Below, in pieces: positions 1 through 49,116 of a stretch of 49,116 bases of DNA. The translations under genes were made by a program, and so were the position numbers. The notes beneath the pieces were generated by a model. The model did no database searches and was not told where the DNA came from. It saw only the letters and a list, made by a program, of their open reading frames with translations. The stretch's first letter is position 1; each line of letters starts with the position of its first letter. This DNA is from Candidatus Bathycorpusculum grumuli. GTDB lineage: Archaea > Thermoproteota > Bathyarchaeia > Bathyarchaeales > Bathycorpusculaceae. The stretch covers positions 1 to 49,116 of the forward strand of contig WRNB01000004.1 in assembly GCA_009776805.1 (NCBI GenBank). The letters run 5' to 3'.

Positions 1-193
1 CGCAGACCCAAACCAAACATCCGCCTTAATAAAAGAAAAATACGGCTTAACAACTTTATTAGCAGGCGCATTCGAGTCATCACCTAGTTGTATACCAACA
101 GTACCCACGGTATTTCGCAACTCAAGTGATTATTTTTCCATTTTTTTATCAGTTAAGACATTAATATATGTCAATTATGTGGTTTTAACATAA
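1..193 (+). CDS. Possible 3' end of an unidentified gene, cut by the window edge
   Basis: Frame 2 is open from the left edge to TAA at 191-193 (63 codons). The first 40 codons read like ordinary protein, with a mixed composition and a proline/threonine-rich stretch (IPTVPTVFRN). After that the sequence becomes AT-rich and looks like non-coding DNA, so the true stop may have been lost or the gene may end in a frameshift. I do not recognise the family. It converges on the minus-strand gene that ends at 264. Confidence 0.3.
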   Translation, partial: ADPNQTSALIKEKYGLTTLLAGAFESSPSCIPTVPTVFRNSSDYFSIFLSVKTLIYVNYVVLT

Positions 194-263
194 TTTATGT
201 GTTGATAGTTATAAATTTATTGAAGATGGTCTAAGTTTTTCAAAATTTATAAAGGGAAGAAAA

Positions 264-986
264 TTAGGTTTCTTTTTTGTCTTTTATTGTTTTAGCCATA
301 CGTTTGATGTTGTCTTTGGGTTCAAGTAATTCCTTAATGAGGTTATATTGGCGTTGGTAAATGTGGCAGTTTTTACTGTGAAAAATCAGTTTGCCTGTTT
401 TTAAAGCTAAATTGCTTTTTTCGTTTATCTCGTTAACAAATGATTCATTAAATAGTTGTAGGCCTGCAATATTTGCGGGTAAACCACCGAAAGCGTCCCA
501 ACTGCGGAAGTAGCAGGTTAAATGTAGTTTATCGTCTAAAATTTCAGTGTCAATTAGGCTTAAACATGGGGGTTCACTTTTGTTGTTGTGTTCGTCAAAC
601 TTTTTAATGTCTGTTGGAAGTCGTATGACCATGGTGACTTGGCGATCTTTTTGTTCTTCAGTGTAACGTTTTATGGCTTCTTCAATTTGGTTAATTGGAT
701 GGTTCAACCGACTGCCATAAGTGTATGTTTCGTCTTTTTGTTTTTCTCCACACCACAAATACTCAAGGGCATATCCTTGTACATATTTGAAATCACATGA
801 TGCTTTATCACTCACAAGTGGTCTGTTTTCAGGATGTTCGATTTCAATTGTGAGGTTCAGTTTTTTTGTTTCAGTTTCTTCAGAACCAAATCCGACAGGG
901 AAAATATCGCCTTCATACCAAATTCTGTTTAAAGCTTTAAACCAAGCATCAGGACAGTCAAACGCTGAAATCTTTAGGTGCTTCAT
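264..986 (-). CDS. thyA: Thymidylate synthase, archaeal ThyA type
   Basis: Predicted to methylate dUMP to dTMP with methylene-tetrahydropterin or folate as donor, in the cytoplasm. The protein is 240 aa from the start chosen here. The nucleophile cysteine is C141 in the motif EPPCLSLID, followed by the phosphate/nucleotide-binding RSWDAFGGLPANIAG (161-175) and a C-terminal HIYQRQY that matches the HxY nucleotide contact of the family. The cysteine is followed by leucine, not the histidine of bacterial ThyA, which is usual for the short archaeal branch. An upstream in-frame start at 1058 exists, but ATG 986 has GGAG about 9 bases ahead and begins where the family alignment begins. A dUMP/dCMP hydroxymethylase activity cannot be excluded. 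The gene stands alone and is oriented like the thermosome gene behind it. Confidence 0.75.
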   Translation of the reverse strand: MKHLKISAFDCPDAWFKALNRIWYEGDIFPVGFGSEETETKKLNLTIEIEHPENRPLVSDKASCDFKYVQGYALEYLWCGEKQKDETYTYGSRLNHPINQIEEAIKRYTEEQKDRQVTMVIRLPTDIKKFDEHNNKSEPPCLSLIDTEILDDKLHLTCYFRSWDAFGGLPANIAGLQLFNESFVNEINEKSNLALKTGKLIFHSKNCHIYQRQYNLIKELLEPKDNIKRMAKTIKDKKET

Positions 987-1138
987 ATTTAGATTCTCCA
1001 GAACAGCCTTAAGGCATGTCACCTTAAAAGTACATGTCTCCAAATATAAGCTTAACACTTAATCTGATTAATCAAAAAGTAAAAACATGCAGGTGAGATA
1101 AAAGTAGAGTTAAAATTTACAAGAGAAAAAGTGTGGGG

Positions 1139-2818
1139 TTAATACGGCATGCCGCCCATGCCGCCCATACCACCCATACCACCCATACCACCCATACCAC
1201 CCATACCACCTGGTGGTGCAGGAGGCATTTTACTGCCTTTGATGCTAATTAAATCATCAATTTTAAGGATCATGTTAGTGGCTTCTGTGGCTGATTTGAT
1301 AACTTGTTGCTTTACGCGTAAGGGTTCGATTATCATTTTTTCGCACATACAAACAATTTTGCCTGTGACAACATCAATACCCATGTTTTTACTGTCTTTC
1401 TTTTCGTGTTCACTGCGTAATGCAACCATGATGTCAATTGGGTCTAAGCCTGCGTTTTCTGCAAGGGTTAGTGGAATTGCTTCTACTGCGTCAGCAAACG
1501 CTTCAATTGCAAGTTGTTCACGTCCACCCACTTTAACTGCGTATGAACGTAAACCTTTTGCGATTTCCGCTTCTGTTGCGCCGCCACCTGCAGCAATTTT
1601 ACCGTCTTCAATTACGTTCCGAACAACACATAAACCATCATGTAGACTGCGTTCTGCTTCATCAATCACGTGGTTTGATGCGCCACGAATAACAATGGTT
1701 ACTGCTTTGGGGTTCTTGCAGTCATGGATATAGAGAAGTTTATCATCACCAATTTTGACTTCTTCTACACGTTTAGCGTTACCTAACGTGTTAGCTGTGA
1801 GGTCTTTTACGTTTGCAGCGATGCTTCCGCCTGTTGCGCGAGCAAGTTTTTCTATGTCACTGCTACTGACACTTTTTACTGCCAATATGCCAGCTTTGCT
1901 AAGGAAGTGTAACGCCATGTCATCTATTCCTTTTTCACAGAAAACAACGTTTGCACCAGACTTTTGGATTGCTGTAACCATTTCTTTTATCATGTGTTCT
2001 TCTTCATCTAGGAAAAGTTGCATCTGTTCAGGACTTTCAATGTTAATTTTTGCATCGAATTCTGTTTTTTCTATTTCAAGTTTAGCGTTGAGTAAAGCGA
2101 TTTTAGCGTTATCGATGATTTTGGGCATCTGAGAACTTGCTACTTCTTTATCAAGCACCATACCTTTGACAAGCTCAGATTCATCAAGACTCTTACCGTG
2201 TTTTTTAACTACTTTAATTAAGTCAAGATCAGCCTTATATTTGCCATCGACTTTTTCTGCAACTTGTTTAACTGCATCGACAAGTAGTTTTGTAAAATGA
2301 TTTTGAGCAATATTGATACCTTTACTGTTAAGAGAAGTCATAGCAATTTGTTTGATGGATGTGTCATCATCAAAAGCTACAGGCATTGCAATAGTATCAA
2401 GAATTTCTTGAGCTTTTTCACTTGCTTTTTTAAAGCCATCAATAATAATAATTGGATGTACATTTCGTTCTAATAGACTCTCAGCTTTAGAGAGTAATTC
2501 ACCTGATAAAACAACAGCAGTTGTTGTACCATCGCCAACTTCATTATCCTGAGCTTTCGCCACTTCTACAAGCATTTTTGCTGCTGGATGCTGAACGTCA
2601 AGCTCTTTCATTATAGTAGCACCATCATTGGTAATTGCAATATCACCCATACCAGTGACAAGCATCTTATCCATTCCACATGGTCCTAACGTCGTTTTTA
2701 CTGTTTCAGCTACAACTTTTGCAGCCATAATATTACTTCTTTGTGCTTCTCGTCCAATTGTTCGTCCAGTACCTTCTTTTAGTACTAGAACCGGAACTTG
2801 TCCACCTTGTGTTGACAT
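1139..2818 (-). CDS. thsA: Thermosome subunit (group II chaperonin)
   Basis: ATP-dependent protein-folding chaperonin that assembles into a double-ring complex with a built-in lid, in the cytoplasm. From ATG 2818 it is 559 aa, the usual length. It shows the N-terminal TLGPxGMDKML block (about 43-53), the catalytic [10 protein letters not shown] (64-73) and the nucleotide-binding GDGTTT (95-100), a second equatorial GGG block (AAGGGATE), and a C-terminal tail of repeated GGM triplets ending in MPY, the inner-cavity tail of archaeal subunits. A longer reading from TTG 2830 is possible, but GGTGA directly ahead of ATG 2818 is a good ribosome site. A TATA box lies at 2884-2890. No second subunit is in the window, so whether the ring is homo- or hetero-oligomeric is unknown. 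Confidence 0.96.
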
Positions 2819-2883
2819 AATATTCACCAAATATGCTTATTATCTAATTTGAGATTTAGTGAGTTGGAACAAGCTAAAAGAGC

Positions 2884-2890
2884 TTATAAA
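2884..2890 (-). promoter_or_regulatory. TATA box of the thermosome gene
   Basis: The minus strand reads GGAAAAATTTATAAGC: a TTTATAA box preceded by a purine-rich BRE-like stretch. Transcription would begin near 2860, giving a leader of about 40 bases that contains the GGTGA ribosome site. Confidence 0.6.
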
Positions 2891-2956
2891 TTTTTCCAGT
2901 GTACAACTGAACAAATAAAAGTCGAAACATCAAAAATATGCATAATGCATTGTTGA

Positions 2957-4486
2957 CTATGTTTTGATGATGTGATATCCTGAAGCTTTTCGTAATCGAT
3001 TCATAATTGCTAAACCCATACCTTCTATAGGTATGCCTTCTGCTAAAATTATATCAACAGAGTTTTCATTAAATTCTCGTAGTGCTTTAAACAATTTATT
3101 TGCAATTGTGTTAAGATTAGAGCGACTGCCCATGGATTTTACTAAATATGCAGCATAATTTTTTTGGGTTTCGTCTGTTGCTAATATACCAACTTTTTTG
3201 CCTTCACGTGTATATTGTTCAGACAAAATCGTGATTTTGGAAATAATCTCAGGAACAGTTCCTTCAATTAGGATAACATTTGCATTTGGCGCGTAGTGTT
3301 TGTGCATCATTCCAGGAGAATGCGCATATTTTATTGTTAAATCTTGCTCTGATGTAACAAATGGGTGTAATACAACATTTGGCAGTACTGTTTGGATATT
3401 CTCAAGGGATATTCCACCAGGTCTTAGCAACAATGGTGGATCAACACTCAAATCTATAACGGTAGATTCAACACCTATAATTGTTTGGCCTCCGTCAAGT
3501 ATTACATCAATTTTGCCGTTTAAATCATCATAAACATGTTGTGCAGTTGTTGGACTTGGAGTTCCTGAAAGATTTGCGCTTGGTGCTGCAATTGGAACGT
3601 TGCTTTGTTTGATTAAAGCCAATGCAATATTATTACTAGGCATACGTATTGCAATTGTGTCCAATCCAGCGGTAACTTCTTTGGGTATTGTTTTAGAGCG
3701 TTTAAATATCAAAGTCAAAGGACCTGGCCAAAAATTGTTCATTAAAATTTTAGCGTTTTTTGGTACTTCCTTTACAAGCTGATATACTTGACTATTGTTT
3801 GCTACGTGTAAAATTGGCGGGTTATCCAGAGGTCGGTTTTTAGCTTTAAACAAAGCTAAAACTGCATTGCTATTTAAAGCGTTTGCACCTAATCCGTAGA
3901 CTGTTTCAGTTGGAAAGGCAACTAAACCGCCTTTTTTAATTATTTCTACAGCTATTTGAATTTTTGCAGGATCAGGATTTTCAGGATTAATTTGAAGTAA
4001 AATTGTTTTTTGTTTTTGAATTTTTAGCACTATTAACTGTTCATTTTGATGTTCAAATGTATTCCAGTAAGTGTGTAACATCAGGTTTTTTTCTTCTTTT
4101 GATGTTTCTTTAAAACCATATTTAGAATAAAAATTCGCAGCCAAAAACGCAGTTTTCGGTATACAAACTAAAAATGTTGATGCCTTCGTTGAATTCATCA
4201 AATAATTTAACAATTTTTTGCCATACCCTTTACGTTGCTGATTCGCAAGTACATAAACGTGACTAATTAAAGCAACAGTATCATCAACTATTTGAACTCC
4301 CATAACTGCAACCAAAAGATTGCCTTCTTTCAATCCATAAAACTGTACATTTTGTACATGATCTTCAGTAAACACGCGTATTTTTTCCCAATAATCAGTC
4401 ACATTTACGTTTTTGTAGGTAGAAATAGCATCATTAATAACAATTGAAATAGCATAAAAATCAGTGTCTGCTAATTTAGTAATCAT
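2957..4486 (-). CDS. Fusion of a GNAT acetyltransferase and Sua5 threonylcarbamoyl-AMP synthase
   Basis: Two enzymes in one 509-aa chain. Residues 1-155 are a GNAT fold: acetyl-CoA motif QQRKGYGKKLL (83-93) and the late motif AANFYSKYGF (116-125). Residues from about 165 on are Sua5: NPDPAKI-like entry, FPTETVYGLGANA (191-203), KxRP (KNRPLDNP), a long YrdC core, the SPGMMHKHYAP hinge near 391 and the C-terminal Sua5 domain. Sua5 makes threonylcarbamoyl-AMP from threonine, bicarbonate and ATP; KEOPS then moves the group to A37 of ANN-decoding tRNAs. The GNAT half may be RimI-like, but its substrate is unknown. ATG 4486 has AAAGGCG 6-10 bases ahead. There is no stop or frame change in the linker (155-165), so the fusion is in the sequence as given. 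No KEOPS gene lies nearby. Confidence 0.9.
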   Translation of the reverse strand: MITKLADTDFYAISIVINDAISTYKNVNVTDYWEKIRVFTEDHVQNVQFYGLKEGNLLVAVMGVQIVDDTVALISHVYVLANQQRKGYGKKLLNYLMNSTKASTFLVCIPKTAFLAANFYSKYGFKETSKEEKNLMLHTYWNTFEHQNEQLIVLKIQKQKTILLQINPENPDPAKIQIAVEIIKKGGLVAFPTETVYGLGANALNSNAVLALFKAKNRPLDNPPILHVANNSQVYQLVKEVPKNAKILMNNFWPGPLTLIFKRSKTIPKEVTAGLDTIAIRMPSNNIALALIKQSNVPIAAPSANLSGTPSPTTAQHVYDDLNGKIDVILDGGQTIIGVESTVIDLSVDPPLLLRPGGISLENIQTVLPNVVLHPFVTSEQDLTIKYAHSPGMMHKHYAPNANVILIEGTVPEIISKITILSEQYTREGKKVGILATDETQKNYAAYLVKSMGSRSNLNTIANKLFKALREFNENSVDIILAEGIPIEGMGLAIMNRLRKASGYHIIKT

Positions 4487-4527
4487 TTTTTCGCCTTTAC
4501 TTTGGTTTAAATTACAGTGTATAGTTT

Positions 4528-4535
4528 CTATAAAT
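4528..4535 (-). promoter_or_regulatory. TATA box of the GNAT-Sua5 gene
   Basis: The minus strand reads ATTTATAG about 42-49 bases before ATG 4486, leaving room for a short leader with the AAAGGCG ribosome site. Confidence 0.4.
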
Positions 4536-4767
4536 GTTATGTTATAATAGGCTTTGAGGCAACATTATTTATGCCACGCTAACTTGGACAAAACTTTTAG
4601 TCATGTATCAAAATAGTTTATCAATTTGATGGTGCACACTTAATTACTCACAATAACAAACAACATGATAAAAACAGACATCAAATGATACGCTACAACA
4701 ACAAAAATGGCAGTGTCTCAATATATAATAAGACATACAGTTTGGTTACTTTATGCACTACCAATGA

Positions 4768-4956
4768 AAAACATGTCAAAAAAACCATACGTCCATAACC
4801 ATCACACACATTTACATGTTATTTTTCCACAATAAACTAAATTATTGTACATTCACAAAAATAATGAACCTATTTAATTTTAGTAACCAAAACATTTACT
4901 ATGTTAACACAAAAAAGTTAGGCTACAATACTTGTGCACAGGGTGTGGACATATAG
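4768..4956 (+). repeat. Dispersed coding relic, copy 1
   Basis: An open frame without a good start runs to TAG at 4954-4956. It matches a second copy at 25168-25362 in DNA and, more tellingly, in translation: both keep the order HI, then KLNY, then NQxIYxxNTKK, then NTxAQxVDI in the same frame. That agreement points to descent from a protein gene. The family is not recognised; a decayed mobile-element gene is the likeliest source. Confidence 0.55.
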
Positions 4957-5236
4957 TTTTTTGTTTTCGACGCGTTTTTAGGGTTCAAGTACTAATTCCC
5001 TTTTTTCGTTTGAACCTGGTCTGAAATCATAAACTATACCAAACCCAATAATGTGTTAATTTAAAATCAAATTGCTATATGTAAAACAGTTTACTCTTAA
5101 CCCCTAATTACATTTTGATTATTGAAAACATGTTTTATCAAACGAGTACACATTAATTTCAGATATTTTTATATCTCAAAAGTAATTTATCAATTAGACA
5201 AGTTAACAGAAGTACAAGGTAGGTAAAAATAAGAAC

Positions 5237-5905
5237 ATGAAAGTTGTAGTTTCATGGAGTGGCGGTAAAGATAGTGCCTACGCTTTGCATCTGGCAAAAC
5301 AACAAGGTTACGAGATTGTTAACCTTTTAACAATGATGAATAGCGAAGAAAAATCAAGTTTTCACCTGATACGTTCAGATATACTAGATGCACATGCAGA
5401 TGCAACAGGTGTACAGTTAATTAAAAAGCAAACTAGTAATGAAGTTTATGAACATGATTTTAAAATGGTTCTTACTGAACTAAAAAATAAAGGTGTTAAG
5501 GGTTTAGTTACAGGTGATATACGAAAAGTTGCAAATCATGAAGAAGATTGGTTAAATCGTATATGTTGTGAAGTAGGGTTAAAACCAATTAAACCTTTAT
5601 GGATGCTTGATACAAATCAAATCTACATTGACTATATAGGTGCAGGTTTTAAAGCAATAGTTGTTCGCACTAACCTTAGCAAACTTGGTGTTGATTGGCT
5701 CGGACGGGTGCTTGATAAACAATTTTATGATAATATTATCAAATTAGATAATGTTGACCCTTGTGGTGAAGATGGAGAATATCATACGTTAATAACTGAT
5801 GCACCATATTTTAAGAAAAAAATTGAAATTATAGAAACACAAAAACATAATATTAACAATTATAGTTATTTGGAAGTCAAAGATTTCGCTCTCAAGTTAA
5901 AATGA
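5237..5905 (+). CDS. dph6: Diphthine-ammonia ligase, Dph6 type
   Basis: PP-loop ATP pyrophosphatase that amidates diphthine on elongation factor 2, the last step of diphthamide synthesis. The 222-aa protein opens with the PP-loop SGGKD (8-12) and ends with the family signature DPCGEDGEYHT, with GDIRKVANHEEDWLNRICCEVG (in two pieces GDIRKVANHEEDW and LNRICCEVG) in the middle. Full length for the archaeal family. A weak ribosome site (AAGGTAGGT) lies unusually far upstream, about 12-20 bases. It is the first gene of a tight plus-strand run: its TGA overlaps an in-frame ATG of the following cobT by one or two bases. The link to cobalamin genes is positional only; no chemical connection is known to me. 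Confidence 0.88.
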   Translation: MKVVVSWSGGKDSAYALHLAKQQGYEIVNLLTMMNSEEKSSFHLIRSDILDAHADATGVQLIKKQTSNEVYEHDFKMVLTELKNKGVKGLVTGDIRKVANHEEDWLNRICCEVGLKPIKPLWMLDTNQIYIDYIGAGFKAIVVRTNLSKLGVDWLGRVLDKQFYDNIIKLDNVDPCGEDGEYHTLITDAPYFKKKIEIIETQKHNINNYSYLEVKDFALKLK

Positions 5906-5910
5906 AGGAG
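5905..5910 (+). promoter_or_regulatory. Ribosome site that sets the cobT start
   Basis: AAGGAG overlaps the dph6 stop codon and lies 6 bases before ATG 5917. The alternative ATG at 5902 would place this site inside the gene, so 5917 is preferred. Confidence 0.7.
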
Positions 5911-5916
5911 TCAAAT

Positions 5917-7017
5917 ATGAAAACAAATTTTGATATTATAAATGCATATAATAAACCAAAAGCAGAAGTTTTTCTCTCAGAAATTGAAGGCAAAAATCCC
6001 CTATTCATTGCAACTATTGCCACCACTGAAACAGGCAAAATTCCAGGGTTATCAGCAGCAGGACAAAATCCAGACTTTACAGACTTTACACCACCTGCAG
6101 ATGCTGAACTGCTTCTTTTAGGTAAATGCAAATCCATTCAAGGCGTACCCATCACACCAGAGGGTATTCCGACTCCTGGTTTGGTAACAATGTCAGCATT
6201 AAATCTTGCAGATATTCCTGTAATTATTGCTAACGCGGGATGTAAAGTTAAACCTCAAATTCCCTTCATTGAATTAGGTGGCAATTCAGGGCGTGATATT
6301 CGTAGTGGTAATTCAGTTGATAATGTTGAAGAAGTTATTGAACGCGCTAAAACTGCTGGTCAACAGTTTGCAAAAACTTCAGATTACCTGGTTATAGGTG
6401 AAAGCATTCCAGGTGGAACCACAACAGCACTTGGTTTGCTTTCTGCTTTAGGTATAAACGCAGAAGGTAAAGTGAGTAGTACTTTGCCTTTAAATCCGCA
6501 TAATCTTAAAATTGATGTTGTTCGCGCAGGTCTTAAAGCAGCTGGAGAAAAATTTGGCAGTTTAAATAATAATCCTATAAAAGCAATTAGTTGTGTTGGT
6601 GATCCTATGATGCCTGCGTTAGCAGGGTTAGCTATTGGTGCAGCAAATCAGGTACCTGTGTTATTAGCTGGTGGAACTCAAATGACAGCTGTTTTAGCAA
6701 TAATTAACGCGTTAAACCCTGATGTACTTTGTAATGTCGCAATTGGCACGACACGTTGGGTAATAAATGACACAACATCAGATATTAGAGGCATTATTAG
6801 TCAATTTTGTAAAGTTCCAATTTTGGCAGCTGATTTGAATTTTAGTGAATCTATATTATCAGGGCTTCAAATTTATGAAACTGGGTTGGTTAAAGAGGGT
6901 GTAGGAGCTGGTGGGGCTGCAATTGCAGCAATGGCAAAAATGGGTGGTGCTGTAAACAAAGAGTTAATTCTTAAAGCCATAGAGCGTAATTATGCAGTAT
7001 TAATGTCAACGAAGTGA
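5917..7017 (+). CDS. cobT: Archaeal CobT-like nicotinate-nucleotide phosphoribosyltransferase (UPF0284)
   Basis: Predicted to activate the lower-ligand base of cobalamin to its alpha-ribotide, which CobS then attaches. From ATG 5917 it is 366 aa, normal for the archaeal UPF0284/TIGR00303 branch. Visible family blocks are the glycine-rich ESIPGGTTTALGLLSALG, LPLNPHNLKIDVV, the central PMMPALAGLA and LLAGGTQMTAVLAI, and the C-terminal VKEGVGAGGAAIAAMAK. It overlaps cobS by the bases GTGA, so the two are probably translationally coupled. Family assignment is firm; the actual base (dimethylbenzimidazole, adenine or a hydroxybenzimidazole) cannot be read from the sequence. Confidence 0.88.
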   Translation: MKTNFDIINAYNKPKAEVFLSEIEGKNPLFIATIATTETGKIPGLSAAGQNPDFTDFTPPADAELLLLGKCKSIQGVPITPEGIPTPGLVTMSALNLADIPVIIANAGCKVKPQIPFIELGGNSGRDIRSGNSVDNVEEVIERAKTAGQQFAKTSDYLVIGESIPGGTTTALGLLSALGINAEGKVSSTLPLNPHNLKIDVVRAGLKAAGEKFGSLNNNPIKAISCVGDPMMPALAGLAIGAANQVPVLLAGGTQMTAVLAIINALNPDVLCNVAIGTTRWVINDTTSDIRGIISQFCKVPILAADLNFSESILSGLQIYETGLVKEGVGAGGAAIAAMAKMGGAVNKELILKAIERNYAVLMSTK

Positions 7018-7778
7018 CCAGTTTGGTAGTTAAAGAATTCAAAAATCTTTTGTCTTTTCTTACGGTTTTACCTGTTAAAATGGATAATGATTTATTGTCT
7101 GACTGCGCACGTTACATGTTTGCTTTTCCTTTAATTGGTGCATTTATTGGTCTTTTAGCAGGTGTTTTTGGTTGGGTAGCTTATCAGTTTTTGCCAGGTA
7201 TTGTTGTAGGTGGTTTAGTTACTGTGGCACTGTTATGGTTTACAGGGCTTCATCATACTGATGGGTTACTTGATTTTGGCGACGGCGTTATGGTTCATGG
7301 TACACCAGAACATAAAATAAAAGTTATGCATGATCAGCTCACAGGTGCGGGAGGATTGGCTCTTGGTATTTTAACAATATTAATTACGGCTTTAGCAATA
7401 GGACAAATTGGTTCTAGTATTATCATATCTGCCATTATAGTTGTTGAAGTTTCAGCAAAAACTTCAATGATAGTTATGGCTAGTGTGGGAAAAGCAACAC
7501 ATCAGGGAATGAACACGGATTTTCTTTCATTTATGCATAGTTCTAAAGGTACTGTACGTTTGTTGATTGGGTTGCTAATTTCATTAGTAATAGCAGTTCT
7601 TCTTCTACATTGGGTAGGAGTAATAATTATAGTAGCAGGCATTTTAACAAGTTTAGTGATAACATTTATTGCTCATAGAAATTTTAATGGTGTTACAGGT
7701 GACGTTTTTGGGGCTACAAATGAGTTGGCACGTTTGGTTTCACTTATTGTATTATTGGCGGTGATTTCATGGGTATAA
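7014..7778 (+). CDS. cobS: Adenosylcobinamide-GDP ribazoletransferase CobS, copy 1
   Basis: Integral membrane enzyme that joins adenosylcobinamide-GDP and alpha-ribazole(-phosphate) to give cobalamin(-phosphate). The 254-aa protein has several hydrophobic helices and the family motif HTDGLLDFGDG with D83, D87 and D90, then MHDQLTGAGGLALG with D107. Near the C-terminus are the conserved NGVTGDVFGATNE residues. The start is GTG, overlapping the cobT stop; no clear ribosome site is seen, consistent with coupling. Its last 10 bases overlap cobY. A second, divergent copy lies at 37293-38138. Confidence 0.92.
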   Translation: MTSLVVKEFKNLLSFLTVLPVKMDNDLLSDCARYMFAFPLIGAFIGLLAGVFGWVAYQFLPGIVVGGLVTVALLWFTGLHHTDGLLDFGDGVMVHGTPEHKIKVMHDQLTGAGGLALGILTILITALAIGQIGSSIIISAIIVVEVSAKTSMIVMASVGKATHQGMNTDFLSFMHSSKGTVRLLIGLLISLVIAVLLLHWVGVIIIVAGILTSLVITFIAHRNFNGVTGDVFGATNELARLVSLIVLLAVISWV

Positions 7779-8389
7779 CAGCACTAGTTATGGCGGGTGG
7801 TAAAGGTACACGATTAGGTTTAACTATTGAAAAACCAATGCTATCATTTCTTGGTAAACATTTAATTGATTATGTTGTAGCGGCAATTAATCAAACTAAA
7901 CACGTTACAGCGTTTTATATAGTTACAAGTGACAATACGCCTAATACAGAACAATATTGTAAAAACATGGGATGGAATGTTCTTCACACTGACGCAAAAG
8001 GTTATCACAATGACCTTAAACAAGCAGCCAACAAAGTTAATTTAACTGGTCCAATTTTAACTATGCCGTCTGATATTCCTGCAATAACAGGTAATTTTTT
8101 GGATAGGGTTGTCTGCGAGTTTAAACAATGTGATAAAGATTTCTTAGCTGTTTTTGTGCCAATTCAAAAACGTCTTGATTTAGGATTATCAATCTCTAGT
8201 ACCGATGAATATAACGGCGTTTGGTATGCAGTAACAGGGGTTAACATAGTTAACGGGTTAAAAATTCAAAAAGAAGGCAAAAACGAAACCAGTGTTATCC
8301 TCACCGAAGAAACTGAAGTGCTTCTTAACATTAACACCCTTAAAGATGTTGAAATCGCTCAAAAAATCATGTACACTAATAGACACTAA
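7769..8389 (+). CDS. cobY: Adenosylcobinamide-phosphate guanylyltransferase CobY, copy 1
   Basis: Archaeal non-orthologous replacement of the CobU guanylyltransferase; transfers GMP from GTP to adenosylcobinamide phosphate. The 206-aa protein has the nucleotidyltransferase loop MAGGKGTR (8-15), EKP (21-23), a metal-site MPSDIPAIT in mid-chain, and a C-terminal LNINTLKDVEIAQ typical of CobY. It overlaps cobS by 10 bases, which supports their joint role. A second CobY lies at 36682-37296. By eye the second copy looks closer to my recollection of the Methanocaldococcus CobY, so which copy is the housekeeping one is open. Confidence 0.88.
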   Translation: MGITALVMAGGKGTRLGLTIEKPMLSFLGKHLIDYVVAAINQTKHVTAFYIVTSDNTPNTEQYCKNMGWNVLHTDAKGYHNDLKQAANKVNLTGPILTMPSDIPAITGNFLDRVVCEFKQCDKDFLAVFVPIQKRLDLGLSISSTDEYNGVWYAVTGVNIVNGLKIQKEGKNETSVILTEETEVLLNINTLKDVEIAQKIMYTNRH

Positions 8390-8516
8390 TTCAGACTGCG
8401 CAAAAACTCTAAAAACAACATATCAAACACTATACGCAGTAACTGTGCACACATGTGTGACTACATATTATTGTGGGTTTAAAGAAATACCTTGGTTGTT
8501 GCACAGTCTGAATTAT
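8389..8516 (+). ncRNA. Candidate structured RNA between cobY and cbiB
   Basis: AATTCAGACTGCGCAA right at the cobY stop pairs with TTGCACAGTCTGAATT ending near 8516: 15 of 16 positions match, with one G-U/C-A exception. Inside lies the perfect palindrome CACACATGTGTG (about 8446-8457). This could be a 3'-UTR or leader structure, a small RNA, or a terminal-repeat remnant. It does not fold like a tRNA, and I see no cobalamin riboswitch core. Confidence 0.4.
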
Positions 8517-8632
8517 AGCTTTTCAAACCAATAAATGTGTTAACACCTCTTACAGGTACAATCAATAAATTTAAGAAATTATCGATAGAATTAAATTTTC
8601 CAAATCGGCATAAGTTCTGAGGATCTTGTTAA

Positions 8633-9634
8633 ATGGCGATAACAGTTGTTGTACTTGGCGTTTCCGTACTCGTATTAGCAGTACTATTGGATTTACTCAT
8701 AGGTGATCCTTCACCATGGAAAACATGGAAACGTATCTACAATTTACATCCCACAGTATGGTTAGGTCAATTAACAAAAAAACTTGAACCTTACTTTAAA
8801 ACACGTAACGCTGCTTTAGAAAAATTTAACGGCATAATTCTTGCCCTAATAATAATCGGCATAATAACTATCCCAACTTACTTTGGGCTGCATTACCTCT
8901 ATATTTTATTTGGTATCGCTGGAACCATTGCTTATTTAATTGTGGCATTAATACTTTTCAAATTTACCATATGTATAAAGTTGGAAACTGATGGTGCAAT
9001 TGCAGTGGCAAAAGCCCTTGAAACAAACAATGTTGAAGAAGCAAAAAAATATGCGCATTTTAGCCGTCGTGACTCAACAAATCTCACGGGGCCACAAATC
9101 GGTTCAGCTGTCATAGAGTCTATGGTTGAAAATCTAACCGACTTCAAACTTTCTCCATTCATCTACTATGCATTCTTTGGATTACCAGGAGCAGTAGCTT
9201 TCCGAGCAATAAACACTCTTGACGGAATGGTTGGTTACAAAGACAAAGAACATATTAACACAGGTTGGTTTTCAGCAAACCTTGACAATATAATCAATTA
9301 CATACCTTCACGTTTAACAACAGTACTTATGATTATTTCAGCTGCAATTTTAGGATACGATTACAAAGCTGCTTGGCGAGTTGCTAAACGTGATCATAAA
9401 CGTGTTCAAAGTCGAAATCATGGTTGGCAGATGGCGGCAATTGCAGGAGCACTACATATCCAGTTAGAAAAACCAGGCAGATACACTGTTGGTGACCCCA
9501 TAGAAGTAATTACACCTGATAAAATATTAAAGTCACTAAAAGTGCGCGATTTATCCATTGTACTATGCATACTTATGGTCATACCAGTCATAATTATAAT
9601 TGGACTTTATTTGCCATGGCTTTGGGGCCTCTAA
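8633..9634 (+). CDS. cbiB: Adenosylcobinamide-phosphate synthase CbiB
   Basis: Membrane enzyme that attaches (R)-1-amino-2-propanol phosphate (made by CobD) to adenosylcobyric acid. The 333-aa protein begins with LLDLLIGDPSPWKTW, the family signature near residues 18-32, has HPTVWLGQL shortly after, and a conserved centre with RRDSTNLTGPQIGSAVIES, VENLTDFKLSPFIYYAFFG and RAINTLDGMVGYK. About five hydrophobic segments are visible, including one at the very C-terminus. The gap to cobY is 243 bases with a hairpin, so it may have its own promoter. The cobD partner gene is 16 kb away. Confidence 0.92.
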   Translation: MAITVVVLGVSVLVLAVLLDLLIGDPSPWKTWKRIYNLHPTVWLGQLTKKLEPYFKTRNAALEKFNGIILALIIIGIITIPTYFGLHYLYILFGIAGTIAYLIVALILFKFTICIKLETDGAIAVAKALETNNVEEAKKYAHFSRRDSTNLTGPQIGSAVIESMVENLTDFKLSPFIYYAFFGLPGAVAFRAINTLDGMVGYKDKEHINTGWFSANLDNIINYIPSRLTTVLMIISAAILGYDYKAAWRVAKRDHKRVQSRNHGWQMAAIAGALHIQLEKPGRYTVGDPIEVITPDKILKSLKVRDLSIVLCILMVIPVIIIIGLYLPWLWGL

Positions 9635-9739
9635 TCAATCTTGTGCAAAATAAACTGTTTCAAAATTTAAAAGCTTTTTTCGAAAACTTTAAACATTCTG
9701 TGCCCTGTATTTTCGAATACATGAGGTAAGAAAGAGCAA

Positions 9740-11125
9740 ATGGGACTTTATATAACTCTTGTAAATCCACCTTACCGAACACGAGCTCATCAACATCCAC
9801 CCTTTCCACCGTTAGGTATAGGTTACTTGGCAGCTGTATTGGAAAAAAACAGTTTCAAAGTTGAAATTATTGATTGTCAAGCATCCCGATACACTTATGA
9901 AGATTTTAAACGTGAAATAATTAAACGCAAACCAGATGTTGTGGGTGTAACAGCTCCAACAAGGCTATACAATTCGGCTAAAGAAGTTCTAAAAATCAGC
10001 AAAGAAACTCATCCAGACACAGTAACATTACTTGGTGGTGCGCATGCAACTTTTTGGAACGAAAAAGCACTTCAAGAGTGCCCGCAGCTTGATGTTGTTG
10101 TACGTAAAGAAGGCGAATATACCCTTTTAGATCTTGTTCATCGGTTAGAGGCAGGTAAAGACATTAAAGATGTAGTGGGAACAACACAGCGAAAAGATGA
10201 TGGTTTTATTTTTAATGCTGATAGACCGTTTATTGAAAATTTGGATGAGTTGCCTTTTCCTGCAAGACATCTTTGGGATCTTGATGCTATAAGAAAACAA
10301 GAAGACATGTTTTATTTAATAACTTCACGTGGTTGCACAGCTTGGTGTAACTTTTGTGCAGCAGTTCGCATGTTTGGACGAAGGTACCGTATGAGAAGCA
10401 TTCAAAATGTTGTTGATGAATTAGAATTTTTATGTAAAACATACAATGCAGAAAACTTTACTTTCTGTGATGATGCTTTCACGGTAGATATGAAAAGAAC
10501 AGAAGAGTTATGTGAAGAAATCAATAAGCGTGACTTGAAAATTAAATGGAATATGGGTACTCGTGTTGACAGAGTTAGCAGGGAATTACTTCAGAAAATG
10601 AAAGATGCTGGTTGTGTTTCAATGTGGTGTGGTCTTGAATCTGGCACTCAGGAAGTGTTAAATGATATGCATAAAGGTATTTCAACAGATCAAACAAGAA
10701 AAGCACTAAAATGGGTCAGAGAATTAGGTTTAAAACCAACTCCAAACGTGTTACTTGGTTATCCAGGTGAAACTATGGAGACAGCTTTAAAATCAATAAA
10801 ATTTGCTGAAGAAGTAAGTCCTGATGAAATTGCGTATTATAATATAGCCACTCCATATCCAGGTACACCAATGTACGATGAAGTAATGAAAAACGGTTGG
10901 ATAAGAAACACAAATTTTGATGACTATGATGCTACGCAACCGATTTTTGAAACACCACAACTTAGCATGCAAGATTTACAGGACCTTTACGATTACGCAT
11001 TTAAAAGCTTCTACACTCGTCCAAGCTATGTACTGCGTATGTGGCGTAAAGGCTTTAGCACAGGATATGTAGCGACAAAAAGATACATCTACTTTAAACG
11101 CCGAAAATCGTCTATTAAAAAATAA
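9740..11125 (+). CDS. B12-binding-domain radical SAM protein
   Basis: Class B-like radical SAM enzyme: residues 1-140 form a cobalamin-binding Rossmann domain (VNPPYRTRAHQHPPFPPLGIG, here read in two parts VNPPYRTRAHQ and HPPFPPLGIG; then LLGGAHATF), and residues 190-410 hold the TIM barrel with C199, C203, C206 in CTAWCNFC. The ending is rich in basic residues. Members methylate unactivated carbons or rearrange substrates; the substrate here is unknown. Homologous proteins in archaea include lipid, cofactor and hopanoid methylases, so function cannot be assigned. It follows cbiB by 105 bases with GAGGTAAG about 14 bases before ATG. A cobalamin-dependent enzyme next to cobalamin genes is suggestive only. 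Confidence 0.85.
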   Translation: MGLYITLVNPPYRTRAHQHPPFPPLGIGYLAAVLEKNSFKVEIIDCQASRYTYEDFKREIIKRKPDVVGVTAPTRLYNSAKEVLKISKETHPDTVTLLGGAHATFWNEKALQECPQLDVVVRKEGEYTLLDLVHRLEAGKDIKDVVGTTQRKDDGFIFNADRPFIENLDELPFPARHLWDLDAIRKQEDMFYLITSRGCTAWCNFCAAVRMFGRRYRMRSIQNVVDELEFLCKTYNAENFTFCDDAFTVDMKRTEELCEEINKRDLKIKWNMGTRVDRVSRELLQKMKDAGCVSMWCGLESGTQEVLNDMHKGISTDQTRKALKWVRELGLKPTPNVLLGYPGETMETALKSIKFAEEVSPDEIAYYNIATPYPGTPMYDEVMKNGWIRNTNFDDYDATQPIFETPQLSMQDLQDLYDYAFKSFYTRPSYVLRMWRKGFSTGYVATKRYIYFKRRKSSIKK

Positions 11126-11316
11126 TCAATCTTCTATTTTTTATAGAGTATATACCTAAAATTTTAAAAAATATAATTATGTTGACGTAGTTAGACAAGT
11201 ATAATTGTTGAACCAAAGTTTGCAGAAAAAACGTTTTTCAACATTTTTAGACATAACTATAATTGTGCGTGCCATAACTATTCATAGTCACTTGACAACT
11301 GTTATTTCACTTGTAA
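11126..11316. other. AT-rich spacer after the radical SAM gene
   Basis: No gene is visible. An oligo-T run just after the stop (CTATTTTTTATAG near 11133-11145) could be a terminator. The rest is spacer up to the first end of the inverted-repeat element. Confidence 0.35.
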
Positions 11317-11749
11317 CGTAAATTCCCAGACGAATTATATGCTTATTAACCACGAACACCCACACCCAATACCACCAAAACCCCACACCACAACCTAAAC
11401 AACACCAAAAAACCTCACAACAAACAAAACAAAACAAACACACACAACAAAACATCACCATAAACACAAATACAACCATACCAAACTATTCATCAACCCA
11501 TCAAAACCCTTCTCAACACAAACACAAACCGAATACTCCCCCAAAAACTACACCCACACTAACAACCGCTAATCATTAGTCAAAAAACAAACAAACCCCG
11601 CATATAATATTCGCTGTTATCTATATGCTTGTTAGTGTTGTGAGTTGTGGTGTTTTATTTGTGTGTTTTTTGCATTTTATATAAATAACGTTTATTTTTG
11701 TATTAAAAATTCAAAATTTACAAGCACGTAAATTTCTGGGAATTTACGT
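11317..11749. mobile_element. 433-base element with perfect 16-bp terminal inverted repeats
   Basis: AACGTAAATTCCCAGA at 11317-11332 is repeated as its exact reverse complement at 11734-11749. The right end is itself a hairpin (ACGTAAATT, loop TCTGGG, AATTTACGT). The left two-thirds is A/C-rich and the following stretch is T/G-rich, and the interior has no reading frame that looks like a protein. TATATGCTT with a similar flank occurs twice inside. A clear target duplication is not seen. It abuts the 5'-truncated AbiEi-like pseudogene, so it may have inserted into it. MITE-like is my best call. Confidence 0.45.
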
Positions 11750-12270
11750 TGTAAATTCAGCCTTAACAGTTTTGCACATCCCAACACACAAACACCTAAT
11801 ACGCTATTCCAAGAAATATTCTACATAAAAACCCTAAACGAAAAACACCTAGAAAAAACAAAATACACCCACCTAGAACTCACAACAAAAAGCCTACAAA
11901 CAAAAGGCATAAAAAACTGGTACTTTAGCCACTACACAGCACTAAAACTAAACAACCAAACCCACGAATACTACACCCTAAACTACATCACCAACAACAA
12001 AATACAACAAACAAAACCAACAAAAATAACCGACCACAAATTCAAATTCCTAAAACTAAAAAACTCCCTCCTAAACTTTGACTAATACACAAAAACACCA
12101 TACCCCGAAAAAACCATACTACATCTACACATAACACTACAACAGCATAAAAAAAGACAAAATACGCACCAACATAAACGACTAGACAACCAACCTATCC
12201 ACCACCAAACTAATAAAATACACCAAAAATTACCCAAAAAACAGTCCAAAAAATTGCACACAAACTAACA
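11734..12270 (+). pseudogene. Decayed AbiEi-like antitoxin/regulator
   Basis: A frame open from the repeat end reads through NTLFQEIFYIKTLNEKHLEK, YTHLELTTKSLQTKGIKNW, YFSHYTALKLNNQTHEYY and HKFKFLKLKNSLLNFD, then TAA at 12082-12084. The GIKNWYF...TALKLNN...THE order is that of archaeal AbiEi-type proteins. Past the stop, PEKTIL continues in frame, then the reading shifts to KKDKIRTNIND, a stop, and LSTTKLIKYTKNYPK, again as in the family. So one internal stop, a frameshift and a missing N-terminus make it non-functional. No AbiEii nucleotidyltransferase partner is visible downstream. Family naming is from memory and could be off. Confidence 0.5.
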
Positions 12271-12543
12271 ACAAACAATCAACAAATGATTGCATAAAAA
12301 AATTTATTGCAACAACCACAGAACAAACTCTATAAAAGATCCTGCCTTTAATTTACCTATATATTAGTCCAATCAATACTTGGTCAAAACAACCGTTGAA
12401 CAAACTGGACTTAACTCAAACCACTAAAAGAACAAAACACAACACCAAAATAAAAGAATACCACCAAAAACCAACAAAAGAAAAAAAGAAATAACAAAAT
12501 ACGTTGAGTAAACATAAGAAAAACCAAATGCCACACAGCACTT
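12271..12543. other. A/C-rich spacer
   Basis: Low-complexity, strand-skewed DNA with almost no G. A TATA-like TTTACCTATATATTAG lies near 12352. The stretch just before 12544 may hold the lost zinc-finger end of the IS1-like transposase, but I cannot demonstrate it. Confidence 0.3.
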
Positions 12544-13104
12544 ATGAACCAAAACGACAACATAGAAAAAATATTTTCTCAAAAAAACAACACAAACGAC
12601 AACAGAATTCGCGATATTTCACGAGATTTAAACACAAGTACCAACACTGTGATAACAGCTTTAAAAAAACAAAAAAACACCAAAACAAACCTCAACCAAA
12701 AGTACATAAATTTCAACAACCCACTAAAAATACGACTATAAATGGATGAAATATGAAGCAGAGTTTACTACAAAAAAACACCATGTTAGCGGTAACATGT
12801 AATAAACCATGGCACCAGAAAAATTATAGCACCTATTTTTTGCACACGAAAAAGCGAAATTTTACGAAAACTCTGAACCCTGATAAAAAGGTTAAAACTA
12901 GATATAACAGCAATATTTTTTGACGATAATTTTTCCTACCAAAAAATCATGCAGAAAAATATTTTATACACAGATGAACGAAATACACAATATATTGAAC
13001 ATAAACATTTGACATTTCGCACAAAAATGAAACGTTTAGCACGCAAAAATAATTGTTATTCTAAGTCTTTGGAGATGCATAAGATTTTGTTTGGTTTGTT
13101 ATAA
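12544..13104 (+). pseudogene. IS1-family transposase relic, copy A
   Basis: A single frame carries recognisable IS1 transposase from the InsA-like helix-turn-helix (RDISRDLNTSTNTVITALKK), through NQKYINFNNPLKIRL and MDEI, VINHGTRKIIA, to the InsB C-terminus (NTQYIEHKHLTFRTKMKR, LARKNNCYSKSLEMHKI). It contains five in-frame stop codons but no net frameshift before the end; at least two stops fall where the family has tryptophan. The right end continues to a GTTTTAAAACATGACCC near 13127-13144 that recurs at the other relics and may be the old terminal repeat. Not functional. Confidence 0.7.
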
Positions 13105-13211
13105 ATATTTTGGAATTCAACCGTGAACTGTTTTAAAACATGACCCAAAAATAACCCCTCACAGGACAATATTTTAAAGCCTGTATAGCCGTATTGTGTT
13201 TGATGATTTTT

Positions 13212-13421
13212 ATGTCTAAAAACGTTCTTATTACAGACGAAGATAGAGCATTATTGGTAAAAATATCTGGTCTACTTGAGGAGTTAACTGAAACTTTTAG
13301 CATACTTGAAGATAAAGAAACTATGGATGGATTAAAAGAAGCTGAAGATGATGCCAAAGCGGGCAAAGTTCGCGATTATAGAGATTTTATTGAAGAGCTG
13401 AAACAAACTGATGAAATATAA
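13212..13421 (+). CDS. RelB-like antitoxin
   Basis: A 69-aa acidic protein (from ATG 13212) that overlaps the RelE-like toxin remnant by 11 bases, the classic layout of a type II toxin-antitoxin pair. The N-terminus (SKNVLITDEDRALLVKI) would be the regulatory part and the C-terminal half (DGLKEAEDDAKAGKVRDYRD) the charged toxin-neutralising helix: the EAxxDAxAGKV pattern is common in archaeal antitoxins. Starts at TTG 13194 or ATG 13203 are possible; none has a strong ribosome site. The gene is open while its partner is broken, so it may be an orphan antitoxin. Confidence 0.6.
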   Translation: MSKNVLITDEDRALLVKISGLLEELTETFSILEDKETMDGLKEAEDDAKAGKVRDYRDFIEELKQTDEI

Positions 13422-13661
13422 ACTACAAGTCACATCAGTTTTTGAGAAAACTTTTTGCACATATGATAAACATACAAAGCAGAAAATTAATTTAGCCATA
13501 ATGTTACTTGAAGATAATCCCTATGTTGGAAAGTCTTTACGGGGAAATCTTGATGCCGTTGGTCAATTAGAATTGGCACCTATCGTGTTATTTACATGAT
13601 AAATAAAACTGAAAAAATAGTTCTTCTCTATGACGTTGGACACAGGAAAAAAATTTACTAA
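13411..13661 (+). pseudogene. RelE-family toxin with a one-base frameshift
   Basis: The first 51 codons read as RelE (MKYKLQVTSVFEKTF, NPYVGKSLRGNL). The frame then runs into a premature TGA at 13597-13599, but in the next frame the missing C-terminus continues exactly: RIGTYRVIYMINKTEK, IVLLYDVGHRKKIY, then TAA 13659-13661. The switch lies near 13566-13571 (GGTCAATTAGAATT); restoring one base there rebuilds a normal toxin of about 83 aa with the conserved R, Y and DVGHRKKIY end. It is therefore an inactivated mRNA interferase, or less likely a recoded one. Confidence 0.7.
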
Positions 13662-13865
13662 CTAACATGTGTTTTGTTGAGTTTGGGTATGTGTAGCCGC
13701 TTTTTTTACGTACAAGTATGGTTGTTAATTGTTTAATAGACCAAGCTCTACAGTGCTCAAACATATATTATCCAAACTTTAAGAACGTGTATTCAATAAC
13801 TTAACAATTACACTACAAACCTCACAAAACCCATAAAACACAACACAACAACCTACAAAATAATA

Positions 13866-14008
13866 GTACGTGTTTAGCTCTTAGTGAAAAAAGGGCTTTT
13901 CCTCGCTCGATTTAAGTCAAGATTTAAATTTTCACGCTATTTTTGATCAGCAAATATAGCAACATACACATGTTTATATATGCATGTTCACGTGAGCTAA
14001 ACACATAC
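13866..14008. repeat. 143-base element with 15-bp inverted ends
   Basis: GTACGTGTTTAGCTC at 13866-13880 and GAGCTAAACACATAC at 13994-14008 are inverted copies with one mismatch. The left end leads into a hairpin (AGCTCTT, loop, AAGGGCT) followed by TTTTCC, which recurs at 23347-23371 after another gene. The right end abuts IS1 relic B. It could be a small non-autonomous element or two 3'-end signals for the convergent genes at 13661 and 14386. Confidence 0.45.
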
Positions 14009-14308
14009 CAAAAAAGCGAAATTTTACGAAAACTCTGAACCCTGATAAAAAATTTAAAAATAGATTATAACTACAACATTTTCAGATAACAATTTTACCT
14101 ACCAAAAAATCACGCAGAAAAATATTTTATACACAGATAAACGAAATACACAACACATTGAACACAAACATTTGACATTTCGTACAAGGTTGAAGCATTT
14201 GGCTCGCAAGACTATTTGTTATTCTAGTCTTTGAAGATGCATAAAATTTTGTTTGTTTGCTCATAAATGTGTTAGAGTTTGGAAATAAACTAGTTTAAAG
14301 CATGACCT
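14009..14308 (+). pseudogene. IS1-family transposase relic, copy B (3' half only)
   Basis: Matches copy A from AAAAAAGCGAAATTTTACG to the terminal TTTAAAGCATGACC near 14296-14309 in near-collinear DNA. Only the InsB-like half is present and it is broken by stops and small indels: SEILRKL, then EHKHLTFRT-like and CYS remnants can be followed. The 5' half is replaced at about 14008 by the inverted-end element. Confidence 0.6.
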
Positions 14309-14385
14309 ACACTTTATGAAATTTTAAGATACATACTTGAAAATAAGTTTTTAAAATAAATATAAAAAAGAAAAAGAGGTGGGTT

Positions 14386-15072
14386 TTAATATTGTTTTCT
14401 TGCTGTTATACCATACCAAGACATAACTTTTGCAAGTATTGGCACAATTATACCTAAAGCAAGACATGGTACAAAGGAAATAAAGAGCGCATACCCTAAA
14501 TCCCCAGCCCACATATCAACAGACATTTGTCTTGATGGCGTTAAGGCATATTGATTGTTCATGAAAAGCTGCAGTATCGTAGTTGTCAGTGATGCAGTTA
14601 AGCTTGCTCCAAGCATTCGTTTAAAGTTTAGTGACCCATTAGCTAACGCGCCTGCCATGTAACCTATAAGTATTGCATTTACTAGATAGAAAAGCATAGC
14701 CATATCTCCGAAGAAATTGTAAGGATGAGCCACTTCTGAACCGTACAATATAGCATATGACATATATTTTGCAGTAGAATTACCTGCTACTATCACATAG
14801 TACGCTCCACCCATAATGAAGCCTGCCGCGCCACCTGCCCATTTATTCCACACAAGACCAAGAACTAGGGGTATACCTAGCACGATCATTTGTGCAAATC
14901 CTTGTGTTAGAATTACAGCAATTGTCACACCGAGACCTTGATCAGCACCAAATATATGATAATCACCAGTTGGGTTAACATAGACTGCGAGAACGAATAT
15001 GAGTAACGCTAGAATCATTGGTATAATAAAGCCGTTGATAATATCTGCTAGTTTAAATCTTTCTGGTTCCAA
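14386..15072 (-). CDS. Six-helix membrane protein of unknown function
   Basis: A 228-aa protein with about six hydrophobic segments (roughly 11-32, 46-75, 79-96, 121-144, 153-171 and 191-216) and glycine-rich helix contacts such as WAGGAAGFIMGGAYY. The N-terminus is short and charged and probably cytoplasmic. No transporter signature, binding-protein partner or ATPase lies beside it. The start is TTG with GTGGA about 9 bases ahead. It might be a substrate-binding membrane subunit of an ECF-like transporter, but nothing in the sequence proves that; I do not recognise the family. Confidence 0.6.
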   Translation of the reverse strand: MEPERFKLADIINGFIIPMILALLIFVLAVYVNPTGDYHIFGADQGLGVTIAVILTQGFAQMIVLGIPLVLGLVWNKWAGGAAGFIMGGAYYVIVAGNSTAKYMSYAILYGSEVAHPYNFFGDMAMLFYLVNAILIGYMAGALANGSLNFKRMLGASLTASLTTTILQLFMNNQYALTPSRQMSVDMWAGDLGYALFISFVPCLALGIIVPILAKVMSWYGITARKQY

Positions 15073-15200
15073 AGTTTTTCCACATTCTTTGATGTTACTT
15101 TAAGAAATACTATCGTTTAGACAAGCTAATAAAGATAATCCTTCCAGATTGTTTGAGACAGTAAAATAACATACAAAAACAGGGTTAAATTAACAGTTGA

Positions 15201-16748
15201 CTAATTTTTAGAGCAGAAAACAGTGCCGCCGATAACAGCAAAACATACAAAAACACTACTTACTTCACCAATCGTCTCAGACACAGGATTATTTGATAAA
15301 ACAATTAAATCAGCCAGTTTACCCTGTTCAATAGATCCTTTATCAACAAATTCTAAAGCTGCCTGTGCAGCAAACACAGTATACATTTGCAAAGCCTCAT
15401 AAACAGACACTTTTTGTGTGTCTCCACGCTTAACTGCCGCTTCAACGCCAAACAACGGGTTAAGAGGTTCCATTGGACAATCAGATCCTGCAGAAACCAA
15501 AATACCACAATCAAGCATTTTTTTAACAGGAAACAACCAGCACATGCGTTTTTCACCTAAACGTTTCTCTGCTGACCAAAACAAAAACTCGGAAGCAACC
15601 ACACAAGGCTGTATCGACACAGAAATCTCCAATTTTTTTATGCATTGTATTAACTGCGAGTTTAAAACGGCAGCTTGTTCTATGCGTGGACGCGGAACAT
15701 TAGGATTTCTATTGAGTTGCTGTATTGTATTCACTGCTTCCTGTATTGCTTTATCTCCAACTGCGTGAATAACAAGTTGTAAACCAGCTTGTTGAATCTT
15801 ATCGGCAAGCAAGACCATTTCATTTTGTTGACAAAGCAAACTTCCTTTAACACTCAAACTATCACTATAAGGTTCAAATAATGCGGCCGTTCTGGACGAT
15901 AAATATCCATCAGCAAAAATTACTGCCCCGCCAAATTTGAAATAATCATTTTCAAGATGTTTTAGTTTTTGCAGAGCTAAATCAAGTAACTGTGACGACA
16001 CAATTAAGTAAACTCTTAGGAGCATAGAATTATTTTCAACCAGTTTTTGAATTACTGATATTTCTGCTTCTGAGAGTACAATCCAGTGGACATTTGTTAT
16101 ACCTGTTTGAACAAACTGTTTCAACGCTAACTCTGTAGCGTCATAGAGTTCTTGTAACGTAGGTTCAGGAATAAGGTTCCAAACAAAATTTGTTGCTTGA
16201 TCACGTAAAACTCCAGTAATCTCGCCAGTTGAATTTTTTTCGATGCCAGAATCATTTTGTTGATATATATTAGCGGCTACAAGTGCTTTACTATTAACAA
16301 CACATACTTGTCCCGATTTGCAATAAATTACAACTGGATTATCAGGTGATACCACATCTAAATCGTGATATGATGGCAAATGTCCCTCTAAAAGACCAGT
16401 AGAATCTAATGCTCTGCCTAAAACCCATTTATTTGTACCAACCTGTTTTATATATTCAGTTAATTTGGTTTGGATTTCTTTAATTGAAGATACTTTTTCA
16501 AGGTTCAGCCAAGTTAATAGTCTACCGTAGTCAGTAACATGAGCGTGAGTATCAATAAATCCAGGTAAAACTGTTTTTCCGCCAAGATAGATTATGTGTG
16601 TTTTTTCGTCAATGTAGTGTTTAGTTTTTTGGTTGCTACCCACATAGGCTATTTTACCGTTTTTAACAGCAATTGCTTGTGCTGATGGCATTTTAGGATT
16701 CATGGTTATGATGTTTCCATCAAGTAAAACCAAATCTGCAGATGTCAT
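15201..16748 (-). CDS. Amidohydrolase of the YtcJ/Amidohydro_3 family
   Basis: Metal-dependent hydrolase of the amidohydrolase superfamily, 515 aa, cytoplasmic. The sequence begins with ADLVLLDGNIITM and AIAVKNGKIAYVGSN, the family's beta-sandwich, then LPGFIDTHAHVTDYG with the HxH metal pair (about 67-69). Later metal-site histidines are LVIHAVGDKAI and the acidic VSAGSDCPMEPLNP near the C-terminal barrel. Family members hydrolyse amides and formamides with varied substrates, so a specific substrate cannot be given. Start ATG 16748 has GGAG about 10 bases upstream. It is divergent from the radical SAM gene at 16893. Confidence 0.88.
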   Translation of the reverse strand: MTSADLVLLDGNIITMNPKMPSAQAIAVKNGKIAYVGSNQKTKHYIDEKTHIIYLGGKTVLPGFIDTHAHVTDYGRLLTWLNLEKVSSIKEIQTKLTEYIKQVGTNKWVLGRALDSTGLLEGHLPSYHDLDVVSPDNPVVIYCKSGQVCVVNSKALVAANIYQQNDSGIEKNSTGEITGVLRDQATNFVWNLIPEPTLQELYDATELALKQFVQTGITNVHWIVLSEAEISVIQKLVENNSMLLRVYLIVSSQLLDLALQKLKHLENDYFKFGGAVIFADGYLSSRTAALFEPYSDSLSVKGSLLCQQNEMVLLADKIQQAGLQLVIHAVGDKAIQEAVNTIQQLNRNPNVPRPRIEQAAVLNSQLIQCIKKLEISVSIQPCVVASEFLFWSAEKRLGEKRMCWLFPVKKMLDCGILVSAGSDCPMEPLNPLFGVEAAVKRGDTQKVSVYEALQMYTVFAAQAALEFVDKGSIEQGKLADLIVLSNNPVSETIGEVSSVFVCFAVIGGTVFCSKN

Positions 16749-16892
16749 GCAACTATATCTCCAATATTATGTTATTTTATTTGTTTATTGCTTATCAACT
16801 TGAGCTTTTTAAGAGCTGTGTTTTCACAAAATCTTTTTTAGGGACAGATTTCTAGGTAGGGTTATTAAATATATTCTGAAGGATGGTTTTGG

Positions 16893-17996
16893 ATGGTAAA
16901 AAAGGGTCCTTTAATGATGACCTCTTGGAGAACTACAGGTGCATGTAATGCACGTTGTAGGTACTGTAATGTAGATGCCACAGGTAAAAAGGCTGATAGA
17001 GAATTGACAACTCAAGAAGCATTAGCTTTGGTTGATAAAGTTTATGATTTTGGCGTTAGCTGGTTTGGTCTTAAAGGTGGCGAGCCGCTTATGCGAAAAG
17101 ATATTTTTGAAATAGTTAGTTACGCAAAAAGTAAAGGACTTAATGTATGTCTTTTAACTAATGGTTGTTTTGTTGAGGGGGAAATATATGAGAAGCTTGT
17201 TGAAAATCAAGTGTGGGGTTCTGTAAGTATTGATGGTCCAGAAGAAATTAATGATCAACTTCGAGGTCAAGGTTCATACCGGAAAGCTTTAGCGGCTATT
17301 GAGAAACTCTCAGCAGGAAAAATTCTTAATGGTCTTGCTGCTGCAATAACGTCGGTAAATTTCAACTATTTAGATCATGTATGTGAATTAGCTGAGAAGT
17401 ATCATGCTAATTTTGTTTGGTTTAATCATTTGGTGCCTAGTGGTCGGGCGAAAGATCAAACAGAAGATTTGAGTCCAACGCCAGAACAGTTAGAAATGGC
17501 TTTAAACAAAATTTGGGATTTGTCAGTTAAATATGAAGGTAAGTTTGATATACATGTGCACTGTCCCCATTTTGCAAGAGTTGTGAAACAGCGTAACATA
17601 CCTAACTTTGATGAATGGTATGAACATAAATTTCATGGTAAATGTACTTATTTTGCGTTCGGCGGTTACATAAGTATCATTGAAAATGGTAATCTGATTC
17701 CCTGTTTTTACACAGATTTGCGTCCAATGGAGCCTATGAATATAGGAAACATTCGTGATAGTAAATCTCTGTTGGATGTTTGGGAAGAGATGAAAAATTC
17801 GCCGTACTATAGTAGTTTTCGAGATAGAAGCATTCTCAAAGGTAAATGTGGTGTTTGTGAATATATAGAAATTTGTGGTGGTTGTAGAAATCGAGCATAT
17901 GCTTTAACAGGCGATATTTACGGTCAAGACGCTGCATGCGCATATGTGCCTCAAGCTATGCGTGAAAAACAAAACACGACTCAAAAAAGTCAATAG
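16893..17996 (+). CDS. Radical SAM/SPASM protein, AhbC/AhbD-like
   Basis: A 367-aa radical SAM enzyme: C18, C22 and C25 in CNARCRYC bind the SAM cluster, FGLKGGEPL follows as the GGEP SAM-binding motif, and the C-terminal SPASM part has CTYFAFGG, IPCFYTD and CGVCEYIEICGGCRNRA for auxiliary clusters. The order and the final CGGCRNRAYALTGD resemble heme-synthesis AhbC/AhbD and other archaeal SPASM proteins, so a role in tetrapyrrole or peptide modification is possible but unproven. No siroheme or heme genes are nearby. Start ATG 16893 has GAAGG about 13 bases upstream; a second candidate is ATG 16914. A T-rich terminator follows. Confidence 0.85.
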   Translation: MVKKGPLMMTSWRTTGACNARCRYCNVDATGKKADRELTTQEALALVDKVYDFGVSWFGLKGGEPLMRKDIFEIVSYAKSKGLNVCLLTNGCFVEGEIYEKLVENQVWGSVSIDGPEEINDQLRGQGSYRKALAAIEKLSAGKILNGLAAAITSVNFNYLDHVCELAEKYHANFVWFNHLVPSGRAKDQTEDLSPTPEQLEMALNKIWDLSVKYEGKFDIHVHCPHFARVVKQRNIPNFDEWYEHKFHGKCTYFAFGGYISIIENGNLIPCFYTDLRPMEPMNIGNIRDSKSLLDVWEEMKNSPYYSSFRDRSILKGKCGVCEYIEICGGCRNRAYALTGDIYGQDAACAYVPQAMREKQNTTQKSQ

Positions 17997-18014
17997 ACTT
18001 TTTCCTTTTTTATT
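17997..18014 (+). terminator. Oligo-T terminator after the SPASM gene
   Basis: ACTTTTTCCTTTTTTATTT directly after TAG 17994-17996 fits the poly-U signal of archaeal termination; no hairpin is needed. Confidence 0.5.
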
Positions 18015-18125
18015 TAAAGTTTACAAAAACATCCATTTTTCAACAACATCAGCCATCAATGAAAAAATAGACATTATTCGTAGAAAACGTTTTATTCCTA
18101 AATTCACTATTTATAGTGAGTTTCA

Positions 18126-19277
18126 ATGAAACACGTTTGGGCCATATCAATTCTTCTTTGCACAGTTTTGATAATGACACTTTTTATTGGTATTTACTCT
18201 CTTCACAATAGAAACGACATAAAAACAGTTGATGTTTATGTTGGTGTAGATGCCGCATATGCAGACATAACAAATTTAAAAACACGTATTGACCAAGTTA
18301 AAGATTATACCAACATTTTTGTTTTAGGCAGCACCGGTATAACTCTTGATGAGACAAAACTTAACGAGATGTGTGAATATATTAATACTCACAATCTTAG
18401 TTTTGCCACTTACACACATACCACTAAAAACACTTCTTTTGAGTTTAATCAATCAACTTGGACAAAATATGCTAAACAACAATGGGGAGATAATTTTGTT
18501 GGGTTATATTGTTATGATGAACCAGGCGGTTATCAAATAGATTGCCATCCCATGTTTATGATAGCTAAAGATGCAGATAATTATGCTGATGCAGCTAATA
18601 CTTACGTACAAAAACTACATGATTACATCTCAGAGTTTATTGCCTTAGACACGATGATTATGACTTCTGATTATGCACTCTATGAATATAATTATCGAGC
18701 AGGTTATGACCTTGTCATGGCAGAATACGCGTGGAATCACAGCAGACCAATAAATACTGCACTTTGCAGAGGTTCAGCTACAATGCATGACAAAGAATGG
18801 GGTGTAATGTTAACATACACATATGAACATTCACCATATCTTGCTTCAGGACCTGAACTATATCAGGACATGGTTACTGCATATGAAAATGGTGCCAAAT
18901 ACATTCTAGTTTTTGATTATAGCGTAGATAGTGAAACAGGAATAACACAAGGTATACTACAACAGGAACATTTAGATGCGCTTAAAGAGTTTTGGAAATA
19001 CATTAAAAACAATCCACGCCCAAGTAATCCTGTCAATGAACGCATAGCATATGTGCTTCCACCTGATTTTGGGTATGGTTTCCGCGGTTCAGACGATTCA
19101 TTTTGGGGCATATGGAATAACAGCACACTTTCAAACCAAATTTGGGATGAGATTAATGATTATTCTCAAAAGTATAATCAAAAATTTGACATAATTTATG
19201 CTGACACACCAAACTTTGATAATTGGGCATACAACAAACTCATTTTCTGGAATGGAACCATACAAACAAAATTATAA
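18126..19277 (+). CDS. Secreted or anchored protein with a TIM-barrel-like domain
   Basis: A 383-aa protein with an N-terminal hydrophobic segment (5-26), so it is exported or membrane-anchored. The rest has the look of a glycoside-hydrolase-type barrel: VDVYVGVDAAYAD, NFVGLYCYDEPGGYQ (an acidic pair in a Y-D-E-P strand end), DLVMAEYAWNHS, WGVMLTYTYEHSPY, GAKYILVFDYS. Archaeal proteins with a GLYxYDEPGG motif are usually annotated only as hypothetical, so an actual sugar substrate is inference. The gap from the SPASM gene is 129 bases. The following HemN-like gene is 111 bases downstream on the same strand. Confidence 0.6.
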   Translation: MKHVWAISILLCTVLIMTLFIGIYSLHNRNDIKTVDVYVGVDAAYADITNLKTRIDQVKDYTNIFVLGSTGITLDETKLNEMCEYINTHNLSFATYTHTTKNTSFEFNQSTWTKYAKQQWGDNFVGLYCYDEPGGYQIDCHPMFMIAKDADNYADAANTYVQKLHDYISEFIALDTMIMTSDYALYEYNYRAGYDLVMAEYAWNHSRPINTALCRGSATMHDKEWGVMLTYTYEHSPYLASGPELYQDMVTAYENGAKYILVFDYSVDSETGITQGILQQEHLDALKEFWKYIKNNPRPSNPVNERIAYVLPPDFGYGFRGSDDSFWGIWNNSTLSNQIWDEINDYSQKYNQKFDIIYADTPNFDNWAYNKLIFWNGTIQTKL

Positions 19278-19388
19278 TTGGTAATTATTATCTTCAGCTC
19301 TTAAGTCAGCTTTCGAGGTAAAAGAAAGTTTAACAGAAACTTTATTATGGTAACAAAGGCATTTAAAAATAAATTTGAGGAGAAATAA

Positions 19389-20699
19389 ATGAAAGACTCG
19401 GAGACTGAACAAACAGGTGTTTACGATTTAAGAACAAACTGGCCGCCTTATACTTATAGAGATTACCCTGAAATTAAGCCTGAAACCTACAAGGCTTTTT
19501 TAGACTTTTTAGATACAGAAAATACATCAAAACGTTTAATGGAACTACAACCTTGGGTATCCATCTGTGACTCTAGATGTTCTTTTTGTTATTTTCCAAC
19601 TACCGCTACAAGTAAAGCACGTATAGAACCATATCTTGCGGCACTTAAAAAAGAACTAGACATGTATGCTAAAACACGGTATTTACAAACCAGTATTTTT
19701 GACGAAATCGTTCTCGGAGGGGGAACACCAAGTGTCTTAACTGCAGAACAAATGATTGACTTAATTGAATACTGTAAAGCGCGTTTCAACGTAACAGATG
19801 AATACTTTATAAAAGTCACAGGGTCCTCAAAAAGTTTTGACCGCCACAAAATCGTAAAACTTGCTGAATATGGCACTTTCCAAATGGATATGGGTGCACA
19901 AACATTTGATAACAATTTAAGAAAAGCGTTCTGTCTGCCTGATCCGGCAGATCAAGTTGAAGAAGCAATTAAACTTGCACGTAAACTAGGCATGTGCGTC
20001 TGTGCAGACATACTCTACAACCTACCAGGTCAAACTATGGAGTCTTGGGTAAACACTCTTGAAAAATGTATAGAATTAGACATTGAAGTTGATGTTTACG
20101 CGTTAGAAGTAGTGCCAGGCACCATACTAGATACACAAATAAAAACAGGCAAAATGTCATCACCTGGTGATGTAGAGTTCGAAACACAAATGTATCTAAC
20201 AGCATATAAAATGTTAACCGATGCAGGTTACAAAGCTGTTGGACATGATAGATTTTCCCGTGAACCTTGGCATTTCAAAGAATCCTGTCTTAACGGTTGG
20301 CCTTTTGCTGCACAACTAACAACAGGTGCAGGCTGTTTCATGGGTTATTTTGAAACATTCTCCTACTCCAACATTGAAGACATTAACCAATACATGGATG
20401 CAGTAAATGCTGGCAGACTACCAATTAATAAAATCAGCGAGTCCACACCAGAAGAAATGATGCGCAAAGTAATGACAAGACTTTATCTACGACTACCAGT
20501 TGACAAAATTGAATTCAAAGAAAAATTTGGCAAAAATCCTGAAGATGTCTTTGGCCCGCAACTAACACGGCTTGTCGAAAAAGGCTTATTAACAATTGAT
20601 GACAAAGAAATCAAAATCACCAAACTTGGCGACATCTGGAAAGGCAACATCGCATGGGAATTCGCGGACAACCCACGCGCAAAAAACATGCTCAAATAA
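19389..20699 (+). CDS. HemN-like radical SAM protein
   Basis: A 436-aa radical SAM enzyme of the coproporphyrinogen-dehydrogenase-like family. C60, C64 and C67 in CDSRCSFCYFP bind the cluster, VLGGGTPSVL (about 110-119) is the HemN GGGTP SAM motif, then DMGAQTFDNNLRKAF and ADILYNLPGQTMESW are classical HemN strands. The C-terminal HemN domain with IKITKLGDIWKGNIAWEF resembles the winged-helix part. HemN relatives include coproporphyrin oxidase, heme chaperone HemW and HutW; with no other heme genes here I cannot choose. GAGGAGAAATAA gives a strong ribosome site. The codon usage leans to A/C at third positions, unlike neighbouring T-ending genes. Confidence 0.88.
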   Translation: MKDSETEQTGVYDLRTNWPPYTYRDYPEIKPETYKAFLDFLDTENTSKRLMELQPWVSICDSRCSFCYFPTTATSKARIEPYLAALKKELDMYAKTRYLQTSIFDEIVLGGGTPSVLTAEQMIDLIEYCKARFNVTDEYFIKVTGSSKSFDRHKIVKLAEYGTFQMDMGAQTFDNNLRKAFCLPDPADQVEEAIKLARKLGMCVCADILYNLPGQTMESWVNTLEKCIELDIEVDVYALEVVPGTILDTQIKTGKMSSPGDVEFETQMYLTAYKMLTDAGYKAVGHDRFSREPWHFKESCLNGWPFAAQLTTGAGCFMGYFETFSYSNIEDINQYMDAVNAGRLPINKISESTPEEMMRKVMTRLYLRLPVDKIEFKEKFGKNPEDVFGPQLTRLVEKGLLTIDDKEIKITKLGDIWKGNIAWEFADNPRAKNMLK

Positions 20700-21021
20700 C
20701 CCATTTCACTTTTTATTGTTTTCAATAACTGCTTAATCGTAGGGTAATTCTTAAAACAACAAAAACACAACACTTACAAAAACCCGGTCATATTTTAAAA
20801 TAGTTTATAAACATGACAAACAACACAAAAACACCCAAACACAATAAACAAAACAACCACACACCCATTAAAAACAAAAAAAACATAAAAACAATAAACA
20901 ACCAAACAACAAACAACACCTAAAACACAAAACACACAAAAAACACTAAAAACAAACCATAAACCAAACCATTAACCATAAAAATAGCATTAAACGGCAA
21001 CAACATACACACTACCACACA
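20700..21021. other. A/C-rich low-complexity spacer
   Basis: From about 20810 to 21000 the plus strand is almost only A and C (ACAACACAAAAACACC-type words), like 12080-12500. No gene is visible; it may be the completely decayed 5' part of IS1 relic C. Confidence 0.35.
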
Positions 21022-21528
21022 AGATCTAAACATAAACACAAACACTATAATGACAGTTTAAAAAAACAAAAAATTTCCTCATAAATCTCAACCTAAAATA
21101 CACAAATCTCAACAAACCACTAAAAATACGTTTATAAATGGACGCAATGTGTAGCAGAGTTATTGCAAAAAAACACCTTTGTTGGTTGTGGCATGCAATA
21201 AACCATGGCACAAAAAAATTACAGCATACATTTTTGGTACACGAAAAAGTGAAATTTTACGAGAACACATAACTTACCAGAAAGATAAAAACTAGATATT
21301 GAAGCGGTATTTTCAAACGATAATTTAACCTACCACGAAATCATAAGAAATATTTTATGTACTAATAAACGAAACACTCAACGTATTAAACGTAAACATT
21401 TGACATTTCGCACAAAATTGAAACGTTTGACACACAAGACTATTTGTTACTCTAAGCCTTTAGAGACACATAAAATTTTGTTTGGTTTACTTATAAATAT
21501 GTTAAAATTTCATCACCTACCATTTTAA
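21022..21528 (+). pseudogene. IS1-family transposase relic, copy C
   Basis: Collinear with relic A from the helix-turn-helix DLNINTNTIMTV through WLWHAINHGTKK, AYIFGTRKSEILRE and NTQRIKRKHLTFRTKLKR to CYSKPLETHKILFGLLINML and TAA 21526-21528. It has indels near 21057 and 21213 and at least three stop codons. It shares with copy A an in-frame TAA between NPLKIRL and the MDxM block, so this stop may predate the two copies' separation. Not functional. A TTTTAATACATAACC near 21523-21537 corresponds to the shared right end. Confidence 0.65.
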
Positions 21529-21634
21529 TACATAACCAAATCTTTGACAAGATCACTACACTGACGAAAACGTTTATGACCCATGACATTGAAATAAAAC
21601 ATAACCATAACAATTACAGAGAAAAATAGCTACA
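21529..21634. promoter_or_regulatory. Upstream region of the repeat surface protein
   Basis: About 100 bases between relic C and the surface-protein gene. A GAGAAAAATAG stretch lies 18 to 8 bases before ATG 21635, and the AT-rich AAATAAAACATAACC could hold a weak TATA element; neither is convincing. Confidence 0.2.
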
Positions 21635-23287
21635 ATGGAGAACCATAAAATGCACGGAAAAAAAATTGTACATTCTATAACATTATTGTTAGCGGTAATG
21701 TTAACTTTTTCCTCTTTTATCACTGTGTTTAGCAAAGTTTCTCCTCTTGTCTCAGCGACGCCGGATAAAATAGTTAGCAATGAATCTGAACTTGTAGCAG
21801 TTCTTAATGGTGCAGTGAAGCCTACGATTATTGCTTTAAAAAACGATATTACAATTAAAAATTGTGTTATTATCAATAACGACAAAAATATTACGCTAAC
21901 CACTGTTGATGGGAAGGCTCGCAAAATTACTTGCGTGAAAGGGGAATTTAGGGGTGATATTATTGCTATCAGTGTTGCTGGCGAGCTAACACTTGATGGT
22001 ATTATTGTAACTCATGCAAAAGATGTTAAAGGCATAGGTGTAATTGTATCGAATAATGGCATATTCACCATGGTTAATGGTGAAATCTCGGGTAATAACG
22101 CTGATAGTAATAGCTATGAACGTAATTTTGGTGGGGGAGTGTATATTTATGACGGCATTTTTGAAATGTATGGTGGCAAGATTTCTAATAATGGTGCTGA
22201 TAAGGGTGGCGGAGTATACAATTATGGTACTTTTAAAATGTTTGGGGGTGAAATTTCTGGCAATAAGGCTAACACCGGTGGAGGAGTGTACAATGACGGC
22301 GGCATTGTCAGTTTATCAGGTGGCATGATTATTGATAATACCGCCACAGATAATGGTGGGGGAGTGTACAATGACGGTTCGTTTAGCGCATCGGGAGGTG
22401 CCATCATTAACAATATGGCCAATAATGGTGGAGGCGTGTACAATAGGGGTACATTTAGTTTATCTGCGGGTTCAATTTCAAATAATACCGCCGTAGAACA
22501 AGGTGGTGGTGTATATAATTATGTTAACACGTTTAGCTTATCGGGGGGTACAATTTCGGGCAATACAGCTAATTTAGGTGGCGGTGTAGCACATAATGGC
22601 AAAACTTTTACAATGGTTAACGGGATCATTTCAGGTAACACCGCTGTTTCTGGAGGCGGCGTTTACATAGATGATAAGGGCGTTTTTTTATTAAATGGTG
22701 GCATGATTTCTAATAATAGGGCCTTAGGTAATGGTGGTGGAGTTTGGATTAGTGACTACGCCGCAAACTTTACCCGACTTTTTGTTTCTAAAGGCGTAAT
22801 GTTTTCAAACAATTACGCTTCTGAGGCATATAATCGAAACAGAGTACATGAACCCACATACAATATGCAAATAAAAGGTGATGTGTGGTCTGAACCCTTT
22901 ACACAGGGCTATAATAATTATGATATAAGCTACGTATACGGTACACCTCTTACATTCTATAATGTGACCATACAAAACAGTTATGCGAAATTAACCGGAG
23001 CAGGTAACTATGTAGCAGGAGCCACTATAACTATTAACGCTGGAATCCGCGAAGGATACACCTTCTCCAGTTGGACAACCAACAACAGAGGAATAACATT
23101 AACAAACAACACTGCCACCACAACTTTCACAATGCCTGAACGCGATATAGTTCTCACAGCAAACTGGACTCCCACACAACCACTTTGGATCACCATAATT
23201 ATAGTAATATGCACAGTAGCGATAATCATAGCAATTGTTAGTGTACTATTAAAAAAGAGAACAAAGAAAATAGAAACAAACCATTGA
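21635..23287 (+). CDS. Surface protein with GGGVYN beta-helix repeats and an InlB-type repeat
   Basis: A 550-aa exported, anchored protein. Residues about 10-40 form a signal peptide (VHSITLLLAVMLTFSSF). About ten repeats of 20-25 aa follow (roughly 120-370) with the pattern GGGVYN-x-GTF-x-M/L-x-GG-x-I-S-x-N-T-A, as in polymorphic-membrane-protein and pectate-lyase-like beta-helices. A Listeria-Bacteroides (InlB B) repeat comes next: NYVAGATITINAG, GYTFSSWTTN, TFTMPERDIVLTANW. A membrane helix (about 518-542) and a basic KKRTKK tail end it. An adhesin or binding role is likely. The start may be ATG 21650, since GGAG at 21637-21640 sits 9 bases before it. The repeat architecture is common in gut bacteria, so transfer is likely, but the Lys-rich archaeal-style C-terminal anchor fits its present host. 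Confidence 0.8.
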   Translation: MENHKMHGKKIVHSITLLLAVMLTFSSFITVFSKVSPLVSATPDKIVSNESELVAVLNGAVKPTIIALKNDITIKNCVIINNDKNITLTTVDGKARKITCVKGEFRGDIIAISVAGELTLDGIIVTHAKDVKGIGVIVSNNGIFTMVNGEISGNNADSNSYERNFGGGVYIYDGIFEMYGGKISNNGADKGGGVYNYGTFKMFGGEISGNKANTGGGVYNDGGIVSLSGGMIIDNTATDNGGGVYNDGSFSASGGAIINNMANNGGGVYNRGTFSLSAGSISNNTAVEQGGGVYNYVNTFSLSGGTISGNTANLGGGVAHNGKTFTMVNGIISGNTAVSGGGVYIDDKGVFLLNGGMISNNRALGNGGGVWISDYAANFTRLFVSKGVMFSNNYASEAYNRNRVHEPTYNMQIKGDVWSEPFTQGYNNYDISYVYGTPLTFYNVTIQNSYAKLTGAGNYVAGATITINAGIREGYTFSSWTTNNRGITLTNNTATTTFTMPERDIVLTANWTPTQPLWITIIIVICTVAIIIAIVSVLLKKRTKKIETNH

Positions 23288-23346
23288 TAAAACGAAGTCA
23301 TGGAAAGTGTTGTCGGATTTTTGTATCTACTATTTTGTATGTGTTT

Positions 23347-23371
23347 AGCTCTTAGTGAAAAAAGAGCTTTT
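23347..23371 (+). terminator. Hairpin with T run after the surface protein gene
   Basis: AGCTCTT (23347-23353) and AAGAGCT (23362-23368) pair around an 8-base loop and are followed by TTTTCC. The same hairpin with one G-U change (AAGGGCT) occurs at 13876-13897 behind the RelBE remnant, which supports conservation of pairing. Confidence 0.5.
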
Positions 23372-23550
23372 CCTCACTTGTTTTAAGTCAAAATTTAAAT
23401 TTTCGGTGCTGTAAGCTAATCGATTAACTTTTTATTGAACTAAAAGAGTCCACTATGTCATCATCCAATAAACAACAAGGTGAAACTAATGATTTCAGTC
23501 CAAGCACAAATAGAAACAAAAGGCGATATAAACCTTAAATGATTTATACT
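23372..23550. other. Spacer between convergent genes with a possible 27-codon ORF
   Basis: An ATG at 23455 opens 27 codons (to TAA at 23536-23538) rich in S, N, K and R. There is no ribosome site and no TATA box at a useful distance; probably not a gene. Confidence 0.25.
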
Positions 23551-24930
23551 TCAATTAGCCTCATTGTTACTTACTATTTCCCAATAACCACTCTTTGTTG
23601 AGCCAACATGTCGGATAGCATTCTTTTTTTGCAGACTATTTAGATACCGCTGACTCATTCTGTTAGACTTCGAGAGAAGCACAGCTATTTGTGCGGCTGT
23701 TATCGCAGGATTCTTAGCTATTGTTGAAAGAACAGTCTGCTCCATTTTGTTTAAAACGACATTTCTTACGACATTTCTTACGACATTATGGCCTATTTCT
23801 GTCGTAACATTTTGCTCGTTTGGACGACGGAACACAACAGCAAAGCCTTTTTTCAACAACAAAAACTCTACGGTCACGTCCTCATTTTTACAGGCAACAG
23901 TGATACGTTTTAAGCCTGTACCAAAACTTTCAATATCTTTTGAGTAGTACATTAGTTGCGCCAAAAGCGGATTCCGTTTAATAGAACGCTCATAACCATC
24001 AATGAAATCCTGCGGAACTAGCCCATCAGGAAATGTACCTGGATTATATATCTCAATACGGTCACTGTAAATCGTAATCTCGTTATTTTGTGACGAAGTG
24101 TACAGTCGGTGGCAATAGGAATTGACTAACGCTTCTCGTATAGCAACTATTGGTATTTCTGGAATTTCCTTGCGTTGTACTGAACCATCAAGCACTACTC
24201 TCCAGTGGATATTGTTGCGGATGTATTTTTCTGCAACTTCAACCAGAGCAATAACATTACCGCTTTCTCGTTTGATGTCATTAAATGTGAGTCGTTCAGT
24301 TCCAGCGAAAATCGCCATTTGCACTTCAAGCATAGGCAATCTGCCAAATAGGACATATGCAGCGTTTTTCAGTTTGTTGCCCTCAATCAGATTAAGTCTG
24401 CGAAGAGTGTCCTCTTTGGTTGTGTAGGTGAAATCGATACGTTTAGCACGGTTTGCACGTTCAAGGTACTCCTTTAGGGTGTCCTCATCTATGTCATCCA
24501 TTGTTTTTTCGGACAAATCGCTGTCCCAAGTATTGTGATCTGTATTCTTTTTAAGAATGTAACTCTCCAATTCGGCTGGAGATAATATTCTGTCCTCGTC
24601 TGCGATGCGGATGTGTGCTCGTCCAAAAGTGTAATAAGGAGTTTCTTCACCCGTAAACTCTATGTGGATGCAGGCTTTTTCTTCAATGAAAACTTGCTTT
24701 ATTTCAGGGTATATTTTTGGTTCTATGTGGTTGGCAATTGCTTGGCTAACATCGCGGAGGGTTTTTTCAGAAATATCCATGCCAATAGGGGTTCCATCGT
24801 TTCGGATGCCAAAATATAATTCGCCATAACCGTGTTTATTGAGCATGGCAACTATTGAGATTATGCCTTCACTAAGCTCTACGGTAGAGCGTTTGAACTC
24901 CAGTTTTTCGCTTTCTTTTCCGAATTTCAC
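23551..24930 (-). CDS. AlbA_2/RecG-like regulator (Schlafen-type N-domain, ATPase-like C-domain)
   Basis: A 459-aa protein with an N-terminal AlbA_2 (divergent AAA_4) domain: SEKLEFKRSTVELSEGI, NKHGYGELYFGIRNDG, then HIRIADEDRILSPAELES. Next is an HATPase_c_4-like region (IPIVAIREALVNSYCHRLY, NEITIYSDRIEIYNPGTFP, SIKRNPLLAQLM, GTGLKRI), and a C-terminal winged helix (TAAQIAVLLSKSNRMSQRYL). Such proteins are usually DNA-binding regulators. GTG 24930 has a strong AAGGAGG 7 bases ahead, unlike the weak sites of its neighbours, and the base composition is visibly less AT-rich, both pointing to recent acquisition from a bacterium. NVVRNVVRNVV is a short internal repeat. Confidence 0.8.
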   Translation of the reverse strand: MKFGKESEKLEFKRSTVELSEGIISIVAMLNKHGYGELYFGIRNDGTPIGMDISEKTLRDVSQAIANHIEPKIYPEIKQVFIEEKACIHIEFTGEETPYYTFGRAHIRIADEDRILSPAELESYILKKNTDHNTWDSDLSEKTMDDIDEDTLKEYLERANRAKRIDFTYTTKEDTLRRLNLIEGNKLKNAAYVLFGRLPMLEVQMAIFAGTERLTFNDIKRESGNVIALVEVAEKYIRNNIHWRVVLDGSVQRKEIPEIPIVAIREALVNSYCHRLYTSSQNNEITIYSDRIEIYNPGTFPDGLVPQDFIDGYERSIKRNPLLAQLMYYSKDIESFGTGLKRITVACKNEDVTVEFLLLKKGFAVVFRRPNEQNVTTEIGHNVVRNVVRNVVLNKMEQTVLSTIAKNPAITAAQIAVLLSKSNRMSQRYLNSLQKKNAIRHVGSTKSGYWEIVSNNEAN

Positions 24931-25594
24931 AAAGAACCTCCTTCTTCAAGTTAATATTATTTTATCATTATTCATTGTGTGTATCCAACATTTGGGGTAC
25001 ACATATGTTACATAGTTGCCTTAATAATCAGTCAATACAAGTCACATAAATTAATTGTTACCGACATTTCCCATATTTTGTCATCCATTTTTGTACTTTG
25101 GGAACTGGTTTTAGTGCAATGTCATCAGGCTATATTTTTGAATTTTAAAAAAACCGTGAGTCCATAACAATCACACATATTTTACAAACCACTTTGCCAC
25201 AAAAAACTAAACTATCACACAACCACAAAAACAATAAAACTACATGGCTTTTACAACCAAAAAATTTACCAAATTAACACAAAAAAACCACACAACAACA
25301 CTTATGCACAGGTTGTAGACATATGGAAAAAAAATAACAGGCAATGTCCTAATTCAGAATAAATTATTTGAAATAGAAGAATTCATGCCAAGACCACAAA
25401 TGATCCGCCAAACCCTAATTTTCGCAGGAGAAAAACCACACCTAAACACGTTAATAAAAGGGTTCTTCGCTAAAATATGTGTGTAGAATCAGCAAGTTTC
25501 GTTACGGCACAATAAGTTGTATGTAACATACTGGAGAACATAAACAAGTTTAGAGAAGGTTGATATGTTCACCCGCATGAAATAGTGAAAAGTC
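24931..25594. other. 664-base gap with coding relic copy 2
   Basis: No intact gene. It contains relic copy 2 (25168-25362). A 33-codon frame from ATG 25385 to 25486 (MPRPQMIRQTLIF start) follows, which might be part of the same relic but has no counterpart after copy 1. Confidence 0.4.
25168..25362 (+). repeat. Dispersed coding relic, copy 2
   Basis: Second copy of the relic at 4768-4956. It is open for 64 codons to TAA 25360-25362 and shares HI, KLNY, NQKIYQINTKK and AQVVDI with copy 1 in the same frame; it continues as WKKN after the point where copy 1 stops. DNA identity is moderate and interrupted by small indels. Confidence 0.55.
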
Positions 25595-26716
25595 TTACAA
25601 AATCATTAATTTTTTTAATGCATCAACAAGTTTTTGATTATCTTTATCTGAACGAACGGTCACACGGAAATATGTATTGTCTAAACCTACAAAGGTACAA
25701 CAATCTCGAATTAGCATACCCATTTGTGCAAGTTCATCTTTGATTTTTGTTGAAGTAATTTTGTCGTTAGTTATTTTTACGAGCAAAAAATTGGCGTCAG
25801 AGGGAAAAACGTGTAATCCAGGAATTTCAATGAGTTGCTTTGCAAATTTGATACGTTCTTGCACGATAGTTTGTTTAGTGTTTTTGATGAATTCTTTATC
25901 ACTAAAAGCGGCTAAGGTAACAAATCCAGCAAGACTGTTTATGCTCCATGGTTGTCGTACGTCTAAAAGTTTGTTGATTAAACTTTTTGCGGCGATACCA
26001 TAACCAAAGCGTATACCAGGCATACCGTAGAATTTGGTTACTGAACGGATAACAAACAAGTTTTCATATTTGTTTACGTAACCCGCCATTGTTTCTGTTT
26101 GTTCCTTACCAGTGAATTCAATATAGTTTTCGTCTATACTGAAAATAACATTTCTTTTTTGACAATACTCTACAAGGTCTAAAATTTCGTCTTTAAAGTA
26201 TAGTCTACCTGATGGACTGTGTGGGTTACATATGGAAACGATTTTGGTATCTGGTGTTATTGCTTGTTTGATTTTTTCGTTTTCCATACTGAAATCCGAT
26301 GGTAATTGCACGTATATTGGTTGTCCACCTATGCGTAACGCTGCTTTTTCGTATTCAGTAAATGATGGCACTGGTACTACTGCTTTAAAATCAATTTTTG
26401 AAAAGATTTCGGTAATCATATAAATAAGCTCGATAGAGCCATTACCTAGAATGATGTTGTCCATAGTTATGCCTGGTTGGTTGACATAATCTACAATGCT
26501 TTTGAGCAGCTCAACAGGGTTTGGATCGGGATAAAATTTTATCAGTTTAGCATTTTCTTTTACCGATTCAAGAGCTTTTGGTGAAGGCCCTAAATGGTTT
26601 ATAGGTCCACTAAAATCAAGTGTTTCTTCGAGGGGAATATTGTATTTTCTGGCAAAGCCCCAAACATCTCCACCATGGCTTACAAATCTACGTTCTCTAC
26701 ATTCGGTATTTGTCAA
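25595..26716 (-). CDS. cobD: L-threonine-O-3-phosphate decarboxylase CobD
   Basis: PLP enzyme that makes (R)-1-amino-2-propanol phosphate, which CbiB adds to the corrin ring. The 373-aa fold-type I aminotransferase has FVSHGGDVWGFARKY (11-25), LDFSGPINHLGPSP (33-46), YPDP (62-65), the CNPHSPSG turn (163-170), D195 in SIDENY and the PLP lysine K228 in RSVTKFYGMPGIRFGY. The end (LIRDCCTFVGLDNTYFRVT, RSD) matches Salmonella CobD better than HisC, and no histidine genes are here. The start is TTG 26716, overlapping the previous stop as TTGA, with GGAGGAG about 6 bases ahead. A HisC role is the alternative. Confidence 0.8.
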   Translation of the reverse strand: MTNTECRERRFVSHGGDVWGFARKYNIPLEETLDFSGPINHLGPSPKALESVKENAKLIKFYPDPNPVELLKSIVDYVNQPGITMDNIILGNGSIELIYMITEIFSKIDFKAVVPVPSFTEYEKAALRIGGQPIYVQLPSDFSMENEKIKQAITPDTKIVSICNPHSPSGRLYFKDEILDLVEYCQKRNVIFSIDENYIEFTGKEQTETMAGYVNKYENLFVIRSVTKFYGMPGIRFGYGIAAKSLINKLLDVRQPWSINSLAGFVTLAAFSDKEFIKNTKQTIVQERIKFAKQLIEIPGLHVFPSDANFLLVKITNDKITSTKIKDELAQMGMLIRDCCTFVGLDNTYFRVTVRSDKDNQKLVDALKKLMIL

Positions 26717-27258
26717 TTTTCTTCTCCTCCATTCATCAAGCCTGAAATTTTTTTCTCTACTTGCAAATGCGCTGTATAATGCGCGTTATATTGGTTAACT
26801 ATTTTGTATAGCCAATAAATTATTCCAAAGCCTAATGTTACTATGGTAATTATTACGTATGTTTTTATGGGTATCGTCTGTGTCATAAATATACGCTCTG
26901 TAAAAGTTTGAGCAAGAAAATTGTCCTGTTCACTTTCATGCACAGATAAATCTTTAGACAACAAATACGCAATTATAAAAACTGGAAAAACTAGAATAAT
27001 TGCTGCTGTCCAAAGTTTTGCGTTCATTTCACGTTTAGGTTTGTTTATTTTTTGCACAGTTTTGCCTTTTTGTTGCATACAAATGTTTACTTGTTTTTCT
27101 ATGGTTTCTTCTTTTTTAAAGTGGATGTTTCGGTTATTGATTAAACGGTAAATCATTGGGAAAAATGCTAATCCAAATGTAATAATAGCACTTAAAAACC
27201 ACATAGAAAACCAAATTTTTTTGTCGCTTTCCAGTGAAGCAAATTTTTGGGTTTCCAT
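26713..27258 (-). CDS. Small two-helix membrane protein of unknown function
   Basis: A 181-aa protein with membrane segments at about 17-39 (FSMWFLSAIITFGLAFFPMIY), 84-103 (WTAAIILVFPVFIIAYLL) and 133-155 (TYVIITIVTLGFGIIYWLY), and basic and acidic loops between. The reading frame is open further upstream, but ATG 27258 is chosen because earlier codons overlap the opposite-strand glycosyltransferase and lack membrane character. It overlaps cobD by TTGA, so it is co-transcribed with it; the promoter is the TATA box at 27310-27317. A role in cobalamin precursor handling would be guesswork. Confidence 0.65.
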   Translation of the reverse strand: METQKFASLESDKKIWFSMWFLSAIITFGLAFFPMIYRLINNRNIHFKKEETIEKQVNICMQQKGKTVQKINKPKREMNAKLWTAAIILVFPVFIIAYLLSKDLSVHESEQDNFLAQTFTERIFMTQTIPIKTYVIITIVTLGFGIIYWLYKIVNQYNAHYTAHLQVEKKISGLMNGGEEN

Positions 27259-27309
27259 GTAAACATCAACTTGTCTAAATTGTTTGATATAATGGTTGAG
27301 TAGCCAAAC

Positions 27310-27317
27310 TTTATAAG
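27310..27317. promoter_or_regulatory. Shared divergent TATA box
   Basis: CTTTATAAG reads as a TATA box on both strands. On the minus strand a start near 27287 would give the membrane protein-cobD transcript a 30-base leader; on the plus strand a start near 27340 would give a leaderless glycosyltransferase mRNA (ATG 27344). Confidence 0.5.
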
Positions 27318-27343
27318 CTCTTCCATTTAGGTCTATAAGTAGT

Positions 27344-28045
27344 ATGAATCCCAAACAAATGCTGGTTTCCGTTGTCATTCCGCTGTACAATGAGGAGCAA
27401 ACTATAGGGAATATTATTGAACGTGTTGATGCTGTTATGAAGCAGACTGGTCTGAAATATGAAATTATAGTGGTTGATGACCGTTCATTTGATAATTCTG
27501 TTATGGTTACTAAAAAGTATGCTGTGCGGTTGTACAGTTTATTGGTACATGGAGGTAAAGGTATGGGTTTACGTGCAGGGTTTGCAAAGGTTAAGGGAGA
27601 TTTGGTAGTAACCATTGACTCTGATGGTTCACATCTTCCTGAAGAGTTACCAAGATTACTTTACCCTGTTTTAAGTAATAAAGCGGATTTAGTTATTGGA
27701 TCTCGTTATCTACAACAGAAAAAAGTTATGGCTAAGAAACTTAATGTGTTTGGGGTTAAAATTTTTAATTTGTTTATTCAAATGTTTACAGGTGTTTATG
27801 TTACTGATTCACAGTCTGGTTATAGGGTAATGAAACGGGAAGTTCTTAGTGTTCAACATTTGAAGTCATGTGGGTATGAGATAGAGACAGAAATGTTGGT
27901 GAAAACTGTTAAGAGTTGTTATCGTGTGTTTGAAGTGCCGATAAGTTTTGAGCAGCGTACTTATGGCGTGTCAGGTGTTGATTATGTGCATGATGTTTTT
28001 AGAATTTTTGTTTCGATAATTTCTGCAAGGTTGAGGGGTGTGTAA
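27344..28045 (+). CDS. Family 2 glycosyltransferase, dolichol-phosphate mannosyltransferase-like
   Basis: A 233-aa GT2 enzyme without obvious C-terminal helices, typical of soluble dolichyl-phosphate sugar synthases (DPM1/Dpm-like): VVIPLYNEEQTIGNI at the start, EIIVVDDRSFDNS, TIDSDGSHLPEELPRLL (DSD metal site), ADLVIGSRY, and the acceptor-side SGYRVMKREV. Presumed to load a nucleotide sugar onto dolichol phosphate at the inner membrane face for N-glycans or surface glycans. It is the first of three same-strand sugar genes; the next starts 3 bases after its stop. Likely leaderless. Confidence 0.82.
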   Translation: MNPKQMLVSVVIPLYNEEQTIGNIIERVDAVMKQTGLKYEIIVVDDRSFDNSVMVTKKYAVRLYSLLVHGGKGMGLRAGFAKVKGDLVVTIDSDGSHLPEELPRLLYPVLSNKADLVIGSRYLQQKKVMAKKLNVFGVKIFNLFIQMFTGVYVTDSQSGYRVMKREVLSVQHLKSCGYEIETEMLVKTVKSCYRVFEVPISFEQRTYGVSGVDYVHDVFRIFVSIISARLRGV

Positions 28046-28047
28046 AG

Positions 28048-29034
28048 TTGTCTGATGTTTTGCCTAAAGTGTCGGTGATTGTATGTTCAATGAATAATGA
28101 GGAGACAATTGAGGAATGTCTGCAGTCGTTGTTGTCACAAAATTATCCGCAGGGACACATAGAAATTATTTTGGTTGATGGCGGATCAAAAGATAGAACA
28201 GTGCAAATTGCCAAAAAATATCCTGTTAAAGTTCATCAGGTTACTTTGAATTGTCCTGCAGCATATAATTATGCACAGAGAATTGCTTGTTACTCAATTT
28301 TAGGTTTTGTAGATTCTGATGCTAAAGTTGAGGCGGATTGGTTAAGAAAACTTGTGACGCGTATAGATGAAGAAAATGTTGGTGGTGTTAGCGGTTCTAT
28401 TGATACTTGGAATGTGAAGAATCCGTGGGCGCGCAGTATTGGGTACGAGTTAAAAGTTAGGTATTGTCGTATTGGCAGATACACTGGGCGTATAGCCACT
28501 ATGAATTTGTTACTTAAAAGAAATGTTATTGAAGATGTGGGTGGATGGGCAGAAGACATGCCAAGTCAGTATGACACAGAATTTGGTTACAGGTTAGCTT
28601 TGAAAGGCTATAAAATTGCTTATGAACCAACTGCCGTGTGTTATCATTATAATCGTTCTACGCTTCAAAAGTTTTATCGGCAACAGTTACAGTACGGTAA
28701 AAATACGTTGCGCCTGTATTTTAAATATGGTGTTTTAGCGCGTGGTGATGAAATTACTGATGTTGGCATGAACATTCAACCAATTTGGTTTTTAGTGTCA
28801 GTGATTAGTTTCTTGTTAGGTGTAATACCGTTTCTGCGTCCTTTGTGGTTTTTAACAGGAATTTTGTCTTTAACATTATTAACTTATTATGTGTATTCAT
28901 CAACAAAAATTGCGGTTAAATTCAAAGACAAATCTGCGATACGACTGGTATTGCTATATTATGTACGAGCTATTGCATGGTTTAATGGAGCCGTAATTAC
29001 AACCATAACATATCTTAGAGGTAAACTCAAATGA
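28048..29034 (+). CDS. Family 2 glycosyltransferase with C-terminal membrane helices
   Basis: A 328-aa GT2: VSVIVCSMNNEETIEECL, IILVDGGSKDRTVQIA, DSDAKVEADW (DSD site) and a QYDTEFGYRLALKGYKI acceptor block, followed by about two to three hydrophobic segments (250-275, 300-325) that would hold it in the membrane. It probably adds a sugar to a lipid-linked glycan. The start is TTG with GAGGGGTG upstream; it overlaps the next gene by ATGA, so all three sugar genes are one operon. Confidence 0.8.
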   Translation: MSDVLPKVSVIVCSMNNEETIEECLQSLLSQNYPQGHIEIILVDGGSKDRTVQIAKKYPVKVHQVTLNCPAAYNYAQRIACYSILGFVDSDAKVEADWLRKLVTRIDEENVGGVSGSIDTWNVKNPWARSIGYELKVRYCRIGRYTGRIATMNLLLKRNVIEDVGGWAEDMPSQYDTEFGYRLALKGYKIAYEPTAVCYHYNRSTLQKFYRQQLQYGKNTLRLYFKYGVLARGDEITDVGMNIQPIWFLVSVISFLLGVIPFLRPLWFLTGILSLTLLTYYVYSSTKIAVKFKDKSAIRLVLLYYVRAIAWFNGAVITTITYLRGKLK

Positions 29035-30230
29035 CTAAACAAAATATCTGTTTTATCTCACCTGAATATTGGCCACTTACTGGTGGAACAGGAGCTTACA
29101 TATATTATCTTTCAAACGCGTTAATGAAAAACGGGTATAACATCAATATTGTTACTGGCGCAAACCAAAATTTTGATGTTCAAGTTAATAATCAACTTAA
29201 AGTGTATTTTCAGAAAATTCCAAAAATACCCATCATAAAATCGTTCATGCTTGCAAAAGCCAGTTATAATAAACTTTACAGTATTCGTAACACAACAAAT
29301 ATTGATATTACTCACCCACAGTTACCATTGACACCTAGTTTTGCTGTTCCACCTCATTTTGGAAAAAATCTTGTCTGTACTGTTCACTCCACTTGGAAAG
29401 GTGAAGCAGAAGCGATAAAAGAAGAGGCCTACAACCATTTAAATGCGAACGAAAAATTTCTTGTAAGTTTTAACAGGTTTTTACGTTTTTTTGAAGTAGG
29501 TATGATTAAACGTGCCAATCGGGTTATTGCCGTAAGTGATTTTACGCGTAAGGAATTAAAAAAATATTATAATATACCTGAAAATCGCATCCGTGTTGTT
29601 CACAATGGCGTTAATACACACAAGTTTCAACCCGCTGAAAACAAGCAAAAAATTAAAACTGAACTTGGATTAAATCCTGAAGACACAATAATACTCTCAG
29701 TGGGCAGATTATACGCCAGAAAAGGTCTTTTTACCTTGATTGAAGCTATGCCAGCTGTGGTTAAACAGTTTAAACACGTTAAATTTGTAATAAGTGGCAA
29801 AGGTCAAAGTGATGAAATGGCAAAACTTGATGCCCATGCTAAACGGTTAGGAGTAAAAGATAATATAATCTTTACAGGTTATTATCCTGATCAGAAGTTG
29901 CCTAAACTTTATCAAGCGGCGGATGTTTTTGCATTTTCAACTTTTTATGAGCATCATCCTTTTGCAGTGCTTGAAGCACTTTCAACTGGGTTGCCAGTAG
30001 TGACAACAACTGTTGGAGGTATTGCTGAAACAATTGAAACGGGTAAAAACGGTTTGTTAGTTAGGCCCTCTGATTCAAAACAGTTTTCAGATGCGCTTTT
30101 GTATTTGCTTGAACATCAAATGGAAGCAAGTGAAATGGGTTTAAATGCTCGTAAAATTATTGTTGAGCAGTATGATTGGAGTGTTTTGGTGAAAAAAACT
30201 ATGCAGATCTATGATGAAGTTTCCACATAG
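29031..30230 (+). CDS. Family 4 glycosyltransferase
   Basis: A 399-aa GT4/GT-B enzyme. The N-domain starts with ICFISPEYWPLTGGTGAYIYY (in two parts ICFISPEYWP, LTGGTGAYIY); the middle holds RVIAVSDFTRKEL and VVHNGVNTHKF; the C-domain has LSVGRLYARKGLFTLIEAM and the donor-binding FSTFYEHHPFAVLEALSTGLP with the GxPVV pattern. Acts in the cytoplasm on a lipid-linked or surface glycan with an unknown nucleotide sugar. Last gene of the three-gene operon; the downstream 3'-motif at 30319 fits its orientation. Confidence 0.85.
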   Translation: MTKQNICFISPEYWPLTGGTGAYIYYLSNALMKNGYNINIVTGANQNFDVQVNNQLKVYFQKIPKIPIIKSFMLAKASYNKLYSIRNTTNIDITHPQLPLTPSFAVPPHFGKNLVCTVHSTWKGEAEAIKEEAYNHLNANEKFLVSFNRFLRFFEVGMIKRANRVIAVSDFTRKELKKYYNIPENRIRVVHNGVNTHKFQPAENKQKIKTELGLNPEDTIILSVGRLYARKGLFTLIEAMPAVVKQFKHVKFVISGKGQSDEMAKLDAHAKRLGVKDNIIFTGYYPDQKLPKLYQAADVFAFSTFYEHHPFAVLEALSTGLPVVTTTVGGIAETIETGKNGLLVRPSDSKQFSDALLYLLEHQMEASEMGLNARKIIVEQYDWSVLVKKTMQIYDEVST

Positions 30231-30318
30231 GTTATTTGAAAAATGAATTATGGTGTGTTTAACTTTGAAATGGTTTTATTTTGTGCGTTTTTGGTTAGAC
30301 CACGTTTTTATGTTGTTT

Positions 30319-30337
30319 GTATATGTTTAACTCACGT
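30319..30337 (+). repeat. 3'-motif copy behind the glycosyltransferase operon
   Basis: GTATATGTTTAACTCACGT is the reverse complement of ACGTGAGCTAAACACATAC at 13990-14008, allowing three changes. Other copies: 13866, 23337, 31536 and, inverted, 45601. Confidence 0.45.
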
Positions 30338-30790
30338 AGTTGTGCATACATAAATGTGTGTAGTGCGTGTTTGGTTCTTTAAGGTTTTTGTGTTATTTTT
30401 TTACTTATTTTCTCTTCTTTAGTTGTTATAACGTTACGGTGAATGCATGAAAAAGTTTAGGATAATTTGGCTGAGAAAATAGTTATTTATCGTATACGTT
30501 GGTATATTGAAAAAATTGGCGGTTCCTAAAAACATGAGACTTTCTATGAAGCATCGCAAAAATGTCGATATGAGTCTGGTTTTATGTCGGTGTCTTGTTT
30601 TATTCCGTTTTTTAGGCTTTCATATGTAAGTTGTGTCATTTAGGATAATTTTTGGTTAGTTAGTTGATTTGTTGTGTTGTTATGTCACCGTGTCAAGTGT
30701 TTATTTTGAAAATATTGCTGCAATAGAAATTTGATGCAAATAATATTCTTAAAAGCACACAACAATAGATTTTTTAAGCATGACTCAATA

Positions 30791-30798
30791 TTTATAAA
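30791..30798 (+). promoter_or_regulatory. TATA box of the zinc-ribbon gene
   Basis: TTTATAAA lies 20-27 bases before ATG 30818, so the transcript would be leaderless or almost so, although a GGAG (30803-30806) also lies in the window between them. Confidence 0.5.
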
Positions 30799-30817
30799 TA
30801 ATGGAGATAAATAAGAT

Positions 30818-31513
30818 ATGTCAGACTTAAAACCAATTGGAACTTGTTCAAACTGTGGCAAGCTTCACAAAGTTGGACAAACTTGTTATTGCACAAAATG
30901 TGGAGAAATCTACACAACAGACCACATATGTGATCAAATCGTACGACCACTTATTTGTTCAAGATGTGGAAAAACAAACACAGCACGACACATTTGTGTA
31001 CCAAAAAGCCTTCAATGTCCAATATGTGGCAAATCTACCGTAGAAATAGAAACATGCCCAGGTCTGTTCAGCCACCGTAAACGTGTATGTCCAGTTTGTT
31101 TGCAACCATTTAGGAGAACGAAATGTGCCAGATGTGGTAAAATTTGGATAGGCTGCGGATGTCCACACAAACATGTCTGTCTACCACGAATTAGGTGTCC
31201 AGTATGTGGAGGGTTACTCGGCAGGTGTAAATGTTGTTTGCTTCAAAAAATTGTTTCCGAAAAAGAATTGGTCAAATATTTGGATGATGGATGGGTTTTG
31301 AAGATGCAGTTGCAGTCTGGTGATGTTCTCTTGGAGAAAGAGATGGATGTTGAAACAATTGTTGATACTGTGATGGAACAGGCGCAGAAGCAGATAGATG
31401 TTGAAGTGTCTAAAGTGGATGTTGAAAAAGTCACTGAGACCGTGATGGAGCAGGCAAACAAGCAGATAGCTGAAGCAATAACAAAAGAGAAACAAAGATT
31501 ATTGAAAGAATAA
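30818..31513 (+). CDS. Multi-zinc-ribbon protein with a C-terminal coiled-coil-like tail
   Basis: A 231-aa protein. The first 145 residues carry about ten CxxC knuckles (CSNC, CTKC, CSRC, CPIC, CPVC, CARC, CPVC and others) that would form four or five zinc ribbons. Then ELVKYLDDGWVLKMQLQSGD looks like the small DUF-type fold found at the ends of archaeal integrase-like proteins, and the last 60 residues (VETIVDTVMEQAQKQID and VEKVTETVMEQANKQI) are a tandemly repeated charged helix of about 26 aa. Zinc ribbon proteins of this sort may bind nucleic acid or partner proteins; the function is unknown. Confidence 0.65.
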   Translation: MSDLKPIGTCSNCGKLHKVGQTCYCTKCGEIYTTDHICDQIVRPLICSRCGKTNTARHICVPKSLQCPICGKSTVEIETCPGLFSHRKRVCPVCLQPFRRTKCARCGKIWIGCGCPHKHVCLPRIRCPVCGGLLGRCKCCLLQKIVSEKELVKYLDDGWVLKMQLQSGDVLLEKEMDVETIVDTVMEQAQKQIDVEVSKVDVEKVTETVMEQANKQIAEAITKEKQRLLKE

Positions 31514-31535
31514 TCAACATTTTTTTTCTTTTTTT
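31514..31535 (+). terminator. Oligo-T terminator after the zinc-ribbon gene
   Basis: Directly after the TAA come runs of 8 and 7 T separated by a C (about 31520-31535), a typical archaeal poly-U signal. Confidence 0.55.
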
Positions 31536-31556
31536 GTGTTTATTTAACTCGCGTGA
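31536..31556 (+). repeat. 3'-motif copy behind the zinc-ribbon gene
   Basis: GTGTTTATTTAACTCGCGTG, a looser copy of the GTATGTGTTTAGCTC family, directly after the terminator. Confidence 0.3.
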
Positions 31557-31594
31557 TTTTTAGCATTTATGTCAAAAAAATGTTTGGGCAAGTA

Positions 31595-31800
31595 TGCGTG
31601 TTCAATTATGTTTGTTGAACAAAAAAATATAAAAAAGTTAAAACTTAACGAAAAATGAGTTAACTAAAAACACGTTTTCGCCGAGAACTAAATCATACTG
31701 TACGTGTACAATTATGTTTGCTTAACAAAAAATAGCATATAAAATTGAGTTTTAGTGAAAAAAGAGTTAATTAAAAACTCGTTTTTGTTGAGAATTAAAT
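31595..31800. repeat. Two tandem copies of a 106-bp unit
   Basis: Unit 1 begins at 31595 (TGCGTGTTCAATTATGTTTG) and unit 2 at 31701 (TACGTGTACAATTATGTTTG), spaced 106 bases, each ending in a GAGAACTAAAT or GAGAATTAAAT stretch. Unit 2 carries TTAGTGAAAAAAGAG, also found in the hairpins at 13881 and 23351. They lie between convergent genes and code for nothing visible. Confidence 0.6.
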
Positions 31801-31809
31801 ATATATGAA

Positions 31810-32787
31810 TTAAGTGTCAGGTTTTGGTTCGTCTACAGATTTACCTCTGTAAGTCATAGTGATTTTTTGAAAGAGTTTTACAACATCTAAAGAGCAGAAC
31901 AACATTTTTGTTAAGTATTCGTGTTGGTAAATAATTATTTGTGTTTTAACGGGCAAATCAATACGTGGGGGTTCGAAGTAGTGAGCGACAGCTGAAACTG
32001 GGATACCTTCTTCTTTGATACTGTTTTCTTGCAGTCCAGTTTTTTTGGCAACATAATTTAAGTATGTATCTTTCCAGTCAAGTTTCATAATTTTTGCTGC
32101 CACAATGTCTAATGATAAGGCGTTGGTGCTAGTTAACATGAGATTCATTTGAACTGGTTTACCTTTAGTTGGTCCATTGCCTTCAATACCAACGCGTGCA
32201 TCCATAATTGTTAAAGCAGGTTTGAAAAGTGTATATAAATGGTAGAAGACTTCGGGCAAATATGGGTGGAGGTATATGCGTTTGTTGCTAGGTATACACC
32301 CGAATAGATTTTTTATTGCTCCACTATAGGCCATAAATTCATGTGTTTTCATTAAAGGTAAATCGATTACAGCATCAGCATCCATGATAGTTTTAGGCAA
32401 GAAAAGTCGTTTTACAGATGTAGCCTTGTTGAGTTTTACTTCAACTATCTTGTCCTCTGAGAGGTTAATCACTGTTCCACCTGCTTTTTCAACTGCTTTT
32501 TTCATACCTGTCTTGTTAAATGCGGTCCAACATGGGTAATTAAACCCGTTAGATTCACCTACTATAACATTACTGTTTTGATTGCGGAGTAAACCAATTA
32601 ATTCGCCTGTTAATTCTGGGTCTGTTACCACGCCAGGCAAATATTCTGGGTGACTTAGATTTGGTTTAATGAAAATTTGTTTTTTACTGTGTAAATCAGC
32701 GTTAGCAACAGCTTCTTTTAAAATATCACTTATAGATGTATCTTGTGTACGGTAAATTTTTACTGAGTGTAAAGTTTTTTGTGACAT
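31810..32787 (-). CDS. DUF362 protein
   Basis: A 325-aa protein of the DUF362 family: KKQIFIKPNLSHPEYLPGVV, TDPELTGELIGLL, NVIVGESNGFNY, ADAVIDLPLMKTHEF, SGAIKNLFGCIPSNK, and a C-terminal LDIVAAKIMKLDWKDTYL. No extra ferredoxin domain is present. Some DUF362 relatives are associated with iron-sulfur or corrinoid-protein activation, but the activity is generally unknown. ATG 32787 overlaps the upstream stop as TAATG and has GGGAG about 9 bases ahead, so it is coupled to the radical SAM gene; this pairing is the best functional clue. Confidence 0.82.
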   Translation of the reverse strand: MSQKTLHSVKIYRTQDTSISDILKEAVANADLHSKKQIFIKPNLSHPEYLPGVVTDPELTGELIGLLRNQNSNVIVGESNGFNYPCWTAFNKTGMKKAVEKAGGTVINLSEDKIVEVKLNKATSVKRLFLPKTIMDADAVIDLPLMKTHEFMAYSGAIKNLFGCIPSNKRIYLHPYLPEVFYHLYTLFKPALTIMDARVGIEGNGPTKGKPVQMNLMLTSTNALSLDIVAAKIMKLDWKDTYLNYVAKKTGLQENSIKEEGIPVSAVAHYFEPPRIDLPVKTQIIIYQHEYLTKMLFCSLDVVKLFQKITMTYRGKSVDEPKPDT

Positions 32788-34202
32788 TATGTTTTTGCTC
32801 CCATAAGGCATCCAGGATCACCGTTAAGGGTATCACCGCTGTGGTATGCAGCTGATCTTGCTCTGCAGCCTCCGCAGATGTATTTATATGTGCATTTGCT
32901 ACATGAGCCTTTCAGATTAGATCTGTTGCGAAAAGCATTAAATAGTGGCGCGTTAAGCCAAATGTTTTTGAATGTTTGGGTTTTTAGGTTACCAACGTTT
33001 GTGGGTAAAAACACGCATGGACGTACATCACCTTGTGGGGAAATAGAACAGTAGAGTCTACCTGCACCACATCCACCAATAAATTCGCCTAGAGGTACAG
33101 CTTTTTTTGTCACTGTTACAGTTTGCATGTGTGCTAAAGCCATGGTGACTTCGCCTGTGCCTGATTTGCCTTGATATTGTGCTGCGACTCGCGCTAGTTG
33201 TGGTGCTGTGGCTAAAATAGTAGTTTTACATCCTGCTGACATACGATTTAACAAGTATTTCATTACTTGCTCTCGTTCTTGAGGTGAGAGGTCTTGGTCT
33301 GCGTGGTCTTTACCGCGTCCAGCGGGAATAAAATTGAAGTAGGTAAATCGTTCTACTTCTAATTGTTCAGCTAAATCAATAATACTAGGTAATTCTGCCA
33401 TGTTGTTTTTTCCTACGGTAGTAGCTATACAAGTACAAATATCTGCCTCTACACAATTTTTAAGACCAACAAGTGCCTTTTCGAAAGCTCCATCAATACC
33501 ACGAAAGGCGTCATGTGTTTTAGCAGTTGCACCATCTATGCTTATGTCCACATAGTTAACTTTTGCTTCTTTGAGTTTTTGCACATTTTCTTTAGTGAGT
33601 AAAGTGCCGTTTGAGGCAAGAGAAACGTATAATCCGCGGTCAGCTGCGTGACGAGCTACTTGGAAGAAGTCTTTACGAGTTAAAGGTTCTCCGCCACTAA
33701 AAGCTAAAGCGGTAATATGTGCATCAGCAAGTTGATCTACAATAGCTAATGCTTGTTCGGTAGTTAATTCGTTCTCTTCAACTTCACCACTGTTTGAGTA
33801 GCAGTGTTTACAACGTAGATTGCATTTATGTGTAAAGTCCCAAACTACCAAAAAAGGTGCACAAAGAGTTATAGGTTTTTTAATTCCAAAGTGTTCAAAA
33901 GATTCTACAAGATTAAGTACAGCGTTTCTGGCATATTTGTCGGTTAATAATTGTTCTACTTTTGCTCGTTTAAAACCAAGTGCTTTGCGTAAAAATTCAA
34001 TCCAAAACGCGATAATATGGTTGTAAGAAGAACTGCAATTCTCACAATGTGCACTGTTTTTTTTGCCATAGTTATCTAATGCTGCCTCGAGAACTGTACG
34101 ACCACACATGTTACATTTACGGAGAGATAACTGGAGCATTTTTTTGGTCATTGGCATACTAACTATTGCATTCCAGAAAGTGTCATAACTAAGTACACTC
34201 AT
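32787..34202 (-). CDS. Radical SAM/SPASM protein with an N-terminal zinc-finger-like part
   Basis: A 471-aa enzyme. C30, C33, C53 and C56 in the first 60 residues could bind zinc or a cluster. The SAM cluster cysteines are C127, C131 and C134 (CNLRCKHC), followed by AFSGGEPLTRKDF and later YVDISIDGA. The SPASM end contains GGCGAGRLYCSISPQGDVRP, then CVFLPTNVGNL and CSKCTYKYICGGCRARS with many cysteines for auxiliary clusters. Its ending matches that of the gene at 16893, so both belong to the same broad archaeal group (AhbC/D, tungsten-enzyme maturases, peptide maturases). The partner is the downstream DUF362 gene. The substrate is unknown. GGGAG lies about 11 bases before ATG 34202. Confidence 0.85.
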   Translation of the reverse strand: MSVLSYDTFWNAIVSMPMTKKMLQLSLRKCNMCGRTVLEAALDNYGKKNSAHCENCSSSYNHIIAFWIEFLRKALGFKRAKVEQLLTDKYARNAVLNLVESFEHFGIKKPITLCAPFLVVWDFTHKCNLRCKHCYSNSGEVEENELTTEQALAIVDQLADAHITALAFSGGEPLTRKDFFQVARHAADRGLYVSLASNGTLLTKENVQKLKEAKVNYVDISIDGATAKTHDAFRGIDGAFEKALVGLKNCVEADICTCIATTVGKNNMAELPSIIDLAEQLEVERFTYFNFIPAGRGKDHADQDLSPQEREQVMKYLLNRMSAGCKTTILATAPQLARVAAQYQGKSGTGEVTMALAHMQTVTVTKKAVPLGEFIGGCGAGRLYCSISPQGDVRPCVFLPTNVGNLKTQTFKNIWLNAPLFNAFRNRSNLKGSCSKCTYKYICGGCRARSAAYHSGDTLNGDPGCLMGAKT

Positions 34203-34325
34203 ACGATGTTCTCCCTAACATATAGTATTTAGTAACAGGTGTTAAATATTTCTCTAAACCTACCAACATATTGCATTATAATTCGCGTTGTGAAACAAGT
34301 GGTATTGCGAGTTTCTACAGATGAT

Positions 34326-35390
34326 TTACCCTATGAGATGTTTTAGACCAGGTATTTTTTTAAGAGGTATAATAATGAGTAAACAAGCACCTATTGTTAA
34401 AACGGTCATTAATGGTACACCTACAATGGAGTTGACAATATTGCCGTGTAATGAAAAACCAAAGAATCCTGTTTGGAACAGATAAATAAATATCATATGC
34501 ATTAGATATAGGGGTAACGTGTTTTCACTTATTACATGCATTAGTCGTTGTTTCCAAGATGGTTTGTTTATTTTAGAATCGTTTGGTGGTTTACCGTAAC
34601 TGTTTAGCAGTATAAAGAAAGGTATTGATGCTAAAATTGTGGTGGGACTATAGTAGTTGTGGAAAAAGTATGTGTCACTGTGATACATTATCATGAGACA
34701 AGTTGTAATAGCTGTCAAAGCAAGGCCTAAAGCGGTAAGTGTTACAAGAGTGAGACGTTTAACTTTTACATTAACAAGATATGCACCTATTACAAAATAA
34801 CCAAGAAAAACGGGAATAAGGAAAAAGTTTGGGTCTAACTGATATTGCCCTATACTTGCCCAGGTTATTATAGGTCCTAACGTGGTACCTATAGCCCATA
34901 AACATATAAAATATTTGAAGTGTTTAGCAGTAAAATTAGCAACAATAACACGTAACAGAGGCGTTAGAAGATAAAGACCTGCCAGCATGTAGAGATACCA
35001 AAGTATAAAGTATGGACCGTTTAAAATTCCATTTATAATAAAATCTTGGGTTAGTGGGTGATTTTCAACATAAAAAACCCAAAAAAAGAAAATAATACTC
35101 CAAAATAAGAATGGTAAACCAATGCGGCTAAAGCGTTTTTTGAAAAAGACACCTATTTCTTCATCTTTTTTAGATGGAGCAAGTAACAGTGCCCCCGACA
35201 ACATAAGAAACAAAGGCACACCCATCCTGCCAAAGCCTTGATAAATATCAAGTGTCCACCAACGTAAGAGGTCAAATCCCATGTGTTGACTGGTTAAATC
35301 ATTGGAAGCATGAAGCAGAATAACACCTACTATTGCTATAACACGGATTAAATCTACAGGTATAGCAAGTGTGTCTTTCTGCTGATCCAT
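34326..35390 (-). CDS. Acyltransferase 3 family membrane protein, copy 1
   Basis: A 354-aa integral membrane O-acyltransferase (OafA/NodX type) with about ten hydrophobic helices. The motif IAIVGVILLHASND (14-27) holds the conserved membrane histidine, and RMGVPLFLMLSGALLL and KRFSRIGLPFLFWSIIFF are the family's cytoplasmic R-rich turn. Expected to acetylate or acylate a surface sugar or lipid. The second copy at 35528-36598 is closely similar along its whole length, including the IIPLKKIPGLKHLIG end, so this is a tandem duplication. Confidence 0.85.
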   Translation of the reverse strand: MDQQKDTLAIPVDLIRVIAIVGVILLHASNDLTSQHMGFDLLRWWTLDIYQGFGRMGVPLFLMLSGALLLAPSKKDEEIGVFFKKRFSRIGLPFLFWSIIFFFWVFYVENHPLTQDFIINGILNGPYFILWYLYMLAGLYLLTPLLRVIVANFTAKHFKYFICLWAIGTTLGPIITWASIGQYQLDPNFFLIPVFLGYFVIGAYLVNVKVKRLTLVTLTALGLALTAITTCLMIMYHSDTYFFHNYYSPTTILASIPFFILLNSYGKPPNDSKINKPSWKQRLMHVISENTLPLYLMHMIFIYLFQTGFFGFSLHGNIVNSIVGVPLMTVLTIGACLLIIIPLKKIPGLKHLIG

Positions 35391-35527
35391 TAGTTAAGTC
35401 GCTCCAATACATATTAAGTGGTTTGTGGAAATATATTTTACGGAGTTTACAATATTTCTTTTTTTAGTTTTAACAGAGCAGTTGTTTATTTGTAAGATAT
35501 ATTGTTAGCAGGTATTTTATGGTTGAC

Positions 35528-36598
35528 TTAACCTATGAAATGTTTTAGTCCAGGTATTTTTTTAAGAGGTATAATAATAAACAGACTAAGTAACAATGTT
35601 AAAATTGCCGTAAGGGGTACATCAATAATAGCGTCTATTATGTAACCGTTTAATACAAAAACAAAGACAGTTTTGAGTATGTAGAAAGCAATCATATGAC
35701 ATAGATAAATTGCTAAACTGTTTTTGCTGATTACATGCATTATGCGTTGTTTCCATGAAAAAATTTCTGGTTGAGATACATTTTGAGGTTTAGTGTAACT
35801 GTTTAATAGTAAAAATAAAGATACAGTCGTTAAAATCATAGTAGGACTGTTGTTTCCTTGAAAGAAAAAGGCGGTATCACCACCATTTCCAGCTGTAAAA
35901 TAAGTTATAATTATTGTTAGAGTAAAACCTAAAACAGTAGATGCTGTAAGAATCCAACGTTTAATTCGTATTTTAATAAGGTAAGCACCTGCTATAAAGT
36001 AACCAACACATAGAGGAATAAGAAGAACAATACCGTTGAGGTAGGTTTGCCAACCGCTTATAAATTCGGCCATTGGTATTAACGCGGCACCTATAATCCA
36101 TAGTATTATAAAGTATTTGAAGTGTTTAGCAGTAAAATTAGCAACCATAACACGTAACAAAGGCGTTAAAAGATAAAGACCGATTAACATGTAAATATAC
36201 CAGAACGTAACATAGGGGCCTTTCAAAATTCCGTTAATGATGAAATCTTGGGTAAATGGTGTGTTTGTAATATAAAAAGCCCAGATAAAATAGATAATAC
36301 TCCAAAACAGGAAAGGTAAGCCAATGCGGCTAAAGCGTTTTTTAAAAAAATAGTCTATTTGTTCATCTTTTTTAGATGGAGCAAGTAACAGTGCCCCCGA
36401 CAACATAAGAAACAAAGGCACACCCATCCTGCCGAAACTTTGGTAAATGTCAACAACTACCCACCAGTGTAACATACCCATGTTAATTATTGGTTGTGTA
36501 GCTAAATTACTTATTGCATGAAGCAGAAGTACTGCAGATATTGCCACTACACGAATTAAATCTACAGGTATGGCAGATGTGCCGTTCTGCTTATCCAT
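35528..36598 (-). CDS. Acyltransferase 3 family membrane protein, copy 2
   Basis: A 356-aa paralogue of the previous gene, same family and topology: VAISAVLLLHAISN (18-31), RMGVPLFLMLSGALLL, KRFSRIGLPFLFWSII. The blocks RMGVPLFLMLSGALLLAPSK and RVxVANFTAKHFKYF are near identical in the two copies, whereas the last third has diverged. The start is ATG 36598; TTG 36601 is an alternative. Which sugar or lipid it acylates is unknown; the neighbouring sugar and lipid genes suggest envelope decoration. Confidence 0.85.
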   Translation of the reverse strand: MDKQNGTSAIPVDLIRVVAISAVLLLHAISNLATQPIINMGMLHWWVVVDIYQSFGRMGVPLFLMLSGALLLAPSKKDEQIDYFFKKRFSRIGLPFLFWSIIYFIWAFYITNTPFTQDFIINGILKGPYVTFWYIYMLIGLYLLTPLLRVMVANFTAKHFKYFIILWIIGAALIPMAEFISGWQTYLNGIVLLIPLCVGYFIAGAYLIKIRIKRWILTASTVLGFTLTIIITYFTAGNGGDTAFFFQGNNSPTMILTTVSLFLLLNSYTKPQNVSQPEIFSWKQRIMHVISKNSLAIYLCHMIAFYILKTVFVFVLNGYIIDAIIDVPLTAILTLLLSLFIIIPLKKIPGLKHFIG

Positions 36599-36681
36599 CA
36601 AATATAGTCACTAATAAATAACATGTGTTTGTGAAATTATATCTTACGGAAATTTATCAGTTAGTGTTATGTTTTAGTGTA

Positions 36682-37296
36682 TTATTTGCGGTTGGCTAAT
36701 AGAGTTTGGGCTATTTGAAGTTCTTTAGGAGTGTTAATGTTTATTGCCAGTTCAGGGTAGTCTAGTAAGAAGATATCTTGATCTAGCCATTTGTCTCCGT
36801 ATTGTTTTTTGCCATCGATTACATTTATTCCTGTTGGCACAACATCTTTATCATCCATTTTAAAAGAGTATTCAACACTCATGCCCATTTTGATTTTTGT
36901 TTCGATGGGTATTGCAACTGTTAGTGCGGGTTTGCCGCAGTTTTCATATCGTTCGACTATTTTGTCAAGAATTTTTCCGGTGATTAGTGGCAAGTCTGCT
37001 GCGATTGCGATAAATTTACCTAGTTTGAGGGTTTTTGTAGCGTATCCCATATCTGAGACGTAGTTGTTTCCAGGGGTTATTACGATTTTTGTTTGGAATT
37101 TTTCAATGTATTTTGCGGTATTTGGAGTTCGTTGGGTTACTGCAACGTATATATTATCAATTTTTTCAGCGTTTTTTATAGCATTAAATACGTAATCTAT
37201 GACTGGTTTGTTGCAGATTTTGATAAGCGGTTTTTCTTCTGGAGAGTTCATGCGTGTACCTTTGCCACCGGCCATAATTAGTGCAGAAACAGTCAT
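36682..37296 (-). CDS. CobY-like nucleotidyltransferase, copy 2
   Basis: A 204-aa nucleotidyltransferase with MAGGKGTR (8-15), EEKP (20-23), VTQRTPNTAKYIEKF, AADLPLITGKI (metal D in the AADLP turn), GINVIDG and ININTPKELQIAQ. All are CobY family features, and to my eye it is at least as CobY-like as copy 1. It overlaps CobS copy 2 by ATGA. By family it would make adenosylcobinamide-GDP, but the odd CobS partner and the lipid neighbours leave open a different acceptor. Confidence 0.8.
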   Translation of the reverse strand: MTVSALIMAGGKGTRMNSPEEKPLIKICNKPVIDYVFNAIKNAEKIDNIYVAVTQRTPNTAKYIEKFQTKIVITPGNNYVSDMGYATKTLKLGKFIAIAADLPLITGKILDKIVERYENCGKPALTVAIPIETKIKMGMSVEYSFKMDDKDVVPTGINVIDGKKQYGDKWLDQDIFLLDYPELAININTPKELQIAQTLLANRK

Positions 37297-38138
37297 ATCA
37301 TCATTAGCACTCCTGCAATTAATACAAGAGTTAGTGCTCTTGCGGTTTCATTAGTTGCTCCGATGATGTCACCTGAAACACCTCCAAACACTTTTTCAGA
37401 TACTTTTTTCATTATGTATGCAAGTGGAATACTAGCAAACATTACACCTAAACCAAATATGCCGTAAATTGTGTTCATTGTTAAACTAAATAGTACAAAT
37501 ATTATTATTGACGATATTACGTATGCGAGAATGTTTAGTTTCTTTTTGGCTTTTTTTAGGAAAATAGAACCTAAACCTTTGTGGGTAGGTTTTCCAATCC
37601 ATACAAGTGTTACCATTGCAAGTTTAGCTGCAACTTCAGCTGAAATTATTGTTATAAAGATTATTAGAGGATTTGAGAATATAGGAACTAGTAAGAATAA
37701 ACCTATAAATGCTGTGAATTCGACGATTATAGCGAAGATTGCTCCTGAATAGTTTACTGTCCAGGCATGTGCAGCCATTTTTCTGTCGTGTTTATTTTTG
37801 TAACCTAATGCGTTACCAAGATCAATTAAACCATCGAAATGTTGAAGTCCAGTTATTACTAAGAGAAATGCAATTGTCATTGCTACTGACGTAAATCGTA
37901 CTAAAAAAGTAACGGGTAAAGTTACAAAACTGTTAATTCCGTTTATCAGAAATTGTAGGATATAATTACTGCCAATATAATACGCACCTGCTAAGGTACC
38001 TATGAAAGCTCCAATTAGTGGAAAGAGGTACATGTTTTCTGCTGAGGTGAAAACGAAGTCTTCTTTTCCACCTACTGGGATTACAGTAAGGAATGCAAGC
38101 AAATCCCTAAAGGTTTTTATAGTTTTTGCAGGCGACAT
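37293..38138 (-). CDS. CobS-like membrane transferase, copy 2, with altered motif
   Basis: A 281-aa CobS homologue, 27 residues longer than copy 1, with the same start (TFRDLLAFLTVIPVGGK), LFPLIGAFIGTLAG and the ending VFGGVSGDIIGATNETARA. The DGLxDxxD motif reads HFDGLIDLGNA: D102 and D106 remain, but the third acidic residue (D90 in copy 1) is N109. The MHD aspartate (D107 in copy 1) aligns with A125. So two acidic positions that are conserved in copy 1 are lost. It may have changed substrate or lost activity. It starts leaderless from the promoter shared with the epimerase operon, and is followed by CobY copy 2 (ATGA overlap). Confidence 0.8.
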   Translation of the reverse strand: MSPAKTIKTFRDLLAFLTVIPVGGKEDFVFTSAENMYLFPLIGAFIGTLAGAYYIGSNYILQFLINGINSFVTLPVTFLVRFTSVAMTIAFLLVITGLQHFDGLIDLGNALGYKNKHDRKMAAHAWTVNYSGAIFAIIVEFTAFIGLFLLVPIFSNPLIIFITIISAEVAAKLAMVTLVWIGKPTHKGLGSIFLKKAKKKLNILAYVISSIIIFVLFSLTMNTIYGIFGLGVMFASIPLAYIMKKVSEKVFGGVSGDIIGATNETARALTLVLIAGVLMMI

Positions 38139-38159
38139 ATAACTAATAGTGTGTGCATG

Positions 38160-38169
38160 TACATATAGG
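38160..38169. promoter_or_regulatory. Shared promoter of CobS2-CobY2 and the lipid operon
   Basis: Only 47 bases separate the two divergent start codons. ACATATAGG works as a TATA box in both directions: 17-25 bases from ATG 38186 and 22-30 bases from ATG 38138. Neither gene has a ribosome site, as expected of leaderless messages. Confidence 0.5.
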
Positions 38170-38185
38170 CTTTGTCGTGATTTGA

Positions 38186-39121
38186 ATGGCAGAATTTAAT
38201 GATAAAAAAGTGATGGTTACAGGTGGTGCAGGCTTTATTGGTTTTCACCTATCTAAAGCTCTGTCCAGTTTGACGGATAATTTGGTAATATATGATAATT
38301 TATCAAGTGGAAAAATAGAAAATGTAAATGATGTTCCTGAAGCAAAATTTGTTAAAGGTGATATTTTGGATACAGAAACATTATTTTCACAAGATAAAAT
38401 GGATATAATTTACCATTTAGCCGCTCAAGTTGTGGTTCCTTATTCAATGGAAAATCCAATGGAGGATTTTAACACAAATGCTAAAGGCACATTATGTGTT
38501 CTCGAAAAAGCACGTAAAGACGACGCAAAACTGGTTTTTGCTTCAAGTGCAGCAATATATGGCAACCCATCAGTATTTCCTACACCTGAAAATTATGGTT
38601 TTCACCCATTTTCCTGTTATGGTTTGTCTAAAGTTGTAGGTGAAGAATACTGTCAAATGTACCGAGAACAATATGGCCTTGATATTATAATAACAAGATT
38701 TGCTAATGTTTACGGTTCCAGATGCCATGGTGTGATTCACGATTTCTTGGACAAACTTGCTAAAAATCCATACAAGTTAGAAATTATAGGTACAGGTCAA
38801 CAGTGTAGAGATTTTGTGCATGTTTCTGATGTGGTTGACGCATTAATCAAAGTTGGCAGTATGGATTCTGTTGTTGGTGAAGTGTATAATCTTGGTTTTG
38901 GAAAAACATTTTCTGTTCTGGAACTTGCTAAAATGATGTTATCAATTCTTGATTTACAAAATAAAACTGTTGTGACTACAACTAATGTTTCTTGGCATGG
39001 CGATGTGACCAAAATATGGTTTGACATAACTAAAGCAAAGAAAGAGTTAAATTGGAATCCAAAAGTATCTCTTGAAGATAACATAAAAGAAATCATCACT
39101 GAGAGGAAAATAACTAAATGA
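38186..39121 (+). CDS. NAD-dependent sugar epimerase/dehydratase
   Basis: A 311-aa extended short-chain dehydrogenase of the GalE/WcaG type: NAD motif GGAGFIG (13-19), the S/Y/K set S120-S121, Y145 and K149 (CYGLSK), and HLAAQVVVPYSMENP. Presumed to epimerise or dehydrate a nucleotide sugar, cytoplasmic. It heads an operon with the UbiA and Tes-like genes through an ATGA overlap at 39118-39121. A link to lipid head groups (a nucleotide sugar for an archaeol sugar head) is inference from that operon. Confidence 0.85.
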   Translation: MAEFNDKKVMVTGGAGFIGFHLSKALSSLTDNLVIYDNLSSGKIENVNDVPEAKFVKGDILDTETLFSQDKMDIIYHLAAQVVVPYSMENPMEDFNTNAKGTLCVLEKARKDDAKLVFASSAAIYGNPSVFPTPENYGFHPFSCYGLSKVVGEEYCQMYREQYGLDIIITRFANVYGSRCHGVIHDFLDKLAKNPYKLEIIGTGQQCRDFVHVSDVVDALIKVGSMDSVVGEVYNLGFGKTFSVLELAKMMLSILDLQNKTVVTTTNVSWHGDVTKIWFDITKAKKELNWNPKVSLEDNIKEIITERKITK

Positions 39122-40029
39122 GTTTATCACCAGCTAAAGGATTGTTTGCGCTTTTAAGAACACCGTATTGGCTTATGACAGGAGGACTATCATTACTTAC
39201 GGCGTTTGCTATCACAAAAAGCGATTTTGTAAAAATTGATCCTTTACAACTGGTGTTAATTTTCTTTTCGATGGCTTTTATTGCTAGTGCAGGTTTTGCT
39301 ATAAACGATTATTTTGATCGTGCAAGTGACGCTGTCATAAAACCTAAACGTCCAATTCCTGCTGGTGCCTTAACAATTAAACAGGTAATAACCATTTCAA
39401 GTATACTCTTCGCGTTGGGTCTGGTTATGGCTTTCTTTATCAATGAATTAAGTTTTGCAATTATTGCTGTTGACTCGATTTTGTTGCTTTTTTACTCATA
39501 TCTTGTAAAGCGCAAATCAGGGTTTGCTGCAAATCTTCTTATGGGCATCTTAACTGGAACAGCTTTTTTATATGGTGAAGCAGCAGTTCAAAACACAATT
39601 ACGTTTGCTTCATTAAGTCTTTACCCAATAGCATTTGGTACTATAGGCGGAAACATTCTAAGAGATATTCTAAGTTTAGATGGCGACTCAAAAGTAGGTT
39701 ACCCAACATTGCCTCAAAAAATTGGCAGCATCGGTGCTGCTAAAGTTGGCGCAATATTTTTTATGTTAACTGGACTACTTGCACCTTTACCTTATTTTGT
39801 TGAAAAAATTACAAGCTATATAGGCGTTACAGGACACACAGGTTTTACAGTATATTACTTGCCCTTAATTTTAATATGGAGTATACTTTTAATTTACTCG
39901 GCCGTACGCCTTGTAACATCTACTTCCACAATAGAAAACATACGTAAATATGAACGCATGGTAACTATGTCCATGATATTACTACCATTAGCCTTGATAG
40001 TTGAAGCAATAGTTGGAATACTACTATGA
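39118..40029 (+). CDS. UbiA prenyltransferase, probable DGGGP synthase
   Basis: A 303-aa membrane prenyltransferase with about eight hydrophobic helices. The first Asp-rich motif is NDYFDRASD (63-71), followed by KPKRPIPAGAL, and the second is the DILSLDGDSKVGYPTLPQKIG block. These are the signatures of archaeal digeranylgeranylglyceryl phosphate synthase, which adds the second geranylgeranyl chain to make the archaeal lipid core; menaquinone or heme prenyltransferases are the alternative. Overlaps of ATGA with both neighbours place it inside the epimerase-UbiA-Tes operon. Confidence 0.78.
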   Translation: MSLSPAKGLFALLRTPYWLMTGGLSLLTAFAITKSDFVKIDPLQLVLIFFSMAFIASAGFAINDYFDRASDAVIKPKRPIPAGALTIKQVITISSILFALGLVMAFFINELSFAIIAVDSILLLFYSYLVKRKSGFAANLLMGILTGTAFLYGEAAVQNTITFASLSLYPIAFGTIGGNILRDILSLDGDSKVGYPTLPQKIGSIGAAKVGAIFFMLTGLLAPLPYFVEKITSYIGVTGHTGFTVYYLPLILIWSILLIYSAVRLVTSTSTIENIRKYERMVTMSMILLPLALIVEAIVGILL

Positions 40030-41519
40030 GTGAAACAAAAAGCATCTGTCCAAAATGTCAAAAAAAAATTGATGCCAAATTAAATGAATTTAACGGTCAA
40101 ATTAGAATCAACAAACAATGTCCCGAACATGGCGAGTTCAAAGCTACACATTGGCAAAGCATACCAATTTTTGAACACATGCAAAAATATGACCAATTTC
40201 AATACCTTGGTGATCTTAACGCTCCAAAAAACCCCAAAGATTGCCCATATGTCTGTGAAACATGTAGCAATCACGCTTCTGGAACAGTTATAGGTGTAAT
40301 TGACGTAACCAAACGTTGCAATTTTAGATGTGCAGTTTGTTTCTCAACTTTCCCCAACCAAGATCAAGACTATGAACCAACCAAAGAAAATTTAATAGAC
40401 ATGTTAGAGTTTGCCGCAAAAGCAAACCCAAAACCCCCTGCAATTCTCTTCTCAGGCGGCGAACCACTTGAACGAGAAGACATGACTGAAATCATCGCTG
40501 CCGCTCACCGATTAAAATTCATGACCATACTGGCAACCAACGGCACACATCTTGTTGACACACCAAGCTTAGCTAAAAAGCTTAAAGAAAATGGGTTAAA
40601 CATTGTTTATTTATCCTTTGACAGTTTCAATGAAGAGTTTAACAAAAAAGTTCGCGGTCTGCCTCTTGTAGATATTAAACTAAAAGCTATTGAAGTTTGT
40701 CGTAAATACGATATAGAAGTCATCTTAGTCAATACCTTAATGAAAAGTCTAAACGATAATGAAGTAGGTGACATGATACGATTTGCCGCCAAAAATACCG
40801 ACATAATAAGAGGGTTAATTTTTCAACCAATAGCTTTTACGGGTAGAGCAACTGAAAACCCATTCCGCGAAAATTTCCGTGAATGGAATTTTGCTGAAGA
40901 TGTAGAAAAACAAACCAATGGTGAAATAAAAACCACTGACCTGTTTCCAATGTCAGTTATGACATCACCGATTAAAATAATGCGAAAATTCATGCAAAAA
41001 CCTTGGCCTCTATTTAGCTGTAGTCCTCAATGTGGTATTGTAAACTGGGTTTATGTTTCTAAAAACGGTAAAATGTTTCCAATCAACCAGTTTGTAAATT
41101 TTGATAAATTCTTCAATTATATACGTAAAACTGCTGAAAATGCAGAGTCAAAAGGTAAACTGTCTCTGCTCTCTTCACTTTTCATGGGAGCCATGCTATC
41201 AATGCGTATGTTAACAGTAACAAAAGAAGTAGGTACATTCACATTGATAAGCAGTATTTTACGTATGCACGTCTCTCCGTCTTATGCTTCACTGGGAAAA
41301 ATACGTCGTAACATTTTCCTATTAGGTTGTATGGCTTTTATGGATTCTTACAATTTTGACGTTAATCGTGTTCGTCGATGTGTAGTTCACTATATCACGC
41401 CTGACAAAAAAATCATACCATTTTGTGCATACAATAATGTTCATAGGGTGCAAATTGAAAACGAGTATATTGAACGTCAACAGAAAAATAAACAGTCACA
41501 AACGAAAAATACCGTTTAA
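40026..41519 (+). CDS. Tes-like radical SAM protein, candidate tetraether lipid synthase
   Basis: A 497-aa radical SAM enzyme with C98, C102 and C105 in CNFRCAVC, a zinc/cluster-like N-terminus (C8, C11, C32, C73, C77, C80: CPKC..., CPEHGEFK, CPYVCETCSNH), ILFSGGEPLEREDM as SAM motif, and a C-terminal block (GCMAFMDSYNFDVNRVRRC, IIPFCAYNNVHR) I associate with the Tes (MJ0619-type) family that couples phytanyl chains to glycerol dialkyl glycerol tetraethers. Family assignment is from memory of motif order. The operon position, ATGA after UbiA, supports a lipid role. The GMMHFMD/FCxYN end is shared with other members whose activity is unknown. Confidence 0.7.
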   Translation: MSETKSICPKCQKKIDAKLNEFNGQIRINKQCPEHGEFKATHWQSIPIFEHMQKYDQFQYLGDLNAPKNPKDCPYVCETCSNHASGTVIGVIDVTKRCNFRCAVCFSTFPNQDQDYEPTKENLIDMLEFAAKANPKPPAILFSGGEPLEREDMTEIIAAAHRLKFMTILATNGTHLVDTPSLAKKLKENGLNIVYLSFDSFNEEFNKKVRGLPLVDIKLKAIEVCRKYDIEVILVNTLMKSLNDNEVGDMIRFAAKNTDIIRGLIFQPIAFTGRATENPFRENFREWNFAEDVEKQTNGEIKTTDLFPMSVMTSPIKIMRKFMQKPWPLFSCSPQCGIVNWVYVSKNGKMFPINQFVNFDKFFNYIRKTAENAESKGKLSLLSSLFMGAMLSMRMLTVTKEVGTFTLISSILRMHVSPSYASLGKIRRNIFLLGCMAFMDSYNFDVNRVRRCVVHYITPDKKIIPFCAYNNVHRVQIENEYIERQQKNKQSQTKNTV

Positions 41520-41536
41520 AAGCTGCCTTACGTTTA

Positions 41537-42028
41537 CTACGCAAATGCTGTAACGTGTAAGATACAGTAATTGTTAGTAAAAACATAGTCAGCATCATTT
41601 TTTGTATAAAGTTCAAACACAATACTATAAGTGCCTTCTTCGTTGATAGTTATAGGTATTTGATTGCTCCATTGTTCTTTGGCATCTAACGTAAACTCGT
41701 ATACACCATACGGTGAGGCATCAACAGGAAAATTTATTGTATGGTGAACAATTTTCACTTGAATTTGATAATACTGCTGTGTAAACATATTATTTGTGAC
41801 AACAATCGGCGTGTTAAAAGTACTATTTTGATTAATAACAACACTATGTGAATAACTGACTGCTTGATTTTGATTGTCAAGTAAATACATTTCATGATAA
41901 CCCGTAGGCTTAAGAGCATACATAATAAGGTAACCTCCAATTATGCAACAAATTATGAAAAGGGCAATAATTACTGCTGTTCGACTCTTGTTAAGATTTA
42001 TTGTGACTGTTTGGTTGTTATCTTCCAT
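41537..42028 (-). CDS. Small membrane-anchored protein, DUF1616-like
   Basis: A 163-aa protein with one N-terminal membrane helix (17-39: AVIIALFIICCIIGGYLIMY) and a beta-sandwich-like outside domain, YLLDNQNQAVSYSHSVVINQ and GTYSIVFELYTKND, reminiscent of the DUF1616 domain that follows sugar genes in archaea. It lies 6 bases after the stop of the minus-strand glycosyltransferase at 42035, so they share a transcript. It may help place surface glycans; this is inference. Confidence 0.55.
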   Translation of the reverse strand: MEDNNQTVTINLNKSRTAVIIALFIICCIIGGYLIMYALKPTGYHEMYLLDNQNQAVSYSHSVVINQNSTFNTPIVVTNNMFTQQYYQIQVKIVHHTINFPVDASPYGVYEFTLDAKEQWSNQIPITINEEGTYSIVFELYTKNDADYVFTNNYCILHVTAFA

Positions 42029-42034
42029 GCTTTT

Positions 42035-42721
42035 TCACTTGTTCACTAATCCTTTTACCATAGTGGTGAATATTTCTATAGTTGACTTGAATTTTTGCAG
42101 CTTAGGTTTACCATATTTACGAGTTTTATAGGTACTTTTAATTTCAACCATTTTATAATCTTTCTTTTTAAATTTTATAAGCATCTCTGTGGCAAACGCC
42201 ATATCACCTTCTACAAGGCGCACATTATTTATAGCTTCATGCGATATAGCTCTAAATCCTGATTGTGTATCGCTTAAATATTGACTATAAAGAAAATCAA
42301 AACAAAAAGTAATAATTTTGTTACCAACAAAATTGAAAAAACCCATTGCTTTATTTGGATCATACATACGTGAAGCAAGAACCAAATCAGCCTTTTCTTG
42401 AATCATCTTATCCAACATACGTCCAATATGCTTCACCTCATAAGTACCATCACCATCAACCATAATGATAATACTACCTTTAGCATGTTCCATACCTGTT
42501 TTTAAAGCACGCCCATAACCACGACGCGGTTCAATTATCAATCTACAAAACTTTGTACCCTTTACAATCTCCTGTGTACCATCAGTAGAATTCCCATCAA
42601 CAACAATAATCTCATTAGGATAAGTTAAACCTTCATGAATCGTTGTTACAGCTTCTAGTATGTTACCTGCCTCATTAAGTGTTGGAATCACTATTGATAC
42701 TAATTCTACCTTTACAGTCAT
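42035..42721 (-). CDS. Family 2 glycosyltransferase, dolichol-phosphate type
   Basis: A 228-aa GT2 (start ATG 42721): VSIVIPTLNEAGNILEAV, IIVVDGNSTDGTQEIV, IIMVDGDGTYEV (DGD site), ADLVLASRMYDP and SGFRAISHEAI, as in DPM1-like dolichyl-phosphate sugar synthases. An earlier ATG at 42727 abuts the ribosome site (AGGAAG), so the second ATG, 6 bases from it, is chosen. It lies behind the GT4 at 42761-43912. Resembles the plus-strand GT2 at 27344 in architecture. Confidence 0.82.
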   Translation of the reverse strand: MTVKVELVSIVIPTLNEAGNILEAVTTIHEGLTYPNEIIVVDGNSTDGTQEIVKGTKFCRLIIEPRRGYGRALKTGMEHAKGSIIIMVDGDGTYEVKHIGRMLDKMIQEKADLVLASRMYDPNKAMGFFNFVGNKIITFCFDFLYSQYLSDTQSGFRAISHEAINNVRLVEGDMAFATEMLIKFKKKDYKMVEIKSTYKTRKYGKPKLQKFKSTIEIFTTMVKGLVNK

Positions 42722-42760
42722 TCCCATCTTCCTAGTTAACCAATTATTGTTTATATTAAC

Positions 42761-43912
42761 TTAAATAAGCTCTTCGTATATTTCAACAAGTTGAGCCACA
42801 TTTTTATCCCAGCTGTATTGCGCCTCAACAATAGCCCGCAACTCACTCACATCATTAGTAATACCTGCAAATTCAACAATCGCATCAGCTAACGCTTCAG
42901 GATTATCTGCCGGAACCAACTTCCCAAAACCCTCCACCAATATCTCATTTATTCCGCCAACATTTGTAGCTATAACAGGCAAACCACACGCCATAGCTTC
43001 TAAAGCCACTAAGGGTAAACCTTCACCAGATTTTGAAGGCAAAACAAACATATCAGCAGTATTGTAGTACAAACATAAATCTTGATCTGCAACAAACCCT
43101 GTTAATTTAATATTTTTTTCGAGCCCTAACTGTTCTATTTGCGCCTGAATACTAACCAAGTCAGGTCCTTTCCCTGCAATTATAAAAACTATATTTTGTT
43201 TCTTTTTTATAACAAGATTCGCAGCATCAATTAAAGTATCAACGCCATTTTTATAAACTATTCGTCTAACAGTTAAAACAACTTTCGCATCTTTTGAAAT
43301 ACCTAATTTTTTACGCATATTCTCTCTAACTTTAGGCATCGGTTTAAATCGATTCAAGTCCACACCATTATGAAGAACTTTAATTTTACTAGGGTTTGCA
43401 CCTAAATTTAACACATACTCTTTTGTTGCATTACTCACAGTTATTATTCTGTCAGCTTGTTTAAGAGTTTCTTTACCAACGAACAAGTCATTGATTGTTT
43501 CCACATAATTAAAGATGTTTTTATAGTCTATGAAAGTATTGTGTTGTGTTAAAACAAATGGTTTTCCGTAGTGTTTCGCAAGTTTTCCTGCTATAAGCGA
43601 TGTTAAGTAGGGATGCCCGTGTGCGTGAACAATTTTACTGTTTTTTATGTTTTTAGTAAACGTTAAAAAGTCAGTTATTGTTGGAATTGTATACGGTATA
43701 CCTAAACGAAAAGCCATGTTAATAGATTCATAACATTCAACGTTTATCCCATTATAAACATATTTTTTAGGGGTTTGAATTCGGTTTGTCACAATTTTCA
43801 GTTCAAAATTTTTTTGTAAAAGTCTCTTACTTTGTTCATAAGTTACAATTTGTATTCCACCAACTGATGGCAAAAACACACTAGTAACAATACACAATCG
43901 TGTTTGACCCAT
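42761..43912 (-). CDS. Family 4 glycosyltransferase
   Basis: A 383-aa GT4 from ATG 43912 (TTG 43939 would add 9 residues without family match). LCIVTSVFLPSVGGIQ and KIVHAHGHPYL start the N-domain; ADRIITVSNATKEYVL and VLHNGVDLNRF follow; the C-domain has VVLTVRRIVYKNGVDTLIDA and the donor site MFVLPSKSGEGLPLVALEAM with the E-x7-E pattern. Transfers an unknown sugar to a lipid carrier. Followed at 39 bases by a GT2, so the two act in one pathway. Confidence 0.85.
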   Translation of the reverse strand: MGQTRLCIVTSVFLPSVGGIQIVTYEQSKRLLQKNFELKIVTNRIQTPKKYVYNGINVECYESINMAFRLGIPYTIPTITDFLTFTKNIKNSKIVHAHGHPYLTSLIAGKLAKHYGKPFVLTQHNTFIDYKNIFNYVETINDLFVGKETLKQADRIITVSNATKEYVLNLGANPSKIKVLHNGVDLNRFKPMPKVRENMRKKLGISKDAKVVLTVRRIVYKNGVDTLIDAANLVIKKKQNIVFIIAGKGPDLVSIQAQIEQLGLEKNIKLTGFVADQDLCLYYNTADMFVLPSKSGEGLPLVALEAMACGLPVIATNVGGINEILVEGFGKLVPADNPEALADAIVEFAGITNDVSELRAIVEAQYSWDKNVAQLVEIYEELI

Positions 43913-43939
43913 GTAAGCCCAACTGCATAGACTTCTCAA

Positions 43940-44150
43940 TCACCAAAATATTATAAGGTTATGGTAAAATGAGTTGTTTAACCGTAACGGAATTCATGAG
44001 CAATAATAAGAGTGTTTTATACCACAAAATATTCTTTAAACATAACAAAAATATAAGTTAATCACACTTTCACCATTTTAGGGGATATACTTTACAGTTC
44101 TCTCTTCATTAATCACAAAAAACATTTACAAAAAAAGATGATAAAAGATA
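43940..44150. other. Spacer between GT4 and the surface protein gene
   Basis: Both flanking genes are on the minus strand, so this holds the 3' end of the surface protein gene and the promoter of the GT4. Nothing else is seen. Confidence 0.3.
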
Positions 44151-45233
44151 CTACTTGTACCTTTTCTTAAACAATACACCAATTACTAACGCCATAAATA
44201 CCACCACCACAATAGCCACAATCACCCAAGTATTATCAGGTGATCCAACATCAGAAAAACTATTATCCTCAATATCATATACCCCACCAGAAGCCATGTT
44301 ACCCCATGAAATGACTTCGCCAGTACCAGCCCAAATAAACACCGAAATACCAAACACGTTACCCGAATAAACTTCGTCCAAAATCAATTCAACTTTCCAA
44401 TAAGGTCTAAGCTCATAAGCAACGTCTTTAGGTGCACTGTAAAGTTGAGTTACCACATTATCTCTATGCACTTTAAAATCTTTTACTACCTCACCGTCAT
44501 ACATGTCATAAGCGTAAAGATACATGTTTTCAATAGCTATATCAATGGCTTGCTCTCTTGAAACGTTTATTGACGTATCACCAACAGTGTAAAGCACCCA
44601 CGTATCAATCAAATAAGATACAAAACCATCCTCTTCAACGATAAGCTCTAAAACATTATAATCTACGCCACTAACTGTATGTGTCCACCTTAATCTTGTT
44701 TGTCGTACTTCCCAAAAAACACTACTTGTCACAACAAGTTTTGTGTCTCCTGAAATTGTAGTGGAGTTTATTGTAAAATCAACTTTATCTATCATTGTGA
44801 TAAACTTTTTTGAATCAATATTGGTGTAAAATTGGTATCTTTCAAGAAAATCTTTCACAGCATCATGTTGGTTCGTGTATTGTTTAGTAGTAATCACTTG
44901 TTTGTCTTCTGAACCGATGAAATAATTTTCAAATATGTCGTTTTCGAAACAAAAATTGATTCTTACATTGCTGTTTTCTGTTTTTAGTTCATACCGCATA
45001 TCATTTATTTTTCTGTTGTCATCGTCACGACGTATTGAACTATCACGTGTTGAATCCATTATAATATCGATATCGTATTTGGATAAGTCAATCGATAACA
45101 CATTTTCCATGAAATCCAGTGCTTTTTCCTGGTTTATTGTTCGATCTGCAACTGTAGAGGAAATCGTTATAAATGATGTGAATAATAGTGTAACAAGTAT
45201 GGAAACTAAAATTTTTGTTAATTGTTTGTCCAT
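44151..45233 (-). CDS. Exported membrane-anchored protein of unknown function
   Basis: A 360-aa protein with an N-terminal signal/anchor (KILVSILVTLLFTSFITISS, 7-26), an outside domain of about 300 residues and a C-terminal helix (WVIVAIVVVVFMALVIGVLF, about 335-354) with a KKRYK tail, the architecture of archaeal surface proteins. The body repeats a QEKALDFMENVL / EQAIDIAIENMY type helix-start, reminiscent of PepSY-like or propeptide modules, but I cannot name a domain. ATG 45233 has AGGAGGAG 7 bases ahead, the strongest ribosome site in this area. No partner is obvious. Confidence 0.65.
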   Translation of the reverse strand: MDKQLTKILVSILVTLLFTSFITISSTVADRTINQEKALDFMENVLSIDLSKYDIDIIMDSTRDSSIRRDDDNRKINDMRYELKTENSNVRINFCFENDIFENYFIGSEDKQVITTKQYTNQHDAVKDFLERYQFYTNIDSKKFITMIDKVDFTINSTTISGDTKLVVTSSVFWEVRQTRLRWTHTVSGVDYNVLELIVEEDGFVSYLIDTWVLYTVGDTSINVSREQAIDIAIENMYLYAYDMYDGEVVKDFKVHRDNVVTQLYSAPKDVAYELRPYWKVELILDEVYSGNVFGISVFIWAGTGEVISWGNMASGGVYDIEDNSFSDVGSPDNTWVIVAIVVVVFMALVIGVLFKKRYK

Positions 45234-45878
45234 TTACTGCTCCTCCTATGATGGTAATCTTTACACATTTCCATACACTACCAACCACTCGGCTAGTTCA
45301 ACATATGGATAAGATGTATAATATACAGCAGACCTTAAATGTATTATGTACCAATTCAAAAATCAAACACACTGCCTAAACGATACAAAAAACACGCCAT
45401 AAAAACACAAACACTACAACAATAACCCACCAACAAAATATACACCTACATCAAACACTAAATAACACCTAACGTCTAGTATGTATTTAACCCAACAAGA
45501 AATACACTTAAACAAATCATTACCCGTTAAAAAACAAATTTTTATGCCACTTTTACTCAACAAACAATAACACATACACCATATTTACGCTTGTATAACC
45601 ACACGAACTAAACACATACTTGTTTTTGTGAATAGCAGTTATGTTGAAGTTTTTGCCAATGGTGTAAGGGTTTATTATGGTGGTTGTTGAGGTTGTTGTA
45701 CGTGTAGTGTGTTACATAAATTGGTGATTCTTTTTAAGCGTTAGATTGTTGGGTATTTGTTTGGTTTGAGTGGTATTGTTTGTTGTGGAAAATTTGTGAA
45801 TGAACAATTCTCAACACTTTACACGCCATAAAATTAGCGTTTATTTCGTTGCTGTTACGGAGATATTAAACAGGTCCT
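45234..45878. other. 645-base gap with a sharp strand-composition switch
   Basis: 45340-45600 is A/C-rich on the plus strand, 45620-45800 T/G-rich. Between them lies an inverted copy of the 3'-motif, ACACGAACTAAACACATAC at 45601-45619, oriented as for a minus-strand gene ending upstream (cobZ at 45879). No coding signal was found. Confidence 0.4.
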
Positions 45879-46349
45879 TTAGCTTTTTACTGATTTAGTG
45901 TACATATTTGATGATGCACCCGCGATTAGTGCACCTATAGGGTCGTTTGTTAGTGGTCCAAGTTTTTTTAAGATACCAGGCTTTGCTTGGTCGAAACGAA
46001 CATACTCGAACATGCCTTTTGCTCCAGCGATATATGTTGCAATAGCTATACCAAGCAATTCGTCTGCAACTAGTCCAGGTCTACCCATAAAATATTCCAT
46101 ACTTAAACCAGGGATTAAACCTTTTTCTGCATCTTCTTGTGCATGGAAAGCTGCAATGATTAAAGTTGCTACGTTTGGGTCAGATAACGCTATGGTGATT
46201 TCTTCTTCTAAAATTTTTGCGGCTTGTTGAATTGTTTCAATTCCAGGATGTGGTACATACATTTCGAGCGCAGCATCAATAAGATCTTGCATAGTAATAT
46301 TTTGTTGCTCGAGCCATTTTAGCATAGGTATTTGCTTATTACTTGTCAT
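45879..46349 (-). CDS. cobZ: Alpha-ribazole phosphatase CobZ
   Basis: A 156-aa archaeal phosphatase of the PgpA-related CobZ family that removes the phosphate from alpha-ribazole-5'-phosphate or cobalamin phosphate, the final step around CobS. Visible are ITMQDLIDAALEMYVPHPG, AFHAQEDAEKGLIPGLSMEY, the signature LVADELLGIAIATYIAGAKG and FEYVRFDQAKPGILKKLGPL with the acidic D/E cluster. It lies 30 kb from cobY-cobS copy 1 and 8 kb from copy 2. AGTAGGT about 10 bases before ATG 46349 could serve as ribosome site. A phosphatidylglycerophosphatase role is the alternative but the archaeal branch favours CobZ. Confidence 0.8.
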   Translation of the reverse strand: MTSNKQIPMLKWLEQQNITMQDLIDAALEMYVPHPGIETIQQAAKILEEEITIALSDPNVATLIIAAFHAQEDAEKGLIPGLSMEYFMGRPGLVADELLGIAIATYIAGAKGMFEYVRFDQAKPGILKKLGPLTNDPIGALIAGASSNMYTKSVKS

Positions 46350-46711
46350 AATATTACCTACTTCTTTTACTGACCATTACATATTTTAAAGTTTTTTCAG
46401 AAACATAAACTGTTTTAAAGTACGACCAGTGTTTTACAGATTTAGGCACAACTTTAATACAAAAAAGAGATTTAGAGAAAAATTTACTATCAGATAGACA
46501 AATAAATATTATTACTCATCAGAAGTATGTAACGTTATTTTTCACTTGTAAATCCTATTTATAGCGGTTTCTCTGCAAAAATATGACTGAAAAAAAGAAA
46601 ATAAAAATAAATACTGCATGTGAACAAAAATATTGTAAAAACACTACAAATAACGGGAACATACTAAGTAATAACAAATAGATAAGTAGAAAAAATGATT
46701 TTGTTAAAAAA
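46350..46711. other. 362-base gap between cobZ and purQ
   Basis: AAACTGTTTTAAAGTACGACC at 46409-46429 (read as AAACTGTTTTAAAG, TACGACC) resembles the right ends of the IS1 relics. A possible leaderless small ORF lies at 46583-46681. Otherwise nothing. Confidence 0.35.
46583..46681 (+). CDS. Possible leaderless small protein, 32 aa
   Basis: ATG 46583 to TAG 46679-46681 encodes a lysine- and asparagine-rich peptide with two cysteines (TACEQKYCKNT). TATTTATA at 46557-46564 lies 19-26 bases upstream, ideal for a leaderless archaeal transcript, but there is no family to compare. The minus strand of the same TATA is CTATAAAT-like and could instead serve a cobZ transcript with a long leader. Confidence 0.25.
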   Translation: MTEKKKIKINTACEQKYCKNTTNNGNILSNNK

Positions 46712-47530
46712 TTATTGTTTTGTGGTTATGTTGTGTATGATGTTTTCGAATATTAATTTACCATCACCATATGGATTTGTGCGTGTATTTTGTGTCCAAT
46801 TTGGGTCTTGCCATGCATATATTGCGCGTTCTGGATGAGGCATCAATCCGAAGATTGTACCGTCTTTGTTACAGATACCTGCTATGTCGTAATATGTGCC
46901 ATTTGGATTTGTTGGATAAGTTTGGTTTGCGGGTGTACCATTTTCGTTGCAGTATCGAAAAACTAGCATATCATTATCGATTAGTTTTTCCAACATTTGT
47001 TTCTCTTTTTCAACTGGAAATAGAAAACGGCCTTCGCCGTGAGCGATAGGAATTTTGAGAAAATGATTTTGTGGAATTTGATTTGTGAATAGGCATTTAC
47101 CTTTATTCTCGTTTTTCAAGTAGACCCATTGGCATTTAAAACCTTGTGGGATGTTTGTGGTTAAGGTTGCTTCAGGTTGTTGGCTAGCACCTTCAAATCC
47201 CGGTAGTAATCCGTATTCGATGAGTATTTGAAAACCATTACAAATACCAAGTATTGGCCTATTTTTGTCTATGAACTTTGTCATTTGTTTACCTAATTTT
47301 GCGTTTAATGCTCTTGCAAAAATTACGCCTGAACGAACATAGTCACCAAAGGAGAACCCTCCAGGAAAAACAAGCATGTTATAATCCATCAAATTATTGT
47401 GTTTTAATAGTTCATTTATGTGTTTAATTTCTGTTTGTACACCAAATATTTTGAAGGCTCGGGCGGTTTCTGCGTCACAATTGGTTCCACCTACACGCAT
47501 GATACAAATTTTGATGTCGTGAACTTTCAT
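46712..47530 (-). CDS. purQ: Phosphoribosylformylglycinamidine synthase subunit I (glutamine amidotransferase)
   Basis: Glutaminase subunit of FGAM synthase (purine step 4), cytoplasmic; it feeds ammonia to PurL. The 272-aa protein (ATG 47530) has the class I glutamine amidotransferase pattern: FPGGFSFGDYVRSG, the nucleophile cysteine in LGICNGFQIL, and the late GLMPHPERA histidine-glutamate pair. GGAGG sits 7 bases before ATG 47530; the reading further upstream overlaps purL. purL's TGA ends 3 bases ahead, so the two are co-transcribed. The protein is longer than the 230-aa bacterial PurQ, as is common in archaea. Confidence 0.93.
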   Translation of the reverse strand: MKVHDIKICIMRVGGTNCDAETARAFKIFGVQTEIKHINELLKHNNLMDYNMLVFPGGFSFGDYVRSGVIFARALNAKLGKQMTKFIDKNRPILGICNGFQILIEYGLLPGFEGASQQPEATLTTNIPQGFKCQWVYLKNENKGKCLFTNQIPQNHFLKIPIAHGEGRFLFPVEKEKQMLEKLIDNDMLVFRYCNENGTPANQTYPTNPNGTYYDIAGICNKDGTIFGLMPHPERAIYAWQDPNWTQNTRTNPYGDGKLIFENIIHNITTKQ

Positions 47531-47532
47531 TT

Positions 47533-49116
47533 TCAGACCTCCACGCTTAAAGTTTTTTTCCAAGCTGCACGAAGATTCAAAAGAGGCGTATCAATCACTG
47601 CAGTATTATTTAGACCGTGAATTTGTAGTCTTTCAGTTTTTGTTGTTTCTCCAATTAGGGTACAACTGTTTTTCATTAAAACTTCAAAGTTATATTGGTC
47701 TTTGGGTGATATTTCAATCAGGAAACGACTATTAGATTCAGAGAACAGTAAAAAGTCGTTTCGCATAATTGATTTAGCAGGTACTGCTTTTAGGTCAATA
47801 ATCATGCCGATGTCACTTGCGAGAGCCATTTCTGCAGCTGCAACAGCTAAACCTCCTTCTGAGAGATCGTGACAAGATTTTATCATACCATGGTCTATAG
47901 CTTTAACGAGATTATAATAATTTTTGCGAGCTTTGGAGGCATATAGTTTAGGCACGTTTGCACCAAGGTATCCTTTGAGTTTATAATATTCTGATCCACC
48001 AAGTTCGTGGTAAGTGTTACCAAGAAGGTATAAGAGGTTTTCAGTGTTTTTTAGTTCCATGGATACTGTTGAGTGGATGTCGGGGATGACACCTATAGCA
48101 GTTATTAGTAGTGTTGGAGTAACTGGCCCCAATGGGGACTCGTTATATAAACTGTCTTTACCTGAAATGAAAGGTGTTTGGTAGGCTTTTGCCGTGTCAT
48201 AACATGCTTGACAAGCTCGTACAAGAGAACCTAGCCGTTCAGGTTTTTCAGGGTTGCCCCAAGTGAAATTATCAAGTAAAGCAATTCTGCGTCCACCTAC
48301 AGCTATGTTATTTCGAATTGCCTCATCAATAGCAGAGGCAGCCATCCAATAGGGGTCAATTTTGCCGTAATTAGGATTCATACCACATGAAATTACAAGC
48401 CCCTTCCAAGAATTATCAAGGGGTTTTAGAACTGCAGCATCGTTTGGACCAGCGTATTTACCTTGAAAAGGTTTGAGGACTGTATTACCTTTAACTTCAT
48501 GATCATATGTTCGAACTATACTTTCTTTGCTTGCAATATTTGGCATAGCAATTAATTGTAACAAAGTTTGAGTGAGATTAACTGGTTCTGCGAAATTTGG
48601 TTCAACCATTGTAGGGAAACTAAAAGAAGCCGTTTTTGTGGTTAAAGGAGTATTAAAAAGAAAAACCATGTCTAAATCTGCAACAACAACATCTTTATAG
48701 GTAAGCTTTAAGCGACGATTTTTTGTTAATTGACCAATTGCTGTTGCTTCCACTTCTTCTTGTTCAAAAACAGACAACACCGCTTCCAGATTCTCAGGTG
48801 GAACAGTAAATAATTGTCGTTCTTGAGATTCAGAAACATAGATTTCCCATGGTGCAATATCTAAATGTTTTAGAGGAACCTTTGAGAGCTCAACAGTTGC
48901 GCCACAACCGTAACGTTCAGCTGTTTCACCTACACCAGATGATAAACCACCACCACCAAGATCAGTTATTGCTGAAGCCAAATGACGATCACGGAGAATT
49001 ATAATAGCACGTTTAAGTTTCTCTTCTGCTATGGGATCAGCAATTTGTACTGCGGGGCGACTAATTTTTTCAGATTTCTCAGTCAATTCAGCTGAAGCAA
49101 ATGTGACACCATGTAT
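47533..49116 (-). CDS. purL: Phosphoribosylformylglycinamidine synthase subunit II, C-terminal part (cut by window edge)
   Basis: FGAM synthase large subunit, PurM/ATP-binding fold. The 527 visible residues run off the right edge: the codons before TTG 49086 read HGVTFASAEL, which is conserved PurL sequence, so TTG 49086 is an internal leucine. Motifs are AITDLGGGGLSSGVGE and later IKSCHDLSEGGLAVAAAEMA, the two family glycine motifs, plus the ISGKDSLYNE active-site block. Its stop is 3 bases before purQ. PurS should lie beyond the window edge if the operon is standard. Confidence 0.94.
   Translation of the reverse strand: MHGVTFASAELTEKSEKISRPAVQIADPIAEEKLKRAIIILRDRHLASAITDLGGGGLSSGVGETAERYGCGATVELSKVPLKHLDIAPWEIYVSESQERQLFTVPPENLEAVLSVFEQEEVEATAIGQLTKNRRLKLTYKDVVVADLDMVFLFNTPLTTKTASFSFPTMVEPNFAEPVNLTQTLLQLIAMPNIASKESIVRTYDHEVKGNTVLKPFQGKYAGPNDAAVLKPLDNSWKGLVISCGMNPNYGKIDPYWMAASAIDEAIRNNIAVGGRRIALLDNFTWGNPEKPERLGSLVRACQACYDTAKAYQTPFISGKDSLYNESPLGPVTPTLLITAIGVIPDIHSTVSMELKNTENLLYLLGNTYHELGGSEYYKLKGYLGANVPKLYASKARKNYYNLVKAIDHGMIKSCHDLSEGGLAVAAAEMALASDIGMIIDLKAVPAKSIMRNDFLLFSESNSRFLIEISPKDQYNFEVLMKNSCTLIGETTKTERLQIHGLNNTAVIDTPLLNLRAAWKKTLSVEV

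Follow-up and report, generated by a model that had tools for sequence, protein, structure and literature searches.

The window, the whole 49,116-nucleotide stretch of DNA analyzed here from a Bathyarchaeia metagenome-assembled genome (Bathycorpusculum), contains two CobS–CobY pairs, as the initial annotation had reported, and its coordinates and reading frames for the second pair proved exact. The second pair comprises CobS2 (37293–38138, minus strand), a divergent cobamide-synthase paralogue identified from Pfam/NCBIfam profiles, an alignment of 63 CobS2 and 81 CobS1 sequences, mapping onto the E. coli protein, a tree, and an AF2 model, and CobY2 (36682–37296, minus strand), a CobY-B-type member of the AdoCbi-P guanylyltransferase family recognized by its PDB matches, its place in the CobY tree, and its GTP-binding residues. 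The two genes overlap by 4 bases. They diverge from an operon encoding an NAD-dependent sugar-nucleotide epimerase/dehydratase (GalE-like; 38186–39121, plus strand; profile matches and synteny), UbiA2 (DGGGP-synthase-like prenyltransferase; 39118–40029, plus strand), and Tes2 (tetraether-synthase-like radical SAM enzyme; 40026–41519, plus strand), with exactly 47 bases separating cobS2 from the first base of the epimerase gene. Comparison with relatives showed a conserved ATATAGRCTTTGTC element in this unstranded intergenic region (38139–38185). The TATA-like element described earlier (AATATAG/CATATAG) is indeed present, at a distance from the gene start of approximately 26 nt on the CobS2 side and 20 nt on the epimerase side, and most family relatives that retain the divergent arrangement also keep it; it is compatible with a control region common to both directions, which in itself is no proof of co-expression.

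Beyond Tes2 lie, all on the minus strand, a small membrane-anchored protein that has no assigned function and is conserved in the cluster (41537–42028), two glycosyltransferases that are conserved neighbors (GT2, 42035–42727; GT4, 42761–43939), and a CobZ-like α-ribazole phosphatase of the PgpA family (45879–46349), which scored 132.9 bits against TIGR03161, below the cut-off of 152.5. On the other side, cluster-conserved genes encode two GT2 glycosyltransferases (27344–28045, AglJ-like, and 28048–29034, both plus strand), a GT4 glycosyltransferase (29031–30230, plus strand), a DUF362 protein (31810–32811, minus strand), and an AhbD/NirJ-like radical SAM/SPASM protein (32787–34202, minus strand); CobD2, a second threonine-phosphate decarboxylase-like aminotransferase (25595–26716, minus strand), adjoins CobS2–CobY in several relatives. 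The first pair lies on the plus strand, where CobT of the archaeal type (5902–7017; profile matches) is immediately upstream of the canonical cobamide synthase CobS1 (7014–7778; profile matches and CobS alignment), followed by CobY1 (7769–8389; CobY-A type by the CobY tree) and CbiB2, a second adenosylcobinamide-phosphate synthase (8633–9634; profile matches and distribution). A B12-binding radical SAM gene (9740–11125) adjoins CbiB2. The initial annotation had not recognized that the UbiA and Tes found here are second paralogues, nor that a second CobD and a second CbiB belong to the region.

CobS2 matched the Pfam CobS domain over its full length (98.7 bits, cut-off 23.2), which places it in the CobS family, and narrowly missed the TIGR00317 equivalog cut-off (108.4 versus 110 bits); CobS1, with which it shares approximately 35% identity, scored 138 and 167 bits, respectively. 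It resembles the adenosylcobinamide-GDP ribazoletransferase CobS of Salmonella and E. coli (PF02654/TIGR00317) in its family, its membrane nature, its pairing with CobY, its HxDxxxD core, and its GxxGDxxG motif in loop 6. By contrast, D89 and M104 are replaced by N and A, D106 and G110 are lost, the gene adjoins UbiA2/Tes2 rather than CobT, and CobS2 falls in a separate clade. In CobS2 numbering, H100, D102, D106, and G256/D257 are retained, and N109, A123, and A125 replace D, M, and D. The 225-GxxGDxxG-232 motif is thus intact (G256, D257, and G260 are invariant), and in 80-HxDxxxDxxD-89 the third Asp is Asn in 63/63 sequences. The loss of two acidic residues noted previously (CobS1 D90 to N109 and D107 to A125, equivalent to E. 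coli D89 and D106) is real, and these positions are not variable in canonical enzymes: E. coli CobS and 81/81 CobS1-type proteins all carry both Asp, whereas neither is present in any of the 63/63 CobS2. Using Salmonella/E. coli numbering, all 63 CobS2 proteins have N at 89 and A at 104, whereas position 106 is A, V, R, E, or K and position 110 is T, S, or N; D89, M104, D106, and G110 are near-invariant among the 81 aligned CobS1. In Salmonella CobS, D82A, D86A, D89A, and D229A each abolish function, M104A impairs it, and mutants link loop 2, within which the residues altered in CobS2 fall, to AdoCbi-GDP binding (PMC8092220).

The loss of one essential and a second invariant Asp could mean that CobS2 is a catalytically dead scaffold with a CobS fold, tethering CobY, CobS1, or corrinoid to the membrane in the vicinity of the lipid enzymes. 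We consider this very unlikely, since the remaining catalytic residues are invariant in 63/63 proteins, new CobS2-specific invariants (Q99, G112, and W126) are present, and the core of pseudoenzymes is usually lost to a greater extent. The dN/dS ratio of CobS2 against two close relatives was approximately 0.1. The AF2 models had pLDDT values of 95 (CobS1) and 91.8 (CobS2); a fold search of the PDB with both gave no match at E ≤ 0.001, and a sequence search of the PDB with CobS2 gave no useful match and no solved CobS structure.

CobS2 occurs in 66 of 257 Bathyarchaeia genomes and forms a single clade with 100% SH-aLRT support, apart from CobS1, so that the tight grouping with active CobS that would have spoken against a divergent function was not seen. 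None was found outside Bathyarchaeia in the Thermoproteota sample, where scores fell from 332 to 170 bits. CobS1 accompanies it in every CobS2 genome at least 90% complete except one (a 620-contig assembly). These sequence data are best explained by CobS2 being a real, conserved, and functionally diverged cobamide-synthase paralogue in a cluster specific to Bathyarchaeia.

The lipid genes next to CobS2 were confirmed as UbiA (PF01040, 110 bits; NDxxDxxxD intact) and Tes (NF045702, 464.5 bits against a cut-off of 450; radical SAM and auxiliary Cys ligands conserved). Profile matches and the paralogue survey showed that both are second paralogues, with other copies elsewhere in this genome and in most relatives; the canonical Tes scores 659 bits compared with 464 for Tes2. 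The first Asp motif of DGGGP synthase (UbiA family) and the metal-ligand Cys of Tes are thus kept, whereas UbiA2 and Tes2 are divergent and occur almost exclusively with CobS2. By raw counts that ignore phylogeny, 64 of the 257 genomes have CobS2, UbiA2, and Tes2, two have CobS2 alone, two have UbiA2 and Tes2 alone, and 189 have none. The two genomes lacking only CobS2 are incomplete, and one with CobS2 but without UbiA2, Tes2, and CbiB (G054) is 69% complete. The co-occurrence is partly phylogenetic, and joint loss could be explained by physical adjacency. Synteny of the locus is conserved across the family, and the linkage of CobS2 to UbiA and Tes holds across genera and in two families; because of this synteny and the co-occurrence counts, the arrangement is far beyond chance. 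In a basal relative (L060), one contiguous 17-kb block has the order CobT–CobS1–DUF71–GT4–GT2–x–Tes2–UbiA2–CobS2–CobY–rSAM–DUF362–GT4–GT2–GT2–x–CobD2–CbiB2, uniting late cobamide genes, CobS2, UbiA2, Tes2, and five glycosyltransferases. The best explanation is that the cluster joins late cobamide genes to a putative second tetraether-lipid pathway (UbiA2, Tes2, and glycosyltransferases).

Such a cluster might also arise if CobS2 were an additional cobamide synthase that handles a different lower ligand or operates under different conditions, with the lipid genes nearby by history or as cobamide consumers, for example via a radical SAM enzyme that depends on B12, like the one at 9740–11125. Its CobS homology and retained core, its near-restriction to genomes with CobS1, the other cobamide genes in the block, and the B12-binding radical SAM gene beside CbiB2 are consistent with this idea. 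We nevertheless find it rather doubtful: CobS2 lacks an Asp that Salmonella requires to make cobamide (PMC8092220) as well as M104, D106, and G110; no CobS2-linked second CobT was seen in the neighborhoods compared; and the matching distribution of the second UbiA and Tes would be left unexplained.

CobY2 is a CobY homologue, its best PDB matches being Methanocaldococcus jannaschii GTP:AdoCbi-P guanylyltransferase (2MZB/3RSB, E 1.4e-23) over the full length, with the GTP-binding residues R13, K19, G8, and D101 conserved. It scored below the equivalog cut-offs (NF045495, 129.6 versus 250; TIGR00454, 133.1 versus 174.7), the latter being passed by none of the 59 genomes searched. GTP-binding residues are retained in both CobY types, but unlike in M. 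jannaschii, there are two CobY lineages per genome. The CobY tree indicates that CobY-A was the ancestral partner of CobS2 and CobY-B that of CobS1, and that the partners were exchanged reciprocally in the window's clade, each type keeping its own signatures; CobY1, now downstream of cobS1, is thus of the ancestral CobS2 type. This swap contradicts the expectation that CobY2 is specialized for CobS2. An apparent second CobY in one genome (G137, a 607-aa frame) proved to consist of a cobY copy and an attached serine recombinase. Eleven sampled basal genomes have two CobS, a single CobY beside CobS2, and no CobU; this CobY must therefore also serve CobS1, and one AdoCbi-GDP pool should feed both CobS. 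Since CobY types swapped partners and single-CobY genomes exist, CobY most likely makes ordinary AdoCbi-GDP, and what is new would be the acceptor of CobS2.

The same observations do not support the initial proposal of a dedicated CobS2–CobY2 pair acting on a non-corrinoid substrate. Archaeal members of the UbiA family make lipid phosphates. In a related scheme, CobY, whether ordinary or bifunctional, would GDP-activate a small amino-alcohol phosphate from CobD2 or the UbiA2 lipid phosphate, and CobS2 would form the phosphodiester of a corrinoid-free phospholipid head group. The principle is that of CDP-alcohol phosphotransferases (PF01066, e.g., archaetidylinositol phosphate synthase), in which a nucleotide-activated donor and an alcohol give a membrane phosphodiester, although these use CDP rather than GDP and CobS2 has no PF01066 match. 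In its favor, CobD2 is conserved in the block, and the residues altered in loop 2 fall in a region for which Salmonella mutants point to contacts with AdoCbi-GDP (PMC8092220). Against this, both the single-CobY genomes and the exchange of partners favor the usual AdoCbi-P reaction, and CbiB2, an amide-forming corrinoid enzyme, largely tracks CobS2. PF01066 proteins are also found in 57/59 genomes with or without CobS2, leaving no pathway gap for CobS2 to fill and ruling out their simple replacement. We judge a corrinoid-free head group unlikely.

We tentatively favor a reading in which CobS2, within the cobamide–tetraether cluster, catalyzes the CobS type of reaction with an acceptor from the lipid pathway in place of α-ribazole phosphate. 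CobD, CbiB, and CobY, judging from their families, would produce AdoCbi-P and then AdoCbi-GDP as usual, and CobS1, encoded after cobT, would join AdoCbi-GDP to α-ribazole phosphate to give the cobamide, the established CobS function. CobS2, with the same catalytic core and an altered loop 2, would let a different alcohol attack the same kind of GDP-activated donor; this alcohol would most likely be a prenyl or glycosylated tetraether lipid from UbiA2, Tes2, and the linked glycosyltransferases, and the reaction would free GMP and yield a phosphodiester-linked, lipid-anchored corrinoid. Because the changes sit in loop 2, which is linked to AdoCbi-GDP binding, the donor rather than the acceptor could have changed, and the evidence is stronger for CobS2 being a non-canonical CobS that acts together with the lipid module than for any particular donor. 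The specific product, a membrane-fixed B12 relative in which a covalent bond holds the corrinoid on a (glyco)tetraether lipid, is a rather speculative possibility. Literature searches on lipid-linked corrinoids and on Bathyarchaeia with cobS found nothing relevant.

In all producers, the final stage of cobamide synthesis is bound to the membrane, and the reason for this is an open question (PMC8092220). CobS has so far been treated as a single-function enzyme. The gene content suggests that B12 chemistry may have been redirected to building a lipid in one branch of Bathyarchaeia. If so, the coupling of CobS2 to lipids would mean that the chemistry of the nucleotide loop has found a second use in making a lipid, automatic "CobS" labels could distort counts of B12 producers, and CobS2 would be a gene marker for an undescribed lipid of archaea that form an abundant class without cultured members.

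CobS2 (37293 to 38138, minus strand, 281 aa) and CobY2 (36682 to 37296, minus strand, 204 aa), the second CobS-CobY pair of the window, overlap by 4 bases. Facing away from them, from 38186, run an epimerase, a UbiA prenyltransferase (UbiA2), and a Tes-like radical SAM enzyme (Tes2), consecutive ORFs again overlapping by 4 bases each. The first pair, CobS1-CobY1 (7014 to 8389), lies behind CobT and ahead of CbiB, and a second copy of CobD (CobD2) occupies 25595 to 26716. The ORFs of the initial annotation were all present where it had placed them, and Pfam and NCBIfam upheld their families. The divergent starts of CobS2 and the epimerase are 47 bases apart and enclose an element, ATATAG(G/A)CTTTGTC, kept in most relatives with the divergent arrangement. 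Its TATA-like part is ~26 nt from the start of CobS2 and ~20 nt from that of the epimerase, and the former spacing would suit a leaderless transcript in an archaeon. Co-expression of the two sides is plausible. The nearest named relatives are metagenome-assembled genomes of Candidatus Bathycorpusculum, archaea described from termite guts (PMC10684969, PMC7886697).

A CobS2-type protein was found in 66 of 257 Bathyarchaeia genomes, and none was found outside Bathyarchaeia in a 398-genome sample of the phylum, where scores dropped from 332 bits for CobS2 to 170 bits for CobS1 types with nothing between. The genomes compared are metagenome-assembled nearly throughout. In a quick-search tree of 116 CobS proteins, built like the other trees without bootstraps, all 49 CobS2 fell on one side of a single branch (SH-aLRT 100), apart from canonical CobS; the stem measures ~1 change per site. 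CobS2 is a distinct conserved subfamily, and a limited open-access literature search found no earlier report of such a paralogue. Two genomes (G126, G072) carry three or four CobS-type genes each, at least two of them CobS1 and one CobS2.

The linkage of CobS2 to UbiA and Tes genes, noted in the window, recurs among relatives. In one family (f1), most loci keep the order CobS2-CobY / epimerase-UbiA2-Tes2 / small membrane protein-GT2-GT4 (GT, glycosyltransferase), with a basal group lacking the adjacent epimerase; in another (f4), linkage extends to most of these genes but their order is rearranged, and CobS2-CobY adjoins CobD2 and a GT2-GT2-GT4 block. The most compact locus (G116, ~17 kb) reads CobT, CobS1, DUF71, GT4, GT2, small protein, Tes2, UbiA2, CobS2, CobY, radical SAM/SPASM protein, DUF362, GT4, GT2, GT2, conserved unknown, CobD2, and CbiB2. 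CobD2 and CbiB2 (the CbiB of the window) are second sets; the genome of the window has a canonical CobD1-CbiB1 pair on a separate contig, and CbiB1 of G118 sits with hem genes. The distribution of CbiB2 largely tracks that of CobS2, with some gaps. Four genomes (G071, G137, G136, G060) have CobS1 with a neighboring CobY and no CbiB match.

UbiA2 and Tes2 always occur together, in 66 of the 257 genomes, 64 of which also have CobS2; the Fisher value for this co-occurrence ignores phylogeny. The exceptions are two genomes with CobS2 only (G054, 69% complete; G075, 78% complete, where a contig end falls within the epimerase) and two with UbiA2/Tes2 only (G046, 84%; G102, 60%). CobS2 is found in 18 genera, 17 of which have UbiA2/Tes2. 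In three genera (g1, g10, g18), those incomplete genomes aside, the three genes are all present or all absent, and members without them lack CobS1 too. The genome of the window has another UbiA and, elsewhere, a canonical Tes (659 bits versus 464 for Tes2). The Cys ligands of canonical Tes are conserved in Tes2, as is the NDxxDxxxD motif in UbiA2, and each protein has near-invariant changes of its own.

Two acyltransferase-3 genes (34326 to 36601), between CobY2 and a radical SAM gene, are likely a local insertion, because they had no match in the relatives' neighborhoods compared. A DUF71 protein adjoining CobT/CobS1 (5237 to 5905; 148.7, below the Dph6 cut-off of 197.3) may belong to the DUF71-B12 subgroup, which has a predicted role in B12 salvage (PMC3541065). 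A B12-binding, HpnJ/BchE-like radical SAM protein (9740 to 11125) adjoins CbiB2, as does a similar gene in G094, and may act on lipids or tetrapyrroles in a B12-dependent manner. In several f4 genomes (L066, L073, L074), the gene immediately upstream of CobS2 encodes a relative of the HutW/HemN-like radical SAM protein at 19389 to 20699.

The loss of two acidic residues from CobS2, noted initially, was correct; the sites match E. coli CobS residues D89 and D106. Neither is variable in canonical enzymes: both are Asp in 81 of 81 CobS1-type proteins, outgroup included. Among 63 aligned CobS2, the D89 site is always Asn and the D106 site is A, V, R, E, K, or another residue; M104 (Ala in every CobS2) and G110 are also lost, whereas H80, D82, D86, G228, and D229 are invariant. 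In Salmonella CobS, alanine at D82, D86, D89, or D229 abolished cobamide synthesis in vivo, and M104A impaired it (PMC8092220). Loss of the canonical reaction is only likely, because Asn at D89 is not among the Salmonella changes described in passages of that report. By its sequence, CobS2 is CobS-family in domain yet fails in one defining active-site feature, and it is doubtful that it serves as a second cobamide synthase. Sequence and fold searches of the PDB found no solved CobS structure. The dN/dS of CobS2 against two close relatives was ~0.1, an approximate value as dS is near 1. Together with the residue pattern this looks like changed specificity rather than decay, and a non-catalytic CobS2 is improbable.

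CobY proteins fall into two types. In most genomes CobS1 is followed by CobY-B and CobS2 by CobY-A; the clade of the window is reversed (window 7769 to 8389 and 36682 to 37296; L079-L085, L003-L008, L021). This is a reciprocal swap, since the CobY tree nests its CobY1 within CobY-A and its CobY2 within CobY-B with starred support; it may have arisen through an inversion that broke at the cobS/cobY junctions. The signature residues of each type and the GTP-binding residues are unchanged after the swap. An extra cobY copy in G137 seems to have been struck by a mobile element, a 607-aa frame (L143:8435-10258, contig C8) in which most of a CobY is fused to a serine recombinase. Eleven of the genomes sampled (G116, G117, G118, G123, G134, and six f4 members; several are one-contig assemblies) have a single CobY, beside CobS2, together with CobS1 and no CobU. 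The simplest reading is that one CobY would supply AdoCbi-GDP to both CobS proteins, so that CobY is not reserved for CobS2; this weakens the initial proposal of a non-corrinoid CobS2-CobY2 pair. The chief difficulty for an unchanged donor is that loop 2, altered in CobS2, was tied to AdoCbi-GDP binding in the work on Salmonella CobS, so a donor other than AdoCbi-GDP is conceivable. Production of a non-corrinoid head group is unlikely.

CobS joins a GDP-activated corrinoid to an alcohol, giving a phosphodiester and GMP, and CobT makes the acceptor of CobS1. The gene order places cobS1 behind CobT, whereas the genes linked to CobS2 are those for making a prenyl or tetraether (glyco)lipid. A limited open-access literature search gave no report of corrinoids linked to lipids. 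Of the readings considered, the one that gene context and residues favor most, still tentatively, is that CobS2 would draw on the same donor pool as CobS1 and join it to an acceptor from the linked lipid pathway, with donor, acceptor, and product all putative.
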